A stretch of 64,000 bases of DNA from Streptomyces sp. 11x1 (lineage in GTDB: Bacteria; Actinomycetota; Actinomycetes; Streptomycetales; Streptomycetaceae): contig NZ_CP122458.1 of assembly GCF_032598905.1 (NCBI RefSeq), positions 9,201,001 through 9,265,000 of the forward strand. The letters are read 5' to 3'. Positions 1 to 64,000 of the stretch are shown one piece after another (the first letter of the stretch is position 1; the number at the start of each line of letters is the position of its first letter). The notes beneath the pieces were generated by a model. It did not search any database. It saw nothing but the letters and a program-made list of their open reading frames with translations, and was not told the origin of the DNA. The translations under genes and the position numbers were made by a program.

Positions 1-753
1 GTGGACGGGGCGCCGCAGTCGTACGTCGATCTGGACGAGCCCACCCATCTGGAGTTCGAGTACGCGCGGCGGCTCGGGCACGTGCTGGACACGGTCGCGG
101 AGCCGGGGTTGCCACTCGACGTGGTGCACGTCGGCGGGGGCGCGCTCACCCTGCCCCGCTACGTGGCTGCCACCCGGCCCGGGTCCCGGCAGCGGGTCGT
201 CGAGTACGACCGGGGCCTGCTGGACCTGGTCGTCGAGCAGCTGCCGCCGCCCGCCGACGCGGACATCGCGCTGCACGGGGCGGACGCGAGGCAATGGCTC
301 GAAGCGGCCCCCGCCGACTCCGCCGACGTCCTCGTGGGCGATGTGTTCGGCGGTTCACGGGTCCCGGCGCATCTGTCGACCGTGGGGTACGCGCGGGCCG
401 TCGAACGGGTGCTGCGCGCGGACGGTGTGTACCTGGCGAACCTGGCCGATGCCGCGCCGTTCACCTTCCTGCGCTCCCAACTGGCCACGCTGGCAACGGT
501 GTTCGAGGAGCTGTCGCTGATCGCCGAACCGGCGGTGCTGCGCGGCCGGAGGTTCGGCAACGCCGTGCTGGTCGCCGCCCATCGACCGCTCGACATAGCC
601 GTCCTGGCCCGGCGGGCCGCCGCCGACGCCTTCCCCGCGCGGGTCGAGCACGGCACGGCGCTGCGCGCGTTCATCGGCGGCGCCGCGCCCGTGCGCGAGG
701 AGAACGCCGTACCGTCACCCGAGCCGCCCGACGGGGCCTTCGGCATCGGCTGA
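1..753 (+). CDS. Spermidine-synthase-like methyltransferase-fold protein, 5' end outside window
   Basis: At least 250 residues with a Rossmann-like core: a glycine-rich GGGALTLPRY loop near residue 45, an acidic strand end (VVEYD, about 67), and a D-A-R then DVLVGDVFGG segment near 105-116. This is the layout of spermidine synthases and related SpeE-like proteins. The GTG at base 1 is probably not the true start: the reading frame is open at the edge and the substrate-loop motif (GAPQSYVDL) already sits at residue 3, whereas relatives have further residues before it. The aminopropyl transfer activity is not shown; many actinobacterial members are orphan spermidine-synthase-like proteins. The 3' end overlaps the end of the convergent MFS gene by about 39 bp. 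Confidence 0.75.
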   Translation: MDGAPQSYVDLDEPTHLEFEYARRLGHVLDTVAEPGLPLDVVHVGGGALTLPRYVAATRPGSRQRVVEYDRGLLDLVVEQLPPPADADIALHGADARQWLEAAPADSADVLVGDVFGGSRVPAHLSTVGYARAVERVLRADGVYLANLADAAPFTFLRSQLATLATVFEELSLIAEPAVLRGRRFGNAVLVAAHRPLDIAVLARRAAADAFPARVEHGTALRAFIGGAAPVREENAVPSPEPPDGAFGIG

Positions 754-2094
754 ACCGGGCTCGCCGTCGGTCGTACGACCCGGCTCGGGCCGCGGGGCGG
801 CGGCGGACCCGGTCCCGTCCCCGGCAGCGGGTTCGGGGCCGGCGCCGGGTTTGGCCAGGGCAACCGGCGTGCTGTGCCGGGTCAGGTTGCGCACGTCCCG
901 TACGCACAGCACGGCGGCCGTCGCGGCCACGCACAGCCCGGCACAGCCCCACAGGGCGGTCGTCCGTCCGAAGGCGCTCTCCGCCGGGCCCGCCAGCGCG
1001 GCGGCGAGCGGCACCATCGCCACCGAGCCGAACCAGTCGTACGCGGAGACCCGGGACAGCTTGTCCTCGGGGATCTCCTGGTGCAGCGCGGTCATCCAGG
1101 AGACCCCGAACACCTCGATCGACAGACCGCTGACGAACATGGTCAGGCACAGCACGGCGATCGGCACCGGCACGGCCAGCGCGGCGGACGGCAGGGCGAA
1201 GGGGAAGACGCACAGGACGCCTACGAGGAGGAGACGGCGTGGTTTCCAGCGGGCCATGAGCAGCGCTCCGGCGGCGTTGCCGGCCCCGAAGAAACCCAGG
1301 GCCAGGCCCCAGGGGCCCGGCCCGCCCAGGCTGTCCCGGGCGACCTGCGGGCCGTAGACCGCGTCGGCGGCGACGATCACCGCGTTCACCAGGGAGAACT
1401 GGACGACGATCGCCCACAGCCAGGTACGGCCGGTGAACTCCCGCCAGCCGTCCCGGAGATCCGCGAGCAGTCCGCCGCCCGCCCCGCGCTCCGGTATGTG
1501 GCTCACGTCCAGGAAGGCGCGCAGGGCGCCGGCCAGGGCGAACGCCGCCGCGTCCACCGCGAGCACCCAGCCGGGGCCGATCACCGCGATCAGGGCGCCG
1601 CCGAGGGCCGCGCCGCTCATGGTCGCGCCCTGCGAGGCGAAGCGGAACAGTGCGAAGGCCCGGCCCGCCTGCTCGGCGGTGACGGAGGACAGCAGCATGC
1701 CCTCGGCGGCCGGGCCGAAGAACGCGTGGCCGACGCCGCCGAGCGCGGAGAGCAGCATCATCTGCCACAGCCGTGCCTCGCCGGTGAGGACCAGGGCGGC
1801 GAAGGCGGCCTGGGAGAGACAGTTGAGGACGTTCGCCGCGACCATCACCCGGTGCCGGGGCAACCGGTCGGCGATCGCACCGCCGACCAGCAGGAACAGC
1901 ACCAGGGGCAGGGTGCGCGCGGCCGCGACCAGCCCGACGTCCCCGCCGTCGCCGCCCGCCTCCAGGACCGCGAACGCGGCCGCGATCAGGGCGCCGTTGC
2001 TGCCCAGGTTGGTGACGACCGCGGCCGTCGTCAGCAGGGTGTAGTTGCGGCCGGCCCATGCGGGGCGGCGACGGGGAGCGGCGGGAGTGGTCAC
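715..2094 (-). CDS. MFS transporter
   Basis: A 459-residue polytopic membrane protein of the major facilitator superfamily, probably an exporter of the DHA3/enterobactin-exporter-like kind. About twelve hydrophobic segments are visible. The loop after TM2 reads GGAIADRLPRHRV, which matches the conserved G-xxx-D-R-x-x-R motif between TM2 and TM3. The GTG at 2094 is preferred over an upstream in-frame ATG at 2142: a good promoter (TTGGCA, 17 bp, GATAGT) ends six bases before 2094 and lies between the two candidates, so the mRNA would be leaderless from GTG. The substrate cannot be told from sequence. The C-terminus is Pro/Gly-rich and overlaps the convergent gene end. Confidence 0.85.
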   Translation of the reverse strand: MTTPAAPRRRPAWAGRNYTLLTTAAVVTNLGSNGALIAAAFAVLEAGGDGGDVGLVAAARTLPLVLFLLVGGAIADRLPRHRVMVAANVLNCLSQAAFAALVLTGEARLWQMMLLSALGGVGHAFFGPAAEGMLLSSVTAEQAGRAFALFRFASQGATMSGAALGGALIAVIGPGWVLAVDAAAFALAGALRAFLDVSHIPERGAGGGLLADLRDGWREFTGRTWLWAIVVQFSLVNAVIVAADAVYGPQVARDSLGGPGPWGLALGFFGAGNAAGALLMARWKPRRLLLVGVLCVFPFALPSAALAVPVPIAVLCLTMFVSGLSIEVFGVSWMTALHQEIPEDKLSRVSAYDWFGSVAMVPLAAALAGPAESAFGRTTALWGCAGLCVAATAAVLCVRDVRNLTRHSTPVALAKPGAGPEPAAGDGTGSAAAPRPEPGRTTDGEPGSADAEGPVGRLG

Positions 2095-2100
2095 CCGCCG

Positions 2101-2129
2101 ACTATCGCCGCCCCGACACCTTCTGCCAA
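2101..2129 (-). promoter_or_regulatory. Promoter of the MFS gene, leaderless
   Basis: Reading the minus strand, TTGGCA (2129-2124) is followed by a 17-bp spacer and GATAGT (2106-2101), six bases before the GTG start at 2094. This resembles the principal-sigma consensus (TTGACA/TAnnnT) and implies transcription starting at or next to the start codon. Confidence 0.55.
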
Positions 2130-2250
2130 ACCGTTTCCTCATCTGATGCGGCGGGATCGGGCCAGGCGAGGCCGCCCCTTGGCGGCGGGCCCTGTGCGGT
2201 GGGCGTCGGCTTCACCGGAGTTCGCCGGCGAGGGCCGGCCGTGTGGCCGC

Positions 2251-3306
2251 TCAGCCGCCTGTCGGGTCGCCGTAGAGGCGTACCGTGCTCAGGATCTTCT
2301 GCACCGTCGCGTCCGGGACCTCCTCCTGCACGTCCTTGTCACCGTGGAAGGTCCAGGAGACGTAGTCACCGGCCGAGTTCTTGAAGGCGAACGTCGTCGC
2401 CTTGCCGTCGGTGTCGCACTTGCCCTTCTTGGCGACGCCCGTCGAGTACGTGGTCGCGACACTGCCCTCGACGCCCGACGTCGTGGTGTACGCCTTGGGC
2501 TTGCCGATGGTCAACTTCTTCTTCGAGGCGGGCTTCTGGTCGGTGTACCCGCCGAAGACCCACCACGCCGAGTCGTTGCGGGCGATGTCCTCGGTGCCCT
2601 TGGCGCCCTGCTGGCCCTTGGTGCCCGCGGCGGCGAGGGAACTCGACTCCTTGCGGCCGTCCTTGTCGTCGTCGGAGGTGCAGTACTTCTCCTTGAGGAC
2701 GGCGGGCGCCGACATCCCGATGAGGACCGAGCCGTCGCCCTTCTCGGAGTCCTCGAAGCCGATGAAGGTGTCGGGCGACTGCACCTCCCAGTCGGCGGGC
2801 ACGTCGAAGGCCGTACCCCACTTGGGGTTGACGACGACCTTCCAGCCCTCGACGGTCGGCTTCGCGCCGGCGTCCTCGCCGCGCGGGTTGTCCTCGCTCT
2901 CGGACGCGGTCGGCGACGGGGAGCCCGAAGGAGCGGACTGGGTCTGCGACTTGTCCTTGTCGCTGTCGGCGCCGAGCACCAGGAACCCCGTCACACCGGC
3001 AGCCACGACCACGGCCGTGGCCGCGACGATCGCGATCAGCTTCGTCCGGTTGCCGCCGCCTCCGCCCGGCGGCACCGGCGGGCCCGCGGGGGCCTGCGCG
3101 CCCCACTGCGGTTGCTGCCCGTACTGGGCCTGCTGACCCGTCGACTGGTATCCGGGCTGCTGGTAGGGGTTCGGCTGCTGGTACCCCTGCTGTTGGTATC
3201 CCGGCTGTACCGGCTGTCCGGACTGGTCGTACCCCGGCTGCTGGTACGGGTTCGGCTGCTGCGGTTGGTGCTCGCCCCCGGGCGGCTGCTGCTGTCCTGG
3301 CCACAT
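2251..3306 (-). CDS. Gln/Pro/Tyr/Gly-rich membrane-anchored protein
   Basis: A 351-residue protein. Residues 1-75 are low-complexity repeats built on NPYQQPGY and GYQQQ units. One transmembrane segment follows at about 87-110 (a run of I, A, V, T residues just after a basic NRTKL), then an Asp/Ser/Pro-rich linker and a globular domain of about 220 residues. This is the common actinobacterial layout of a disordered cytoplasmic tail, one TM helix and an extracytoplasmic domain. Three cysteines are visible in the outer domain. The ATG at 3306 is chosen because the repeat tract begins directly after it. There is no clear Shine-Dalgarno sequence, but TATGGT lies upstream, so it may be leaderless. 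Function unknown. Confidence 0.8.
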   Translation of the reverse strand: MWPGQQQPPGGEHQPQQPNPYQQPGYDQSGQPVQPGYQQQGYQQPNPYQQPGYQSTGQQAQYGQQPQWGAQAPAGPPVPPGGGGGNRTKLIAIVAATAVVVAAGVTGFLVLGADSDKDKSQTQSAPSGSPSPTASESEDNPRGEDAGAKPTVEGWKVVVNPKWGTAFDVPADWEVQSPDTFIGFEDSEKGDGSVLIGMSAPAVLKEKYCTSDDDKDGRKESSSLAAAGTKGQQGAKGTEDIARNDSAWWVFGGYTDQKPASKKKLTIGKPKAYTTTSGVEGSVATTYSTGVAKKGKCDTDGKATTFAFKNSAGDYVSWTFHGDKDVQEEVPDATVQKILSTVRLYGDPTGG

Positions 3307-3541
3307 GGCTCGTAACCATAGATGCGCCGGGGGGCGGGGTGCCACGGGAGTCCACGAAGCTGCTTTGCAGTCGGGACGAACGGCTCCAAATCACCCCGAG
3401 GCGGCGGCCTTTGGCCCGACGTCCCCCGCGCCGCCGGGAGGTGCTCGGCCGATCACGGAGATGCCGGGTTCTCGGACGCGAACGCCTCCGCCCGGCGAGA
3501 GCCCCTGGTCATGGCTGCCTACTGGCGGGTAACATCGCGCC

Positions 3542-3994
3542 ATGAGCGCAGACCAGATGTCGATCGGCGAGATGCTCGCCGCCACGGTGCCGATGGCCAG
3601 GACCCTGAAGCTGGAGTTCCTGGAGGCCACCCCGGAGAAGGCCGTGGTGGCGCTGCCGGACCAGGGTGAGTTCCACAACCATGTCGGCGGACCGCACGCC
3701 GGTGCCATGTTCACGCTGGGGGAGACGGCGAGCGGGGCGATCGTCCTCGCCGCGTTCGGGGACCAGCTCTCGCGCGCCGTGCCGCTCGCGGTCCGCGCGG
3801 AGATCGCGTACAAGAAGCTCGCGATGGGGCAGGTCACGGCCACCGCGACCCTCGGCCGCCCCGCCGCCGAGGTCGTGGCCGAACTCGACGCCGGACAGCG
3901 CCCGGAGTTCCCCGTCACCATCGCGATCCGACGTGCCGACGGAGCCGTGACGGGCGAGATGACGGTCGTCTGGACGCTTCGCCCCAACGCGTGA
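3542..3994 (+). CDS. Hotdog-fold protein, DUF4442/PaaI-like thioesterase family
   Basis: 150 residues, one hotdog domain. The segment HNHVGGPHAGAMFTLGETASG (around 42-62) corresponds to the central hotdog helix and the G-H-x-G region of PaaI/DUF4442 proteins, which usually act on acyl-CoA thioesters. The substrate is unknown. The ATG start is supported by TAACAT at 3530-3535, six bases upstream, with no Shine-Dalgarno sequence, which suggests a leaderless transcript. It stands alone between a divergent membrane-protein gene and the DedA gene. Confidence 0.8.
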   Translation: MSADQMSIGEMLAATVPMARTLKLEFLEATPEKAVVALPDQGEFHNHVGGPHAGAMFTLGETASGAIVLAAFGDQLSRAVPLAVRAEIAYKKLAMGQVTATATLGRPAAEVVAELDAGQRPEFPVTIAIRRADGAVTGEMTVVWTLRPNA

Positions 3995-4255
3995 TCCGGT
4001 GGTGCCCCGGTGGGCCCGACGCCGGGCACCGGCGTGCTCCGGCGCCCCGCCCCCACAGGGCGGTGACGCACTGGGCGCGGCCGTGCACGGTGAGCACCGG
4101 TGTGACCCGTGGGGCAACCCGCGGGACCCCGTCGCCGTCCGAGTAAGCGGGTAGGCTGCCCCGGCGCGCGCTCCGTCGAGAGCGGGCGCCGGGGGTCATG
4201 AGTACCGCCTCACCCACTTGATCCACTTGATCCGCTCGCACGGGAGGAACCGGCT
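3995..4255. other. Intergenic region ahead of the DedA gene
   Basis: 261 bp without a credible gene. A TAGGCT hexamer at 4152-4157 could be a -10 element for the DedA gene, but no convincing -35 was found. GGGAGG at 4242-4247 is the ribosome binding site that fixes the TTG start at 4256. Confidence 0.4.
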
Positions 4256-4915
4256 TTGCACGTCCAGGAGTGGCTCGAAACAGTGCCTCCGCTCAGCATC
4301 TACCTGCTGGTGGGGCTGGTCATCGGCCTGGAGAGCCTGGGCATCCCGCTGCCGGGCGAGATCATCCTGGTCTCCTCTGCGCTGCTCGCGTCCCAGCACG
4401 GAGAGATCGACCCCTTCGTCCTCGGGGCCTGCGCCACCGCCGGCGCGATCATCGGCGACTCCATCGGTTACGCCATCGGCCGCAGGGGCGGACGTCCCCT
4501 GCTGGCCAAGCTCAACCGACGGTTCCCCAAGCACTTCAGCGAGAGCAACATCGCCGTCGCCGAGCGCTCCTTCGACCGGTGGGGCATGTGGGCCGTCTTC
4601 TTCGGCCGTTTCATCGCCCTGCTCCGCATCTTCGCGGGCCCCCTCGCCGGCGTCCTCCAGATGCCCTACTGGCGCTTCCTCGTCGCCAACGTCCTTGGCG
4701 GCATCCTCTGGGCCGGCGGTACCACCGCCGTCATCTACTACGTCGGCATCGTCGCCGAGGCCTGGCTCAAGCGCTTCTCCTGGCTGGGCCTGGTCCTGGC
4801 GGTCCTGATCGGCGTCACCTCGATGCTGGTGATCAAGCGCAAGGCGAAGAAGGCCGCGGAGAAGGCGGAGACGGCCGAGACGGCCGAGGGGGAACTGGTC
4901 ACCGCCGCGGAGTGA
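4256..4915 (+). CDS. DedA family membrane protein
   Basis: 219 residues of the DedA/VTT (SNARE-associated) superfamily. Family hallmarks are the early ESLGIPLPGE segment (about 24-33), the GRRGGRPLL loop near 75, and F-FGRFIALLRIFAGPLAGV (about 117-134), which holds the conserved F-GRF-P-R-pattern of the amphipathic re-entrant region. Members affect membrane homeostasis and polyprenyl or phospholipid scrambling. The start is TTG at 4256, eight bases after GGGAGG; no ATG or GTG gives the complete N-terminus. The C-terminal 30 residues are a charged Lys/Glu/Ala tail facing the cytoplasm. Confidence 0.88.
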   Translation: MHVQEWLETVPPLSIYLLVGLVIGLESLGIPLPGEIILVSSALLASQHGEIDPFVLGACATAGAIIGDSIGYAIGRRGGRPLLAKLNRRFPKHFSESNIAVAERSFDRWGMWAVFFGRFIALLRIFAGPLAGVLQMPYWRFLVANVLGGILWAGGTTAVIYYVGIVAEAWLKRFSWLGLVLAVLIGVTSMLVIKRKAKKAAEKAETAETAEGELVTAAE

Positions 4916-5017
4916 GACGTGCGACGGGAGGCGCGCGGCCGCCGAGTGCCGGCCCGCCGGGCCCACCACCCGCGGGCGGTCCGCGCCCCGTGCCCCTCCC
5001 GCGCCCGCGCGCCGGTC

Positions 5018-5560
5018 CTACGCCCCGTACTCCTCCTGCGCCTTCCGGTGCGCCTTGGCCAGCTCCGTGTAGTGCGTGCCGTTCAGCGTCACCAGCTGCC
5101 GCTCCTCGTCGGTGAGCGGTCGCTTCACCTTCGCGGGCACCCCCGCCACCAGTGATCCGGGCGGCACCCGCATCCCCTGCGGGACCAGGGCCTGCGCGGC
5201 GACCAGGGACCCCGCGCCGATCACCGCGCCGTTCAGCACCGTCGCGCCCATCCCGATCAGACAGTCGTCCTCGACGGTCGCCCCGTGCACCACCGCGTTG
5301 TGCCCGATCGACACACGCTCGCCGATCGAGATGGGAAAGCCGAGGTCGACGTGGAGCGTGCAGTTGTCCTGGACGTTGGTGTCCGCGCCGATGACGATCG
5401 GCTCGAACTCGGCCCGCAGCACCGCCCCGTACCAGACGCTCGACCCCGGCCGCAGGGTCACGTCGCCGATCACCGTCGACGTGGGGGAGACGAACGCGGC
5501 CTCCTCCACCTCCGGCTTCTTGCCGTCGAACGTCGTGATGAGGGCCCGCTGCCGGTTCAT
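5018..5560 (-). CDS. Gamma carbonic anhydrase family protein
   Basis: 180 residues, mostly left-handed beta-helix hexapeptide repeats. It carries the family signature: G-S-S-V-W-Y-G (about 38-44), N-V-Q-D-N-C-T-L-H (about 62-70) and G-H-N-A-V-V-H-G (about 86-93), which supplies the histidines that bind metal at the trimer interface of gamma-class carbonic anhydrases and PaaY/YrdA proteins. Actual carbonic anhydrase activity varies in this family. Convergent with the DedA gene across about 100 bp. Confidence 0.9.
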   Translation of the reverse strand: MNRQRALITTFDGKKPEVEEAAFVSPTSTVIGDVTLRPGSSVWYGAVLRAEFEPIVIGADTNVQDNCTLHVDLGFPISIGERVSIGHNAVVHGATVEDDCLIGMGATVLNGAVIGAGSLVAAQALVPQGMRVPPGSLVAGVPAKVKRPLTDEERQLVTLNGTHYTELAKAHRKAQEEYGA

Positions 5561-5690
5561 CGCCGCCTCCAGATGCTGGGTGAAGATCAGTCCTCACCCG
5601 CACCGTAAGCCATGGGGTGCGCGTCGCGTGGGGTGAAGATCACAGCCGTACGACGTCCTGCCGGTGCCGCCCGGTGAGTACGGTGAGCGG

Positions 5691-6434
5691 GTGCCGAAGA
5701 AGAACACGTTCTCGTCCTGGGCGGGCCGCCTCGCGCAGCGCGCCGTCCACGCGGGCTGGGCGTGGCTGCAGCGCACGGGGTCGGTGACGGCCGAGCGGCC
5801 CGGCCGCTTCCGCTTCGGCGCGATGGGAACGGGTACCAGGCTGGCCTTTCCGCTCGGCACGGTCTTCGGCGAGCCGTGGATCCACCTGGGCTCCCACTGC
5901 ATCATCGGCGAGCAGGTCACCCTGACCGCCGGACTGATGCCCGACCTGGACCTCGGCGCGGAACCGATCCTGCGCATCGGGGACGGCGTCGTGCTCGGGC
6001 GCGGCAGCCATGTCATCGCCGACACCACCGTCACGATCGGCAGCGACTGCTACTTCGGGCCGTACGTGTACGTGACCTCCACCAACCACTCCTACGACGA
6101 CCCGCACCAGCCGATCGGCAAGCAGTGGCCCCGTATGGACCCGGTGTCGATCGGACGCGGCTGCTGGATCGGCACCGGCGCGGTGATCCTGCCGGGGGCG
6201 CGGGTCGGGCGCAACGTGGTGGTCGCGGCGGGGGCGGTGGTGCGCGGGACGGTGCCGGACCACTCGGTGGTGGCCGGGGCGCCCGCGCGGGTCGTGCGCC
6301 GGTGGGACCCGGTGGCGGGGTGGCAGCCGCCGATCCGGACACCCGCGCCGGTCCCGATCCCCGACGGGGTCACACCGGAGCAGTTGCTGGCGCTCGCCGA
6401 GTGGGACGCGGAGGGGGCGGAGGAGTCCGCCTAG
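5691..6434 (+). CDS. Acyltransferase with left-handed beta-helix repeats (LbH/maltose O-acetyltransferase-like)
   Basis: 247 residues from the GTG at 5691. Hexapeptide-repeat coils run through the middle and end (GDGVVLGRG, ADTTVTIG, GRGCWIGTGAVILPGARVG, NVVVAAGAVV). The NHSYDDP segment provides the catalytic-type His of the xenobiotic/maltose acetyltransferase group, and GAPARVVR near the end is the usual LbH C-terminal motif. Typical substrates are sugars or cell-surface glycans, but nothing here names one. A longer GTG/ATG-type start upstream at 5664 is possible; 5691 was chosen because the basic N-terminus VPKKNTFSSW resembles related proteins. Confidence 0.82.
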   Translation: MPKKNTFSSWAGRLAQRAVHAGWAWLQRTGSVTAERPGRFRFGAMGTGTRLAFPLGTVFGEPWIHLGSHCIIGEQVTLTAGLMPDLDLGAEPILRIGDGVVLGRGSHVIADTTVTIGSDCYFGPYVYVTSTNHSYDDPHQPIGKQWPRMDPVSIGRGCWIGTGAVILPGARVGRNVVVAAGAVVRGTVPDHSVVAGAPARVVRRWDPVAGWQPPIRTPAPVPIPDGVTPEQLLALAEWDAEGAEESA

Positions 6435-6552
6435 GCACGCGGGGGCAGCCGCACATGACCACGCCCCACGGCCCTGGAGGGGCGCCGCCCTCGCAGTACA
6501 GTTCGGTGAACGTCGGGTGCACCTCACCTCGTTCAACGTGTTGGACTCTGTC

Positions 6553-6588
6553 ACCGAGACAACTGAGACAACCGAGACGACTGAGACT
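6553..6588 (+). repeat. Four 9-bp direct repeats upstream of the XRE-cupin gene
   Basis: ACCGAGACA, ACTGAGACA, ACCGAGACG and ACTGAGACT follow each other without gaps, 11 bases before the GTG at 6600. The regular spacing (close to one helical turn) and the position directly ahead of a DNA-binding-protein gene suggest an autoregulatory operator. The function is inferred. Confidence 0.6.
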
Positions 6589-6599
6589 TTGGACGGAAT

Positions 6600-7172
6600 G
6601 TGTCGGACCTCGACCTGCTGACCCAGTCCCTGGCGCGGAACGTCAAGCGCTGGCGCACCGAGCGGGGGTTCACCCTGGACACCCTGGCGGCTCGCGCCGG
6701 AGTCAGCCGCGGGATGCTCATCCAGATCGAACAGGCCCGCACCAACCCCAGTCTCGGCACCGTCGTCAAGATCGGCGACGCCCTCGGTGTCAGCATCACC
6801 ACCCTGCTCGACTACGCGCAGGGGCCCAAGGTCAGGGTCGTTCCGGCCGAGCAGGTGGTGCGGCTGTGGCACACCGAGGCGGGCAGCTACAGCCGGCTGC
6901 TGGCCGGTACGGAGGCGCCCGGTCCGCTGGAGATGTGGAACTGGCGGCTGATGCCGGGGGAGGGCAGCCGGTCGGACCCGCACCCCGGGGGCACGGTCGA
7001 GATCGCGCATGTCACGGCGGGCGAGCTGACCCTCACCGTGGAGGGTGCCGAGTACCGGGTCCCGGCCGGCGCGAGCGTCACCTTCGAGGCCAACGCGCCC
7101 CACGAGTACGCCAATCGGGGCGAGGTGCCGACCGAGATGGTGCTGACGGTCTCGGTGCCCGGCGTGCACTGA
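6600..7172 (+). CDS. XRE family transcriptional regulator with C-terminal cupin domain
   Basis: 190 residues. An N-terminal helix-turn-helix of the Cro/C1 type (about 10-65: LARNVKRWRTERGFTLDTLAARAGVSRGMLIQIE) is followed by a cupin barrel (about 105-185; PHPGGTVEIAHVTAGELTLTVEG and the later PAGASVTFEANAPHEYAN). This HTH-cupin layout is that of PuuR/SutR-like regulators, in which the cupin binds a small ligand. The GTG start at 6600 follows GGACGGA. Four tandem 9-bp repeats lie immediately upstream and may be its own binding site. The next gene (YbaK type) follows in the same direction with its own promoter. Confidence 0.88.
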   Translation: MSDLDLLTQSLARNVKRWRTERGFTLDTLAARAGVSRGMLIQIEQARTNPSLGTVVKIGDALGVSITTLLDYAQGPKVRVVPAEQVVRLWHTEAGSYSRLLAGTEAPGPLEMWNWRLMPGEGSRSDPHPGGTVEIAHVTAGELTLTVEGAEYRVPAGASVTFEANAPHEYANRGEVPTEMVLTVSVPGVH

Positions 7173-7215
7173 GACGGCGGATCAGGGGCCCACGGGCTTT
7201 GTTACCGTGCGGCCC

Positions 7216-7776
7216 ATGCGCGCACCCATCGGAGACTTCGACCACGCCACCCCCGCCCCCGACTGCCTGGACGATCTCGTCCGCCCGGTCGCCGACGCCG
7301 TACGCGGCTGGTCCGGCAGCGTGCCTGCCGACCGGTTCCTGTACGTCGAGACGGACCCCGAGTGGGCCGACACCGCGGTGTTCGTCCAGCACTACGGGCA
7401 GGACCTGCTCGAACGATCCGCCAACTGCGTGGTCGTCGCGGGCAAGCGGGGCGGCGAGTCGAGCCTGGCCGCCTGTGTCGTGCTCTCCACCACCCGCGTC
7501 GACGTCAACGGCGTGGTCCGCCGTCAACTGGGCGCCCGCAAGGCCTCGTTCGCGTCGATGGACACCGCCACCGGGGAGACCGGGATGGAGTACGGCGGCA
7601 TCACGCCGGTCGGGCTGCCGGCGTCGTGGCCGGTCCTGGTCGACGCGGCCGTGGTCGACCTGCCCTACGTCCTGGTCGGCAGCGGACGGCGGCGCGGCAA
7701 GCTGCTGGTACCGGGGAAGGCGTTCGCGGAGCTGCCGAACGCGGTGGTGCTGGAGGGGCTGGGCGTCACCGTCTGA
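7216..7776 (+). CDS. YbaK/ProX-type aminoacyl-tRNA deacylase domain protein
   Basis: 186 residues with a single YbaK/EbsC editing domain. Characteristic segments are VVAGKRGGE (about 76-84), RRQLGARKASFAS (near 105-117), TGETGMEYGGITPVGLP and the terminal KLLVPGKAFAELPNAVVLEGL. The lysine in the K-A-S-F segment corresponds to the conserved active-site lysine of free-standing deacylases that clear mischarged Pro- or Cys-tRNA. The ATG at 7216 is preferred over GTG 7207, because TACCGT (7203-7208) lies seven bases upstream and would be the -10 of a leaderless transcript. Confidence 0.8.
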   Translation: MRAPIGDFDHATPAPDCLDDLVRPVADAVRGWSGSVPADRFLYVETDPEWADTAVFVQHYGQDLLERSANCVVVAGKRGGESSLAACVVLSTTRVDVNGVVRRQLGARKASFASMDTATGETGMEYGGITPVGLPASWPVLVDAAVVDLPYVLVGSGRRRGKLLVPGKAFAELPNAVVLEGLGVTV

Positions 7777-7842
7777 AGGGCATCAGCCCCGCAACGCCGA
7801 CGTCGAGCCCCGGGTGGCGGCCCGGAACCCGACGAGGTGTGG

Positions 7843-7859
7843 CTGAGGACTAACCTCAG
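7843..7859. terminator. Short hairpin between convergent genes
   Basis: CTGAGG (7843-7848), five-base loop, CCTCAG (7854-7859). It lies between the ends of two convergent genes and includes the stop codon of the minus-strand gene. It has no T-run, so it is at best a weak bidirectional terminator. Confidence 0.4.
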
Positions 7860-8416
7860 GCGGCGGCGGTGTCGGCCTTGGTGCTGAGCTGGGCCAGGAC
7901 CTCGGTGAGGCCGGTGACGACCTCGGCGTCGTCGGCCGGGTGGGTCTCGGCGAAGCGGACGACCGAGCCGGGGATGGAGAGCTTGGCCTCCTCCAGGACC
8001 GTGGCGCCGGCGATGCCGACGGCCTTGCGGGTCTCGTCCTGCGCCCACACGCCGCCGAACTGGCCGAACGCGGTGCCGACCACGGCGACGGGCTTGCCGG
8101 TGAAGGCGCCGGCGCCGTACGGGCGCGACAGCCAGTCGATGGCGTTCTTCAGGACGGCGGGGATGGTGCCGTTGTACTCGGGGGAGAAGAGCAGGAAGCC
8201 GTCGGCCTGGCCGGCGGCCTCACGCAGCCGGGCAGCGGTGGCCGGGAGGGCGGCCTCGTTGTCGATGTCCTCGTTGTAGAACGGGACGTCGGCCAGACCC
8301 TCGTACAGCTCGATCTCGACGCCCTCGGGGGCGTGCTTCACGGCCGCCTCGGCGAGCTGGCGGTTGTGCGAACCGGCGCGAAGGCTGCCGACGAGCGCGA
8401 GGATGCGTACGGACAT
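7856..8416 (-). CDS. NADPH-dependent FMN reductase family protein
   Basis: 186 residues, flavodoxin-like fold. The phosphate-binding loop GSLRAGSHNRQLAE (about 9-22), SPEYNGTIPAVLKNAIDWLSR (about 77-97) and the following GKPVAVVGT are the standard FMN-reductase/azoreductase motifs. It reduces flavins or quinone-like substrates with NADPH. The ATG at 8416 has a good AGGAG seven bases upstream. It is divergent from a TetR regulator, and the intergenic region holds two copies of a palindromic operator, so it is very likely the regulator's target. A plausible role is detoxification of an electrophile or quinone sensed by the TetR protein. Confidence 0.9.
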   Translation of the reverse strand: MSVRILALVGSLRAGSHNRQLAEAAVKHAPEGVEIELYEGLADVPFYNEDIDNEAALPATAARLREAAGQADGFLLFSPEYNGTIPAVLKNAIDWLSRPYGAGAFTGKPVAVVGTAFGQFGGVWAQDETRKAVGIAGATVLEEAKLSIPGSVVRFAETHPADDAEVVTGLTEVLAQLSTKADTAAA

Positions 8417-8495
8417 GAGCTGACTCCTAGCAAGGATGTGCACGTAAGGAACACGTCAGGAAAAGCCGACGGGCCGAGGCCCGCGGGAAAAACTA

Positions 8496-8545
8496 AACGG
8501 ACCGGGGTCCGTTGAAATTTGTAGCAGCTATCCGGACCGGGGTCC
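8496..8545. promoter_or_regulatory. Two palindromic operators between the FMN reductase and TetR genes
   Basis: Site 1 (8496-8513) is a perfect inverted repeat: AACGGACC, two bases, GGTCCGTT. Site 2 (8533-8545) repeats the core CGGACC, two bases, GGTCC. The 13-bp core CGGACCGGGGTCC is identical in both. They lie between divergent start codons at 8416 and 8577, where a TetR dimer would be expected to repress both genes. Confidence 0.8.
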
Positions 8546-8576
8546 ACTTGTGTGTGGTGAGCGTTACGCTCTTTTC

Positions 8577-9233
8577 ATGAAAGAGTCGCTGCCGCCCTTC
8601 CCGGCGCCTCAGGCCCCCGACCCCCTCGACGGACTGCTGGACCTCACCCCCACTGCCTCCGACCAGCCACGGCTGCGCGCGGACGCGGCCCGCAACCGTA
8701 CGCGCCTGCTGGAGGTCGCCGCCCGGCTCGCGGCGGAGTGCGGAGCCGCCAACCTGACGATGGAGGGCGTGGCGACCGCCGCCGAGGTGGGCAAGGGCAC
8801 CGTCTTCCGGCGGTTCGGCGACCGGTTCGGGCTCCTGGTCGCGCTCCTGGACCACCACGAGCGGGAGTTCCAGGCCTCCTTCCTGACCGGCCCGCCGCCG
8901 CTCGGCCCCGACGCGCCTCCCGTCGAGCGGCTCCGGGCCTTCGGCGCCGCCGTCATCCGCCACGAGTACGCCCACCGCGACCTCTACCTCGCCGCCCGCG
9001 CGGCCGCCACCCGCAGGCATGCCCACCCGGCCGCCCAGCTCCGCCTCGCCCACCTGTGCATGCTGCTGCGCCGCGCCGGGACGCAGGGCGACATCGAACT
9101 GCTGGCGCAGACCCTGCTGGGCTACCTGGACATCAACCTCGTCGACCACCTGGTGGAGCGGCGCGGGATGTCCCTCGACCGGCTGGAGCTCGGGTGGGGG
9201 GACCTGATCACGCGGCTGGTCGTGACGGCTTAG
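8577..9233 (+). CDS. TetR family transcriptional regulator
   Basis: 218 residues. After a Pro-rich N-terminus of about 30 residues comes a TetR HTH (about 35-80: RLLEVAARLAAECGAANLTMEGVATAAEVGKGTVFRRFGD), then an all-helical ligand/dimerisation domain. The ATG at 8577 is supported by TACGCT at 8565-8570, six bases upstream (leaderless). The operator pair at 8496-8545 overlaps or lies just upstream of this promoter, so autorepression is expected together with control of the divergent FMN reductase. Confidence 0.92.
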   Translation: MKESLPPFPAPQAPDPLDGLLDLTPTASDQPRLRADAARNRTRLLEVAARLAAECGAANLTMEGVATAAEVGKGTVFRRFGDRFGLLVALLDHHEREFQASFLTGPPPLGPDAPPVERLRAFGAAVIRHEYAHRDLYLAARAAATRRHAHPAAQLRLAHLCMLLRRAGTQGDIELLAQTLLGYLDINLVDHLVERRGMSLDRLELGWGDLITRLVVTA

Positions 9234-9315
9234 CGCAGCCCAAGCGACCGCTTGGTAACTTTGGTGAGGGTGTCGGGGAGGTGCCTCGTACGCCGGGCGG
9301 AGCGGGAGGGGCCAC

Positions 9316-10268
<953 letters not shown>

Positions 10269-10272
<4 letters not shown>

Positions 10273-11789
10273 GCGGTTCGCCCGGCTCTCCCGCCTCCTC
10301 GGCGTCCTCCGTCTCTCCGCTGGCCGAGCGGCTGACCGCGCTGGTCCGGGCGTTGCGTGGCCACGGGATACGGATCGGACCCGGTGAGACCGTGGACGCG
10401 GCGGCCGTGCTGGAGGTGCTGGGTCTCGCCGACCGGGAGCGGATCCGGGAGGGGCTGGCGGCGGCACTGCTCCGTGCCGACCGGCAGCGACCCGTCTTCG
10501 ACGCGACCTTCGAGCTGTACTTCCCGCTCGGCGTGGGGGAGTTGACGGGGGCGCGGGGCGCGTCGGCCGGGGACCGGGACGAGTTGCGGGAGCGGCTCGC
10601 CGAGGCGCTGGCCGCGCACGACACGGCCGCGCTCACCCGACTCGCCGCCGAGGCCGTGGAACTGCTCGGCCGCTACGGCTCCCCCGGCTCCGACGGCTGG
10701 TCCGCCCACCAGACGCTGGACCGCCTCCGCCCGCAGACGCTGCTGGCACGGATCCTGGCGAGTGCGAGGGAACAGGGGGCGGGCGCGGAGCCCGGGCTCA
10801 CCGGTGCCGGTGGGGGAGGTGGGGCCGGTGGCGCGTTCCGTATGGGGTTCGGTGGAGGGCTCACCCTCGGCCCGGGAGGAAGCACCGCGTCTGGGCTCGG
10901 TTCGGCAGGGTTCACCGAGCGGCTGGACGCCGACGAGGTCCGGCGCCGTATCGAGGACTTCCGCGACCGGGTACGGACGGAGGCGCGGCGGCGGGTCGCC
11001 GAGCGCCGGGGCGCGGACATGATCGCCGAGCGGGGTGTCGCGCGGAGCGCCGACCAGGTCGACTTCCTCGTCGCGAACCGTGAGCAACTCGTCGAACTGC
11101 GCCGTACCGTCCAGCCGTTGGCGCGTAAGCTCGCGACCCGACTGGCCGCCAGGCGGCGCCGGGCCGCGCGCGGTCAGATCGACATCCGGCGCACGCTACG
11201 GCGCTCGCTGTCCACCGGGGGCGTACCGCTGCGTCCCGCCCATCGACGGCAGCGGCCGGCCCGTCCGGAGATCGTGCTGCTCTGTGACGTCTCCGGGTCG
11301 GTCGCCGGGTTCGCCAACTTCACGATGCTCCTGGTGCAGGCGATGCGGGACCAGTTCAGCAAGGTGCGGGTCTACGCCTTCGTCAATCGCGTCGACGAGG
11401 TCACCCGCCTCGTCACCACCGGTCAGGCCGACCCGGCCGAACTCGGCCGCCGGATCGCCACCGAGGCCACCCTCACCGGTTGGCACGGCAGCAGCGACTA
11501 CGGGGCCGCGCTCGGTGAGTTCGTCGAGCGCCATCTCGACGCCGTGGGCCCCCGTACGTCGGTGATCGTGCTCGGGGACGCCCGCACCAACGGGTTCGAC
11601 CCCAACGAGGAGGCCCTGCGGCGCATCGCGGCCCGGGCCCGCCGCGTGCACTGGCTGAACCCCGAGACGCCGAGCACCTGGGGGGTGGGCGACTCCGCCG
11701 CCCCGGTCTACGCCGGGATCGTCGACATGCACACCTGCCGGAACGCGCGGCGGCTCGGGGAACTGGTGACGCGGTTGCTGCCGGTGTGA
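10269..11789 (+). CDS. VWA domain protein, CoxE-like
   Basis: 506 residues. The N-terminal half is helical and includes a Gly-rich stretch (about 175-205). The C-terminal half is a von Willebrand A domain of the CoxE family, with the MIDAS motif D-V-S-G-S beginning at D340 and the later GSSDYGAAL and VLGDARTNG segments. It should bind a divalent metal and act with the upstream MoxR ATPase; the coding regions overlap by four bases. The client protein is not apparent from the neighbourhood. Confidence 0.9.
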
Positions 11790-11793
11790 GGGA

Positions 11794-12162
11794 TCACTCC
11801 CGGCCGGTGTCGATCACACAGAAGCGGTTGCCCTCCGGGTCGGTGAGGACGACGAAGTCGGCGTCCTCCGGGTAGTCGTCCCAGTCGACGCGGTGCGCGC
11901 CGAGACCGACCAGTCGCTCGACCTCGGCGGCCTGGTCCCGCGCGTCGCCCGCGTAAAGGTCCAGGTGCACCCGGGGCCGATCCTGCACGGGTGTCTCGCT
12001 GAGACCCACGGAGATCTGCGCGCCGACGCCCCGCGGATCCACCAGGACCACCCAGTCGTCCTCCGGCTCCTCGCGGGGGACGTACCCGAGGGCACCCATC
12101 CAGAACGCCGCCGCCCGCCGCACGTCGGACGCGCCCAGCACCACGGATCCGATTCTCAGCAC
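11794..12162 (-). CDS. VOC superfamily (glyoxalase/dioxygenase fold) protein
   Basis: 122 residues forming one VOC module: RIGSVVLGASDVRRAAAFWMGALGY at the start, a central VLVDPRG and PRVHLDLYA, and DFVVLTDPEGNRFCVID at the end. This is the standard beta-alpha-beta-beta-beta arrangement. Members include isomerases, dioxygenases and bleomycin-type resistance proteins, and the substrate is not predictable. The GTG start at 12162 has GAGAAT six bases upstream and no Shine-Dalgarno sequence, so it may be leaderless. Confidence 0.85.
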   Translation of the reverse strand: MLRIGSVVLGASDVRRAAAFWMGALGYVPREEPEDDWVVLVDPRGVGAQISVGLSETPVQDRPRVHLDLYAGDARDQAAEVERLVGLGAHRVDWDDYPEDADFVVLTDPEGNRFCVIDTGRE

Positions 12163-12239
12163 GGTCCGATTCTCGCCCCTGCGGATCCGCCGCCGTGCGG
12201 CGACGCTGGGATCAGGCCTCGACCTCAGGAGGTGCGTCC

Positions 12240-13189
12240 ATGTCCCGCACCGTCACCGTGGGCATCGACGGTTCGCGCGAGAGCCTCGCCGCCGCCGAGT
12301 AGGCGGCCCGGGAGGCAGGGCTGCGGGCCCTGCCGCTGAGGCTGCTCAACGTCTGGGAGCCGGTTTCCGAGCCGATGGGGCGGCCGTCAGCGATGGGGGC
12401 GGAAGGTGAGTCGGGGGTGGAGGAGGGCCGGAACCGTGAGGGGCAGCACGGCGCGGGGGTCGGGAAGATCCTGAGGGAGACCGCCGACGGGATTCGGCGG
12501 CGCCACCCCGCTGTGGACGTCTGCGTCGACCAGTTGACGGGGCGGGCGTCCGAGGAACTGGTGAATGCGGCAGCGGAGGCCGAGCTGGTGGTCCTCGGCT
12601 CCCGGGGGCTCAGCGGGATCGCCGGCTTCCTGCTCGGTTCCGTGGGGCTGCACGTGGTCGCACACACCGAGCGGCCCGTCGTCCTCGTGCGGGCCGGGGA
12701 GCGGGCGGCGGAGGAGCACGCGCCCGGCCCGGCCGGGGCTCCGGCCGCCGCGACGCCGTTCCGGCCCGTCGTGCTCGGCGTGGACCTCGCGCACCCGGAT
12801 CCCACGCTGATCCGGTTCGCGTGCGAGGCGGCCGCCGCGCGGGGCACCGCGCTGCGCGTCCTGCACGACTGGAGTCCTCCGCCGCGGTCCGGACTGCGGG
12901 AGAGGCCGGGCCCGGGCGAGGATCTCGATGCCGACCTGGGCGGTATGGACGCCGCCGGGCTGAGTGCGGCGCTGCGTCCCTGGCGGCTGGAGTATCCGTC
13001 CGTCGAGGTGGTGGAGGAGTCGCTGCGCGGGAAGGCCGCCGAGCATCTGCTGGAGGCGTCCCGGGACGCCTCCCTGCTCGCCGTCGGGCGCCGCGTCCGC
13101 CGTTCGCCGCTGGGGCGCACATCGGTCCGGTGACCCATGTGGTGCTGCACCACGTCGGTGCACCGGTGGCGGTCGTTCCGTACGACTGA
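12240..13189 (+). pseudogene. Universal stress protein (UspA, two-domain) pseudogene
   Basis: A perfect GGAGG (12228-12232) precedes ATG 12240 and the first 20 codons read MSRTVTVGIDGSRESLAAAE, a typical Usp start. Codon 21 is TAG (12300-12302), where relatives usually have Trp (A-E-W-A-A-R-E), as if TGG had become TAG. The frame then stays open through Usp motifs (VVLGSRGLSGIAGFLLGS, RPVVLVR, second domain VVLGVD) until a premature TGA at 13131-13133. The expected C-terminus (HIGPVTHVVLHH and VAVVPYD) continues in another frame from about 13113 to 13189, so a frameshift is also present. Two independent lesions make this a decaying gene unless sequencing errors explain both. Confidence 0.85.
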
Positions 13190-13343
13190 AGACATCGATC
13201 CTCTCAAGAAGCACCGATATCGATCACAAGACGACCAAAGTCAGTCCTAAAATGCCCTCTCGCAGTCGCACGCTACCGACGTGGCAGCGCGTTCCGGTGC
13301 GTGTGGTTGAAAACGGGGGGTTACGGGGGCAACGGGGGGTCCG

Positions 13344-16300
13344 GTGGGGGAAAGAGCTGTGCCTGCGGGCTTATTGCGGTTCATCGTGCTGCGAGCGTGG
13401 GCCTATCGCGCCCTTCTCGGCGCGGTGCTGATGACCGTGCTGCTGACCACGGCGGTGCTGGCCGCGCTCACCGCCTACTCGGGTGCGATAGGCGACGCGG
13501 CGCTGCGGCGGTCGCTCGCGGAGCAGCGCACCGCCGCCGAGGCCGCTCTGGTGCTCAAGGCCGACGTGCCGGCCGACGAGCGGCAGGCGGCCGACGACGC
13601 CGTACGGGCGGGGGCCCGCACCGTCTTCGACGGGCTGCCCGTCGAGGTGCGTACGCTGCTGCGGTCCGGGCCGTACGCCCTGCCCGGGGAGCTGCGGCAG
13701 CCCGCCGAGCGGGGCGGGAACCCGGACCTCACGTACTTCGCGGCCCTGGACCGCGGCCAGGTGCGGACCGTGGCCGGACGGCTCCCCCGCGAGACGGTCG
13801 CCTCCGGGCCCGTCGAGGTCGCCCTGCCGCAGAGCGCCGCCCGGCGGCTCGGGGTGGCCCCCGGCACCCGGCTGACCGTCGACGACCAGCTGGACGGCCC
13901 GGCGGTGCCCGTGGTGATCACCGGCGTGTACCGGCCGACGGACGTCCGGGCCCCCTACTGGCAGCTTGACGACCTGGGCGGGCGCGGGGCGAAGGCGTCG
14001 AGCTACACGACGTACGGGCCCCTGCTCACCGCCGCGGGCGTGCCGACGTCGGGCCGGGTGAGCGTCGGCGCGTCGGGCTGGCTGGTCTCGGCCGACTACT
14101 CCTCGCTGACGACGGACCGGATCGGCCCGCTGCGCGAGGCCGCCCGCTCGGGCAACGCGCAACTGCGCGAACACCCCGCGCTCAGCAGCGCCACGACGGC
14201 GGCCACCGCGCTGCCCGAGGTGCTGGACCGCGTCGAACGCTCCCTGCTCGTCACACGGGCCGGCATGCTGATCGTCGCCGGGCAGCTCGCCCTGCTCGCC
14301 GCCTGCGCCCTGTTGCTGGTCGCACGGCTGCTCGACTCCGACCGCACGGGCGAGACCCGGTTGCTGCGTGCGCGCGGTGCCACCCGGGCACGGCTGGCGG
14401 GCCTGGCCGCGCTGGAGGCCCTGCTGATCGCCGCGCCGGCGGTGGTGCTGGCGCCGTTGCTGTCGGGCCCGTTGACGCGGCTGCTGGCCGCGCAGGGCGC
14501 GCTGGGCCGGACCGGGGTGCGCGTCGATGTGCCCGCCGGGGGCCGACCCGAGGTGTGGGCGGTCGCCGCGGCCGTGGCCGGGCTGTGCGCGCTGGCGGTG
14601 GCCGTCCCGGCGTGGCGGGCGACCCTCGAGGGCACCGTCGCGGTGCGGGCGGGAGCGCTGTCCGCACCGCTGCGCGCCGGGGCGGACGTCGGGCTGCTGG
14701 CCGTGGCCGGTGTCGCCTTCTGGCTGCTCGGCAGCCAGGACTCCGGTGCCGTCACCGCCGACCGCGACGGGGTCCTCGGTGTCGACCCTCTGCTGGTGGT
14801 GGCGCCCGCGCTGGTGCTGTTCGCCGGAACGGTTCTGGTGCTGCGGCTGCTGCCGCTGCTGGCGCGGGCCGGCGAGCGGCTGCTGACCCGTGGGCACGGG
14901 CTGACCGCGGCCATGGTCGGCTGGCAGTTCAGCCGCCGGCCGATGCGCGGGGCCGGTCCGGTCCTGCTCCTGGTCATCTCCGTGGCGCTGGGCGTGGTGG
15001 CGATCGGGCAGCACGCGTCCTGGCTCCGCTCCCAGGCCGACCAGGCCGACTTCCGCGCGGGCGCCGAGGTGCGCGTCGTGGCCTCCGGAGGCGGTGTCGT
15101 CGGCCGGACGGACGTCTACGCGGGCCTCCCGCACGTGGACGCGGTCGCCCCCGCGGCCCGGGGCACGATGTCGCTGTCCGGCAGCCGCAGGGCGACCGTC
15201 GTGGCGCTGAACACGACGGAGGCCGCCGGGACGGTGCTGGCGCGTCGTGACCTGTCGGACGGCCCGCTGCTCGCCGGGCTCGCGCCACGCGGCGCCCCCG
15301 CGGGCATCGCGATACCCGGGGGCACCATCCGGCTCACCCTGACCGCCGCCCTGCACAGCACCGCGCCGGGGACGGAGGCGGACGTCACGCTCACGGTGCG
15401 GGACCGCCACGGAACCTCCTACGACCTGCCGTCCGGCCATCTTCCCGCCGACGGTCGTGAGCACCGGCTGACCCCGGATCTCGACGGCGCCCGGGGCCCC
15501 CTGGCGCTGATCGCGCTCCGGCTGGGCACCTCGCAGCCGACCGAGCGCCCCGACCGGCACCGCCTGGTCATCGGTGGGCTCACGGCCACAGCGGGCGACG
15601 GCGACGTCCGAGAGATGACCCTGCCGACGAAGTGGACGACCGCCGTCGAGGCCGATTCCGGCGCCGCCCCACCCGAGGACGAGGCCCGGCCGACCCTGCC
15701 CCGGCTCACGTCGACGGCACCCCTCACCCTCACCTACGACACCGGGTACCAGCTGCCCGACATGATGCCGCCCGCCCTGCCGCTGGAGGTCCGGCTCAAG
15801 GTCGTCCAGCCCGCGGCGCCCGAGATCGTCGCGGTCGCCACCGACCGGTTCCTCGCCGCGTCCGGCGCCCGCGAGGGGCAGCGCGTGGACGTCACGTTCG
15901 ACGGCCGTACCGTGCCCGTACGCATCGTCCGCACCGCGAGCGCCCTGCCCACCACGGAAGCCACCGCACAGGACGGCGGGGCCCTGTTCGTCGACCTCCG
16001 GGCCGTCAACCAGGTGCTGCAGGCCCGCTACGGCACCAGCCTGAAGCCCACCGAGTGGTGGCTGGGCACGGACGCGCCCGGGGCCACCGCGGCGGCCGCG
16101 CGCGCCCTGACCGACGTCGATCCCGAGCAGGTGACGGTGCGCGACGAGCTGGCGGCGAAGCTGCGCGACGACCCGTTCGGGGCGGCCCCGGAAGCGGCGC
16201 TGATCGCGGCGGCGGTGGTGACGGTCCTCTTCGCCTCCCTCGGCTTCGCGGTGAGCGCGGCAGGGGCCATGCGCTCCCGGGACGGCGAGTTCGCCGTGCT

Positions 16301-16607
16301 GCGCGCCCTCGGGACACCGCGCCGTCGGCTGGCCCGGCTGGTCGTCGTGGAACACGGCGTCCTGGTGACCCTCGCGCTGCTGGTCGGCACGGCCCTGGGC
16401 ACGGTGCTGACGCACGCGCTGGTGCCCCTGGTCGTCCTGACCGGGCAGGCCACCCGACCGCTCCCGCCCGTGCTGGTGGAACTCCCGCTCCTGCGGCTGA
16501 CCGCCCTGCTGGCGGCCCTCGCGGCGGGCCCCGCCCTCGTGACCGTGGCCCTCGCCCTCCGGCGGGCGAAACCCGTGACGGCTCTTCGAGACGAGGTGAC
16601 ACAGTGA
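13344..16607 (+). CDS. Large FtsX-like ABC transporter permease (first of pair)
   Basis: Up to 1087 residues. The N-terminal TM helix is followed by a periplasmic-type domain, then a TM block (about 300-420), further TMs (about 450-560), a second large extracytoplasmic domain (about 560-940) and a C-terminal FtsX core with three TMs ending in TALRDEVTQ. This is the ten-TM MacB/LolC-like fused permease layout. The GTG start at 13344 is tentative: TTG at 13374 also gives a plausible N-terminus. A TTA codon (13371-13373) would be codon 10 from the first start. The stop overlaps the GTG of the second permease (GTGA). Such pairs work with an ABC ATPase in export or envelope signalling; the substrate is unknown. 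Confidence 0.85.
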   Translation: MGERAVPAGLLRFIVLRAWAYRALLGAVLMTVLLTTAVLAALTAYSGAIGDAALRRSLAEQRTAAEAALVLKADVPADERQAADDAVRAGARTVFDGLPVEVRTLLRSGPYALPGELRQPAERGGNPDLTYFAALDRGQVRTVAGRLPRETVASGPVEVALPQSAARRLGVAPGTRLTVDDQLDGPAVPVVITGVYRPTDVRAPYWQLDDLGGRGAKASSYTTYGPLLTAAGVPTSGRVSVGASGWLVSADYSSLTTDRIGPLREAARSGNAQLREHPALSSATTAATALPEVLDRVERSLLVTRAGMLIVAGQLALLAACALLLVARLLDSDRTGETRLLRARGATRARLAGLAALEALLIAAPAVVLAPLLSGPLTRLLAAQGALGRTGVRVDVPAGGRPEVWAVAAAVAGLCALAVAVPAWRATLEGTVAVRAGALSAPLRAGADVGLLAVAGVAFWLLGSQDSGAVTADRDGVLGVDPLLVVAPALVLFAGTVLVLRLLPLLARAGERLLTRGHGLTAAMVGWQFSRRPMRGAGPVLLLVISVALGVVAIGQHASWLRSQADQADFRAGAEVRVVASGGGVVGRTDVYAGLPHVDAVAPAARGTMSLSGSRRATVVALNTTEAAGTVLARRDLSDGPLLAGLAPRGAPAGIAIPGGTIRLTLTAALHSTAPGTEADVTLTVRDRHGTSYDLPSGHLPADGREHRLTPDLDGARGPLALIALRLGTSQPTERPDRHRLVIGGLTATAGDGDVREMTLPTKWTTAVEADSGAAPPEDEARPTLPRLTSTAPLTLTYDTGYQLPDMMPPALPLEVRLKVVQPAAPEIVAVATDRFLAASGAREGQRVDVTFDGRTVPVRIVRTASALPTTEATAQDGGALFVDLRAVNQVLQARYGTSLKPTEWWLGTDAPGATAAAARALTDVDPEQVTVRDELAAKLRDDPFGAAPEAALIAAAVVTVLFASLGFAVSAAGAMRSRDGEFAVLRALGTPRRRLARLVVVEHGVLVTLALLVGTALGTVLTHALVPLVVLTGQATRPLPPVLVELPLLRLTALLAALAAGPALVTVALALRRAKPVTALRDEVTQ

Positions 16608-19558
16608 ACGCGCGTCCGGTGCCCCCTCGGGACGGAGAGACGAACGGAGTGCCCGCTCGGGACGGAGAGACGAACGGAGTGCCCGCTCGGGACGGAGAGA
16701 CGAACGGAGTGCCCGCTCGGGACGGTGATGCGAAGGCCGTGCCCCCACAGGCCGGTGAGGCGAACGCGGCGCCCGCTCGGGCTGGTGACACGAACCCGGC
16801 GCCCGCTCGCGACGGGGGGACCAGGGCCGTGCCACGGTCCGTACGGGCCGGACTGCGGACCCGGCTCAGGGCCTTCGCCGGTACGTCCGTGGCCCTCGCG
16901 CTCCTGGTGGCCGTGACCGCCGCGCTGGCCGCCGCGTACCCGCGTGCCGTCGACCGGTACGGGGACGCCGGGCTGCGTCGGGCGGTCGAGCAGGCCCTGC
17001 CCGACCAGACGACCGTGCAGACGCAGGTCCCGCTGCCCTGGATGGACTCGGTCGAGGAGATAGAGGCCGCCCTGCGCGCCGCACCGCTGACCGAGGCGCG
17101 CGCCGAGATCCTCGCCACCGCCGAGGCGCCGCTGGTCCCCGACGTCGCGCAGTCGTCGTACGGCGTGCGCACCACCGTCGGCCTGGAGGCGTCCGACTCC
17201 TGGCTCCCCCAGCCCGCCGGCCAGCCCGCCCAGATGGTGCTCGCCGCCCAGCAGGATCTGGGCTCCCACGCCCGGCTCAGCGCGGGTCGGTTGCCGCGCA
17301 CCAGGGGCGCGCCGGTGACCGCGGCGACCGAGCAGGTCGAGGCCGCCGTCACCGTGGAGACCGCCCGCACCCTCAAGATCCGCGTGGGCTCGGTCATCCA
17401 CGTACCGGGCTCGGGCCGCGCCCCGCTCGCCGTCCGGATCACCGGCATCGTCGTCCCCCGCGCCCCCGAGGGCGCCTACTGGTCGGCCCTGCCGGTGCTG
17501 CGCACCCCCGCGCTGAGCCGCCGGCCGGACCTCCCGCCGTCGGAGGTCCACTGGCTCGCCGGCCTGCTCCTCGCCCCCGACGCGGGCCCGGCCCTCCTGG
17601 GCACCCCCGGGCGACCCGAGCGGTACTGGCACGTGGCCCCCGACGTCGCCACCCTGCGCGGCCACGACCTCGACCGGCTGGCGTCCGCCGTGGCCGCCCT
17701 GGAATCGGGGCCGGGAGCACAACGACTGCGGACGGTCGTGGACGACGGCCTGGAGGCCCAGACCAACCTCGACGAGGTTCTCGCGGACCACGCACGGCTC
17801 CGGTCGGGGATCGACCCGCTGCTGCTCCTCGCCGCCGTCGGCACCGGCAGCCTCGCCGTGATCGTCCTCGCCATGGCGGGCGGCGTGGCGGCCGATCGTC
17901 GGCGCGCTGAGCTGGCCCTGCTGCGTGCCCGCGGAGCCTCACTGCCCGGCCTCGCCGCGCGCCTGCTGGCGGAGACGGCGGTGGTGGCGGTACCCGCCGG
18001 CGCCCTCGGACTCGCCGCCGCGCTGCTCGTCCTGCCCGGTGCCCGCACCGCGCCCGCGGTCCTCACCGCCGTCGCCGTCACCCTCTTCGCCTGCCTAGTG
18101 CTCCCCGTGCGCGCCGTGGTGGCGCACCGCACGGTACGGACGCACGACGGGCGCGAGGACCTCACCGCCGCCCGGCCCTCACGGCGTTGCACGGTGGCGG
18201 AACTGACCGTCCTGGTGATCGCCGTGGGGGCGGTCGCCGCACTGCGCCGCCAGGGAGCCGGCAGCACCGGCCTGGTGGCCGCCGCCCCGCTGCTGACGGG
18301 CGTCGTCGCGGCTCTGCTGCTGGCCCGCCTGCACCCCCTGCCGCTCCGTGCGCTGAGCAGGGCGGCCGCGCGCCTGCGCGGCCTGGTGATCCCGCTGTCG
18401 CTGGCCCATGTGGCCCGCGCCCCCGGTTTCGCCGTGCTGCCGCTGCTCGCCCTGCTCAGCGCCCTGACCACGGCCGCGTTCGGCGGTTCGGTCCTGGCGG
18501 GCGTCACGGCGGCCCGCGACCAGGCCGCCCTCCACGAGGTGGGCGCGGACGGCCGGATCGAGACCACCACCGGTGAACTGCCCCGAAGCCTGCCCGACCG
18601 CGTCCGCCGACTCCCCGGCGTACAGGACATGACGCAAGCGCACGTCACCTACGACGCCAAGCCCGAACAAGGCAGTCGGCTGGTACCCCTGGCCGCCGTG
18701 GACCCCGAGGGCTACGCCCGGCTCTCGCAGCGTACGGGCACGGGACCGTTCGACGCGGCGAGCCTCCGGCAGGCGGACGACGGGACGGCGGGCGGCGCCG
18801 ACCGGCCCCTGCCCGCGCTGGCCTCGCCCCGCGTGGCCGACGAGTACGGCACCGGCCCCTACGCCGTCCTGCTCCCGGACGGCACCTCCGTCACCGTCCG
18901 GATCGCCCAGGTCCGGGAACGCACCCCGGCCGTGTCCGGTGAGGAGTTCCTGATCGTGGACCGAGCGGGCCTTCCCCGCGGCGAGGCGCGTGCGACGACC
19001 CTGCTGCTGACCGGTGACGCCCTCGACGGCCGGGCGCTGCGCTCGGCGGCCGACGGCACGGCGGCGACCGTCCGGCTGCGCGCCGAGGAACGCAACCGGC
19101 ACGTCGACTCACCGCTCCAGGCGGGCGCGGAACGCCTGTACGGCGTCGCGGTCGCCGCGGGCGCCGGGTACGCGATCCTCGCGCTGGTGCTGACCGTGCT
19201 GCGCACCGTGCCCGAACGCGGCGCCCTGCTCGCCCGGTTGCGCACGATGGGCATGACCCGGTCCCAGGGCCGCCGACTGCTGATCCTCACGGCCCTCCCG
19301 CAGGCCTTCCTGGCCGCGGCGGGCGGCGTACTGACCGGCTGGGTCGCCATCCACCTGCTGGCGCCCGGCGTCGACCTCACGGCGATCGCCCTGGCCTCCC
19401 CGTCCGCTCCGGAAGGGGCCGTGCTGCGCACCGATCCGCTCTCGCTGGCGGTTCCGGCGCTCGCCGTGCTGCTCCTGGCCGTCGGGGTGCCCGCCGGCCA
19501 GGCCTGGTGGACCAGCCGACGTGGCTCGGTGCGCGAACTGAGGCTGGGTGACACCTAG
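16604..19558 (+). CDS. Large FtsX-like ABC transporter permease (second of pair) with decapeptide repeats
   Basis: 984 residues, translationally coupled to the first permease by a 4-bp overlap. Residues 6-75 are seven tandem decapeptides (consensus VPARDGETNG), hydrophilic and probably disordered, ahead of the first TM (about 93-112). The remainder repeats the layout of its neighbour: outer domain, TM block with the FtsX segment LLRARGASLPGLAARLLAE (about 443-461), a second outer domain and a C-terminal three-TM core with LARLRTMGMTRSQGRRLL. The pair would form a heterodimeric permease with the ATPase downstream. Confidence 0.88.
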   Translation: MNARPVPPRDGETNGVPARDGETNGVPARDGETNGVPARDGDAKAVPPQAGEANAAPARAGDTNPAPARDGGTRAVPRSVRAGLRTRLRAFAGTSVALALLVAVTAALAAAYPRAVDRYGDAGLRRAVEQALPDQTTVQTQVPLPWMDSVEEIEAALRAAPLTEARAEILATAEAPLVPDVAQSSYGVRTTVGLEASDSWLPQPAGQPAQMVLAAQQDLGSHARLSAGRLPRTRGAPVTAATEQVEAAVTVETARTLKIRVGSVIHVPGSGRAPLAVRITGIVVPRAPEGAYWSALPVLRTPALSRRPDLPPSEVHWLAGLLLAPDAGPALLGTPGRPERYWHVAPDVATLRGHDLDRLASAVAALESGPGAQRLRTVVDDGLEAQTNLDEVLADHARLRSGIDPLLLLAAVGTGSLAVIVLAMAGGVAADRRRAELALLRARGASLPGLAARLLAETAVVAVPAGALGLAAALLVLPGARTAPAVLTAVAVTLFACLVLPVRAVVAHRTVRTHDGREDLTAARPSRRCTVAELTVLVIAVGAVAALRRQGAGSTGLVAAAPLLTGVVAALLLARLHPLPLRALSRAAARLRGLVIPLSLAHVARAPGFAVLPLLALLSALTTAAFGGSVLAGVTAARDQAALHEVGADGRIETTTGELPRSLPDRVRRLPGVQDMTQAHVTYDAKPEQGSRLVPLAAVDPEGYARLSQRTGTGPFDAASLRQADDGTAGGADRPLPALASPRVADEYGTGPYAVLLPDGTSVTVRIAQVRERTPAVSGEEFLIVDRAGLPRGEARATTLLLTGDALDGRALRSAADGTAATVRLRAEERNRHVDSPLQAGAERLYGVAVAAGAGYAILALVLTVLRTVPERGALLARLRTMGMTRSQGRRLLILTALPQAFLAAAGGVLTGWVAIHLLAPGVDLTAIALASPSAPEGAVLRTDPLSLAVPALAVLLLAVGVPAGQAWWTSRRGSVRELRLGDT
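16619..16828 (+). repeat. Seven in-frame 30-bp tandem repeats inside the second permease
   Basis: Seven 30-bp units encode VPPRDGETNG, VPARDGETNG (twice), VPARDGDAKA, VPPQAGEANA, APARAGDTNP and APARDGGTRA. The first three are almost identical at DNA level and the later ones diverge, which suggests recent expansion at the 5' end. Confidence 0.9.
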
Positions 19559-19641
19559 GGTCCAGCCCTCCGCGACCGCCCCCTCCGACCGAGCCCCCTC
19601 CGGCACCGGCCCGTGCCCCTCCGACCTCCCAGGAGCAGCCG

Positions 19642-20637
19642 ATGACCAGCAGCCCGACCTTCCACGAACTCGCCGACCGTGCGCTCGCCGCGCGTGACGC
19701 CGCCGCCTACGGCCAGGACGCCCTGATCAGCTGCGACCGCCTGGTGCGCATCTTCACCGCCGACGGCGTGGAGGTGCAGGCCCTGCAGGGCCTCGACCTC
19801 CTCGTGCGCGAGGGGGAGCTGCTGGCCCTGGTCGGCGCCTCCGGCAGCGGCAAATCCACCCTCATGAACATCCTCGCGGGACTGGACAGACCGACCGCCG
19901 GAGCGACCAGGGTCGCGGACCACGACCTGGTCACGATGTCCGCCAAGGAACGGCTCGCCTATCGCCGCAGGACCGTCGGCTTCGTCCGGCAGCAGACCTC
20001 CGCCAATCTCCTGCCCTATCTCACCGCCGCGCAGAACGTCGCCCTGCCCCTGCAGCTGGCCCGTGCCCGGGGCGGACGCCGGGCCCGGGCCGAGCGCTCC
20101 CTGGAACTCCTCGACCTGCTGGACGTCGTCGACTGCCGCGACCGCCGGCCGCACGAGATGTCCGGCGGCCAGCAGCAGCGCGTCGCCCTCGCCGTCGCCC
20201 TCGCCAACGATCCCGCGGTCCTGCTCGCGGACGAGCCCACCGGCGAACTGGACTCCCACACGGCCGAACAGGTCTTCGCCGCGTTCCGCACCGCCAACGA
20301 GGAGCTGGGGACGACCATCGTGATCGTCACCCACGACCAGTCCGTCGCCGGCGAGGTCCGCCGTACGGTCGCCATCCGGGACGGCCGCACGGCGACGGAG
20401 GTCCTGCGCCACAGCGAGGTCGACTCCGCCACCGGGCAGGAGAACCTGGTAGCCCGCGAGTACGCCATGCTCGACCGGGCCGGCCGCCTCCAGCTCCCCG
20501 CCGAGTACACCCGGGCCCTGGGGATGCGTGACCGGGTCGCCCTGGAACTGGAACCCGACCACATCGCCGTCCGCCCGGACGACGCCCGGAACGGCAGTGA
20601 CGACCGGGGCTCGGCCGGGGAGCGGCCGGAGGGCTGA
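19642..20637 (+). CDS. ABC transporter ATP-binding protein (MacB/LolD type) with C-terminal extension
   Basis: 331 residues. Walker A GASGSGKST at about 69-77, Q-loop VRQQTSANLLPYL near 115, signature MSGGQQQRVALA near 173, and Walker B LLADEPTGELDS near 193. Q-Q-T in place of the usual F-Q-x is a small variation. The LolD-type signature and ADEPT match ATPases partnered with FtsX-like permeases, and the two permeases lie directly upstream in the same direction. A C-terminal extension of about 90 residues (NLVAREYAMLDRAGRLQLPAEYTRALGMRDRVALEL) looks like a small AbrB-like beta domain. AGGAG precedes the ATG. Confidence 0.9.
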   Translation: MTSSPTFHELADRALAARDAAAYGQDALISCDRLVRIFTADGVEVQALQGLDLLVREGELLALVGASGSGKSTLMNILAGLDRPTAGATRVADHDLVTMSAKERLAYRRRTVGFVRQQTSANLLPYLTAAQNVALPLQLARARGGRRARAERSLELLDLLDVVDCRDRRPHEMSGGQQQRVALAVALANDPAVLLADEPTGELDSHTAEQVFAAFRTANEELGTTIVIVTHDQSVAGEVRRTVAIRDGRTATEVLRHSEVDSATGQENLVAREYAMLDRAGRLQLPAEYTRALGMRDRVALELEPDHIAVRPDDARNGSDDRGSAGERPEG

Positions 20638-20649
20638 GGCGGGACCGGG

Positions 20650-21342
20650 TCAGGACTCGGTGATCTCGCCGTCCTTCAGCTCCAGCACACGATCGGCGAG
20701 GTCGAGGAGCGTCGTGTCATGGGTGGCCACGAGCGCCGTGATCCGTTCGCTGCGGACGACGGCGCGCAGCAGTTCCATCACGGAGTGCCCGGTCTCCGCG
20801 TCCAGCTGACCGGTCGGCTCGTCGGCGATGAGGACGGAGGGACTGTTGGCCAGGGCGCGGGCGATGGCGACCCGCTGGCGCTGCCCGCCCGACAACTCGC
20901 CCGGCCGCTGCGCCGCGTGGTCCGCGAGCCCCACCAGGGACAGCAGCAGCTCGACGCGCTCCCGCCGCTCGCGCGGGTCCGCCTCGCGCAACCGCAGGGG
21001 CACGCCGACGTTCTCGGCGGCCGTGAGGATCGGGATGAGCCCGAACGACTGGAAGACGAAGCCGATGCGCTCCCGGCGCAGGGCGAGGAGGGCGTCCTCG
21101 CCCTGGTCGCCGAGGTGCAGACCGTCGACGGTCACCCGCCCGCCGTCCGGTTCGTCCAGACCGCCGACGATGTTGAGCAGTGTGGTCTTGCCCGAGCCCG
21201 ACCGTCCCTTCAGGGCGACGAGTTCCCCCCGGGGGACCTCGAAGGAGACGCCGCGCAGCGCGTGCACGGCGCCGGCGCCTCGGCCGTAGGACTTGTGTAC
21301 ATCCGTCACCCGCAGCATGGCCGCGGTCACCGCCTGGCCCAT
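20650..21342 (-). CDS. ABC transporter ATP-binding protein (LolD/MacB type), convergent copy
   Basis: 230 residues from the ATG at 21342. Walker A GRSGSGKTT (about 43-51), Q-loop VFQSFGLIPILTAAENV, signature LSGGQRQRVAIA, Walker B VLIADEPTGQLDAETG, and H-loop ATHD. It is shorter than its convergent neighbour and lacks the C-terminal extension. Convergent arrangement with only 12 bp between the stops. It may serve the same permease pair or a permease elsewhere; no permease is divergent from it. An alternative start at 21318 (MLRVTD) is possible. Confidence 0.9.
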   Translation of the reverse strand: MGQAVTAAMLRVTDVHKSYGRGAGAVHALRGVSFEVPRGELVALKGRSGSGKTTLLNIVGGLDEPDGGRVTVDGLHLGDQGEDALLALRRERIGFVFQSFGLIPILTAAENVGVPLRLREADPRERRERVELLLSLVGLADHAAQRPGELSGGQRQRVAIARALANSPSVLIADEPTGQLDAETGHSVMELLRAVVRSERITALVATHDTTLLDLADRVLELKDGEITES

Positions 21343-21469
21343 CGCGCCCCCGTATGCTCCGCCGATTCCGCAGCGCACCAGTGTCGCACCCGGTGCAACG
21401 CCCGGAAAAGCCCCCTGTGTTGGGGCGGCACCGCCGCGCGGAGACCGCGTCCGCACGGGTCCGGCGGCG

Positions 21470-21877
21470 TCAGCCCAGACGGGGGATCTCGATCGCCGGG
21501 CAGCGGTCCATCACCATGTCCAGGCCCGCCTCGCGGGTGCGGCGGTAGGCCTCCTCGTCGATCACACCCAGCTGGAACCAGACCGCCTCGGCACCGATGC
21601 GGGCCGCCTCGTCGGCGACGGGACCGGCGAGGGCGCTGTTGACGAAGACGTCGACGACGTCCACGCGGAAGGGGATGTCGGAGAGGGAGGCGTAACCCTG
21701 CTCGCCGTGGACCGGCTCGGCCTTGGGGTGCACCGGGACGACGCGCTTGCCGTAGCGCTGGAGGACCTGCGCGACGCCGTACGCCGCCCGGTCGCGGTTG
21801 GTGGACAGGCCGACGACCGCCCAGGTGTCGCCGAGTTCCGTCAGGATCTTGCGGATCGTGGCGGGGTCGCCGTACAT
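21470..21877 (-). CDS. CoA-binding domain protein (YccU-like)
   Basis: 135 residues, a single Rossmann-type CoA-binding domain. It contains WAVVGLSTNRDRAAYGVAQVLQRYGKRVVPVHP, then VDVVDVFVNS and the C-terminal AVWFQLGVIDEEAYRRTREAGLDMVMDRCPAIE. These match stand-alone CoA-binding proteins related to the alpha subunit of succinyl-CoA synthetase. GGAG is well placed before ATG 21877. Physiological role unknown. Confidence 0.9.
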   Translation of the reverse strand: MYGDPATIRKILTELGDTWAVVGLSTNRDRAAYGVAQVLQRYGKRVVPVHPKAEPVHGEQGYASLSDIPFRVDVVDVFVNSALAGPVADEAARIGAEAVWFQLGVIDEEAYRRTREAGLDMVMDRCPAIEIPRLG

Positions 21878-22086
21878 GTGCCGTCTCCTCTGTCCGTCCG
21901 TCCTTGCGAGGCGCCCGGTGGCGGGGCCTGCCTGCGCCAACAGCGTGCGGTGTCCGGCGATTCCCGGCGCCGGGCCCCTTCACGGGTGCGTCCGTGAGCG
22001 CGTTCACGGTGCGCTCACGGCGGCCCGTGGACCGGAAGGCCGTCCTCCGCACTGCGTCCGGCCGCTTCCGCGCCTACGCTCACCCC

Positions 22087-22842
22087 GTGCTGCGTATCAC
22101 CGACGCCCGGACCGGCGAACCCGCCGAGATCCGCAGGGCGCTCACCCGGGTCCATGCCCATGTGCCGGGGGAGGACACCTCGGCCCTGCGGGTCCTGCTG
22201 GTCGCCGACGTCCTCGCCCGTGCCCTGGAGCTGGACGGAAGCCCCGTTCTCCTCGTCGCCGACCCGCCCGCCGAACTGCGGCGCCGCGCCGACGACCTCG
22301 GCGTCCGGCCGAACGAGACCACCGCGACGAGGGGTGGACAGCGGGTGCTGCGCGTGACCGGCTCGGGGGAGTGGGGGCAGGGGCGCGATGACCACGGTGA
22401 CGGCGCAGGTGACCATGGAGTGAGCGCCGTCGGCGCCGAGCGCGCGGACACCGACGTCACGGTCGAGGTGGCCCCGGTGCGGGGCACCGAGGCGCCGTCG
22501 GCGTCGGGCACCGCCCTCCGGCTCGCCCTGCTCACCCACCCCCGCCGGACGCCCGCGACCCTCGACGCCACCGCGCTCACCGAGGCCGCCGACACGCTCG
22601 ACCACTGGCGCACGGCGGTGGCGGCGTGGGCGACGCGACCGTCACGGCCGGTTCCCGAGCCCGTACGGCAGGCCCTGCGCGCCGCCTGGGAGGACGACCT
22701 GGACGTCCGCGCGGTGCTCGACGTACTGCGGGACGTGGAGGGCGCCCCGGACGTATCGGACGGGGCGCGGTTCGAGACGTACGCCTACGCGGACCGGCTC
22801 CTCGGGCTGGAGCTCACTCGTCAGATCGGAGCATCGGCATGA
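22087..22842 (+). CDS. Degenerate cysteinyl-tRNA-synthetase-like protein
   Basis: 251 residues from the GTG at 22087 (TACGCT at 22075-22080, six bases upstream, leaderless). The N-terminus LRITDARTGEPAEI resembles the CysRS opening. HVPGEDTSALRVLLVADVLARALEL occupies the place of the H-I-G-H helix but lacks a proper HIGH motif. The C-terminal AAWEDDLDVRAVLDVLRDVE resembles the CysRS helical domain that recognises tRNA. No KMSKS and no zinc-site cysteines are visible, so aminoacylation is unlikely. The stop overlaps the ATG of the SixA gene (ATGA), indicating coupled expression. Family assignment is moderate; it could simply be annotated as hypothetical. Confidence 0.6.
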   Translation: MLRITDARTGEPAEIRRALTRVHAHVPGEDTSALRVLLVADVLARALELDGSPVLLVADPPAELRRRADDLGVRPNETTATRGGQRVLRVTGSGEWGQGRDDHGDGAGDHGVSAVGAERADTDVTVEVAPVRGTEAPSASGTALRLALLTHPRRTPATLDATALTEAADTLDHWRTAVAAWATRPSRPVPEPVRQALRAAWEDDLDVRAVLDVLRDVEGAPDVSDGARFETYAYADRLLGLELTRQIGASA

Positions 22843-23399
22843 AGGCGCGCGCCGGAGCGGGCCCACTGCGCAGACTGATCGTCCTGCGGCACGCCAAGTC
22901 CGCCTGGCCGGTGGGCGTCCCCGACCACGAGCGGCCCCTGGCACCACGGGGCCGCCGCGACGCCCCCGCCGCCGGGCGGGCCCTCGCCGACGCTGACTGT
23001 CTGCCCGACCTGGCGGTGTGCTCCACGGCCGTACGGGCACGGCAGACCTGGGAGCTGGCCGCCGCGGAGTGGGGCACGCCACCGCCCGTACGGCACGACG
23101 CGCGGGTGTACGCGGCCGAGGTGCCCGAGCTGCTGGAAGTGGTGCGCGAGACCCCCGACCGGGTGCGGACCCTGCTGCTCGTCGGCCACAACCCGGGTCT
23201 GGAGGAGCTCGTCCTCGACCTTGCCGGCGACGCCCTCGACGACGCGCTGGACGAGGTGCGCACCAAGTTCCCCACCTCGGCGATCGCCTTCCTCTCCTGG
23301 CACGGCCCGACCTGGTCCGCACTCGGCCCGGGCACGGCCCTGCTGACCGACCTGATCGTGGCCAGGGGCAGAAAGCAGACCAAGGGGGGCAAGGGGTGA
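22839..23399 (+). CDS. SixA-type histidine phosphatase (phosphoglycerate-mutase superfamily)
   Basis: 186 residues. The catalytic RHG-equivalent is L-R-H-A-K-S (about 16-21), with the second active-site histidine in LLVGHNPGLEELV (about 110-122), as in SixA phosphohistidine phosphatases. It is small, lacks the extra domains of mutases, and is translationally coupled to the CysRS-like gene through a 4-bp overlap. The substrate is unknown; SixA dephosphorylates phospho-His on signalling or PTS proteins. Confidence 0.9.
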   Translation: MKARAGAGPLRRLIVLRHAKSAWPVGVPDHERPLAPRGRRDAPAAGRALADADCLPDLAVCSTAVRARQTWELAAAEWGTPPPVRHDARVYAAEVPELLEVVRETPDRVRTLLLVGHNPGLEELVLDLAGDALDDALDEVRTKFPTSAIAFLSWHGPTWSALGPGTALLTDLIVARGRKQTKGGKG

Positions 23400-23472
23400 G
23401 GGTGTGACGGGCGCTCGCGCCCAGGCCCGCACCCCGTGCCGCCCCGCTTCGGGCTGCGCATAGGCTGGCCGG

Positions 23473-24099
23473 ATGCAGGACGAGTACCGCACCGTCGCCC
23501 GCGCGGGAGTGCACGAGACCGAGGTCAACCGGTCCCGTTTCCTGTGCGCGCTCGCCCCGGCGGCCACCGAGCAGGAGGCGCAGGAGTTCGTCGCGGCCGT
23601 CCGCAGGGAGCATGCCGACGCCTCGCACAACTGCTTCGCGTACGTCGTGGGCGCCGACGCGGCCGTCCAGAAGGCGAGCGACGACGGCGAGCCCGGCGGC
23701 ACCGCCGGCGTCCCGATGCTCCAGATGCTGCTGCGACGGGACATGCGGTACGTCGTCGCCGTCGTCACCCGGTACTACGGCGGGGTCAAGCTGGGCGCGG
23801 GCGGACTCATCAGGGCGTACGGCGGCGCCGTCGGCGAGGCGCTCGACGCGCTCGGCACCCTCACGCGCCGGCGCTTCCGGCTGGCCACGGTGACCGTCGA
23901 CCACCAGCGCGCCGGCAAGGTGCAGAACGACCTGCGGTCCACCGGGCGCCAGGTCCGTGACGTGCGCTACGGCGAGGCCGTCACCATCGAGATCGGACTG
24001 CCCGACGCCGACGTGGACGCCTTCCGCGCCTGGCTCGCCGACACCACCGCGGGCACCGCCGGGTTCGAACTCGGCGGGGAGGCGTACGGGGACGCGTGA
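23473..24099 (+). CDS. YigZ/IMPACT family protein
   Basis: 208 residues. An N-terminal UPF0029 domain contains SRFLCALAPA, DASHNCFAYVVG and SDDGEPGGTAGVPMLQMLLRRDMRYVVAVVTRYYGGVKLGAGGL, the diagnostic IMPACT signature, followed by a DUF1949 ferredoxin-like domain. Eukaryotic IMPACT regulates Gcn2; the bacterial role is unclear. TAGGCT at 23461-23466, six bases before ATG 23473, indicates a leaderless transcript. Confidence 0.93.
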   Translation: MQDEYRTVARAGVHETEVNRSRFLCALAPAATEQEAQEFVAAVRREHADASHNCFAYVVGADAAVQKASDDGEPGGTAGVPMLQMLLRRDMRYVVAVVTRYYGGVKLGAGGLIRAYGGAVGEALDALGTLTRRRFRLATVTVDHQRAGKVQNDLRSTGRQVRDVRYGEAVTIEIGLPDADVDAFRAWLADTTAGTAGFELGGEAYGDA

Positions 24100-24344
24100 C
24101 CGCCGCCCCGTATCCGTTCCTCGCCCCGCCGGTCGCCGTACTTATCGGACTGGAGTTCTGAGCCTGTCGTGTGGCGGAGCCCGAGCGGGGTCGCCGCCGC
24201 GTCCGCCGTCGCAGTCTCACCAGCACGGACGCCCAACACGTCGGCCCAGCCACGATGTCCGGTTGTCGCCGGTCCGCGTTAAATGCGTGGACTGCGAGCC
24301 TCCGCCGACGGGACACTTCCGACTTCTCAACTTCCGGGAGTGTG

Positions 24345-26210
24345 ATGGGGACATCAGATACGCGAGGGTCGACGCCGGGCAGGAGCGCGGTCGTTCTGGC
24401 GCTGCGCCGCTACGGTCTGGAACTGCTGCGCCTACGACGACTGGCCCTGCCGGCACTGCTGCTGCCGGCCCTGGGCAACATCGGCATCCGCTACGTCGCC
24501 CCCCTGCTGATCGCCAAGCTGGCGGGGCAGGCAGCCGACGAAGGGGGTCTCACCCTCGGTTCGGCGCTGCCGTACGTGGTGGCGTTCGGGGTGACGCTGC
24601 TGCTCGCCGAGGCCGTGTGGCGGGTCGGGCAGCACTGCCTGAACCGGGTGGACGCGCTCGGCATGGAACACCTCTACGTGAACGGAATGGACGAACTCCT
24701 CGCCAAGGACGCGGCGTTCTTCCACGACAACTTCGCCGGCTCCCTGACCAAGCGGGTGCTGAGCTTCGGCAAGCGCTTCGAGGACTTCGTCGACACGCTG
24801 ACCTTCCGGATCGTGGGCAGTGTGGTCCCCCTGCTGTTCGGGGCCGTGGTGCTGTGGACCTACGAACCGATGCTCGTCGTCGTCCTGCTGGCGATGATCG
24901 CGGTGACCGTGGTGGCGGCGACACCGCTGATCCGGCGCCGGCAGCGGCTCGTCCACGACCGTGAGGCGGCGGTCGCCCGGGTCTCCGGTCATGTCGCCGA
25001 CAGCCTCGTGAACATGGAGACCATCAGGGCGTTCGCGGCCGAGACACGGGAGGCCGAGGAACACCGCGACCGTGTCGCGGACTCCCGGCGCCTGACCCTG
25101 CGGTCGTGGGACTACGCCAATCTGCGCGTCGACACCCTGATCGCGCCCATGTCCGTCCTGACCAACGTGCTGGGTCTGGTGGTCGCCATCGCCCTCGGGG
25201 GCTCGGGCAGGGGAGTGGAGGAGGTCGTCGTCGCCTTCACCTACTTTTCCAACGCCACCCAGATCATGTTCGAGTTCAACCAGATCTACCGGCGTCTGGA
25301 GAACTCGATGACCGAGGCCGCGCAGTTCACCGAGCTGCTGCTGGATCCGCCCACCGTGCTCGACCCGACGGACCCCGAACCGCTCGCACCCCGCGACACC
25401 GGCGTCCGCTTCGAGAAGGTGCGCTTCGCCCACGCGGGCGCGAAGCCGATCTTCCAGGGGCTCGACCTGGACGTGCCCGCGGGCGCGCGCATCGGACTGG
25501 TCGGCAGGTCCGGCGGTGGCAAGACCACACTGACCCGGCTCCTGCTGCGGATGTCGGACATCGACGACGGACGCATCCTCATCGGTGGGCAGGACATCAG
25601 CCGGCTGCGCCAGACCGATCTGCGCTCACTGATCGCCTACGTCCCGCAGGAACCCGCCATGTTCCACCGCAGTCTGCGGGACAACATCGCCTTCGCCCGG
25701 CCCGGCGCGAGCGACGAGGAGATCCACGCCGCGGCCGAGGCCGCCCACGTCACGGAGTTCGTCGGCCAACTTCCCGACGGCTTCGCCACCCTGGTGGGGG
25801 AGCGGGGGGTGAAGCTCTCCGGCGGCCAGCGCCAGCGCGTCGCCCTCGCGCGGGCCATCCTGCGCGACGCCCCTGTCCTGCTGCTCGACGAGGCGACCAG
25901 CGCGCTGGACTCGGAGAGCGAGATCCTCGTCCAGGACGCCCTGTGGCGGTTGATGGACGGCCGGACGGCCCTCGTGGTCGCCCACCGGCTGAGTACCGTC
26001 GCCGGCATGGACCGTCTCGTGGTCCTCGACCGCGGGAGTGTCGTCGAGCAGGGCTCCCACGAGGAACTGCTCGCGGCGAATGGTGCCTACGCCAAGCTGT
26101 GGCAGCACCAGTCGGGCGGCTTCCTGGGCGAGAACGCCGAGCCGGACCTCACCGGACCGGTCCCGGAAGCCGGCCTCGACGGACTGCCGGCGCCGGCGCC
26201 GGCGACGTGA
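24345..26210 (+). CDS. ABC exporter, fused permease and ATPase (MsbA/ABCB type)
   Basis: 621 residues. A six-TM type-I exporter domain (about 25-330) is followed by an ATPase: Walker A GRSGGGKTT near 385, signature KLSGGQRQRVALARA near 490, Walker B VLLLDEATSALDS near 512, H-loop AHRLST. It would work as a homodimer or with another half-transporter. The ATG at 24345 follows GGGAG; upstream in-frame starts would add a hydrophilic low-quality extension. The substrate is not predictable. A strong GC hairpin at 26231-26255 follows. Confidence 0.92.
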   Translation: MGTSDTRGSTPGRSAVVLALRRYGLELLRLRRLALPALLLPALGNIGIRYVAPLLIAKLAGQAADEGGLTLGSALPYVVAFGVTLLLAEAVWRVGQHCLNRVDALGMEHLYVNGMDELLAKDAAFFHDNFAGSLTKRVLSFGKRFEDFVDTLTFRIVGSVVPLLFGAVVLWTYEPMLVVVLLAMIAVTVVAATPLIRRRQRLVHDREAAVARVSGHVADSLVNMETIRAFAAETREAEEHRDRVADSRRLTLRSWDYANLRVDTLIAPMSVLTNVLGLVVAIALGGSGRGVEEVVVAFTYFSNATQIMFEFNQIYRRLENSMTEAAQFTELLLDPPTVLDPTDPEPLAPRDTGVRFEKVRFAHAGAKPIFQGLDLDVPAGARIGLVGRSGGGKTTLTRLLLRMSDIDDGRILIGGQDISRLRQTDLRSLIAYVPQEPAMFHRSLRDNIAFARPGASDEEIHAAAEAAHVTEFVGQLPDGFATLVGERGVKLSGGQRQRVALARAILRDAPVLLLDEATSALDSESEILVQDALWRLMDGRTALVVAHRLSTVAGMDRLVVLDRGSVVEQGSHEELLAANGAYAKLWQHQSGGFLGENAEPDLTGPVPEAGLDGLPAPAPAT

Positions 26211-26230
26211 CCGAGGTAACGCCGAGAGGG

Positions 26231-26255
26231 AGCCCCGCCCGCCCCCGGCGGGGCT
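26231..26255 (+). terminator. Terminator after the ABC exporter gene
   Basis: AGCCCCGCC (26231-26239), 7-base loop, GGCGGGGCT (26247-26255): a perfect 9-bp GC stem 21 bases past the stop codon. It has no T-run, which is usual in Streptomyces. Confidence 0.7.
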
Positions 26256-26415
26256 CCGCTGCACGGTGCGGTCGCGGCACCGTGCGGCCGCGGGATCGCG
26301 CGAGCTCGGATCGAGGCCCGTGCGGGACCAGGTGCCGACAGGCGTTAGCGTGGTCGGTGCGAGAGCCGGGACCGGCTGGTCCGGTGCCGGGGCCATGGGT
26401 GAAAGAGGGGGACGT

Positions 26416-26439
26416 ATGCAGGTCGGAGCAGTTTCTTGA
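26416..26439 (+). other. Seven-codon ORF overlapping the sbcD start (possible leader peptide)
   Basis: ATG CAG GTC GGA GCA GTT TCT TGA, preceded by a GGGGG stretch. Its TGA overlaps the TTG start of sbcD (TTGA). Termination here could deliver ribosomes to a weak TTG start. It may be coincidental. Confidence 0.35.
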
Positions 26440-27599
26440 GAATTCTGCACACATCCGACTGGCATCTCGGTCGGTCGTTCCACCGGGTGAACATGCTCGG
26501 CGCGCAGGCCGAGTTCATCGGCCGTCTGGTCGCGACCGTGCGGGAGCGCGAGGTCGACGCGGTGGTCGTGGCGGGGGACGTGTACGACCGGGCGGTGCCG
26601 CCGCTGGCCGCGGTCGAGCTCTTCGACGACGCCCTGCACCGCCTGGCCGAGCTGGACGTGCCCACCGTGATGATCTCCGGCAACCACGACTCGGCGCGAC
26701 GGCTCGGCGTCGCGGCTGGCCTCATCGGCCGGGCCGGCATCCATCTGCGGACGTCGGCCTCGGCCGCCGGAACCCCCGTGACGCTGTCGGACGCCCACGG
26801 CGACGTCGCGTTCTACGGGCTGCCCTACCTCGAACCCGCGCTCGTGAAGGACGAGTTCGGGGTCGAGAAGGCCGGCCACGAAGCGGTGCTCGCCGCCGCC
26901 ATGGACCGGGTCAGGGCCGACCTGGCCACCCGGCCGGCGGGCACCCGTTCCGTCGTCCTGGCCCACGCCTTCGTCACCGGCGGCGAGCCCAGCGACAGCG
27001 AGCGCGACATCTCCGTCGGCGGCGTCTCCGCCGTGCCCGCCGGTGTCTTCGACGGCGTCGACTACGTGGCGCTGGGTCATCTGCACGGCAGCCAGACCCT
27101 CACCGAGCGCGTGCGCTACTCCGGTTCCCCGCTGCCGTACTCCTTCTCCGAGGCCGACCACCGCAAGAGCATGTGGCTGGTGGACCTCGGCGCCGACGGT
27201 TCGATCGACGCCGGGCGGATCGACTGCCCCGTGCCGCGCCCCCTCGCCCGGCTCCGGGGGCGACTGGACGACCTGCTCGCCGCCCCGGACCTGGCCCGGC
27301 ACGAGGAGGCGTGGGTCGAGGCCACCCTCACCGACCCCGTCCGGCCCGCCGAGCCCATGGCAAGGCTCTGCGAACGCTTCCCGCACACCCTCAGCCTCGT
27401 CTTCGCCCCCGAACGCGCCCCCGGCGACCCGGACGTCTCCTACGCCCGGCGCCTGGCCGGCCGGGACGACCAGCAGATCGCCGAGGACTTCGTGGCCCAT
27501 GTCCGCGGTACCGGCCCCGACGCACACGAACGGACCGTGCTCAGGGACGCGTTCGACGCCGTACGGGCCGACGAGACGGTCCGGGAGGTCGCCCGATGA
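26436..27599 (+). CDS. sbcD: Exonuclease subunit SbcD (Mre11-like)
   Basis: 387 residues. It begins MRILHTSDWHLGRSFH, with metal ligands D-W-H, then VVAGDVYDRAVPPLAA (G-D-x-x-D), SGNHDS (about 85-90) and later VALGHLHGSQ, the full calcineurin-type phosphodiesterase set of Mre11/SbcD. With SbcC it forms a nuclease that opens hairpins and processes DNA ends. The TTG start is required to keep the conserved first residues and is preceded by GGAG at eight bases. The stop overlaps the ATG of sbcC (ATGA). Confidence 0.96.
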   Translation: MRILHTSDWHLGRSFHRVNMLGAQAEFIGRLVATVREREVDAVVVAGDVYDRAVPPLAAVELFDDALHRLAELDVPTVMISGNHDSARRLGVAAGLIGRAGIHLRTSASAAGTPVTLSDAHGDVAFYGLPYLEPALVKDEFGVEKAGHEAVLAAAMDRVRADLATRPAGTRSVVLAHAFVTGGEPSDSERDISVGGVSAVPAGVFDGVDYVALGHLHGSQTLTERVRYSGSPLPYSFSEADHRKSMWLVDLGADGSIDAGRIDCPVPRPLARLRGRLDDLLAAPDLARHEEAWVEATLTDPVRPAEPMARLCERFPHTLSLVFAPERAPGDPDVSYARRLAGRDDQQIAEDFVAHVRGTGPDAHERTVLRDAFDAVRADETVREVAR

Positions 27600-30586
27600 G
27601 GCTCCATCGGCTCGACATCACCGCCTTCGGCCCCTTCGGCGGCACCGAGTCCGTCGACTTCGACGAGCTCTCGGCCGCCGGACTGTTCCTGCTGCACGGT
27701 CCGACCGGCGCCGGCAAGACCTCGGTCCTGGACGCCGTCTGCTACGCGCTGTACGGCTCGGTGCCGGGGGCCCGGCAGAGCAGCCAGGGCATGAACCTGC
27801 GCAGCGACCACGCGGCACCCGCGGACCGCACCGAGGTCCGCCTCGAACTCACCGTCGCGGGACGCCGGTTGGAGGTCACGCGGCAGCCCCCGTGGGAGCG
27901 CCCCAAGAAACGCGGCACGGGCACCACCGTCGAGAAGGCGCAGAGCTGGCTGCGCGAGTACGACGCGGCCGCCGGCGCCTGGAAGGACCTCAGCCGCTCC
28001 CACCAGGAGATCGGCGAGGAGATCACCCAGCTCCTGGGGATGAGCCGGGAACAGTTCTGCCAGGTCGTGCTGTTGCCGCAGGGCGACTTCGCGCGGTTCC
28101 TGCGCGCCGACGCCGAGGCGCGCGGGCGGCTCCTCGGCCGTCTCTTCGACACCCACCACTTCGCCGCCGTCGAGAAGCGGCTCGCCGACCGCCGCCGGGA
28201 GACCGAGGCCCGGGTGCGCGAGGGCGACGCGGCACTGCTCGCCGACGCCCACCGGATGCAGCAGGCGGCGGGGCACGCCCCGGATCTGCCCGAGCTGTCC
28301 CCCGGGGACCCCGGTCTCGCCGACGCGGTCCTCGCCTGGGCCGCCGTGGCCCGCAGCACCGCCCGGGAACGGCTCACCATCGCCCACTGCGCGCGGGCGG
28401 CGGCGGAGTCGGCCCGGGCCGCGGCCGACCGCGTCCTGGACGACGTACGCGAAGTGGCGCGGCTGCAAAGACGGTTCGCGGAGGCCCGGGAGCGCGCCGC
28501 GCGGTTGGAGGAGCGGGCGGACGCCCACCGGGAGGACCGGGCGCGGATGGAGCGCGCCCGCAAGGCGGAGGCCGTGGCCCCGGCACTGGAGCTGCGCGAC
28601 GTGGCCGAGGCCGAGCACCGCAGGGCGCGAGGGGAGGAGGAGGCCGCGAGAGCGCGCCTGTCGGGGGAGTACGCCGACGCCGGTGCCGCCGGACTCGCCG
28701 CCGCCGCCCGCAGGGCCTCCGAGGAGCTGGGGGCGCTGGAGTCGGCCCGCCGTGCGGAGCGGCGACTGGCCGTACTCCGCACCGAACAGGCCGAGTTGGA
28801 CAGCGAGGAGCGGGCGGACGAGGGCGTCCTGCAGGACGCCGAGGGCTGGCTCGCCGAGTGGGAGACCACCCGGGCCGGGCTGCGCGGCCGAATCGAGTCC
28901 GCGCAGGAGGCCGCCGCCCGCGCCGAACAGCTCGCCGTGCGGCGCGAACCCGCCGAGCGACGGCTCGCCGCCGCCCGTCAGCGCGACCGGCTCGGCCGCG
29001 ACACCGACGCCGCCCAGGCGGAGGTGCTCCGGCTCACGGAGCGGGCGGGGCAGGCCCGCACCCACTGGCTGGACCTGAAGGAACAGCGGCTGTCGGGGAT
29101 CGCGGCGGAGCTGGCCGCCGAGCTCGTCGAGGGGCGGCCGTGCGCCGTCTGCGGCGGCACGGAGCACCCCGCGCCCGCCCGGAAGGTCGCGGGCCATGTG
29201 GACCGCGAGGCGGAGGAGAAGGCGCTCGCCGCCTTCCAGCGGGCCGATGAGGAGAGGGTCGGCGCGGAACGGCAACTGGGGCTAGCGCAAAGGGTGTTGG
29301 CCGCCGCGAGCGCCGAGGCGGGCGACGCGCCGACCGAGCGGCTCGCCGTGACGGCGGCGGAGCTGGAGCGGGAGCACACGCAGGCCCGGCGGCTCGCCCT
29401 CGACCTGCACCCCGCGCAGGAGGCGCTGCTCCACGCCGAACAGGAACGCGATCGCCGGGCCGCCGCACGACAGGAGGCGGCGGTCAGGGCCGCGTCCCGC
29501 GACACCCGGCGCGACACCCTGGAGCGGGAACGCGCGGCCCTGGAGGCCGAGTTGGCCGAGGCCCGGGGTGACGCCGAGAGCGTGGCCGAGCTGGCCGGCC
29601 GGCTGGAGGTGCGGGCCGCGAAGCTCGACGGGGCCGCCGAGGCCGCCCGGGCGGCCGATGACACCGCGCAGCGGCTGAAGGACGCCGACGCGCGCCTGGC
29701 GGACGCGGCGTTCCGCGCCGGGTTCGACACCCCGCGGGAGGCAGCCGCCGCCGTGCTCGACGACGCCGCCCACCGGGATCTCCAACACCGCCTCGACGCC
29801 TGGCAGTCGGAGGAGGCGGCCGTGCGGGCCGTGCTCGCGGAGGCGGAGACGGCTGCCGCGGCCCAGCAGCCGCCCGTCGATCTCGGGACCGCCGAGCGGG
29901 ACGCCGAAGCCGCCGCCCGACGGCTCCAACACACCGTCTCGGCATGGGACGCCGCCGAGCGCAGCAGCGTCCAGCTCGACGAGCTGTCCGCGCGGGCCAC
30001 CGCCTCCGTACGCCGGCTGGCACCGCTGCGCGAGGAGTACGACCGGGTCGCGCGGATGGCGGGGCTCGCGGCCGGCACCTCCGCCGACAACGAGCGCCGG
30101 ATGCGGCTGGAGGCGTACGTCCTCGCCGCCCGGCTGGAACAGGTCGCGGCCGCCGCGACCGTACGGCTCCAGCGGATGTCCTCCGGCCGCTACACCCTCG
30201 TCCACTCCGACGACCGGGCCGGACGCGGGCGCAGCGGGCTCGGGCTGCACGTCGTCGACGCCTGGACGGGGCGGGAGCGGGACACGGCCACGCTCTCCGG
30301 TGGCGAGACGTTCTTCGCCTCCCTCGCGCTCGCCCTCGGTCTGGCCGACGTCGTCACCGACGAGGCGGGCGGCGTACGGCTCGACACTCTCTTCATCGAC
30401 GAGGGGTTCGGCAGCCTCGACGACCAGACCCTCGACGAGGTCCTCGACGTCCTCGACGCGTTGCGCGAACGCGACCGCAGTGTCGGCATCGTCAGCCACG
30501 TCGCCGATCTGCGCAGGCGGATCCATGCCCAGCTGGAGGTCGTGAAGGAACGGACGGGATCGGTCGTGCGGCAGCGAGGTCGGTGA
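27596..30586 (+). CDS. sbcC: Exonuclease subunit SbcC (Rad50-like)
   Basis: 996 residues. Walker A GPTGAGKT at 35-42, a long coiled-coil rich in Glu/Arg/Ala, a zinc hook C-A-V-C at C516/C519 in the middle, a second coiled-coil, then the signature TLSGGETFFASLALAL and Walker B DTLFIDEGFGSLD near the end. This is the complete SMC-like ATPase that tethers DNA ends and drives SbcD. Translationally coupled to sbcD. Its last codons (VRQRGR) and stop lie within the first unit of a 40-bp tandem repeat. Confidence 0.96.
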   Translation: MRLHRLDITAFGPFGGTESVDFDELSAAGLFLLHGPTGAGKTSVLDAVCYALYGSVPGARQSSQGMNLRSDHAAPADRTEVRLELTVAGRRLEVTRQPPWERPKKRGTGTTVEKAQSWLREYDAAAGAWKDLSRSHQEIGEEITQLLGMSREQFCQVVLLPQGDFARFLRADAEARGRLLGRLFDTHHFAAVEKRLADRRRETEARVREGDAALLADAHRMQQAAGHAPDLPELSPGDPGLADAVLAWAAVARSTARERLTIAHCARAAAESARAAADRVLDDVREVARLQRRFAEARERAARLEERADAHREDRARMERARKAEAVAPALELRDVAEAEHRRARGEEEAARARLSGEYADAGAAGLAAAARRASEELGALESARRAERRLAVLRTEQAELDSEERADEGVLQDAEGWLAEWETTRAGLRGRIESAQEAAARAEQLAVRREPAERRLAAARQRDRLGRDTDAAQAEVLRLTERAGQARTHWLDLKEQRLSGIAAELAAELVEGRPCAVCGGTEHPAPARKVAGHVDREAEEKALAAFQRADEERVGAERQLGLAQRVLAAASAEAGDAPTERLAVTAAELEREHTQARRLALDLHPAQEALLHAEQERDRRAAARQEAAVRAASRDTRRDTLERERAALEAELAEARGDAESVAELAGRLEVRAAKLDGAAEAARAADDTAQRLKDADARLADAAFRAGFDTPREAAAAVLDDAAHRDLQHRLDAWQSEEAAVRAVLAEAETAAAAQQPPVDLGTAERDAEAAARRLQHTVSAWDAAERSSVQLDELSARATASVRRLAPLREEYDRVARMAGLAAGTSADNERRMRLEAYVLAARLEQVAAAATVRLQRMSSGRYTLVHSDDRAGRGRSGLGLHVVDAWTGRERDTATLSGGETFFASLALALGLADVVTDEAGGVRLDTLFIDEGFGSLDDQTLDEVLDVLDALRERDRSVGIVSHVADLRRRIHAQLEVVKERTGSVVRQRGR

Positions 30587-30705
30587 CCGGCGGCCGGGAC
30601 GAGCCGTGCGGCAGCGAGGTCGGTGACCGGCGGCCGGGACGAGCCGTGCGGCAGCGGGGTCAGTGACCGGCGGGCGCGACGGGCCGTGCGGCAGCGAGGC
30701 CGGTG
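30566..30705. repeat. 40-bp tandem repeat spanning the sbcC stop codon
   Basis: Units at 30566-30605 and 30606-30645 are identical, 30646-30685 differs at a few positions, and a partial fourth starts at 30686. Each begins GTGCGGCAGC. The core GGTCGGTGACC is an interrupted palindrome (GGTC, three bases, GACC) that also appears, inverted, at the end of the convergent Lrp gene. Confidence 0.9.
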
Positions 30706-30721
30706 GCGCCGCGAAGCGAGG

Positions 30722-31177
30722 TCACCGACCCAGCGGGCGGCGGGGCAGCGGTGAGGAGTAGACGACGCTCGTCGTCACCGACCCGAGTGCGCCGATCTTG
30801 CCCGACACCTCCTCCAGGTGTCGCATCGAACGGGCCGCGACCTTGATCACGAAGCAGTCGTCGCCCGTGACGTGGTGCGCCTCCAGGATCTCGGGCGTGA
30901 CGGCCACCAGATCGTGGAACGGCTTGTAGTTCCCCGTCGGGTAGCGCAGGCGGACGAACGCCAGGATCGGCAGCCCCAGCCGCTCCGGGTCCACGACGGC
31001 CGCGTAGCCCTGGATCACGCCCGCCTCCTCCAGGCGTCGCACCCGCTCGGTCACGGCGCTCGCCGACATCGACACGGCACGGGCGAGCTCGGCGAAGCTG
31101 GCCCGGCCCTCGCGCTGGAGGACCTCCAGGATGCGCCAGTCGGTGGCATCGGGCAGATACGGGGAATTCGCGGGCAT
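30722..31177 (-). CDS. Lrp/AsnC family transcriptional regulator
   Basis: 151 residues from the ATG at 31177. An N-terminal winged HTH (DWRILEVLQREGRASFAELARAVSMSASAVTERVRRLEEAGVI, about 9-51) is followed by a RAM/ASNC ligand domain (about 70-140, with VTGDDCFVIKVAARSM). Divergent from a rhodanese gene, its likely target; the 131-bp gap between them would hold the operators. Lrp proteins usually sense amino acids, so a sulfur amino acid is plausible given the neighbour. Confidence 0.93.
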   Translation of the reverse strand: MPANSPYLPDATDWRILEVLQREGRASFAELARAVSMSASAVTERVRRLEEAGVIQGYAAVVDPERLGLPILAFVRLRYPTGNYKPFHDLVAVTPEILEAHHVTGDDCFVIKVAARSMRHLEEVSGKIGALGSVTTSVVYSSPLPRRPLGR

Positions 31178-31308
31178 CCCCGATGAATAGCAGGGGAATC
31201 CCCGGCCGAACAAGGTCAGAGCCGTGGATCGCCCCTTCAGGGACAGTGATCGTCCGCCGTAGATTTCCGGTGCGGGGAACAAGGGCTTCCCCGAGGGAAG
31301 GCCAGCTC

Positions 31309-31794
31309 ATGACCATCGCCACCGCGTCCGCCGCCAACGCCGTCCTGCGGGTCGCCCCCGCCGCCCCGGCCGAGGCCGCCGCGTACTTCCGGGCCAGTCT
31401 CGTCTTCCACGCCGACGTCTCCGATGTGGCCGCCGCGCTCGCCGCCGACGGCGACCCCGGCTTCGTGGTCCTCGACTCCCGCTCCACCGCGTCCTGGGAC
31501 CAGGGCCACGTCCCGGGCGCGGTCCACCTCCCCACCGCTCTCATCCCCGAACAGGCCGAGCGACTGCTCGACAAGTCCGTGCCCGTCGTCACCTACTGCT
31601 GGGGCCCCGGCTGCAACGGCGCGACCCGCGCCGCCCTCGCCCTCGCCGAACTCGGCTTCCAGGTCAAGGAGATGCTCGGCGGGTTCGAGTACTGGGCGCG
31701 CGAGGGCTTCGCGTTCGAGACCTGGGAGGGCGAGGGGCGACGCACGGCGGACCCGCTCACCGCGCCCGTGGACGCCGAGGACTGCGGCTGCTGA
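31309..31794 (+). CDS. Rhodanese-like sulfurtransferase
   Basis: 161 residues with one rhodanese domain (about 30-145). The active-site cysteine is in VTYCWGPGCNGATRAA (about 102-117), where the C-W-G-P-G-C loop is typical of rhodaneses found beside Lrp-type regulators. FVVLDSRSTASWDQGHVPGAVHLP is the conserved early motif. A third Cys pair (D-C-G-C) ends the protein. GAGGGAAGG precedes the ATG. It transfers sulfane sulfur to a thiophilic acceptor, and is probably controlled by the divergent Lrp regulator. Confidence 0.9.
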   Translation: MTIATASAANAVLRVAPAAPAEAAAYFRASLVFHADVSDVAAALAADGDPGFVVLDSRSTASWDQGHVPGAVHLPTALIPEQAERLLDKSVPVVTYCWGPGCNGATRAALALAELGFQVKEMLGGFEYWAREGFAFETWEGEGRRTADPLTAPVDAEDCGC

Positions 31795-31943
31795 CCCGGG
31801 GCTGCCGTCCGGTCGGTCGACAGGTTCTTCACGCTCACCGGCACGCCCTCGCCGACCGTGACCGCGACCCGTTGCTGACAGTTTGTCAAGAAGCGGTCAG
31901 GGGTGGGGATCTCGCATCGACGGCCGCCGTGTAGCTTCTGGGC

Positions 31944-32474
31944 ATGGCTGGATACGCGGACGCGGCGGTGGTACCCGATGTGGTGCGGTGGGTGGAGTCG
32001 AGCGGAGGACCGCTCATCGCGATACCTGAGGCGGTGCTGCCGTTCTGGGCGGGCGCCGACGGTGACGAGACGTCCTCGGACTACGACCGGGCCTGCGAGG
32101 TCGACGGAGACGTCGGCCTGCTCCCCGTCGGCGACACCCGCGTCCTGGTCCTCGGCGACGAACCCGCGTCCACCGCGTATCTGCCCGAGCACGGCGTCTT
32201 CGTCCGCTGGTACGCGGCCGACTCCGAGACCGAACTCCTCTCGGGCGTTCCGGCGGCCCTCGACAACGCGGTCTGGGGGCCGGAGCTGAGCTGGCGGGTG
32301 CCGGGTCCGGTCGTCCTCCTGGACGCCGTCTGGCCCGGCAGGTCGCTGCCGGAGACCGACCACGCACGGGTGGAACTGGCTCCTGGCCACTACGGGGTCA
32401 GCGCCGCCCGGGTCTCGACGGGCCCGGAGACCTGGCTGGGCCTGGTCAGGGTGAGATCCCAGTCCGACATCTGA
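31944..32474 (+). CDS. Imm21-like protein (putative immunity protein)
   Basis: 176 residues, no signal peptide or TM segment. The segments VRWVESSGGPLIAIPEAVLPFW and DYDRACEVDGDVGLLPVG resemble the Imm21 family of proteins that neutralise polymorphic toxins, from memory of the family. No toxin gene is adjacent, which is common for orphan Imm21 proteins in Streptomyces. TAGCTT at 31932-31937, six bases before the ATG, marks a leaderless promoter. Assignment moderate. Confidence 0.65.
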   Translation: MAGYADAAVVPDVVRWVESSGGPLIAIPEAVLPFWAGADGDETSSDYDRACEVDGDVGLLPVGDTRVLVLGDEPASTAYLPEHGVFVRWYAADSETELLSGVPAALDNAVWGPELSWRVPGPVVLLDAVWPGRSLPETDHARVELAPGHYGVSAARVSTGPETWLGLVRVRSQSDI

Positions 32475-32489
32475 GGGAACCGGCGTGAC

Positions 32490-32528
32490 GGCCGGGCCCC
32501 GCCGTGGTGGGCGGCGGTGGGCCCGGCC
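32490..32528. terminator. Bidirectional terminator between convergent genes
   Basis: GGCCGGGCCC (32490-32499) and GGGCCCGGCC (32519-32528) form a perfect 10-bp stem; the loop contains a further GCC/GGC pairing. It lies between the Imm21-like gene (+) and the DUF885 gene (-). Confidence 0.75.
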
Positions 32529-32536
32529 GGACCGGA

Positions 32537-34228
32537 TCACAGCCGGGACAGCTCGTCCACCAGGTCGTCCAGGCCCAGCGAACCCTGGGACAGCGCGGCC
32601 ATGTGCCAGGACTTGGCGTCGAAGGCCTCGCCGTGGCGCCGCCTGGCGTTCTCCCGGCCCAGCAGCCAGGCCCGCTCGCCGAGCTTGTAGCCGATGGCCT
32701 GCCCCGGCATCGTCAGATAGCGCGTCAGCTCGCTCTCCACGAAGTCCGCCGGCCGGCTGCTGTGGGCGCCGAAGAACTCCTGGGCCAGATCCACGGTCCA
32801 GCGCTCGCCCGGGTGGAAGGGTGAGTCCGCCGGGATCTCCAGCTCCAGGTGCATACCGATGTCGACGATCACCCGGGCCGCGCGCATCATCTGCGCGTCC
32901 AGATAGCCGAGCCGCTCCTCCGCGTCCTTGAGGAACCCCAGTTCGTCCATGAGCCGCTCCGCGTACAGGGCCCAGCCCTCGGCGTTGGCGCTCACCCCAC
33001 CGATCGTGGCCTGGTAGCGGGACAGGTCGTCCTTGACGTACACCCACTGCGCGAGCTGGAGGTGGTGACCGGGAACGCCCTCGTGGTACCAGGTGGAGAC
33101 CAGGTCGTACACCGGGAAGCGGGTCGCCCCCATCGTCGGCAGCCAGGTGCGGCCCGGGCGGGAGAAGTCCTCGGTCGGGGCCGAGTAGTAGGGGGCCGCG
33201 GCGCCACCGGGCGGGGCGATGCAGGACTCGACCTTGCGCACCGGCTCGGCGAGGTCGAAGTGGGTGCCGTCCAGCGCCTCGATCGCCTCGTCCATCAACG
33301 ACTGCAGCCAGGTGCGCACCTCGTCGACGCCCTCGATGTGCCGCCCGTGCTCGTCCAGGTGCGCGAGCGCCACCCAGGGCGTCTCGGCGCCGGGCAGGAT
33401 CTTCGCGGCCTCCTCCTTCATCTCGCCGAGGAGACGGTGGAACTCGGCCCAGCCGTACGCGTACGCCTCGTCGAGGTCCAGGTCCGAACCCGTGAAGTAG
33501 CGGACCAGCCTGCCGTAGCGCTCCCGGCCGACCGTGTCCGGCGCCCCCTCCACCGCAGGGGCGTACACGTCGCGCATCCAGTCGCGCAGCTCCACCACGG
33601 CCCGGGTCGCCCCGCGCGCGGCCTCGTCCAGCTCGGCACGCAGCGACTCGGGCCCGGCCGCCGCGAAGTCCCCGAACCAGCCGCGCCCCGAACCGTCCGT
33701 GTCCGCCCACTCGGTGAGCTGGCCGATGAAGGTCGCGGTCGGGCGGGGACCCGCGTACAGCTTCCGCTCCAGGCCGAGCGCCAGGGACTGGCGGTAACCG
33801 GCGTAGGCCGTCGGCACCGCGCGCAGCCGCTCCGCGATCGCCGCCCAGTCCTCCTCGGTCTCCGCCGGGGTGATCGTGAACACCTCACGCACCTCGTGCG
33901 GCGGCGTGACCATGTTGCCGACGGCGCGCAGCCCCTCCTCGGCCTCGTGCACGGCCAGCTCCGCCGTCAGCCGCTCGCGCAGCAGGCGCGCGCACCGGCG
34001 CTCGACGTCACTGTCCGCGCCCGGTCGCCGCTCCGCCTCGTCGAGGCGCGCGAGCGTCGTCCGGATCAGCTCCGCGCGGGCCTCCTGACCGGCCGGCGAG
34101 GTGTCCGGCAACTTGCCGGAACTCTCCTTCACACCCAGATACGTACCGGTCACGGGGTCGAGGGCGATGAGGTCGTCGACGTACACGTCGGCGACCTCAC
34201 GGGGCAGGGGGCTCTTGGTGTCAGACAT
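32537..34228 (-). CDS. DUF885 family protein, putative metallopeptidase
   Basis: 563 residues, the usual length for DUF885. The motif H-E-G-V-P-G-H-H near residue 380 (HExxxGHH-like) is the family's putative zinc-binding site and resembles M32-type peptidases. The N-terminus MSDTKSPLPREVADVYVDDLIALDP carries no signal peptide, so it is probably cytoplasmic. No Shine-Dalgarno sequence is obvious and AAGATT lies six bases upstream of the ATG, again suggesting a leaderless mRNA. Confidence 0.88.
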   Translation of the reverse strand: MSDTKSPLPREVADVYVDDLIALDPVTGTYLGVKESSGKLPDTSPAGQEARAELIRTTLARLDEAERRPGADSDVERRCARLLRERLTAELAVHEAEEGLRAVGNMVTPPHEVREVFTITPAETEEDWAAIAERLRAVPTAYAGYRQSLALGLERKLYAGPRPTATFIGQLTEWADTDGSGRGWFGDFAAAGPESLRAELDEAARGATRAVVELRDWMRDVYAPAVEGAPDTVGRERYGRLVRYFTGSDLDLDEAYAYGWAEFHRLLGEMKEEAAKILPGAETPWVALAHLDEHGRHIEGVDEVRTWLQSLMDEAIEALDGTHFDLAEPVRKVESCIAPPGGAAAPYYSAPTEDFSRPGRTWLPTMGATRFPVYDLVSTWYHEGVPGHHLQLAQWVYVKDDLSRYQATIGGVSANAEGWALYAERLMDELGFLKDAEERLGYLDAQMMRAARVIVDIGMHLELEIPADSPFHPGERWTVDLAQEFFGAHSSRPADFVESELTRYLTMPGQAIGYKLGERAWLLGRENARRRHGEAFDAKSWHMAALSQGSLGLDDLVDELSRL

Positions 34229-34369
34229 GCCGACAATCTTGGTATGGCCACGGGACCGGCGTCAGCTGCTTAACCCGCGCTTGAGCCTTACGTCGGCTGG
34301 ATTCCGCTCAGGGCGTGATGCGGGTGACGCGTGTGTGAGGTGCTCCGGGGGCGGACGGTGTTCGCCGGT

Positions 34370-34861
34370 TCAGGGTGTGGGCCGGTCCGTGTCCGGAGGC
34401 AGCAGGGGTCCGCACTCCCACTGCTGGAAGATCAACCGGGTCTCCACCCGCGCCACCTCGCGCTGCGACGTGAACTCGTCGAGGACCAGGCGCTGCAGAT
34501 CCGCCATGTCCGCGACCGCGACGTGCACGAGATAGTCGTCCGGCCCGGTGAGGTGATACACGGTCCGAGACTCCGGCAACGCCCGGATCCGCTCCACGAA
34601 CGGTCCCACCAACTCCCGCCGGTGCGGCCTGACCTGCACCGACAGCAATGCCTCCAGCCCCCGCCCCAGCTTGGCCGGATCCAGTCGCAGCTGATGGCCG
34701 AGGATCACGCCCGCACGGCGCAGCCGTGTCACCCGGTCCAGACAGGTGGACGGCGCCACCCCGACCTGCGCCGCGAGGTCCCGGTACGTCGTCCGGGCGT
34801 CGTTCTGCAACAGCCGCAGCAGATGGAGGTCCACCGGATCGAGTACGACGGAATCGGCCAT
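34370..34861 (-). CDS. Lrp/AsnC family transcriptional regulator
   Basis: 163 residues. HTH in LDPVDLHLLRLLQNDARTTYRDLAAQVGVAPSTCLDRVTRLRRAGVI (about 7-53), then a RAM ligand domain with TGPDDYLVHVAV. TACGTT (34873-34868), six bases before the ATG, gives a leaderless start. Divergent by 60 bp from a PLP sulfur-metabolism enzyme, its likely target. A near-palindrome AGCAC-G-GTGCT at 34873-34883 may be its binding site. Confidence 0.93.
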   Translation of the reverse strand: MADSVVLDPVDLHLLRLLQNDARTTYRDLAAQVGVAPSTCLDRVTRLRRAGVILGHQLRLDPAKLGRGLEALLSVQVRPHRRELVGPFVERIRALPESRTVYHLTGPDDYLVHVAVADMADLQRLVLDEFTSQREVARVETRLIFQQWECGPLLPPDTDRPTP

Positions 34862-34921
34862 TGTTCGAACGTAGCACGGTGCTCGCACCCCGGGACCCGG
34901 CCGATGTTCACTCTGACCTCC

Positions 34922-36148
34922 ATGAACTCTGCGAGCACGCACGCGTACGACCCCGCACGCACCACGCCGAGAGCACTGGCCACCGAGGCCGTGCACGCCG
35001 GCCGCGACGACCTCGCGCGCCAGGGCCTGCACGCCCCGCCGATCGACCTGTCGACCACCTACCCCTCGTACGACAGCCGCGGTGAGGCCGCCCGCATCGA
35101 CGCCTTCGCCGGTGACGGCGCCCAGCCGGAGGGCCCGCCGATCTACGGACGGCTCGGCAACCCGACGGTCGCCCGCTTCGAGACCGCCCTCGCCCGCCTC
35201 GAAGGCACCGAGAGTGCGGTCGCCTTCGCCAGCGGCATGGCCGCCCTCAGCGCCGTCCTCCTCGTCCGCGCGTCAATGGGCCTGCGCCACGTCGTCGCCG
35301 TACGCCCCCTGTACGGCTGCAGCGACCATCTCCTCACCGCCGGGCTGCTGGGCACCGAGGTCACCTGGGTCGACCCGGCCGGCGTCGCGGACGCGCTGCG
35401 CCCCGACACGGGCCTGGTCATGGTCGAGTCCCCGGCCAACCCGACGCTCGCCGAGATCGACCTGCGGGCCCTCGCGCACGCCTGCGGCTCGGTCCCGCTC
35501 CTCGCGGACAACACCTTCGCCACGCCCGTCCTGCAACGCCCCGTCGAACAGGGCGCCCGGCTCGTCCTGCACAGCGCGACCAAGTACCTCGGCGGGCACG
35601 GGGACGTGATGGCCGGGGTCGTGGCCTGCGACGAGGAGTTCGCCGGACGGCTCCGTCAGGTCCGCTTCGCCACCGGCGGCGTCCTGCACCCGCTCGCCGG
35701 CTACCTCCTGCTGCGGGGCCTGTCCACGCTCCCGGTCCGCGTCCGTGCGGCGTCCGCGACCGCCGCCGAACTCGTCCGCCGCCTCGCCGCCGACCCGCGC
35801 GTCGCCCGGGTCCACTACCCGAGCATCGGCGGCGCCATGATCGCCTTCGAGGTCCATGGCGACCCGCACGAGGTCATCGCCGCCGTCCGCCTCATCACCC
35901 CGGCGGTGAGCCTCGGCAGTGTGGACACGCTCATCCAGCACCCGGCCTCGATCAGCCACCGCATCGTGGAGGAGTCGGACCGCCGAGGCGCCGGGGTGAG
36001 CGATCGTCTCCTGCGTATGTCGGTGGGCCTGGAGGACACGGACGACCTGTGGGCGGACCTGGACCACGCGTTGGGGGAGACGGCCACCGGCCTCCCGAGA
36101 GAGTGGAGCAAGGACGAGGGGCCCGCGTTCTCGACGGGGCGCGCCTGA
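34922..36148 (+). CDS. Trans-sulfuration family PLP enzyme (Cys/Met metabolism)
   Basis: 408 residues, fold-type I PLP enzyme of the cystathionine gamma-synthase/gamma-lyase/methionine gamma-lyase family. YGRLGNPTV near 76-84 is the substrate/PLP phosphate region, AFASGMAAL near 102-110 follows, and the PLP lysine is K221 in [12 protein letters not shown]. Whether it acts as a lyase or synthase on cystathionine, homocysteine or methionine cannot be settled. A second in-frame ATG at 34904 exists; neither has a Shine-Dalgarno sequence. The divergent Lrp regulator suggests amino-acid-responsive expression. Confidence 0.88.
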
Positions 36149-36198
36149 GCCGAGCTCCCTTGTCGGGCCGGGTCGGGTGGCCGCGAGGTGCGTCTGCG

Positions 36199-36268
36199 CC
36201 CCTGGAAAATGCCGGGGCGCAGCCCCGCTTCTCCAGGGGCGCGGGGAACTCCGCGACCAGCCCCCACT
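36199..36268. repeat. Streptomyces intergenic palindromic element (copy 1)
   Basis: Contains an inner hairpin CGGGGCGCAGCCCCG followed by CAGGGGCGCGGGGAACT and CGCGACCAGCCCC. It shares these segments with the larger element at 39699-39817. It lies between convergent genes and probably helps terminate both. Confidence 0.7.
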
Positions 36269-36311
36269 CACCCGCACCCGACCCACCCGCTCGGTCACCT
36301 CACCCGCTCGG

Positions 36312-37625
36312 TCACCCCACCCGCCGCCGCCCCTCCACCGCTTCGGAGGCCCCCGCTTCGGGGACCCCCGCCTCGGACAGCCGCGCGGTGATCACCAGCG
36401 TCCCCTCCTCGATCTGGTAGTCGAGCGGTAGCTCAAGCCCCCGCATCGCCGCGACCATCCCCGTGTTGGATGCCTGCGTCACCACGTACACGCTCTCGCA
36501 GCCCGTCTCGGCCGCCATCTCCACCAGCCGGCGGAGCAGTTCACCGCCGATGCCCCGCCGCTGCCACTCGTCCTCGACGAGCAGCGCGATCTCGGTCTCG
36601 TCGCCGTCCCAGAGAAGGTGTCCCAGCCCTACGAGGCGCCCCGAGGCCGTCTGTACGGCGAGCGTCCGCCCGAAGCGCGGGCTGAGCAGGTGCTTGAGAT
36701 AGCGGTCGGCGTCCCCCACGGGCCCGTGGTACCGCATGGTCAGCGTGCGCACGGAGCACCGCTCGTGCATCGCCTTCGCCGCCCGCAGGTCGCCGACGTC
36801 GGCGCGGCGCACCATGATGTCGTTGCCCTCCGGCAGGGTCAGCACGTCCTGGCTGCGCGGGATCCGGGGCCCCAGACGCGCGTCCAGCTCCACCAGCGCC
36901 CGGGCCCGCGCGAACTCGGTCGGTGTGAACGGCAGATACGGCCGCTCCACGGTGATCACCCCGCCCTCCGGAGCCCGCAGCCGCATCACCGTGTCCTCCA
37001 GGACGCCCTCGACCGGGACACCCTTCTGGGCCCGCCCCGAGCCGGGAGCGGTGGCGGGCAGCGAGCGGATCGTGCAGCGGCCGAGCAACTGCCGCAGCGC
37101 GAGCGGGAGTTCCGCCGCGTCCAGCGCCGTGCGGGTGGCCAGACCGAGGATCCGGGTCGGGGCGTCCACCAGGTCGTGGGCGTCACCGCGCTCGATCCAG
37201 GTCCCGGTGCCGCCCGACTCCGCCACGGCGTGGCCGATCTCGGTGGCGGACAGTTCCTCGGGCGCCCTGAGCAGGAACTCGTCGACCGTGCCCTCGGCCA
37301 GCGGATGCGTCTGCAGGCTCAGGATGTCGACCCTGAGTTCCGCGAGCGCCGTGCACAGCGCGGCCAGCGAACCCGGTTCGTCCTTCACCGTCGTCCGCAT
37401 ACGCCACATCAACGTCGCACCCGTGACCACCGGGGCGACCGTCTCCGACGGCCCGGCCTGCCGCCCCTCGGCGAGCGGCGGCCGGGCGTCGGTATCCTTC
37501 GGCGGCGGCGCGTGGCCGTGGCGCCGTTCCCACCAGCCGCGAACCCCGGTGAGGGCGGCGTGCAGCGGGTGGTGCATGGGGCGGCTGTGGCTCGCCCGCG
37601 TCACATCGGACATGTCCTGAGTCAT
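36312..37625 (-). CDS. ACT-domain GNAT N-acetyltransferase
   Basis: 437 residues. An ACT-like domain near 75-145 (MRTTVKDEPGSLAALCTALAELRVDILSLQTHPL) is joined to a C-terminal GNAT domain (about 275-420) with the acetyl-CoA loop VEDEWQRRGIGGELLRRLVE (Q-R-R-G-I-G-G). ACT domains bind amino acids, so an amino-acid-gated acetyltransferase is inferred. The start at 37625 is the first ATG giving a compact N-terminus; 37613 is an alternative, and no clear Shine-Dalgarno sequence marks either. Confidence 0.85.
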   Translation of the reverse strand: MTQDMSDVTRASHSRPMHHPLHAALTGVRGWWERRHGHAPPPKDTDARPPLAEGRQAGPSETVAPVVTGATLMWRMRTTVKDEPGSLAALCTALAELRVDILSLQTHPLAEGTVDEFLLRAPEELSATEIGHAVAESGGTGTWIERGDAHDLVDAPTRILGLATRTALDAAELPLALRQLLGRCTIRSLPATAPGSGRAQKGVPVEGVLEDTVMRLRAPEGGVITVERPYLPFTPTEFARARALVELDARLGPRIPRSQDVLTLPEGNDIMVRRADVGDLRAAKAMHERCSVRTLTMRYHGPVGDADRYLKHLLSPRFGRTLAVQTASGRLVGLGHLLWDGDETEIALLVEDEWQRRGIGGELLRRLVEMAAETGCESVYVVTQASNTGMVAAMRGLELPLDYQIEEGTLVITARLSEAGVPEAGASEAVEGRRRVG

Positions 37626-37942
37626 GTGGCCACTGTGGACGAACGGTGTTGCGTGATCACGAACGCTTTGTGACTGACCGGTAAAAGCATCGTTCCGCAC
37701 CTTTTGTTGCTTTTTCTATGACTGATGCTGTCGGAACCGATGCCAACGGTGACCGGAGAGGTCAGACCAGCGCCGCACGCACCCGCCGCGACCGGTGAAG
37801 AACCGCGGATGGTCCTCAGCACCCGCCGGGGTCACGCCCCTGCAAAGATCGCGTCACGGGAAGACGGTAGGAGCCATCACTGGCAATCGCCCCTGACCTG
37901 CGGAGACGCGGCGGTCAGGGGCTCATGTCCCCATGCCGACGG
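37626..37942. other. Intergenic region between the GNAT and phosphatase genes
   Basis: 317 bp, both flanking genes on the minus strand. It holds the phosphatase terminator hairpin (37890-37921), a CGTGATCACG palindrome near 37650 close to the GNAT start, and otherwise nothing gene-like. The region is less GC-rich than its flanks near 37680-37730, as expected of a promoter. Confidence 0.45.
37890..37921 (-). terminator. Terminator of the PhoD-like gene
   Basis: CCCCTGACC (37890-37898) and GGTCAGGGG (37913-37921) form a perfect 9-bp stem with a 14-base loop, 21 bases past the end of the minus-strand phosphatase gene. Confidence 0.75.
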
Positions 37943-39538
37943 CTACTGCCCGACGAGGCCCGGCTGGAGCACCTTCGTGTACAGCACGGTCCCGTCCTGC
38001 TCCCGCAGCCGGACCGTCAACTCCCCGCTGTGGCCGTCGATGTCGACCTCGCCGAAGAACTGGTAGCCGCCCGCCGGGGAGACGTTCGCCGTGGTCGGTG
38101 CCTTGACGAAGACCCGCTCGGGGCCGAAGGTGCCGTCCAGCGCGTTCGCCGGGAAGGCGCCGGCGTTCAGCGGCCCGGAGACGAACTCCCAGAACGGCTC
38201 GAAGTCGGTGAAGGCGGCCCGCGAGGGCTGGTAGTGCTGCGCCGAGGTGTAGTGCACGTCCGCCGTCAGCCACACCGTACCGGTGATCCGCCGATGCTTG
38301 ATGAAGCGCAGCAGCTCGGCGATCTGCAGCTCTCGGCCCAGCGGAGCGCCCGGGTCGCCCTGCGCCACGGCCTCGATGTTCGGCTTGCCGTCCCCGGTGT
38401 CGGGCACGACCAGGCCGAGCGGCATGTCGGAGGCGATCACCTTCCACACCGCGCGCGACCGCGACAGCTCCCGCTTGAGCCACTCCAACTGCTCGACGCC
38501 GAGAATGCCCACCGGGTCGGTGGTCTGCACACCGGGCGAGTTGGCGTCGCGGTACGTACGCATGTCCAGCACGAACACGTCCAGCAGTGGACCGTGGTGC
38601 ACCACCCGGTGCACACGGCCCTCCCGGGAGCCCGGCCGCAGCGTGGAGATCGGAAAGTACTCGCCGAACGCCCGCCGCGCCCGCGCCGCCAGCACGTCGA
38701 CACTCTTCTCGGTGTACCGCGCGTCGGTGAGGATCTCGCCCGGATACCAGTTGTTGGTGACCTCGTGGTCGTCCCACTGCACGATCGCCGGGACCTGGGC
38801 GTTGAACCGCTTGAGGTTCTCGTCCAGCAGGTTGTAGCGGAAGTTGCCCCGGAACTCGGCGAGGGTCTCCGCGACCTTCGACTTCTCCTCGGTGGTGATG
38901 TTCCGCCAGGTGCCGCCGCCGGGGAGGGCCACCGTCGCCGCGATGGGGCCGTCGGCGTAGATGGTGTCGCCGCTGAACAGGAAGAAGTCCGGGTCCAGCG
39001 CGCCCATCGCGTCGAAGATCCGGTAGCCGCCCCGGTCGGGGTTGATGCCCCAGCCCTGTCCGGCCAGGTCGCCCGACCACACGAACCGAGCCCCGGAGCG
39101 GCGTTTCAGGGCCGGCGTACGGAACGTTCCGGTGACCGGTTCCCCGGTGCGACGCGGGTCGTCGGGGTCGGCGAGCAGCACGCGGTAGTGGATCTGCTCG
39201 CCCGAGGGCAGCCCGCGCAGGCGGGTCGTACCGGTGAAGTCCGTGCCGGCGTCCAGCAGCGGGCCGTGCCATCTGCGCGGGTTGCGGAACGACTCGGTGG
39301 CGGACGTCTCGACGATCATCCGAGCCGGACGGTCCGACCGCACCCACACCAGCCCGGAGTGCGCGGTCACGTCCCCGGCCTGCACACCCCAGCCGGCCCT
39401 GGGCCGCCCCGAGAGGGCCAGCGCGGGCGCCGAGCCGAGCGCGACGGAACCGGGCAGCGCCAGCGCCGCCGACGCGGCGAACGAGCCGCGCAGCACGCTG
39501 CGGCGACCGGGCAGGGAACTCGGCGGACGGTGTGACAT
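37943..39538 (-). CDS. PhoD-like alkaline phosphatase/phosphodiesterase, Tat-exported
   Basis: 531 residues. The N-terminus has a twin-arginine signal (G-R-R-S-V-L-R about 10-16, then an Ala/Leu h-region and A-x-A cleavage at about 41). The body is a PhoD domain: an N-terminal Ig-like segment GWGVQAGDVTAHSGLVWVRSD, then the metal-binding LFSGDTIYADGPI (near 200), WDDHEVTNNWYPG and VWLTADVHYTSAQHY. PhoD enzymes release phosphate from phosphodiesters and teichoic acids, using Ca and Fe outside the cell. GGAGG precedes the ATG. Phosphate regulation is usual in the family, but no clear PHO box was seen. Confidence 0.93.
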   Translation of the reverse strand: MSHRPPSSLPGRRSVLRGSFAASAALALPGSVALGSAPALALSGRPRAGWGVQAGDVTAHSGLVWVRSDRPARMIVETSATESFRNPRRWHGPLLDAGTDFTGTTRLRGLPSGEQIHYRVLLADPDDPRRTGEPVTGTFRTPALKRRSGARFVWSGDLAGQGWGINPDRGGYRIFDAMGALDPDFFLFSGDTIYADGPIAATVALPGGGTWRNITTEEKSKVAETLAEFRGNFRYNLLDENLKRFNAQVPAIVQWDDHEVTNNWYPGEILTDARYTEKSVDVLAARARRAFGEYFPISTLRPGSREGRVHRVVHHGPLLDVFVLDMRTYRDANSPGVQTTDPVGILGVEQLEWLKRELSRSRAVWKVIASDMPLGLVVPDTGDGKPNIEAVAQGDPGAPLGRELQIAELLRFIKHRRITGTVWLTADVHYTSAQHYQPSRAAFTDFEPFWEFVSGPLNAGAFPANALDGTFGPERVFVKAPTTANVSPAGGYQFFGEVDIDGHSGELTVRLREQDGTVLYTKVLQPGLVGQ

Positions 39539-39900
39539 GAATGCGCCTCCAGCGACGGATCCGGCCAATGTGCACAGCCACAACTACGCGCACGCCGCAG
39601 CGCACACGGAAACGACAAGTGAACAACTGCGCGGGCCGAGGGGAAGCCGACACCGCGTGCCGCTCGGGGGTACCTGTGCGTTGCCGGGTGCGGGCCCGGT
39701 GGGGCTTCTCGCGCAGTTCCCCGCGCGCCTGAAGAAGGCTTCGGCCCTTCGTCAAAAAGCACGGGGCGCAGCCCCGGCTTTTTTGAGGGGCGCGGGGAAC
39801 TGCGCGAGAAGCCCCACCGGAAGGACGCCTGGGGGTCGAAGGGGCGCAGCCCCTGGGTGATGGGACGGGTAGGGGCGGCGGGGGCGAAAACCCTACGGAC
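39539..39900. other. Intergenic region with large palindromic element
   Basis: 362 bp between two minus-strand genes. It carries the PhoD promoter and ribosome binding site at its left end, the 119-bp inverted-repeat element, and another GGGGCGCAGCCCC hairpin near 39841-39853. No coding signal. Confidence 0.6.
39699..39817. repeat. Streptomyces intergenic palindromic element (copy 2), 28-bp perfect inverted repeat
   Basis: Left arm 39699-39726 begins GTGGGGCTTCTCGCGC and right arm 39790-39817 is its exact complement; the 63-bp centre has another hairpin (GGGGCGCAGCCCC then a T-run). GGGGAACTGCGCGA-type elements recur between Streptomyces genes and act as terminators or structural repeats. 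Confidence 0.85.
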
Positions 39901-41343
39901 TCACCCCACCACGGCCGCCAACACCCGCACCCCCTCCCGAATCCGCCCGGGAGACAGATGCGCGTACCCCAGAACCAACCGCACCCGCCCATCCGGCACC
40001 CGCCCGTACTCCGCCACGCCCCGCACCCCCACCCCACCCGCCCGGGCCCGCTCCAGAAACCCCTCGACCGCCCCGTACCGCTCCGGCAGCGCCACGATGA
40101 CATGCAGCCCGGCGGCGATCCCGGACACCTCCGCCCCCGGAAAGTGCTCGGCGAGCGCCGCAACCAGCACGTCCCGTCGCTCCCGGTACGCCCGCTGACA
40201 CCGCCGCAGCTGCCGGTCGTAGTCCCCCCGCTCCAAGAACCGCGCGAACAGTGCCTGGTCGATGGTGGGATGCCCGAGATCCATGGTCCGCTTGCGCTCG
40301 ACGACCTCCTCCGCCAGCCACGTCGGCACGAGCAGCCAGCCGAGCCGCAGCCCCGGCGCGAGGGACTTGCTCACGGACCCCGTGTAGGCGACCCGCTCGG
40401 GGTCGAGGCCCTGCAGCGCCCCCACGGGGGCGCGGTCGTAGCGGAAGTCCCCGTCGTAGTCGTCCTCGACGACCAGCCCGTCCACCGCCCGCGCCCAGTC
40501 GAGCAGTTCGCCCCGCCGCCGCGCGGAGTACGCGATACCGGTCGGGAACTGGTGCGCCGGCGTCGTCACCACGGCCCGCACCCCCGTCTCCCGCAGCGGA
40601 GCGACAGCCAGCCCCTCGTCGTCCAGCGGCAGCGGCACGGTGGCGAGCCCGGTGGCCGCGTACAGCGTCCCGTGCTCGGGGCTCCCGGGGTCCTCGACGC
40701 CGACGACGCGTGTCCCGCGAGCGTGGAGCACGGCTCCGAGCAGCGTGGTGGCCTGGGCCACCCCGGAGACGACGACGATCCGCTCCGGGTCGGCGACCAC
40801 GCCCCGCCGCCGGGTGAGCAGTTCGGCGAGCGCGACACGCAGCCGGGGCAGCCCGCGCGGATCCGGGTAACCCAGCTCGTGGTGCGGCAGCTCCGCGAGG
40901 ACCCCACGCTGGGCCGCCGCCCACGCCGCCCGGGGGAACAGCGACAGGTCGGGCGTCCCGGGCACGAAGTCGGCGCGGGCGCCCGGCGGACGCGGAGCGA
41001 GGTCCCGCGCGCGTGGCGGCGCCGTCGTGCGCACGGCGGCGCCCACCCAGGTTCCGGCGCCCCGGCCACTGCGCAGGTACCCCTCCGCGACCAGTTGCTC
41101 GTACGCCTCCGTCACCAGTCCGCGCGAGACGCCGAGGTCGGCGGCCAGCTCCCGGCTCGCCGGCAGCCGCGTCCCCCGTGCGAGGCGCCCCGACCGGATC
41201 GCCTCCCTCAGCGCCGCCTGCAACGTGCGTCCACGCGCGCGTGCGGGCGCGTCGGCGACGGGCAGCAGCAACTCCCAGGCGGCGGCCCAGGGAGCGAACC
41301 TGGGGAGCGCGCCACGGTCGGAATTGGACCCCGATGACGTCAT
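39901..41343 (-). CDS. MocR-type GntR regulator with aminotransferase-like domain
   Basis: 480 residues. An N-terminal GntR winged HTH (about 35-95: LQAALREAIRSGRLARGTRLPASRELAADLGVSRGLVTEAYEQL) is fused to a fold-type I PLP aminotransferase-like domain (about 130-470; VEDDYDGDFRYDRAPVGALQGLD and the PLP lysine in YTGSVSKSLAPGLRLGW). MocR proteins sense PLP or amino-compounds. Divergent by 47 bp from a DMT transporter gene, its likely target. The minus-strand promoter candidate TAAGGT lies eight bases upstream of the ATG. Confidence 0.94.
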   Translation of the reverse strand: MTSSGSNSDRGALPRFAPWAAAWELLLPVADAPARARGRTLQAALREAIRSGRLARGTRLPASRELAADLGVSRGLVTEAYEQLVAEGYLRSGRGAGTWVGAAVRTTAPPRARDLAPRPPGARADFVPGTPDLSLFPRAAWAAAQRGVLAELPHHELGYPDPRGLPRLRVALAELLTRRRGVVADPERIVVVSGVAQATTLLGAVLHARGTRVVGVEDPGSPEHGTLYAATGLATVPLPLDDEGLAVAPLRETGVRAVVTTPAHQFPTGIAYSARRRGELLDWARAVDGLVVEDDYDGDFRYDRAPVGALQGLDPERVAYTGSVSKSLAPGLRLGWLLVPTWLAEEVVERKRTMDLGHPTIDQALFARFLERGDYDRQLRRCQRAYRERRDVLVAALAEHFPGAEVSGIAAGLHVIVALPERYGAVEGFLERARAGGVGVRGVAEYGRVPDGRVRLVLGYAHLSPGRIREGVRVLAAVVG

Positions 41344-41390
41344 GGAAGTGGACCTTAAACCGGACCGCCCGGCTCCCTAGCGTCACGACC

Positions 41391-42596
41391 ATGAAGCCCG
41401 CACCCACCGCCCCGCCCCCTTCCGCGATCACCGGATCCCTCCTCGCCGCCCTCGCCTGCGTGCTCGTCGGCGGTTCGTTCACCGCCAACAGCGTCCTGGG
41501 CGACTACCCGTACGCGGGCGGCCAGTTCCTCCGCTACGGCCTCGCCTGTCTCCTGCTGCTCCCGCTGCTCGGCCAGGGCGGCACGGCACCCCTGCGCCGG
41601 CTCACCGCACGGCAGTGGGCACGGCTGGGGCTGCTCGCGGCGGTCGGCATGGTCGGCTTCAACATCGCCGTGCTCGCGGCCGAACGCTCGGCGGAACCGG
41701 CGGTACCGGGGGTCTTCGTGGGCTGTGCCCCGGTGGCCGTGGCGGTCCTCGTCCCGCTGACGGAGGGCCGCCGCCCCCGGCGGACGGTCCTGCACGGGGC
41801 GCTGCTGGTGGCGGCCGGCGCGTTCGCCGTCCAGGGCTGGGGCCGTACGGACGCAGTCGGCATCGCCTTCTCGTTGTGCGCGCTGGCGGGCGAGATCGGC
41901 TTCGCGGTGCTGGCCGTGCCCGTGCTGCGGCCGCTGGGCCCGCGGCTGCTGTCGGCGACCGTGTGCGCGGTGGCCGCGATCGAGTCGGCCGTCGTCGGCC
42001 TGGCCGTCGACGGCGGCGCGTGGCTGGAGCGCCCGGACGGCACGGAGGCCGCCGCGCTGCTGTGGCAGGCGGCGGTCGTCACGGTCGTCGGGTTCGTGTG
42101 CTGGTACATGGGCGTGCAGCGCATCGGCGCCGAGCGCGCCACCCTCTTCTCCGGCCTCATCCCGGTGGCCGCAGCCTGCACGGCCCCCCTCGTCGGCACG
42201 GGCTCCTACGGTGCCGCGCAGGCCGTAGGCAGCGTGCTGGTGGGCGCCGGGGTCGCCCTGGGGTCCGGGGCGTCGACCCGCCGCCGGGCGGCAGGCCGAC
42301 CGCCGGCCCGGTCAGCGGCTGCCGTCGAGGATGACGCGGGCGACCAGGGCGGGGTCGTCGTTCATCGGGCAGTGGCCGCAGCCGGGCAGCCGCACCAGCC
42401 GGGCGCCGGGGATGACCCGCTTGGCGCGGACGCCCTGGCGGCGGACGAGCAGCCAGTCCCGGGTGCCCCAGGCCACGGTGACGGGCAGACCGGGGACGTC
42501 GTCGGTGAACAGGACGCTGCCACCGGCCCGGAGGGTCTCGTCGAACCCGGTGGCCCCCGCCAGGGCGAGCGTCTCGGCGACCACCGCCTCGGGTGA
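41391..42596 (+). CDS. DMT (EamA/RhaT) family transporter with long C-terminal overlap
   Basis: 401 residues as read. Ten hydrophobic segments fill the first 300 residues (two EamA repeats; GGSFTANSVLGDYPYAGGQFLRYGLACLLLLPLL early, GFVCWYMGVQRIGAERATLFSGLIPVAA late). After about residue 305 the frame runs on as a hydrophilic tail of about 95 residues that overlaps the convergent hydrolase gene by 285 bp. TAGCGT lies seven bases before the ATG (leaderless). Start and transporter domain are solid; the tail may reflect a frameshift, since another frame stops near 42333. Probably regulated by the divergent MocR protein. Confidence 0.8.
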   Translation: MKPAPTAPPPSAITGSLLAALACVLVGGSFTANSVLGDYPYAGGQFLRYGLACLLLLPLLGQGGTAPLRRLTARQWARLGLLAAVGMVGFNIAVLAAERSAEPAVPGVFVGCAPVAVAVLVPLTEGRRPRRTVLHGALLVAAGAFAVQGWGRTDAVGIAFSLCALAGEIGFAVLAVPVLRPLGPRLLSATVCAVAAIESAVVGLAVDGGAWLERPDGTEAAALLWQAAVVTVVGFVCWYMGVQRIGAERATLFSGLIPVAAACTAPLVGTGSYGAAQAVGSVLVGAGVALGSGASTRRRAAGRPPARSAAAVEDDAGDQGGVVVHRAVAAAGQPHQPGAGDDPLGADALAADEQPVPGAPGHGDGQTGDVVGEQDAATGPEGLVEPGGPRQGERLGDHRLG

Positions 42597-43145
42597 ACGG
42601 CGGCCCGGGCGGGCGTAGATGGTGCTCGTCAGGGCGGTGCGGCCGGCCGCCGACCGGGACAGCCGCTCGACCAGCGGGAGCGGCAGGCGCCGTGAGATGT
42701 GCCGCATGGTGAGCAGGACGCCGAACGCGTAACGCCGCTCGGTCTCGTTCCAGAACCCGGCCGGGGACAGGGCCGTGACGGACCGTACGAGCTTCTCGCG
42801 GCCCAGTTCCAGGGCGAGCAGGCCGCCCAGGGAGTTGCCCGCCACGTGGGGCCGGTCGAGGTCCAGCGCCTCGCAGAAGGCGCCGAAGACGGCGGTCGTC
42901 GTGGGCAGGTCGTAGGTGAGACCGTCCGGCAGCGCGGGGGAGGCGCCGAAGCCGGGCAGGTCGACGGTGATGACCTCGCGCTCGGCCGCCAGGATGTGCG
43001 TCACCGGGTCCCAGGCCTGCCGGTGGTGGCCGATGCCGTGCAGCAGGAGCAGCGGTTCTCCGGCGCCCTCGCGGGTGTAGGAAACCGTCACGGACCGCGG
43101 ACCGAGCGGGGAGGGGACCTGGAAGGAGACCGTGGCGGCGGACAT
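42312..43145 (-). CDS. Alpha/beta hydrolase
   Basis: 277 residues. The oxyanion-hole region is LLLHGIGHHRQAWDPV, the nucleophile elbow G-N-S-L-G-G (about 112-117, nucleophile Ser), the catalytic acid near TDDVPGLPVTVAWGTRDWL, and the catalytic His in GCGHCPMNDDP. This is the classical esterase/lipase-type fold with the complete triad. GAGGAG precedes the ATG. Divergent from an ECF41-type sigma factor gene, and the shared region carries inverted TGTCA elements, so it may belong to that sigma factor's regulon. Confidence 0.9.
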   Translation of the reverse strand: MSAATVSFQVPSPLGPRSVTVSYTREGAGEPLLLLHGIGHHRQAWDPVTHILAAEREVITVDLPGFGASPALPDGLTYDLPTTTAVFGAFCEALDLDRPHVAGNSLGGLLALELGREKLVRSVTALSPAGFWNETERRYAFGVLLTMRHISRRLPLPLVERLSRSAAGRTALTSTIYARPGRRSPEAVVAETLALAGATGFDETLRAGGSVLFTDDVPGLPVTVAWGTRDWLLVRRQGVRAKRVIPGARLVRLPGCGHCPMNDDPALVARVILDGSR

Positions 43146-43200
43146 GGTGCAGCTCCTCGTGTGGGCGGACGGACGGGCCGGCGTGCGGCGGTCGTAGACA

Positions 43201-43247
43201 GCTTGTCAGCAACTGCTACCGGCGGGTAGTCCCCGGCGGTGACAAGC
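43201..43247. promoter_or_regulatory. Inverted TGTCA elements between hydrolase and sigma-factor genes
   Basis: GCTTGTCA (43201-43208) and TGACAAGC (43240-43247) form a perfect inverted repeat 31 bp apart. TGTCA matches the conserved -35 of ECF41-type promoters (TGTCAC; known for the family), one facing each gene. The expected -10 CGTC is only approximate (AGTC at 43228-43231 on the plus strand). Confidence 0.5.
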
Positions 43248-43305
43248 CGCGCGCTTCACGGGAATCGCCTGGACACGGCCCCGCCCCTCGGGTTGGGATG
43301 GAACG

Positions 43306-44196
43306 GTGACCACCGACATCGCGATCGACGTCTTCGAAGAGCACCGTTCCGTCCTGATGGGAGTCGCCTACCGGATGCTCGGCCGGGTCGCCGACGCCGA
43401 GGACGTGGTCCAGGAGACCTGGCTGCGCTGGTCCGGCGCCGACCGCTCCGACGTGTGCGAACCGCGTGGCTACCTGGTCCGGATCACCACCCGGCTCGCC
43501 ATCGACCGGCTGCGCCAGGTGCAGTCGCGCAACGAGGCGTACCCCGGCCCCTGGCTCCCGGAGCCCTACGTCACCGACTACGCGGCCACCGTCCCGGACA
43601 CCGCCGAGCGGGCCGTCCTCGCCGACACCGTCTCCCTCGCGCTCCTGGTCGTCCTGGAGTCCCTCTCGCCCCTGGAACGCGCCGTGTTCGTGCTCCGGGA
43701 GGCCTTCGGCTACCCGTACGCCGACATCGCGGCCATGATCGACCGCGCCGAGCCGGCCGTGCGCCAGCTCGCCGGGCGGGCTCGCCGGCACGTCGACGAG
43801 CGGCGCCCGCGCTACGAGGTCGACCCCGGCGAACGGCGCGCGCTGACGGAGAAGTTCCTCGCCGCCGCGGAGGACGGCGACCTCGCCGGACTCATGGCGC
43901 TGCTGGCCCCCGACGTCCGTCTGGTGGGCGACGGCGGGGGCATCGGCAAGGCCCCGGTGCGGGTCCTCGAAACCGCTGACAGGGTGGGCCGGTTCGTGCA
44001 CGGCGCGGCCGGCAAGGGCCTGCTGGACGCCTCGTTGCGGTTCATGGAGATCAACGGCGGTTTCGCCGTGGTCCTCGTCTCCGGTGGCGAGGTCGACAGC
44101 GTCTTCCAACTCGACGTCGCCGACGGGCTCGTCCAGTGCGTCTACATCGTGCGCAACCCGGAGAAGCTGCTCTCCGTGGCGGCCGTGAAGCCTTGA
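43306..44196 (+). CDS. ECF41-type RNA polymerase sigma factor (SigJ-like) with SnoaL-like C-terminal domain
   Basis: 296 residues. Sigma region 2 (EEHRSVLMGVAYRMLGRVADAEDVVQETWLRW, about 10-42) and region 4 (about 105-155) are followed by a C-terminal SnoaL-like domain of about 110 residues with the D-G-G-G-x-x-K motif (about 207-213) and N-P-E-K-L near the end. Together these mark the ECF41 group, in which the C-terminal domain regulates the sigma factor in place of an anti-sigma protein. The GTG start has TGGGAT six bases upstream. ECF41 factors usually drive a neighbouring oxidoreductase or carboxymuconolactone-decarboxylase gene; here the neighbour is an alpha/beta hydrolase. Confidence 0.92.
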   Translation: MTTDIAIDVFEEHRSVLMGVAYRMLGRVADAEDVVQETWLRWSGADRSDVCEPRGYLVRITTRLAIDRLRQVQSRNEAYPGPWLPEPYVTDYAATVPDTAERAVLADTVSLALLVVLESLSPLERAVFVLREAFGYPYADIAAMIDRAEPAVRQLAGRARRHVDERRPRYEVDPGERRALTEKFLAAAEDGDLAGLMALLAPDVRLVGDGGGIGKAPVRVLETADRVGRFVHGAAGKGLLDASLRFMEINGGFAVVLVSGGEVDSVFQLDVADGLVQCVYIVRNPEKLLSVAAVKP

Positions 44197-44243
44197 TGAA
44201 CGCTGTCGGGCGTCCGGCCCGTCGGATGCCCGAGGGTTCGATG

Positions 44244-44279
44244 ATTGGTCTTGACCAAGGGTGGGGGCACGCCTATGGT
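44244..44279 (+). promoter_or_regulatory. Promoter of the GntR gene overlapped by a DasR-like operator
   Basis: TTGACC (44251-44256), 17-bp spacer and TATGGT (44274-44279) form a strong principal-sigma promoter. The palindrome TTGGTC-TT-GACCAA (44245-44258) covers the -35. The 16-mer at 44244-44259 matches the DasR site pattern (ACTGGTCTAGACCAGT) at about 12 of 16 positions. A bound GntR/HutC dimer would block RNA polymerase. Confidence 0.65.
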
Positions 44280-44358
44280 CGCAAGAAAGTGCAACAACCT
44301 TTAATAAACAAGGGCGCTAAAAACGCCGCCGGGCCACGGCGAAGCAGCGGAGGACAGG

Positions 44359-45120
44359 GTGGGGACCCAGCAGCTGGAATCGGTGCCGGAACCGAAGTAC
44401 TGGCATCTGAAGACCGTGCTCAGTGAGGCATTGGACTCCGAGTTCTCGGTGGGGGAGATCCTGCCCAACGAACGTGACCTCGCGGCCCGCTTCGGCGTCG
44501 CCCGGGCCACCCTCCGCCAAGCGCTGGAGCAGCTCGAACTGGAGGGCCGGCTGCAGCGCCGTCGCGGCGTCGGCACCACCGTCGCGCCCCCGCGCGTGGG
44601 TGTCGCCGTCGGCACCGAGGAGCACGCGTGGCCGGGCACCGTCGGCGACGCCTGGCAGGCCGTGGACTGCGCGGCCTGCGCACCGCCCGCCGCGGTCGCC
44701 GACATCCTGGAGAGCGTCCACGGCGAGCAGGTGCACGTCGTACGCCGCTCCCGCGTGTCGCACGGACAGCCCGTCGCCGCCGAACTGCTCTACGTCCCGG
44801 CGGACTCGGTACCGGCCCTCTCCGCCATAGACGCGCCCTCCGGCGCCGCACGCGCGCGTGCCGTCCTGCGCGAGCTGCAGCGCCTGGAACTGGAGGGACA
44901 GGAGCGCTCGGTGGAGCTGGGCTCCGCCCGCGCGGACGACGCCAAGGAACTCGACCGGCTGCCGGGCGCGCCCGTCCTGGTCGTCACCACCCGCTTCTTC
45001 GCCGAGGGACGCACGGCGGCCGTCTCCCTGGCCACCTACCGTGCTGACACGTGCCGACTGACGTTCGGCGCCTCGGGCGGCGTCGAGATCCACCACGGGC
45101 CGGAGCGCCGCGCGTCCTGA
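44359..45120 (+). CDS. GntR family regulator, HutC/UTRA subfamily
   Basis: 253 residues. GntR HTH in PKYWHLKTVLSEALDSEFSVGEILPNERDLAARFGVARATLRQALEQLELEGRLQRRRGVGT (about 13-71), then a UTRA ligand domain (about 95-235) as in DasR and NagR, which bind amino-sugar phosphates. GGAGG precedes the GTG start. Its promoter is overlapped by a DasR-like operator, which could be bound by this protein or by DasR itself. Convergent with a ROK regulator, another sugar-responsive family, so the locus looks like carbohydrate control. No sugar transporter is adjacent. Confidence 0.9.
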   Translation: MGTQQLESVPEPKYWHLKTVLSEALDSEFSVGEILPNERDLAARFGVARATLRQALEQLELEGRLQRRRGVGTTVAPPRVGVAVGTEEHAWPGTVGDAWQAVDCAACAPPAAVADILESVHGEQVHVVRRSRVSHGQPVAAELLYVPADSVPALSAIDAPSGAARARAVLRELQRLELEGQERSVELGSARADDAKELDRLPGAPVLVVTTRFFAEGRTAAVSLATYRADTCRLTFGASGGVEIHHGPERRAS

Positions 45121-45160
45121 CGGCGCCGACAGCGTTGTCTCCCGCCGTACCGAGGCAAAC

Positions 45161-45189
45161 CGCCGCGCCCCGACTCCCGGGGCGCGGCG
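45161..45189. terminator. Bidirectional terminator between GntR and ROK genes
   Basis: CGCCGCGCCCCG (45161-45172), five-base loop, CGGGGCGCGGCG (45178-45189): a perfect 12-bp GC stem between two convergent genes. Confidence 0.85.
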
Positions 45190-45209
45190 TTCTCGCGTTC
45201 GGCCGTGCT

Positions 45210-46367
45210 TCAGCGGCGGGCCGTCACCGTGCCCTCCACCGCGAAGAGCTGTTCCTCGACGTGGTCCAGGGCGAGCCGGAGCGCGCCCATGGCGACGGCC
45301 GCCTCGCCCAGCCGGGAGAGGGCGACGCGCGGCGGCCGCAGACAGTAGCGGGCCAGCTCGCGGTGCAGGGGGTCGAGGACGTCGTCGATGCCGGCCGCCC
45401 AGCCGCCGACGACGACCAGCTCGGGATCCAGGGCGAGGACGAGGGCCGTCACGTCGTGGACGAGCCGCTGTATGAAGCGGTCGACGGCCTCCCGGGCCCG
45501 CGGGTCGCCCTCGCGCGCGTGCTTGAAGACCTCGGCGACCGCCTGCTCGTCCAGCGGGTGCAGGGGCTCGCCCGTGGTCGACAGCAGTGCCTCGGGGGTG
45601 GCCTCCCGGCCCAGCAGGTGCAGCGCGCCGATCTCCCCGGCCGCGCCGCCGTACCCCCGGTGCAGCCGCCCGCCGATCAGCGAACCGGAGCCCGGGCTCA
45701 GTCCCGCCAGCACGAACACCACGTCGTCGGACTCGGTGGCGGCACCCTTCCAGTGCTCGGCGACGGCGGCCGCGTTGGCGTCGTTCTCGACCAGCACGGA
45801 GCATTTGAAGGAACGGCTCAGCCGCTCGCCCAGGTTCAGTCCCGTCCACTCCGGCAGGGCCGCGCACAGGCGTACGGCGCCGTCGGCCTCGATGACCCCC
45901 GGGCTGCCCACGCCGACCGCGCGCAGCGAACCGCGTGACACACCTGACCTGCGCAGCAGCTCGGCGACGGTCGAGCGCAGCCGCTCCAGCCGGTCGTCCG
46001 CCGACGCGGACTCGGAGACCTCCTTGGACAGCGAGCCCAGGACCCGCCCGTCGAGGTCGGCGAGCAGCGCGGCCACCCGGTGCGAGCCCACGTCCAGTCC
46101 CAGCAGATGGCCGGCCTCGGCCCGGAACCGGTAGCGGCGCGCCGGGCGCCCCTGCCGCCGGGCGGCCCCCTCCTCGGCGGCCCGCTCGACCACCAGCCCG
46201 GCCTCGACCAACCCCTCCACGACGCCCTCGACCGTGGGCCGGGACAGCCCGGTGACCCTGGTGATCTCGGTCAGCGTCGCGTGATCCGTGGCCCGCAGCG
46301 CGTGCAGCACGACGGCCGAGTTGATTCTTCGAAGCAGAGAAGGATCCCCGCCGGTCAGTGGCCCCAA
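45210..46367 (-). CDS. ROK family transcriptional regulator (NagC/XylR type)
   Basis: 385 residues from TTG 46367. An N-terminal winged HTH (SLLRRINSAVVLHALRATDHATLTEITRVTGLSRPTVEGVVEGLVEAGLV, about 10-58) is followed by a ROK sugar-kinase-like domain with the ATP-site segment GLDVGSHRVAALLADLDG. GGAGG is seven bases before TTG, and earlier in-frame codons lack any such site. The zinc-type C-x-C-G-x-x-G-C-x-E motif of active ROK kinases is not visible, so this is a regulator that senses a sugar or sugar phosphate. A TACGAT hexamer upstream may be its -10. Confidence 0.9.
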   Translation of the reverse strand: MGPLTGGDPSLLRRINSAVVLHALRATDHATLTEITRVTGLSRPTVEGVVEGLVEAGLVVERAAEEGAARRQGRPARRYRFRAEAGHLLGLDVGSHRVAALLADLDGRVLGSLSKEVSESASADDRLERLRSTVAELLRRSGVSRGSLRAVGVGSPGVIEADGAVRLCAALPEWTGLNLGERLSRSFKCSVLVENDANAAAVAEHWKGAATESDDVVFVLAGLSPGSGSLIGGRLHRGYGGAAGEIGALHLLGREATPEALLSTTGEPLHPLDEQAVAEVFKHAREGDPRAREAVDRFIQRLVHDVTALVLALDPELVVVGGWAAGIDDVLDPLHRELARYCLRPPRVALSRLGEAAVAMGALRLALDHVEEQLFAVEGTVTARR

Positions 46368-46491
46368 CGTCCGTCCTCCCAGCTCGCGCCCGTGTCTGCC
46401 GGATCGTACTCGCCACGACGCACCCGGGCGAGTGCCTGCCGCCTCCGACCTGCGGGATCCTGACGACCCCCGCACAGGGGCCCGGCCCGGG

Positions 46492-46519
46492 CACCTGACA
46501 CCTGACACCTGACACCTGA
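46492..46519. repeat. Four tandem CACCTGA heptamers
   Basis: CACCTGA is repeated exactly four times in the region between the ROK regulator (-) and the following plus-strand gene. It could be a short slipped-strand repeat or a cluster of operator half-sites. Confidence 0.8.
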
Positions 46520-46600
46520 TGCCGGAGCCCGGTCGCGGGACCCCGGCACCGACTCCTGACGCCGTGCCAATTGTCAGTGGTGACCGCTTTACTGGACCGC

Positions 46601-47041
46601 ATGAGCAGCATCGCCCACCACCTCGCCGTGATCGACCGGCTGTGCTCCGAGGAGTTCCCCGCGGAGCCCGGCCGGTCGGACGTCGGCACGGCCGGACCGG
46701 GGTATCACGTCGCCGAGTTACGGACGAGCGCCGACTTCTGGGAGGACGACGGCGCACGGCGCGAGGAGACCGAGGAACAGTACGAGGCGGAGCGGGACGC
46801 CCTGTCGGAGCTGCTCACAGCGCGCTGGGGCGCCCCGGCGGTGTTCAGCCTGTGGAGCGTCCTCGACCGGTCGATGGACGGCGAGGACATACCCGAGCCA
46901 TGGGCGGTGCTCAGCTCGCACGTCCCCGACCTGCACCTCTGGCAGGTCGACGGACGCTGGGTCGCCCTCGGCGTCTCCCAGTGGGACAAGGAACTGCCGT
47001 TCCAACTCGTCGCACTGATCACGGAGACGGACCCGCCGTGA
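46601..47041 (+). CDS. Hypothetical protein with a TTA codon
   Basis: 146 residues, acidic, no TM segment or signal peptide, Trp-rich in the second half (FSLWSVLDRSM, LWQVDGRWVALGVSQWDKELPFQL). No family recognised with confidence. ATG 46601 is preferred over GTG 46571. Codon 40 is TTA (46718-46720), so translation should depend on the bldA leucine tRNA and be linked to development. Convergent with the Mug-type glycosylase gene, with 12 bp between them. Confidence 0.65.
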   Translation: MSSIAHHLAVIDRLCSEEFPAEPGRSDVGTAGPGYHVAELRTSADFWEDDGARREETEEQYEAERDALSELLTARWGAPAVFSLWSVLDRSMDGEDIPEPWAVLSSHVPDLHLWQVDGRWVALGVSQWDKELPFQLVALITETDPP

Positions 47042-47053
47042 CCGCCCGGCCGG

Positions 47054-47551
47054 TCAGTCCTCCGCCGCCACCCGCAGCCGGGCGAACTCCTCCGCCATCG
47101 TCGCCGCCGTCCAATGAGCGTTCAGGCCGCTCGGGTTGGGCAGCACCCACACACGTGAGTCCCCGATCGTCCTCTCCTGCGGTCCGACGCCGGCCTTGCG
47201 GTCGCCGAAGGCGGCGCGGTACGCGGTCACCCCGACCACCGCGAGCCAACGCGGGCGCAGCCGCTGCACCTTGGCGGTCAGCAGTCGGCCGCCCTCCAGG
47301 TACTCGTCGGCCGTCAGCTCGTCGGCGCGCGCCGTGGCCCGGGCGACGACATTGGTGATGCCGAGCCCGTACGACGGCAGCTCGCCCTGCTCGGACGGCT
47401 TCAGGAGCCGGGGCGTGAAGCCGGACAGGTGCAGCACGGGCCAGAAGCGATTGCCGGGGCGGGCGAAGTGGTGGCCCGAGGCCGCCGTCATCAGCCCCGG
47501 GTTGATGCCGCAGAAAAGGACCCGGAGGCCGTCCGCGGTGACGTCCGGCAC
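47054..47551 (-). CDS. mug: G/U mismatch-specific DNA glycosylase (Mug/TDG type)
   Basis: 165 residues from GTG 47551. The active-site motif G-I-N-P-G (about 15-19), GNRFWPVLHLSGF (about 33-45) and the C-terminal VLPNPSGLNAH match Mug; this family removes uracil or ethenocytosine opposite G. The reading frame continues upstream to a CTG at 47599, where GGGAG is seven bases before it and the CTG overlaps the purB stop (CTGA). The extra residues (DELEAARSRL) resemble the N-terminus of actinobacterial homologues, so a CTG start and 181-residue protein coupled to purB is a real alternative. Confidence 0.88.
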   Translation of the reverse strand: MPDVTADGLRVLFCGINPGLMTAASGHHFARPGNRFWPVLHLSGFTPRLLKPSEQGELPSYGLGITNVVARATARADELTADEYLEGGRLLTAKVQRLRPRWLAVVGVTAYRAAFGDRKAGVGPQERTIGDSRVWVLPNPSGLNAHWTAATMAEEFARLRVAAED

Positions 47552-47595
47552 CAGCCGGCTGCGGGCGGCCTCCAGCTCGTCCTGGGGGTAGCGGG

Positions 47596-49038
47596 TCAGA
47601 GGATCGCTCCCGGCGTGTAGCCGGCGGCCTCCGGGCGCTGCTTGACGATCTCCTCGATCCGGCCGACGACGACGGCCACCTGGTCGGCGGCGGCGCCCGT
47701 GAAGGAGAGCTTGTCGGCCATGAGCGCGTCCAGCTGGGCCCGGTCCAGCGGGATGCGGTCGTCGGCGGCGAGCTTGTCGAGCAGTTCGTTGCGCTCGGCG
47801 CCCTGCTCGCGCATGGCCAGCGCGGAGGCGACGGCGTTCTCCTTGATGGCCTCGTGCGCGACCTCGCGGCCGACGCCCGCCCGGACGGCGCCCATCAGCA
47901 CCTTGGTCGTGGCGAGGAAGGGGAGGTAGCGGTCCAGCTCACGCGCGACGACCGCCGGGAACGCGCCGAACTCGTCGAGGACGGTCAGGAAGGTCTCCAG
48001 CAGACCGTCCAGCGCGAAGAAGGCGTCCGGCAGCGCGACCCGGCGCACCACGGAGCAGGACACGTCGCCCTCGTTCCACTGGTCGCCGGCCAGCTCACCG
48101 GTCATCGAGGCGTAGCCGCGCAGGATGACCATGAGGCCGTTGACACGCTCGCAGGAGCGGGTGTTCATCTTGTGCGGCATGGCGGACGAGCCGACCTGGC
48201 CGGGCTTGAAGCCCTCGGTGACCAGCTCGTGCCCGGCCATCAGCCGGATCGTCTTGGCCAGCGAGGAGGGGGCCGCCGCCAGCTGCACCAGCGCGGTCAC
48301 CACGTCGTAGTCCAGCGAGCGCGGGTAGACCTGGCCGACAGAGGTGAACGCCTGCGCGAAACCGAGGTGCCCGGCGATCCGGTCCTCCAGTTCCGCCAGC
48401 TTCGCGGCGTCCCCGCCCAGCAGGTCGAGCATGTCCTGGGCCGTGCCCACCGGGCCCTTGATGCCGCGCAGCGGGTACCGGTCGAGCAGCTCCTCGACCC
48501 GGCCGTACGCCACGAGCAGTTCGTCGGCGGCCGTCGCGAACCGCTTGCCGAGGGTGGTGGCCTGCGCGGCCACGTTGTGCGAGCGGCCGGCCATGACCAG
48601 CTCGCCGTACTCCCCGGCCAGCTTGCCGAGGCGCGCCAGCACAGCCACCGTACGGTCGCGGACCAGCTCAAGGGAGAGCCTGATCTGTAGCTGCTCGACG
48701 TTCTCGGTGAGGTCGCGGGAGGTCATGCCCTTGTGCACGTGCTCGTGCCCGGCGAGGTCGTTGAACTCCTCGATCCGCGCCTTCACGTCGTGCCGTGTGA
48801 CCTTCTCGCGCTCGGCGATGGAGGCCAGGTCGACGGTGTCGAGGACCCGCTCGTAGTCGGCGAGCGCCTCGTCCGGCACCTCGATGCCGAGGTCCTTCTG
48901 GGCCCGCAGCACGGCCAGCCAGAGCTGCCGCTCCAGCCTCACCTTCTGCTCGGGAGACCAGAGCGTGGCGAGCTCGGCGGAGGCGTAGCGTCCGGCGAGG
49001 ACGTTCGGGATGCGGGGCTTGGCTGGCGCAGAAGTCAC
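47596..49038 (-). CDS. purB: Adenylosuccinate lyase
   Basis: 480 residues, fumarase/aspartase superfamily. The signature GSSAMPHKMNTRSCE (about 280-294) is present, as are TSRDLTENVEQLQIRLSLEL and AGRSHNVAAQATTLGKR, giving the three conserved regions. It catalyses two steps of purine synthesis, SAICAR to AICAR and adenylosuccinate to AMP. GTG start at 49038; TAGACT lies eight bases upstream. It forms the left border of the indolocarbazole cluster. Confidence 0.97.
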   Translation of the reverse strand: MTSAPAKPRIPNVLAGRYASAELATLWSPEQKVRLERQLWLAVLRAQKDLGIEVPDEALADYERVLDTVDLASIAEREKVTRHDVKARIEEFNDLAGHEHVHKGMTSRDLTENVEQLQIRLSLELVRDRTVAVLARLGKLAGEYGELVMAGRSHNVAAQATTLGKRFATAADELLVAYGRVEELLDRYPLRGIKGPVGTAQDMLDLLGGDAAKLAELEDRIAGHLGFAQAFTSVGQVYPRSLDYDVVTALVQLAAAPSSLAKTIRLMAGHELVTEGFKPGQVGSSAMPHKMNTRSCERVNGLMVILRGYASMTGELAGDQWNEGDVSCSVVRRVALPDAFFALDGLLETFLTVLDEFGAFPAVVARELDRYLPFLATTKVLMGAVRAGVGREVAHEAIKENAVASALAMREQGAERNELLDKLAADDRIPLDRAQLDALMADKLSFTGAAADQVAVVVGRIEEIVKQRPEAAGYTPGAIL

Positions 49039-49158
49039 GTGTACGGAGTCTACCGGGCGTCCCTACAGGGTCCGCACCGTGCACGGACTGTAGGAACATA
49101 CAGGTCAGAAGGGTTCGGTTCGAGCCGTCCCACCGGCGGACGGGAGTCCGCGTGGGCC

Positions 49159-50796
49159 TCAGCCCCGCGGCTCACGGGGCGCGGCCTCACCCCGCACCGT
49201 GTCGACCAGGGCCATGGGGTCGCCGGGCAGGTCGTCGCCGCGCCAGGCGACGTGACCGTCGGGGCGGACCAGGACGAAGGAGCGTGCGTACAGCTTCGCG
49301 ATCTCCGTGTCCTGTCCCTGGTGCACGGTCAGGGGTACGCCCCGCTCGGCGAACGCGCGCCCGATCGCCGGGAGGCCGTCGTGGTCCGCGAAGCGGAGCA
49401 GGACGAAGCCATGGCCGAAGAGGTCGAGCGTGGAGGTCGTGGAGTCCCACCAGGCGTGCGCGGCGCGGTACCCGGGCTCGCTGCCGGGCCGCCAGTCGGC
49501 GTCCGGCTGCCCCTGGCGGATCGGTACGTCGGGGTCGTCGATGATCGCCGGGGAGCGGTAGCGCAGTCCGAAGTGGATCTGCGGGGCGTCGAACTCCCGC
49601 CGCGCGCCGCTGTTCTCGAGTCGCTCCGCCATCACGGCGCGGGCCCGCTCGCCCTCAGGTCCGTCGAGGTGGATCTCCGGCGGGACCTCCCGTTTCATGG
49701 TGCGCCGCAGATTGTCGTGGGCCTCGTTCAGGCTCTCCTCGGCGATCGGTCGACGCTCGCTGTCGTAGGTGTCGAGGAGGCGCCGCCCGGCCCAGCCGTC
49801 CAGGGTGGCGGCGAGCTTCCAGCCGAGATCGGCGGCGTCGCCGATGCCGGTGTTGAGTCCGAAGCCGCCGGAGGGCGACAGGGTGTGCGCGGCGTCGCCG
49901 GCGAGGAAGACCCGTCCGGCCCGGTAGCGGTCGGCGACACGGTGGGTGAGATGCCATTCGCTGTCGCCGAGCAGCTCCACCGGGGTGTCGAGGGCCAGGG
50001 CGTCCTTGATCAGGGCCAGGGCGTCGGGTCGGGCGCCGGTGTCGTCGTCGGCGCCCACGACCAGGTTGTACAGGTCGCTGCCGTTCAGCGAGCGCAGGGG
50101 GAAGCGCAGCGTGGACGACAGCATCAGGAAGTAGACCAGGGCGGCCCGCTCACCCAGGCGGTCCTTGAGTTCGGGGGCGCGGAAGAGGACGTTGCGGAAG
50201 ACCTGCGTACGGTGGCGGGCCGGTGCCTCGATGCCGCAGGCCCGGCGGATGGGCGAGGAGGCACCGTCACAAGCGACCAGGAAGCGCGCCCGGACGGTGC
50301 CGGTGGTGCCGGTGGCGTGGTCGGTGAGGGTGGCCTCGACGTGGTCGTCGGTCTGGAGCACGCCGTCGACTGTCGTACGGAGTCGCAGGGGGCCGTCCGG
50401 GTGGACGCCCACGGCCTCGATCAGCACCGGGTTGAGCCAGTGGGCGGGGCAGATCTGATCGGGCTCGGGAGTATGGACGAAGGTCGGGCGGTGCGCGGCC
50501 GTACCCCGCCGGTAGCGGTAGATCTCGTGGCCGCCGACCTTGGTCACCCAGGCGATGTCCAAGGGATGGTCGGCGGGCCAGCCGGCGTTCCGGATCGCGT
50601 CCGCGGCGCCCCAGCGGCGGAAGAGTTCCATCGAGCGGGGGCCGATGGTACTGACCTTGGGGTGCCGGACCTTGCCGTCACCGGCGTCGACGACCAGACA
50701 GTCGATGCCCCGGTACGTCAGATCCAGCGCCAGCGCCATCCCTACCGGGCCGCCGCCCACGATCAGCACATCGGTCCGCTCACCGGAATGCGTCAT
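49159..50796 (-). CDS. staC: FAD-dependent monooxygenase StaC-like (K252c formation)
   Basis: 545 residues. FAD GxGxxG-type loop at 13-18 (GGGPVG), the D-G motif in VACDGASSPIRR (about 174-185) and GRVFLAGDAAHTLSPSGGFGLNTG (near 315-337), all as in RebC/StaC. StaC works with StaP on chromopyrrolic acid and directs the product to the lactam aglycone K252c, whereas RebC gives the more oxidised arcyriaflavin. At the RebC F216 and R239 positions this protein has V221 and N244, the StaC pattern. Last gene of the leftward operon; 110 bp separate it from staMB. Confidence 0.93.
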   Translation of the reverse strand: MTHSGERTDVLIVGGGPVGMALALDLTYRGIDCLVVDAGDGKVRHPKVSTIGPRSMELFRRWGAADAIRNAGWPADHPLDIAWVTKVGGHEIYRYRRGTAAHRPTFVHTPEPDQICPAHWLNPVLIEAVGVHPDGPLRLRTTVDGVLQTDDHVEATLTDHATGTTGTVRARFLVACDGASSPIRRACGIEAPARHRTQVFRNVLFRAPELKDRLGERAALVYFLMLSSTLRFPLRSLNGSDLYNLVVGADDDTGARPDALALIKDALALDTPVELLGDSEWHLTHRVADRYRAGRVFLAGDAAHTLSPSGGFGLNTGIGDAADLGWKLAATLDGWAGRRLLDTYDSERRPIAEESLNEAHDNLRRTMKREVPPEIHLDGPEGERARAVMAERLENSGARREFDAPQIHFGLRYRSPAIIDDPDVPIRQGQPDADWRPGSEPGYRAAHAWWDSTTSTLDLFGHGFVLLRFADHDGLPAIGRAFAERGVPLTVHQGQDTEIAKLYARSFVLVRPDGHVAWRGDDLPGDPMALVDTVRGEAAPREPRG

Positions 50797-50906
50797 CTCG
50801 TTCCTGCCTCTCCTTGTGGGTCCGTGTCGCGGACGCGTGGGCTCGTGGCCCGGGGGACGGGCGCCGGGAGGGCAGGTGCCCCTGGGCCTCCCGGCGTTTC
50901 AGCGGG

Positions 50907-51749
50907 TCAGGGGCGCTCGGCGGTGACCAGGAGGCAACCGAAGTCATCGACGCCCGCCAGGTCGGAGGGCTTGAAGGAGTCGTCGCCGAAGTCGAAGTTG
51001 CCCTCGTCCATGGCCACGGGGCGCTCCTCTACGGCCGCGAGCCTGCCGATCTCGTCGGCGAGGCGCAGCGTGGTCTGCTCGGTGACGTCGACGATCTCGC
51101 GCAGCCGCAGCCCGGAGCGGTGCAGCAGCGCCACGTAGTCGTCGATGTCCGCCGTGGTCGACATCAGGTCGCGGCAGAACTTGTCGATGCCGGGGTGTCG
51201 TACCGCCTTGCGCGGGTGGCGCTCGAAGATGTCGGTGAGAACGATCCGGCCCCCGGGGCGCAGCACCCGGCACACCTCGGTGAACACCTGCTGCCGGTCG
51301 GGCATGTGGCAGATCGACTCCAGCGCCATCACGGCGTCGAACGAGGCGTCGGCGAAGGGCAGTTTCATCGCGTCGCCATGCTGGAACACGGCACGGTCGG
51401 CGACCTCGGCCTCGGCGGCCAGCCGGTTGGCGGTCCTGATCTGCTCCTCGCTGATGCTGATGCCGGTGACCCGCGCCCCGGTGCGCGCCACGACCCTGAG
51501 GCCGGGCCCGCCCACCCCGCAGCCGAGGTCGAGGACGTGGGAGGTGGCGTACGCGTTCAGCCGTTCGATGAACACATCGGTGAGGCGGTCCATCGCCTCC
51601 TCGATGGTGGCCTCGGAGCCCGGGGTGTCCCAGAAGCCGATGTGCACATTGGGGTTGAACGAGCCGTCGTTCATCGCGCTCAGCGTCAGCCGGTCGTACA
51701 GCTCACCGACGGCTTCCGGCACGGGCAGGGTCTGGGCGGAGTCGGTCAT
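50907..51749 (-). CDS. staMB: SAM-dependent methyltransferase, StaMB-like (sugar O-methylation)
   Basis: 280 residues, class I methyltransferase related to RebM. SAM motif I VLDLGCGVGGPGL (about 72-84), post-I GISISEEQ, motif II-type FADASFDAVMALESICHMPDR and LRPGGRIVLTDIF. In the staurosporine cluster the methyltransferase between staE and staC is StaMB, which O-methylates the 4' hydroxyl of the sugar. The assignment rests on position and family. Not redundant with StaMA, from which it differs clearly. Confidence 0.85.
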   Translation of the reverse strand: MTDSAQTLPVPEAVGELYDRLTLSAMNDGSFNPNVHIGFWDTPGSEATIEEAMDRLTDVFIERLNAYATSHVLDLGCGVGGPGLRVVARTGARVTGISISEEQIRTANRLAAEAEVADRAVFQHGDAMKLPFADASFDAVMALESICHMPDRQQVFTEVCRVLRPGGRIVLTDIFERHPRKAVRHPGIDKFCRDLMSTTADIDDYVALLHRSGLRLREIVDVTEQTTLRLADEIGRLAAVEERPVAMDEGNFDFGDDSFKPSDLAGVDDFGCLLVTAERP

Positions 51750-51872
51750 GGGAACGGCCTTTCGGATCGATCGACGGTGAGAAAGGGACAGTCGCCAGGA
51801 AGGGACGGTCGCCGGGGTGGTCAGGGGTGGTGCGGAGCGGCGGCCTCCGCCATGCGCCTCGTCGGTGCGGGG

Positions 51873-52493
51873 CTACGCCACGGGACTCGCCCGGAGGGCG
51901 AGTCCCCGCTCGATCTCCTGGCAGCGGGCGTAGTCGGGCAGCAGGCCCTTCTCCTGGGCCTCGGCGAGGGTGACGGCCGCGCGGTCGCGTTCGGAGAGGA
52001 CCGGTTCGAGGTCCGTGGGGATCGGCAGCCCGAGGGCCGGGTCCAGGACGGACAGGGAGAGTTCGTGCTCGGCGACATAGCTCTCGGAGAGCATGTACGA
52101 CATGACGGTGTCGTCCTCCAGGGCCACGAAGGCATGGCCGACCCCGACGGGAAAATAGCTGGCCCGGTGATCCCGCTGGTCCATCAGCACCGTGTCCCAG
52201 CGGCCGAAGGTGGGCGAACCGACTCTGATGTCGACGACGATGTCCAGGGCCCGGCCCCGGGCGCAGTAGACGTACTTGGCGGTGCCGGGGGGCGCCGCCG
52301 TGTAGTGGACGCCGCGTACGACACCACGCCGGGACACGCTGTGGTTGGTCTGCGCCACGGGGAAGAGCGGGGCGCCGTGGGCCTCGGTGAACGCCGCCTC
52401 CTGGTACGGCGAGACGAACTTGCCCCTGTCGTCGGGGAAGACGCGGGGGGTGAACTCGACGGCTCCCTCGACGGTGAGCGGGCGTGCTTTCAC
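51873..52493 (-). CDS. staE: dTDP-4-keto-6-deoxyhexose 3,5-epimerase, StaE-like
   Basis: 206 residues, RmlC-type cupin. RGVVRGVHY (about 55-63) has the catalytic-type His, followed by ARGRALDIVVDIRVGSPTFGRWD and YFPVGVGHAFVAL (about 113-125), the usual epimerase motifs. It should invert C5 (and possibly C3) of a dTDP-4-keto sugar on the way to the L-configured amino sugar. 55 bp downstream of the aminotransferase gene in the operon. Confidence 0.92.
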   Translation of the reverse strand: MKARPLTVEGAVEFTPRVFPDDRGKFVSPYQEAAFTEAHGAPLFPVAQTNHSVSRRGVVRGVHYTAAPPGTAKYVYCARGRALDIVVDIRVGSPTFGRWDTVLMDQRDHRASYFPVGVGHAFVALEDDTVMSYMLSESYVAEHELSLSVLDPALGLPIPTDLEPVLSERDRAAVTLAEAQEKGLLPDYARCQEIERGLALRASPVA

Positions 52494-52548
52494 TTCTGCT
52501 CCAGTGACTCGGCGAACGACGGGGTGCGAAAAGAGAGTTGGCGGGCGG

Positions 52549-53658
52549 TCACAGGGTGGCGAGCACCTCGCGTACGGCCTGGATGACCTTGTCCTGGAGG
52601 TCGGGGGCGAGCGAGGGGTACATCGGCAGCGAGAAGATCTCGCCGGCCAGTGCCTCGGTGACCGGGAGCGAGCCCTTGGCGTAGCCGAGGTGGGCGAAGC
52701 CCGTCATCGTGTGGACCGGCCACGGATAGCTGATGTTGAGGTGGACGTCGTGGGCCTTGAGGCGCTCGATGATGGCGTCACGCCGGGGGTGGCGGACGAC
52801 GTACACGTAGTAGACGTGCTCGTTGCCGGGGACCGTGCGCGGCAGGACGAGGTCGGTGTCGGCGAGGCCGTCGGCGTAGCGTTCGGCGACGGCGCGGCGG
52901 CCCTTGACGTAGGTGTCGAGGCGCCGAAGTTTGCGGCGGAGGATCTCGGCGTGGAGTTCGTCCAGGCGGCTGTTGTGGGCGGGGGTCTCCAGGGTGTAGT
53001 AGCGCTCGTCCATGCCGTAGTAGCGCAGGCGTCGCAGGCGTGCGGCCACGGAGGCGTCGCCGGTGATCGTGGCGCCGCCGTCGCCGTACGCGCCGAGGAC
53101 CTTGGTCGGGTAGAAGGAGAAGGCCGCGGCGTCACCGGTGGTGCCGGCCATGGTGTCGCCCTGCCGGGCGCCGTGGGCCTGGGCGCAGTCCTCCAGGACG
53201 ACCAGCCCGTGCCGGACGGCGATCTCCTTCAGCGGCGCCATGTCGACGCACTGGCCGTACAGATGGACCGGAAGCAGACAGCGGGTGCGTTCGGTGACGG
53301 CCGCCTCGATCTGGCTCGTGTCCATGAGGAAGTCGTCCTCGCGGACGTCGACGAAGACGGGGGTGGCGCCGGTGGAGTCGATGGCGACGACGGTGGGGGC
53401 GGCGGTGTTGGACACCGTGATCACCTCGTCGCCGGGGCCGACACCGAGGGCCTGGAGACCGAGCTTGATGGCGTTCGTTCCGTTGTCTACACCCACACAG
53501 TGGTCCACCCCGTGGTAGGCGGCGAACTCCTCCTCGAAGCCGCGCACACTCGCGCCGAGCACCAACTGGCCCGACTCGAAGACCGTTTCGACGGCGTCGA
53601 GGATGTCCGCCCGCTCGGCTCGGTACTCCGCCAGGTAGTCCCATACACGCGTGGTCAT
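52549..53658 (-). CDS. staI: Sugar aminotransferase (DegT/DnrJ/EryC1), StaI-like
   Basis: 369 residues, fold-type I PLP enzyme. The PLP lysine is K186 in [15 protein letters not shown], with [11 protein letters not shown] (about 56-66) binding phosphate and [12 protein letters not shown] holding the Asp that pairs with the pyridine nitrogen. It installs the 3-amino group on the keto sugar precursor of staurosporine's sugar. The ATG at 53658 has an AAAGG-type ribosome site. Position between staK and staE matches the known order. Confidence 0.93.
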
Positions 53659-53728
53659 CGTCCAGCCTTTCCAGTACTGCGGCGCACAGCCGTACGCCTG
53701 TGGTGAGTAGGGGTCGGGGGCGCTGCCG

Positions 53729-54715
53729 TCACCGGCTCCCGGTCCGCTCCCGGGCCAGGGCGGTGACGGTGCGGCGCACTGCCTCGGGCAGGGAGATCCG
53801 GGGTCGCCAACCGGTGGCCGCGCGGAACGCGGAGGAGTCGAGGGTGACGCTGCGGAAGTCGGTCACGGGGGCGTGCGCGGGCGGTTCGACGGAGACCACG
53901 TCGACCGGGGGCCGCCCGAGGGCTTCGGACGTGATGAGGGCGATCAGCCGGAAGACGTCGCCGAGTGCGTCGCCCCGGCCGGCGCCGATCAGCCAATGGC
54001 CGCCCACGAGGGCGTCCGGGTGGTCGAGGGCGGCCGTGAACGCCGCCGCGACATCGTCGACATGGACCAGGTCGCGGCGCACGGTGCCGTCGTGCCACAT
54101 GGTGAGTGTCTGCCCGTCGAGGGCCCTGCGCGCCATGGCCGACACGACGCCTCGGTCGCCGGTGCCGGACGCCGTGCTCTCGCCGAACACGGTGGGCAGG
54201 CGCAGGCCGATGCCGCGTACCCGGCCCTCGGCGGTGGCCTTGAGCAGGAGATGTTCGGCGGTCAGTTTCTGCCGGTCGTAGGCGGTCTCGGGGCGGTCGG
54301 GTTCGCTGCCGTCGAGGGGCTCCCGGGGCGGCACCCCGACCTGCGAGGCGGCACCGGCGTACACCACCAGCGGGGGTGTCGCGTCGCCGGGCGCGGGCCG
54401 CAGTACGTCGACGAGGTTCCGCATGACACCGACGTTGACGTGCTCGGCACCGGGGTCGGACTCGGCGGCTCGCCAGCCGCCCTCACCCAGCAGCAGATGG
54501 ATCACCGCGTCCGAACCCTGAACCGCCGCGGCCAGCGCGGCCCGGTCGGTGAGATCGGCGGTGACGACATCGGTCTCGGCCGTGCCGGGGGAGTGGGCGC
54601 AGGGCCGACGGGAGACGAGCCGGAGCCTAACGGGCCGGGACGCCAGCGCTCGGGTGACGGCCGACCCGACGAAACCCGAGGCACCGAGCACGGTGATCAG
54701 CGGTGTGTACCCCAT
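53729..54715 (-). CDS. staK: NAD(P)-dependent 4-ketoreductase, StaK-like
   Basis: 328 residues, extended SDR fold. NAD loop [12 protein letters not shown] (about 8-19; G-x-x-G-x-x-G) and the catalytic Y-x-x-x-K as [14 protein letters not shown] (about 148-161). It resembles the EryBIV/AveBIV-type 4-ketoreductases that finish deoxysugar synthesis. Starts one base after the stop of staJ with a GGAGG site inside staJ, so the two are translationally coupled. Confidence 0.9.
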
Positions 54716-54716
54716 G

Positions 54717-56138
54717 TCACTGTCCTCCTCGCGGCCGTGCGGCCGTCGCGTTGACGCAGGCCAGCAGCGTGCGGGCCTCGACGTTCAGGTAGTGGCCGTG
54801 CCGGGTGAGGGTCCTGAGCTGGCCCGGGGTGGCCCAGGTGTAGCCGGGGGGCGGGGCGAGGGGTACGTCGTCGGCGTCGACCAGCAGATAGCGGCTCCTG
54901 GCGTTGAGGAAGCGTCCGCCCTCCTCGGAGTGGACGGCCTCGTAGCGGATGCGCTCGGGGCGGGCGTCGAGGACGGTGTCGAGGAACGGCGGGCGGTGCT
55001 CCGCGGTGAGGTGGGCGTGGTTGCCGGGTGTGCACTGGACGGTCGGAGCCAGCTCGACGGTGTCCAGGAATCCGCCCTCGGCCCGGGCGTGGACCAGAAC
55101 ATGGGGTACGCCCTCGATCTCGCGCACCAGGAAGGCGCTGACCCCCAGGCCGACCGGCTCCAGCAACGGCTGGTCCCAGTCGACCACTTCGCGGTTGCCG
55201 GCCCGTACGGAGACGGCGACGACCTTGAAGTAGCGCCCGTCCTCGTGCTCGATCGCCTCGACACCCTGCTTCCAGCCGCGCACGGAGGCGAGCGGGACGC
55301 GCTCCACGTGTATGTCGTGCCGGGAGCGCTCCCCGGTGAACCAGGACAGGAGCTGGGCGTCGGAGAGCAGCGCCCCGGGGGAGGTGTCCGGGTACTGCAC
55401 GCACGACAGCACGGTCCTGGCGTTCATGTTGACCAGGTCGTCCTCGTGCAGCAGTTCGGCGATCTGGCCGAGGGTGAGCCAGCGGAAGTCGTCCAGTTCG
55501 GGAACGTCGTCGACGGTCTCCACGATCATGTTGCGATTGGACTTGCGGTAGAACCACGAGCCCTGTTCGGACTGCAGGACATCGACGAGGACCCGGTCGG
55601 GGTCGGGCCGGAAGAAATGGTCGATGAGCTTGACGTCCGTGCCCCGGTGCGCCCGTGTGTAGTTGCTGCGGGTGGCCTGCACGGTCGGGGAGAGCTGGAG
55701 CAGATTGGGATTGCCCGGCTCCATCTTGGCCTGCATCAGGAAGTGCAGCACTCCGTCGAACTCCTTGGCGAGAATGCCGAGGATGCCCACTTCGGGCTGG
55801 CGGACGACGGGCTGCTGCCACTCCTGGTACGGGCCGTCACCGAAGGGCCCGTCCGACTCGACGACGTGCATGCCCTCGACGGTGAAGAACCGTCCGCTGC
55901 GGTGCACGAGATTGCCGGTGCCCTCCTCGAACCGCCACTGCCGCAGCTCCGCGAACGGTATCCGCGTCACCTCGAACACATGGGCACGGCGCCGCTCGGC
56001 CAGCCAGGCCCGCACCTCCTCGGTCCGCGACCGGGCCCCGCGGGCGGTCGCGGCGGACAGGGCGACCCGGTCGGCCGTCGTACGGTCCTCACGCGGGCGT
56101 ACGGCGGCGGACGGCGGGCCGAGACCGGAAGACATCAC
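54717..56138 (-). CDS. staJ: NDP-hexose 2,3-dehydratase, StaJ-like
   Basis: 473 residues made of two homologous halves, as in EvaA/TylX3-type 2,3-dehydratases. Half one includes GNLVHRSGRFFTVEG and FLMQAKMEPGNPNLLQLSPTVQATRSNYTR; half two repeats this as DGRYFKVVAVSVRAG and LVHARAEGGFLDTVELAPTVQCTPGNH. It removes the C2 hydroxyl from the dTDP-4-keto-6-deoxyglucose precursor, the committed step to 2-deoxy sugars. Starts 16 bp downstream of staMA. Confidence 0.93.
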   Translation of the reverse strand: MMSSGLGPPSAAVRPREDRTTADRVALSAATARGARSRTEEVRAWLAERRRAHVFEVTRIPFAELRQWRFEEGTGNLVHRSGRFFTVEGMHVVESDGPFGDGPYQEWQQPVVRQPEVGILGILAKEFDGVLHFLMQAKMEPGNPNLLQLSPTVQATRSNYTRAHRGTDVKLIDHFFRPDPDRVLVDVLQSEQGSWFYRKSNRNMIVETVDDVPELDDFRWLTLGQIAELLHEDDLVNMNARTVLSCVQYPDTSPGALLSDAQLLSWFTGERSRHDIHVERVPLASVRGWKQGVEAIEHEDGRYFKVVAVSVRAGNREVVDWDQPLLEPVGLGVSAFLVREIEGVPHVLVHARAEGGFLDTVELAPTVQCTPGNHAHLTAEHRPPFLDTVLDARPERIRYEAVHSEEGGRFLNARSRYLLVDADDVPLAPPPGYTWATPGQLRTLTRHGHYLNVEARTLLACVNATAARPRGGQ

Positions 56139-56154
56139 AGGTCTCCCCGTCCCG

Positions 56155-56982
56155 TCAGGACCGCTGCGCGGTGATCAGGACGTAACCGGAGTCCGGATGC
56201 CCACCGAAGGTCTCCATCAGGTCGGCCGCCGCATTCATCTGCTGCGCCGCCCCGGCGTCGAGAGCCCCGGCGAGGCCCCGGAACGCGGCGGCGGCATGCC
56301 CGTAGCTGGCGCGGACCTGCTCACCGATGTCCGTCAGCTCCAGCAGTTCCCAGCCCGCCTCCGCCAGTCGCGCGTGATGCTCGTCGGGTGTGTTGATCCC
56401 GGCGATCTCGTACATCCGCAGCATCCCGTCGAGTACCGCCTCGTCGGCGCCGGTGAACGGCCGGCGCTGACACAGGTCGGCGATGACGAGCCGGCCGCCG
56501 GGGCGGACGACACGGTGGATCTCCGTGAGCGCGGGTGTCTGGTCGGGCAGATGCAGCAGTGACTCGATGGCGAAGGCGCCGTCGAAGGAGACGTCCTCGA
56601 AGGGGAGGTCCATGGCGTCCGCCAGCCGGAAGGAGACCCGGCCCCCGGCATCGGACTCCACCGCCCGCTCGGCCGCCTCGGTGACCTGCTGCTGGCTGAC
56701 GGTGATCCCGGTGACCCGGACGTCGTGCGCTCCGGCGATCCTGAGAGCCGGTACGCCGATGCCGCAGCCCACGTCCAGCAGATGCCGGTCGGGGCGGAGC
56801 GCGAGGCGCTCGGCGACGAGATCGGTGAGCCGGTCGGTGGCCTCGGCGATCGGCACCTCGGGGTCGTCGTCCCAGTAACCCACGTGGATGTTGCCGCCCA
56901 TCGCGGTGCTGGCGCCGGCGTCGGCGAACTGGTCGTACACCTCACCGACCGAGTCTGCGGTGGCGTCGGACTGCTGCGTCAT
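56155..56982 (-). CDS. staMA: SAM-dependent methyltransferase, StaMA-like (sugar N-methylation)
   Basis: 275 residues, RebM-like class I methyltransferase. Motif I LLDVGCGIGVPALRI (about 68-82), GITVSQQQVTEAAERA, and AMDLPFEDVSFDGAFAIESLLHLPDQ. In the staurosporine cluster the methyltransferase next to staP is StaMA, the 3' N-methyltransferase; the assignment is by order and family. ATG 56982, 61 bp after staP. Confidence 0.87.
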   Translation of the reverse strand: MTQQSDATADSVGEVYDQFADAGASTAMGGNIHVGYWDDDPEVPIAEATDRLTDLVAERLALRPDRHLLDVGCGIGVPALRIAGAHDVRVTGITVSQQQVTEAAERAVESDAGGRVSFRLADAMDLPFEDVSFDGAFAIESLLHLPDQTPALTEIHRVVRPGGRLVIADLCQRRPFTGADEAVLDGMLRMYEIAGINTPDEHHARLAEAGWELLELTDIGEQVRASYGHAAAAFRGLAGALDAGAAQQMNAAADLMETFGGHPDSGYVLITAQRS

Positions 56983-57043
56983 GGCTGTGCCTTCCTGCTG
57001 GTGCGAGGTCGAGGGATGGCCGGGGCAAGGGGCGGCCGGGGGG

Positions 57044-58342
<1,299 letters not shown>

Positions 58343-61300
58343 CTAACGGCTCGGCGGGCGGAAGTGGTCGGCCCAGAAGGCGCTCATCTCCGCCACGCGT
58401 GGGGGGACGAGCGGATGCTTGGCGCACCGCGCCGCGAGGTCGTCGAGGCGGCGGGCGATACCGCGTCTGGCCACGTCCGGCCGGGAGACGGGCGCGGGCT
58501 GCTCGGGCAGTTCGAAGGAGGGTCCGGCGGTCATGCCCCGGCGCCCCGACGGCATGGTGACGAGCAGTTCCGCCAGCGGCCGCATCAGGCCCGTCATCAT
58601 GTCGATCGCCCCGTTCATCAGGTCCGACCGCCGCAGACTGGCGTCCGGGCACTCGCCGAAGTGCTGGGCCATCAGCTGCAGCGTCATGAAGTAGGCGCGA
58701 TCGAACAGCTCCATGACGGCGCGGGCGTCGGGGTCGGTGACCGTCTCCGTCGCCGGGTTCCCGTGCCCGAGCGTGGGGTTCCGTACGACGGGGTAGGCCG
58801 GGTTCCAGCGTTCGCCGCCCGGTCGTCCGCCGATCGTCGGGGCGCCGCGCAGCAGGTCGGAGATGCGCAGGAACGCGTGGTAGTGGGACGTCTCGTCGGC
58901 GCGCGGGCCGAGGACGCCGCCCTCGCCCTGCTCGGTGATGACGTCGATCGCGAACAGCGCGCTGGAGAGATCGTCGACTTCGAGCTGGTAGTCGGGGTGG
59001 CGCCGGTTGAGGGACTCGCGAAGGAAGAGATGGTGTTCGCCGCCTCCTCTGCCCTTGTCCACCAGGAAGAGGCCCGGGACGCTCTCCAGCCCCTCCCGGA
59101 TGTCCGCGTACAGCTCGCTCAGCGAGGCGTAAGGGTGCCGCTCGTCGTACGCGGCGGGGGGCGCCGGAGCGTCGCCGCGCCGTACCTCGTCGACGAGGTC
59201 CTCGGGCCGTTCGATCTGTACGAACCGCTCCACGCTGCCGGGCCCCAGGCGCTCCAGGGCGAAATCCAGCGGGACGGCCAACTGTTGGTTGACGGTGCCG
59301 AAGTCGATCCGGGGCGCGTGGAAGGGTTCGCCCACTGCCATGAGGATGTTGTTGACGAGGAGGAAGTGGATCATCTCCTCGCGGGCGATGGTCAGCAGCA
59401 TGCTGCGGATGCCCTCGTCGAGGGTCTCCCCGCCGTCACCGCACGCGAGCCGCAGTTGCTCGGGCGTCCACAGGCCCCGGCGTACGTACTCCGCGCCGGC
59501 GCCATGGGTGGGTACCGAGTAGGCGGCGTACAGGTACTGGAGCATGACGGCGAGTTCGATCGCGGCGGCGTCGCGCAGCACCTCGACGAGCCGACCGCGT
59601 GTGGTGATCCTCCGGCCGCCGCGCCCGACGGCCGGCGTCGTCAGCAGTACCTCGTCGGGCTTCTGCTGGGCCCGCAGGAACGTCAACAGGAGACGGGCCT
59701 TGGGTGCGGACAACTCCCGCGTGGGCGGCATGTAGTACGTCCTCGCCTTGTTGCGCGGGTCGCACATCTGCCAGATCAGCTTGGCGTACGTCTCCACCTT
59801 GCAGCGGTCCGCGAGGCTGAAGACCTCGGCCTTCATGAACGAGTGGACGTGCTCGTAGTAGGCGAAGACCTCCCGGTAGACCAGGTCGAAGGTCACCTCG
59901 TCCTCGCCGACACCGGCCAGCCGCCAGTCGTCGGGCAGCACCCGCACCGACAGGTGTCCGGCGCCGGGCCAGTAACCGAGCGTGTTGTCCTGGTCGTGGC
60001 CGAGGGCGGCGGAGCCCGGCGTGTCCGGGTCGCACGGCACGTCGTCGGGTCCGGTGGACAGCAGGACGCGGGCGGTTCCGGCCGTCGCACCCCGCAGCGT
60101 CAGCCATCCCCGGCCGTCGTCGTCCGTGCTCAGGAGGCAACCGCTCGACCACGGCCCGTCGTCGTCCCGCCGTCCCGCCCGCACCCGGACGATGTCCACG
60201 TCGGACGACCGGGCCTCCGGGGCGCTCGCGATCGGATCGCGGGGAAGCGCCCGGGGGTTGAAGAACTGCCGTACGCCGATCTCGTCGACGGCGGCCGGGC
60301 GGCCCCGTACGAAGGACCGGACGAGCACCTCGACGTCGTGCTCCGCGTCGGCCGTGTCCCGGGGGTGCTCCAGGATGAGGGAGGCGTCGTCGACCTGGAC
60401 GTTGATCTCCTTCTCGCGCAGATGGACGACCGGTCCGTCGGGTCCGGTGCCCAGCAGGCGCAGTGCCTCGTGGGCGGCCTCGTGCGCGGGCATCTCGACC
60501 GGCACGGTGACCAGCCCGCCGGCCAGGGCGTACGCGTCCCCGAGATAGGCGTGCCGGGGCAGTCGGGCGACCAGTCGATCGGTGTCCGCCGTACGCAGTT
60601 CGAGGTCACCGAGGTCGAGCGGTTCGGCCCCGGGGCGGCCGTCGCCCGCCGTCCGGTCGGACGTGGGCAGCGCCGTGATCATGTTGAACGTGGCGTGGTC
60701 GTCCGCCAGTCGCACGGTCAGGTTGTGCAGACCAGGGACGGTGGGGTGGTGCGGCCCGTGGCGAGGCGTCAACAGCCGTCCCGCCGGGTAGGTGCGCGTC
60801 TCGTGCGGGAGCCAGGGAGCGATGGTTCCGCGCAGCCGTAAGCGGCTCGGGCGGTCGGGGGCCTCGGGGGCGGCCCGGTGGCTGAGCGCGAACTGTACGA
60901 CGAGGCCGCCGACCCCCTCCGTGGCCACCGTGTCCCGCAGTCGCCGTACCGCCGGTGAGGCGTCGGTCCCGTCGAACCAGGTCAGCTCGTCGTCCTCGGA
61001 GGCCACGAACTGGTGGACCACGGACCGGCGCAGACGTTCGGCCAGCCAGTGTGCCTCGGCTTCCCCGAGGTCGCGCACATGACCGGGGTTGTGCCATCGC
61101 GGCGGTTGGAAGCCGTGGACGGTGTCGGTCAGCATGTAGCCGACGTCGTGGGAACGTCCGTCGCGTCCGAACCCGAACTGTCCCACCATGAGGGTCGTGG
61201 TCCACTCGGAGGCCGGGTCGAGGTCGAAGACGCGGGCGCGGTTGACGGTGGTGGCGAGGTACTCGTTGTAGTGCCCCCACATGTCGACGCTCCGTCCCAC

Positions 61301-61633
61301 CACGGGGTCGGTGATGTCGAGTTCGCCCGCGCGGCACTCGACGCCGACGATCCGGGCGTCGACGGCGAAGTGTCCGTTGCCGGCGAAGTCCTCGCCCTTG
61401 GCCTCGGTGAAGGGCCCGTCGGGCGCCGGTCGTCCGGTCGTGTCGTAGCGGGGGCCGAGCCGGTCGAGGTGGTCGTGGTACTCGGCGGGCGGGCGGTGGG
61501 CCGGGAAGGGCCGGCCGTCGGCCGTGAGGGCGGTGTTGGTGGCCAGGTCGACGAGGCCGCTGCGGGCGCCGGTGGGCAGGTGGGTGGTGGCCGTGCCGGC
61601 GAAGTGCAGCCGGGGCAGGTCGAAGACGCTCAT
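58343..61633 (-). CDS. staD: Chromopyrrolic acid synthase StaD-like (VioB/RebD family), TTA codon
   Basis: 1096 residues. The N-terminal half begins MSVFDLPRLHFAGTATTHLPTG, diagnostic for StaD/RebD/VioB; the C-terminal half has a ferritin-like iminophenyl-pyruvate-dimer-synthase domain (ELAVMLQYLYAAY and AREEMIHFLLVNN, roughly 695-770). The enzyme is a hemoprotein that couples two tryptophan-derived imines into chromopyrrolic acid. Codon 265 is TTA (bases 60841-60839), a bldA target. ATG at 61633 overlaps the stop of staO (ATGA); a longer upstream reading is spurious. Confidence 0.96.
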   Translation of the reverse strand: MSVFDLPRLHFAGTATTHLPTGARSGLVDLATNTALTADGRPFPAHRPPAEYHDHLDRLGPRYDTTGRPAPDGPFTEAKGEDFAGNGHFAVDARIVGVECRAGELDITDPVVGRSVDMWGHYNEYLATTVNRARVFDLDPASEWTTTLMVGQFGFGRDGRSHDVGYMLTDTVHGFQPPRWHNPGHVRDLGEAEAHWLAERLRRSVVHQFVASEDDELTWFDGTDASPAVRRLRDTVATEGVGGLVVQFALSHRAAPEAPDRPSRLRLRGTIAPWLPHETRTYPAGRLLTPRHGPHHPTVPGLHNLTVRLADDHATFNMITALPTSDRTAGDGRPGAEPLDLGDLELRTADTDRLVARLPRHAYLGDAYALAGGLVTVPVEMPAHEAAHEALRLLGTGPDGPVVHLREKEINVQVDDASLILEHPRDTADAEHDVEVLVRSFVRGRPAAVDEIGVRQFFNPRALPRDPIASAPEARSSDVDIVRVRAGRRDDDGPWSSGCLLSTDDDGRGWLTLRGATAGTARVLLSTGPDDVPCDPDTPGSAALGHDQDNTLGYWPGAGHLSVRVLPDDWRLAGVGEDEVTFDLVYREVFAYYEHVHSFMKAEVFSLADRCKVETYAKLIWQMCDPRNKARTYYMPPTRELSAPKARLLLTFLRAQQKPDEVLLTTPAVGRGGRRITTRGRLVEVLRDAAAIELAVMLQYLYAAYSVPTHGAGAEYVRRGLWTPEQLRLACGDGGETLDEGIRSMLLTIAREEMIHFLLVNNILMAVGEPFHAPRIDFGTVNQQLAVPLDFALERLGPGSVERFVQIERPEDLVDEVRRGDAPAPPAAYDERHPYASLSELYADIREGLESVPGLFLVDKGRGGGEHHLFLRESLNRRHPDYQLEVDDLSSALFAIDVITEQGEGGVLGPRADETSHYHAFLRISDLLRGAPTIGGRPGGERWNPAYPVVRNPTLGHGNPATETVTDPDARAVMELFDRAYFMTLQLMAQHFGECPDASLRRSDLMNGAIDMMTGLMRPLAELLVTMPSGRRGMTAGPSFELPEQPAPVSRPDVARRGIARRLDDLAARCAKHPLVPPRVAEMSAFWADHFRPPSR

Positions 61634-63144
61634 GCCGACCGCTCCGAGCGACTGAGGCGGGAGGCGGCGAAGACGCGGCTGGCGCGTGGCTCGTACCACT
61701 CGATCTCGTGCGCGGCGTCGATCGCGGACTCGATGGCCCCCTCGATCCAGGCCGGCTTGGACGAGCAGTGCTCGCCGGCGAAGAACAGGCCCTTCTGCGG
61801 TCGTGCGCACTCACGGCGCTCGGCCTCGCGCAGGGCGGCCTCCTGGCCCCAACGGACGGTGGCGGCGCCCCGGGACCATCGGCGGGCGCCCCAGTCCCGG
61901 CCCGCGACGGCGAGGACCATGCCGGGCCTGCGCAACTCGGGGTGCATCACGCTGAGTTCCTTGGTGACGAGGGCGTCGCGCTCGGCCTCGTCCATCCGGG
62001 CCAGGGCCTCGGCGTCCGGGCCGATGGTGTAGCTGGCGAGGAGGACCGCGCCGAGGGCGGGGTCGCCCTCGGCGGGCGGGTAGTAGGTCTGCCGGACATG
62101 GCCGCCGGTGAAGGAGGCGCCCCCGCTGATGCCGTCCTTCTCCCAGAAGGGCTCTCGGCAGTGGAAGGCGATCTTCGTCGCCGGCCAGTACTTGGTCTCG
62201 TGGACGATGTCGAGCTTGTCCTGGTCGAAGCCGGTGAGCCGCAACGTCCTCAGGACGGTGAACGGGATGGTGCACACCACGTAGTCGCACGTTCTGGTGA
62301 CCGTCCTGAGGCCCTGTCGGACGGTCAGGGTCACGGTGTCGTCGTGCACGTCTATGCCGGTGACCTCCTGGCCCAGGGAGATCTTCCCCCGGATACGGGA
62401 GGCGAGCCGGCGGGGCAGTTCGTCCATGCCGTCCTTGAGCCGCACGATGCTGGAGCTGGTCTCGTCCAGCACGTCGTCGAGGAAGCGTTCGAGCCGGGGT
62501 GGGCAGGACGCCCGTACCCGGGGATGATCGGCGAACAGGGCGTGCAGATCGATCCTGTTGCGGGCGGTGCCACAGCGATAGGGCGTCAGATCGATGTCGT
62601 CCACGAGATTCAGCAGTTCCACACCGATGTCGCTGTGCAGTCCGTCGTAGAACTGGCGTGGGGCGATGGCCCGGATACTGGCATCCAGCCAGGCACCGAA
62701 CAACAGGGTGTCCTGGCGGTAGCGCGCGCTCGGCAGTCCGGTGGCGAATTCGTCGACCAGCGTGTCGTGTGCCTCGCGCACCCGGAGGTATCCGGCGGAA
62801 CTCGGCAGATAGGCGGCGTCGTCGGAGAACAGCGTCCGGAATTCCCGTACCTGGTTCTGCAACCCGAGTTCGGCGATGTAGTGCATGGTCAGCCGGTGTC
62901 CGGCGGGGATACGCATGGCCCCCATCTCGGCGAACGGGCCGGGCTCACCGGCACCGGAGAAGCGGTGGGTGCGAATGCGGCCGCCTATCTCATCACTGCC
63001 TTCGAGGATCTGCACGTGATGTCCGAGGCGTTCCAGTTCATAGGCCGTCACCAGGCCGGCGATACCGGCGCCGATGACGGTGACCCGCTTCGGTCCGCCG
63101 ATGGCGTCGTCCGGCCCGTCACTGTCCTGCAAGGGTGCCGTCAC
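61630..63144 (-). CDS. staO: L-tryptophan oxidase StaO-like (flavoprotein amine oxidase)
   Basis: 504 residues from GTG 63144, which has GGAGG at a good distance; residues upstream of it in the same frame are not family-like. FAD loop VTVIGAGIAGLVTAYELE (G25-A-G-x-x-G30), followed by E-G-S-D-E-I-G-G-R-I-R, and a C-terminal GLFFAGEHCSSKPAWIEGAIESA, the second FAD motif of the monoamine-oxidase family. VioA/RebO/StaO make the indole-3-pyruvate imine that feeds StaD. First gene of the leftward operon; the stop overlaps staD. Confidence 0.95.
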   Translation of the reverse strand: MTAPLQDSDGPDDAIGGPKRVTVIGAGIAGLVTAYELERLGHHVQILEGSDEIGGRIRTHRFSGAGEPGPFAEMGAMRIPAGHRLTMHYIAELGLQNQVREFRTLFSDDAAYLPSSAGYLRVREAHDTLVDEFATGLPSARYRQDTLLFGAWLDASIRAIAPRQFYDGLHSDIGVELLNLVDDIDLTPYRCGTARNRIDLHALFADHPRVRASCPPRLERFLDDVLDETSSSIVRLKDGMDELPRRLASRIRGKISLGQEVTGIDVHDDTVTLTVRQGLRTVTRTCDYVVCTIPFTVLRTLRLTGFDQDKLDIVHETKYWPATKIAFHCREPFWEKDGISGGASFTGGHVRQTYYPPAEGDPALGAVLLASYTIGPDAEALARMDEAERDALVTKELSVMHPELRRPGMVLAVAGRDWGARRWSRGAATVRWGQEAALREAERRECARPQKGLFFAGEHCSSKPAWIEGAIESAIDAAHEIEWYEPRASRVFAASRLSRSERSA

Positions 63145-63505
63145 AGGTTTCCTCCAGTAGGCGAAGTCCGAGGCCGGGGCATGTCCTGGATGAACGCGGG
63201 GCCTTTCCTCGTTCCGGGAAAAGGCGATGCGGGGAATGTGCTCCGGAGGCAATCCTTCGTCGTGCCCCGGCGCGTTCGCATCCCCCGGCGGACCTGCGCA
63301 CGCATGGTTCGACGGGCTGTCGGGCCACGTGATCGGCGCGGCAGGGCGGTGTCACCCTGCGCGAGTACGTGGGGTTTTGCCGTCGCCGCCGTTCCAGCCG
63401 CCGGGCGAGGCGATGCTGGCGTGCGTGTCAGGTCGACCCGGGCCCGCTGGAGCATCGGGTCGACCGGCGCGATCGGTGATCACGAGACCCCTCGCGGAGG
63501 CGACG
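63145..63505. promoter_or_regulatory. Divergent staO-staG intergenic region
   Basis: 361 bp with no credible gene. It must carry the promoters for both the leftward ten-gene operon and staG. GGAGG at 63496-63500 is the staG ribosome site and GGAGG just past 63144 (minus strand) the staO site. No clear -10/-35 pair or StaR-type operator could be assigned by eye. Confidence 0.6.
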
Positions 63506-64000
63506 TTGACGCGTGTTTTGATCGCTACCACCCCGGCACCGGGACACGTCGTGAGCATGCTGGAGGTCGCATGCGAACTGGCCCGGCGCGGCCACGAGGT
63601 GCGGTGGTACACCGGACGGGCCTTCCAGCAGCAGGTGGAGCGGGCCGGGGCGCACTTCGAACCCATGACCCCCGAGCTCGACTTCAGCGGCAGAAGCCGC
63701 GAGGAGGCGTTCCCCGAGCACGCGGGGCTGAGCGGAATGGCGAACTTCAAGATCGGCGTCCGGGACATCTTCTACCGGACCGCGCCCCGCCAGATGGACG
63801 ACCTGTTGAAGGTCCTCGAACGGTTCCCGGCCGACTGCATCCTCGCCGACGACATGTGCTACGGCGCCTGCTTCGTCGGCGAACGCACCGGTATCCCTGT
63901 GGCGTGGCTGGCCAACTCCGTCTACATCCTGGGCAGTCGGGACACCGCACCCCTGGGCCGGGGGCTCGGACCCAGTTCGTCACCGCTGGGCCGGGTGCGC
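63506..64000 (+). CDS. staG: Indolocarbazole N-glycosyltransferase StaG-like, 3' end outside window
   Basis: The first 165 residues of a GT1/GT-B glycosyltransferase. Starts at TTG 63506, five bases after GGAGG, reading MTRVLIATTPAPGHVVSMLEVACELARRGHEVRWYTG; P-x-P-G-H followed by the helix is the usual acceptor-domain opening. RebG/StaG transfer the deoxysugar to the indole nitrogen of the aglycone. No ATG or GTG start gives this N-terminus, so it is easily missed. The C-terminal sugar-nucleotide domain is beyond the window. Confidence 0.92.
   Translation, partial: MTRVLIATTPAPGHVVSMLEVACELARRGHEVRWYTGRAFQQQVERAGAHFEPMTPELDFSGRSREEAFPEHAGLSGMANFKIGVRDIFYRTAPRQMDDLLKVLERFPADCILADDMCYGACFVGERTGIPVAWLANSVYILGSRDTAPLGRGLGPSSSPLGRVR

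Follow-up and report, generated by a model that had tools for sequence, protein, structure and literature searches.

A gene cluster in Streptomyces sp. 11x1 that is predicted to be of the staurosporine type contains a rare TTA leucine codon in the biosynthetic gene staD, and this raises the question of whether the codon places the cluster under the control of the bldA tRNA. The DNA analyzed here (hereafter the window) is a stretch of 64,000 nucleotides, and an earlier note on it had proposed that the staD codon would delay production until late in development even if the mRNA were present. We examined the codon itself, its expected frequency in this genome, its counterparts in StaD relatives, and the TTA codons of the other sta genes in related clusters.

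The cluster and its TTA codons

The assignment as staurosporine-type follows from gene content, with the product being a prediction: 15 of 15 sta genes occur together, and homologues of the fifteen with 96–99% identity are found around StaD in Streptomyces sp. MNU76. The sta gene names used here follow common usage for such clusters. In the textbook pathway, StaO, the first enzyme, makes indolepyruvate imine, and StaD couples it. The genes from staMA to staC encode methyltransferases, deoxysugar enzymes, and an FAD monooxygenase (StaC), and an adenylosuccinate lyase-like gene (47596–49038) adjoins staC. Beyond the window, staG is followed by staN, staA, and staB and then by staR, the activator gene, which converges with staB; the two share 90 bases at their 3′ ends (68597–68686 in extended window coordinates). 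Pfam and NCBIfam matches identified StaN as a second cytochrome P450 besides StaP and StaR as a large regulator that has a LuxR-type GerE domain at its C terminus. StaD scored 131.8 bits for the ferritin-like domain PF12902 (Pfam cut-off, 22.3), which places it in the VioB/RebD/StaD family, and 780.3 bits for TIGR04492, the VioB equivalog profile with a cut-off of 1250; these profile scores indicate that StaD is a relative of VioB and not VioB proper. The staO stop and the staD start overlap by four bases (ATGA), and the two genes are probably translationally coupled.

Table 1 Features of the sta cluster. Positions are those of the window unless indicated otherwise.
Feature	Position	Strand	Basis or remark
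TTA leucine codon 265 of staD	60839..60841	-	Sequence and script check
staD, chromopyrrolic acid synthase homologue, 1096 aa	58343..61633	-	PF12902; VioB profile TIGR04492 below cut-off
staO, flavin amine oxidase homologue	61630..63144	-	Domain matches
staP, cytochrome P450	57044..58303	-	39 bases after staD
staMA, staJ, staK, staI, staE, staMB, staC	49159..56982	-	Domain matches; without TTA
staG, glycosyltransferase, start only (runs past window edge)	63506..64000	+	Domain matches
staR, LuxR-type activator gene	68597-71599 in extended window coordinates (L002:14597-17599:-)	-	TTA codon 303

The plus strand reads TAA at the codon, giving TTA on the minus strand (bases 60841 to 60839), and a script check agreed with this reading. 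As the earlier note had stated, this TTA is codon 265 of staD, in frame with the ATG at 61633; the frame has no inner stop down to 58343, and the encoded context is DRPSRLRLRG, which contains the D-R-P-S-R-L-R-L-R stretch described before. Translation of staD from this ATG and a list of its TTA codons, the check that the note had proposed, returned this single codon, located 24% along the gene. It is thus a true UUA codon, expected to be read by the bldA tRNA. The statement that no second TTA lies in the cluster genes of the window also held for its ten whole sta genes and StaG: the codon is absent from staC, staMB, staE, staI, staK, staJ, staMA, staP, and staO, all whole in the window, and from staG, which crosses its edge. 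When the flanking genome was included, TTA was found in only two of the fifteen sta genes, staD (codon 265) and staR (codon 303). The staR gene is about 7 kb away, just outside the window; its start is uncertain, with homology beginning near residue 91 in about half of its relatives, and codon 303 lies inside the gene either way. Elsewhere in the window, one TTA each lies near the listed starts of ORFs 2251–3345, 13344–16607, and 24171–26210 (codons 11, 10, and 37, respectively), and some of these may precede the true start.

The genomic TTA rate was estimated from 20 evenly spaced 20-kb stretches with a simple gene finder that covered 80% of the bases. In this sample, nine of 317 predicted genes carried TTA, with nine TTA per 106,030 codons. 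At this rate, at least one TTA is expected in a gene of 1096 codons with P of about 0.09, and at least two in the 15-gene cluster (7057 codons) with P of about 0.12. The TTA of staD is therefore unremarkable; it is real but not beyond chance. The base after a TTA codon is reportedly a sign of tolerance, an argument made from mistranslation of ccaR; this sign was set aside here, with C following seven of the nine TTA codons in the genome sample.

The genome contains the machinery for reading UUA. A probe for the tRNA-Leu(UAA) gene, bldA, matched a single site in the genome, with 40 of 42 candidates scored, and ARAGORN classified this match as tRNA-Leu with anticodon TAA. An adpA orthologue, 96% identical to the AdpA probe, carries a TTA in its SLPEE stretch. 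With bldA and an adpA that contains TTA both present, bldA control is plausible in this strain, and staD combines an in-frame TTA with a host that has the tRNA, as a bldA-dependent gene should. To this extent the bldA reading of staD stands: the codon, the tRNA gene, and the adpA TTA are all in place. A regulatory role specific to codon 265 did not find similar support, as described below. A survey of titles and abstract openings in the open-licence literature returned no report of TTA codons in sta genes, which is weak evidence that none is in print, and the available part of PMC12159101 does not discuss them.

Codon 265 among StaD relatives

StaD relatives were collected by genome searches over overlapping sets, with matches in 11 of 100, 33 of 392, and 12 of 395 genomes (the last with a stricter cut-off), and by a contig scan of the best 80 of 90 relatives, which gave 76 distinct loci. 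From 107 extracted rows, four shorter than 2400 bases were dropped, and removal of exact duplicates reduced the remaining 103 to 91 distinct genes. Among the matches listed, the codon equivalent to 265 in these 91 StaD-family genes (window included) was TGG in 86, CGG in two, CTG in one, and TTA in one, with a gap in one. Apart from the window, no distinct homologue among the matches listed had TTA there (0 of 90, one of them with the gap), so that the codon was confined to the window, and the CTG belonged to MNU76. The latter is the nearest relative among the matches listed, with StaD 97% identical and staD DNA 97.2% identical, and it provides the single close DNA comparison on which the description of the TTA as private to this strain depends. 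At the protein level, residue 265 was Trp in 113 of 121 proteins (the window and the best 120 of 392), with Leu restricted to this strain and MNU76; six other proteins had R, S, F, or C, and the second-nearest protein (89% identity) had Trp. The residue itself is thus unusual in this StaD.

In the comparison with staD of other producers suggested by the earlier note, then, TTA265 was not kept. Conservation of the codon in orthologues, which would be a sign of adaptive value rather than a strict requirement, was not observed. Among 17 Streptomyces staurosporine-type clusters, only the window had TTA in StaD, and TTA in staurosporine-type StaD was otherwise found in Kribbella antibiotica (window residue 302) and two Salinispora loci, L023 and L024 (694). 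Across the StaD family, one or two TTA codons, never at codon 265, were present in Kribbella, three Salinispora, one Pseudonocardiales, and one Mycobacterium, as well as in four Streptomyces loci that are not staurosporine-type by gene count (L049, L053, L072, and L079); a further locus (L082) had TTA at window residue 231, and 11 cyanobacterial rows had many. The StaD frame of Streptomyces sp. I6 (L041) is only 829 aa although the match covers query residues 1–1091, possibly owing to a frameshift or sequence error.

The simplest history, with the order of mutations being what we infer, would be that an ancestral Trp codon TGG changed to Leu before the window strain and MNU76 split, at a position tolerating other residues. 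The Leu codon may have arisen through TTG and then become TTA in the window strain and CTG in MNU76. The same comparison bears on a sequencing or assembly error at codon 265, which the lack of TTA265 in every relative examined might suggest. TTA and CTG differ at two bases, Leu is common to MNU76, and the genome (10.67 Mb in two contigs) is rated 100% complete and has an intact staD frame; such an error is very improbable. We also considered and rejected decay of staD: the window and MNU76 copies differ by 50 synonymous and 36 nonsynonymous codons (ratio, 0.72), and the ratios for the other sta genes, 0.20 to 2.00, include this value. In a structure model of StaD (mean pLDDT, 76.1; pTM, 0.58), residue 265 falls in a predicted strand (263–274) toward the N terminus, many residues before the ferritin-like stretch (686–925). 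With R, S, F, or C accepted in six proteins, the model gives no strong case for a structural cost of losing Trp265; no solved structure of a StaD relative was found by sequence.

These data bear most directly on the possibility that the TTA of staD works as a developmental lock, in which the scarce tRNA would limit StaD until late growth and so place a translational gate at the committed step, in addition to control by StaR. The codon and bldA are both present, and the ATGA overlap suggests a coupled operon. There are also precedents. UUA codons in structural genes can block translation, and a moeE5–gusA fusion with two UUA codons had no activity without bldA, according to the available part of PMC3814723. 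A bldA mutant had less of a polycistronic mRNA that contains UUA and less of its downstream product, as stated in the portion of PMC2000904 at hand. However, codon 265 is CTG in MNU76, the nearest relative among the matches listed, TTA265 is absent from the other distinct homologues as well (90 in all, one with a gap), and the number of TTA codons fits chance. The codon also lies 24% into the gene, whereas streptomycete TTA codons are biased toward gene starts (PMC4255298, in part), and UUA may be mistranslated in some genes without the bldA tRNA, as the accessible text of PMC3814723 describes for S. ghanaensis adpA. More generally, most TTA codons in the genus are described as poorly conserved in the part of PMC10327506 available. 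A recent codon can still act. Taken together, we consider a working lock at staD unlikely, and the proposal that this TTA is a meaningful regulatory feature lacks support from the relatives and from codon frequency.

TTA codons in staR and other sta genes

To place the staR codon in context, 21 staurosporine-type clusters were compared over aligned stretches, with 5 to 15 of the 15 genes in view in each. This set leaves out L120 and L121 (sharing contigs with L022 and L047), L082 (StaR out of view), and Lentzea L029–L032 and others with a regulator about 36% identical or less; L063 (StaR 48% identical) enters only the StaR site listing and tree. TTA codons upstream of StaR residue 91 (L025 and L040) were not counted, the start being uncertain. 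From residue 91 on, StaR carried TTA in 14 of the 21 clusters, followed by StaO (seven) and StaD (four). The totals were 16 in StaR, eight in StaO, four in StaD, two in StaP (one cluster), two in StaN (two clusters), and one each in StaG and StaB (one cluster each); the other eight genes had none. Nineteen of the 21 clusters, and 15 of the 17 from Streptomyces, carried TTA in one or more of the genes in view.

TTA thus recurs in StaR orthologues, with codon 303 used in six clusters (the window, MNU76, K. antibiotica, genome G426, S. tardus, and Streptomyces sp. XM4193), 294 in four, 523 in three, and 285, 544, and 799 singly. On a StaR tree built by a quick method, in which seven of 19 inner branches are open, codon 303 requires four changes, codon 294 three, and codon 523 one. 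A supported clade (the window, MNU76, G269, Streptomyces sp. I6, and G418) has TTA in all five members, at 303 in two and at 523 in three, which looks like, but does not prove, a presence that is kept while its place shifts. In StaO, TTA occurred at six codons (5, 31, 157, 236, 327, and 404) in seven clusters (L020, L119, L021, L025, L040, L123, and L024). A conserved nucleotide element at StaR codon 294 was rejected: the share of A-ending codons there (0.45) is ordinary, and 16 codons of the gene rank above it.

The apparent enrichment of TTA in StaR depends on how sites are counted. Per Leu codon, TTA was 3.6-fold more frequent in StaR than in the rest (P = 0.0003), a value in which codons shared by descent are counted repeatedly. 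By distinct sites, entered by hand from the cluster listings for this and the following test, StaR had six per 2561 Leu codons versus 15 per 10,250 (P = 0.41), and the excess was gone. StaR and StaO together had 12 distinct sites versus nine in the rest (P = 0.005), a pooling chosen after seeing the data. StaR also has softer codon usage, with lower third-position GC and raised CTA, CTT, TTG, and ATA. Its TTA excess remained when set against CTA (P = 0.035), CTT (P = 0.03), and TTG (P = 0.003); the softer usage explains the excess in part.

The same figures would be invoked by an explanation without any bldA control, in which the staR and staD codons reflect drift under slightly relaxed codon usage and enough of the tRNA is available by the time the cluster is transcribed. 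The raised rare codons and lower third-position GC of StaR accord with drift, as do the seven of 21 StaR without TTA from residue 91 on, the two clusters (L047 and L122) without TTA in the genes seen, and the lack of enrichment over all other genes by distinct sites. By contrast, TTA is present in 15 of the 17 clusters from Streptomyces, against a probability of 0.45 per full cluster at the rate of the window genome (binomial P of about 3e-4, ignoring relatedness and the rates of other genomes), and the five-member StaR clade keeps TTA though its place differs. Drift without bldA control is, in our judgment, quite unlikely. A different extension of these data is that sta clusters retain TTA as a bldA checkpoint whose exact place turns over, usually within StaR or StaO, and that this strain recently added a second lock in StaD to form a two-layer gate on the activator and the committed enzyme; we regard it as possible but doubtful.

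Likely site of bldA control and comparison with known systems

We favor the reading, with a probability of about 0.6, that the staD TTA is recent and most likely neutral or a minor brake, and that StaR, through codon 303, is the likelier main point of bldA action, since the sta genes can be switched on only after translation of StaR. The regulatory steps that we infer for this strain would be as follows. A shortage of the UUA-reading tRNA would cause StaR to be made late and thereby delay the entire cluster, given that S. sanyensis depends on the StaR homologue SpcR: loss of spcR stopped indolocarbazole production there (PMC3640393, in the part available). Ribosomes would also slow at staD codon 265 and yield less StaD, and expression of genes farther along the mRNA may fall; staP, for example, could be subject to polarity if ribosomes stall in staD. 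The StaD codon would add to the StaR gate only once mRNA exists.

The more informative TTA of this cluster is thus that of staR and not that of staD, and the earlier interpretation is plausible in kind and weak for codon 265, which is probably neutral and would add no more than a recent, secondary brake. Should staurosporine be under bldA control in this strain, StaR is the likelier candidate, as far as the codons and their distribution indicate. The staR TTA is the more widely shared one; therefore, late production, if any, need not come from staD. A synonymous replacement in staD alone in a bldA mutant would be confounded, because staR also carries TTA. For moving the cluster to another host or for reading its timing, staR would be the gene to consider first. 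The case also illustrates how easily a TTA in a single genome is over-read, with MNU76, the nearest relative found, using CTG for this leucine. Should selection indeed keep TTA present while its place drifts, sta clusters would form a natural series for the evolution of a bldA checkpoint.

Among known systems, the sta cluster of TP-A0274 and the spc cluster of S. sanyensis FMA (PMC3640393, in part) share the same gene kinds (in the order of TP-A0274: R, B, A, N, G, O, D, P, MA, J, K, I, E, MB, and C). The present case resembles bldA control of adpA, actII-ORF4, and redZ, as far as PMC4255298 and PMC2000904 in their available parts describe it, in combining a rare UUA in a secondary-metabolism gene, a tRNA-Leu(UAA), and a TTA-bearing adpA. 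However, those three genes are regulatory and streptomycetes conserve the adpA codon, whereas the staD codon is not conserved even in the nearest relative found. TTA in the LuxR-type regulator of a cluster is a known pattern, one such regulator in another cluster having three TTA codons (PMC8988807, in part). The moeE5 gene of moenomycin resembles staD in being a gene for a biosynthetic enzyme with UUA that would need the bldA tRNA, but the moenomycin cluster has no cluster regulator, according to the accessible part of PMC3814723, whereas the sta cluster has StaR, itself TTA-bearing. A parallel to the distribution across clusters is the amf/ram cluster, in which TTA is found sometimes in the regulator and sometimes in a gene for an enzyme (PMC4255298, in part). 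In the sta clusters, similarly, the presence of TTA is commoner than any one place for it, which is mostly StaR or StaO, a likeness drawn on the sta side from the sequences of 21 clusters.
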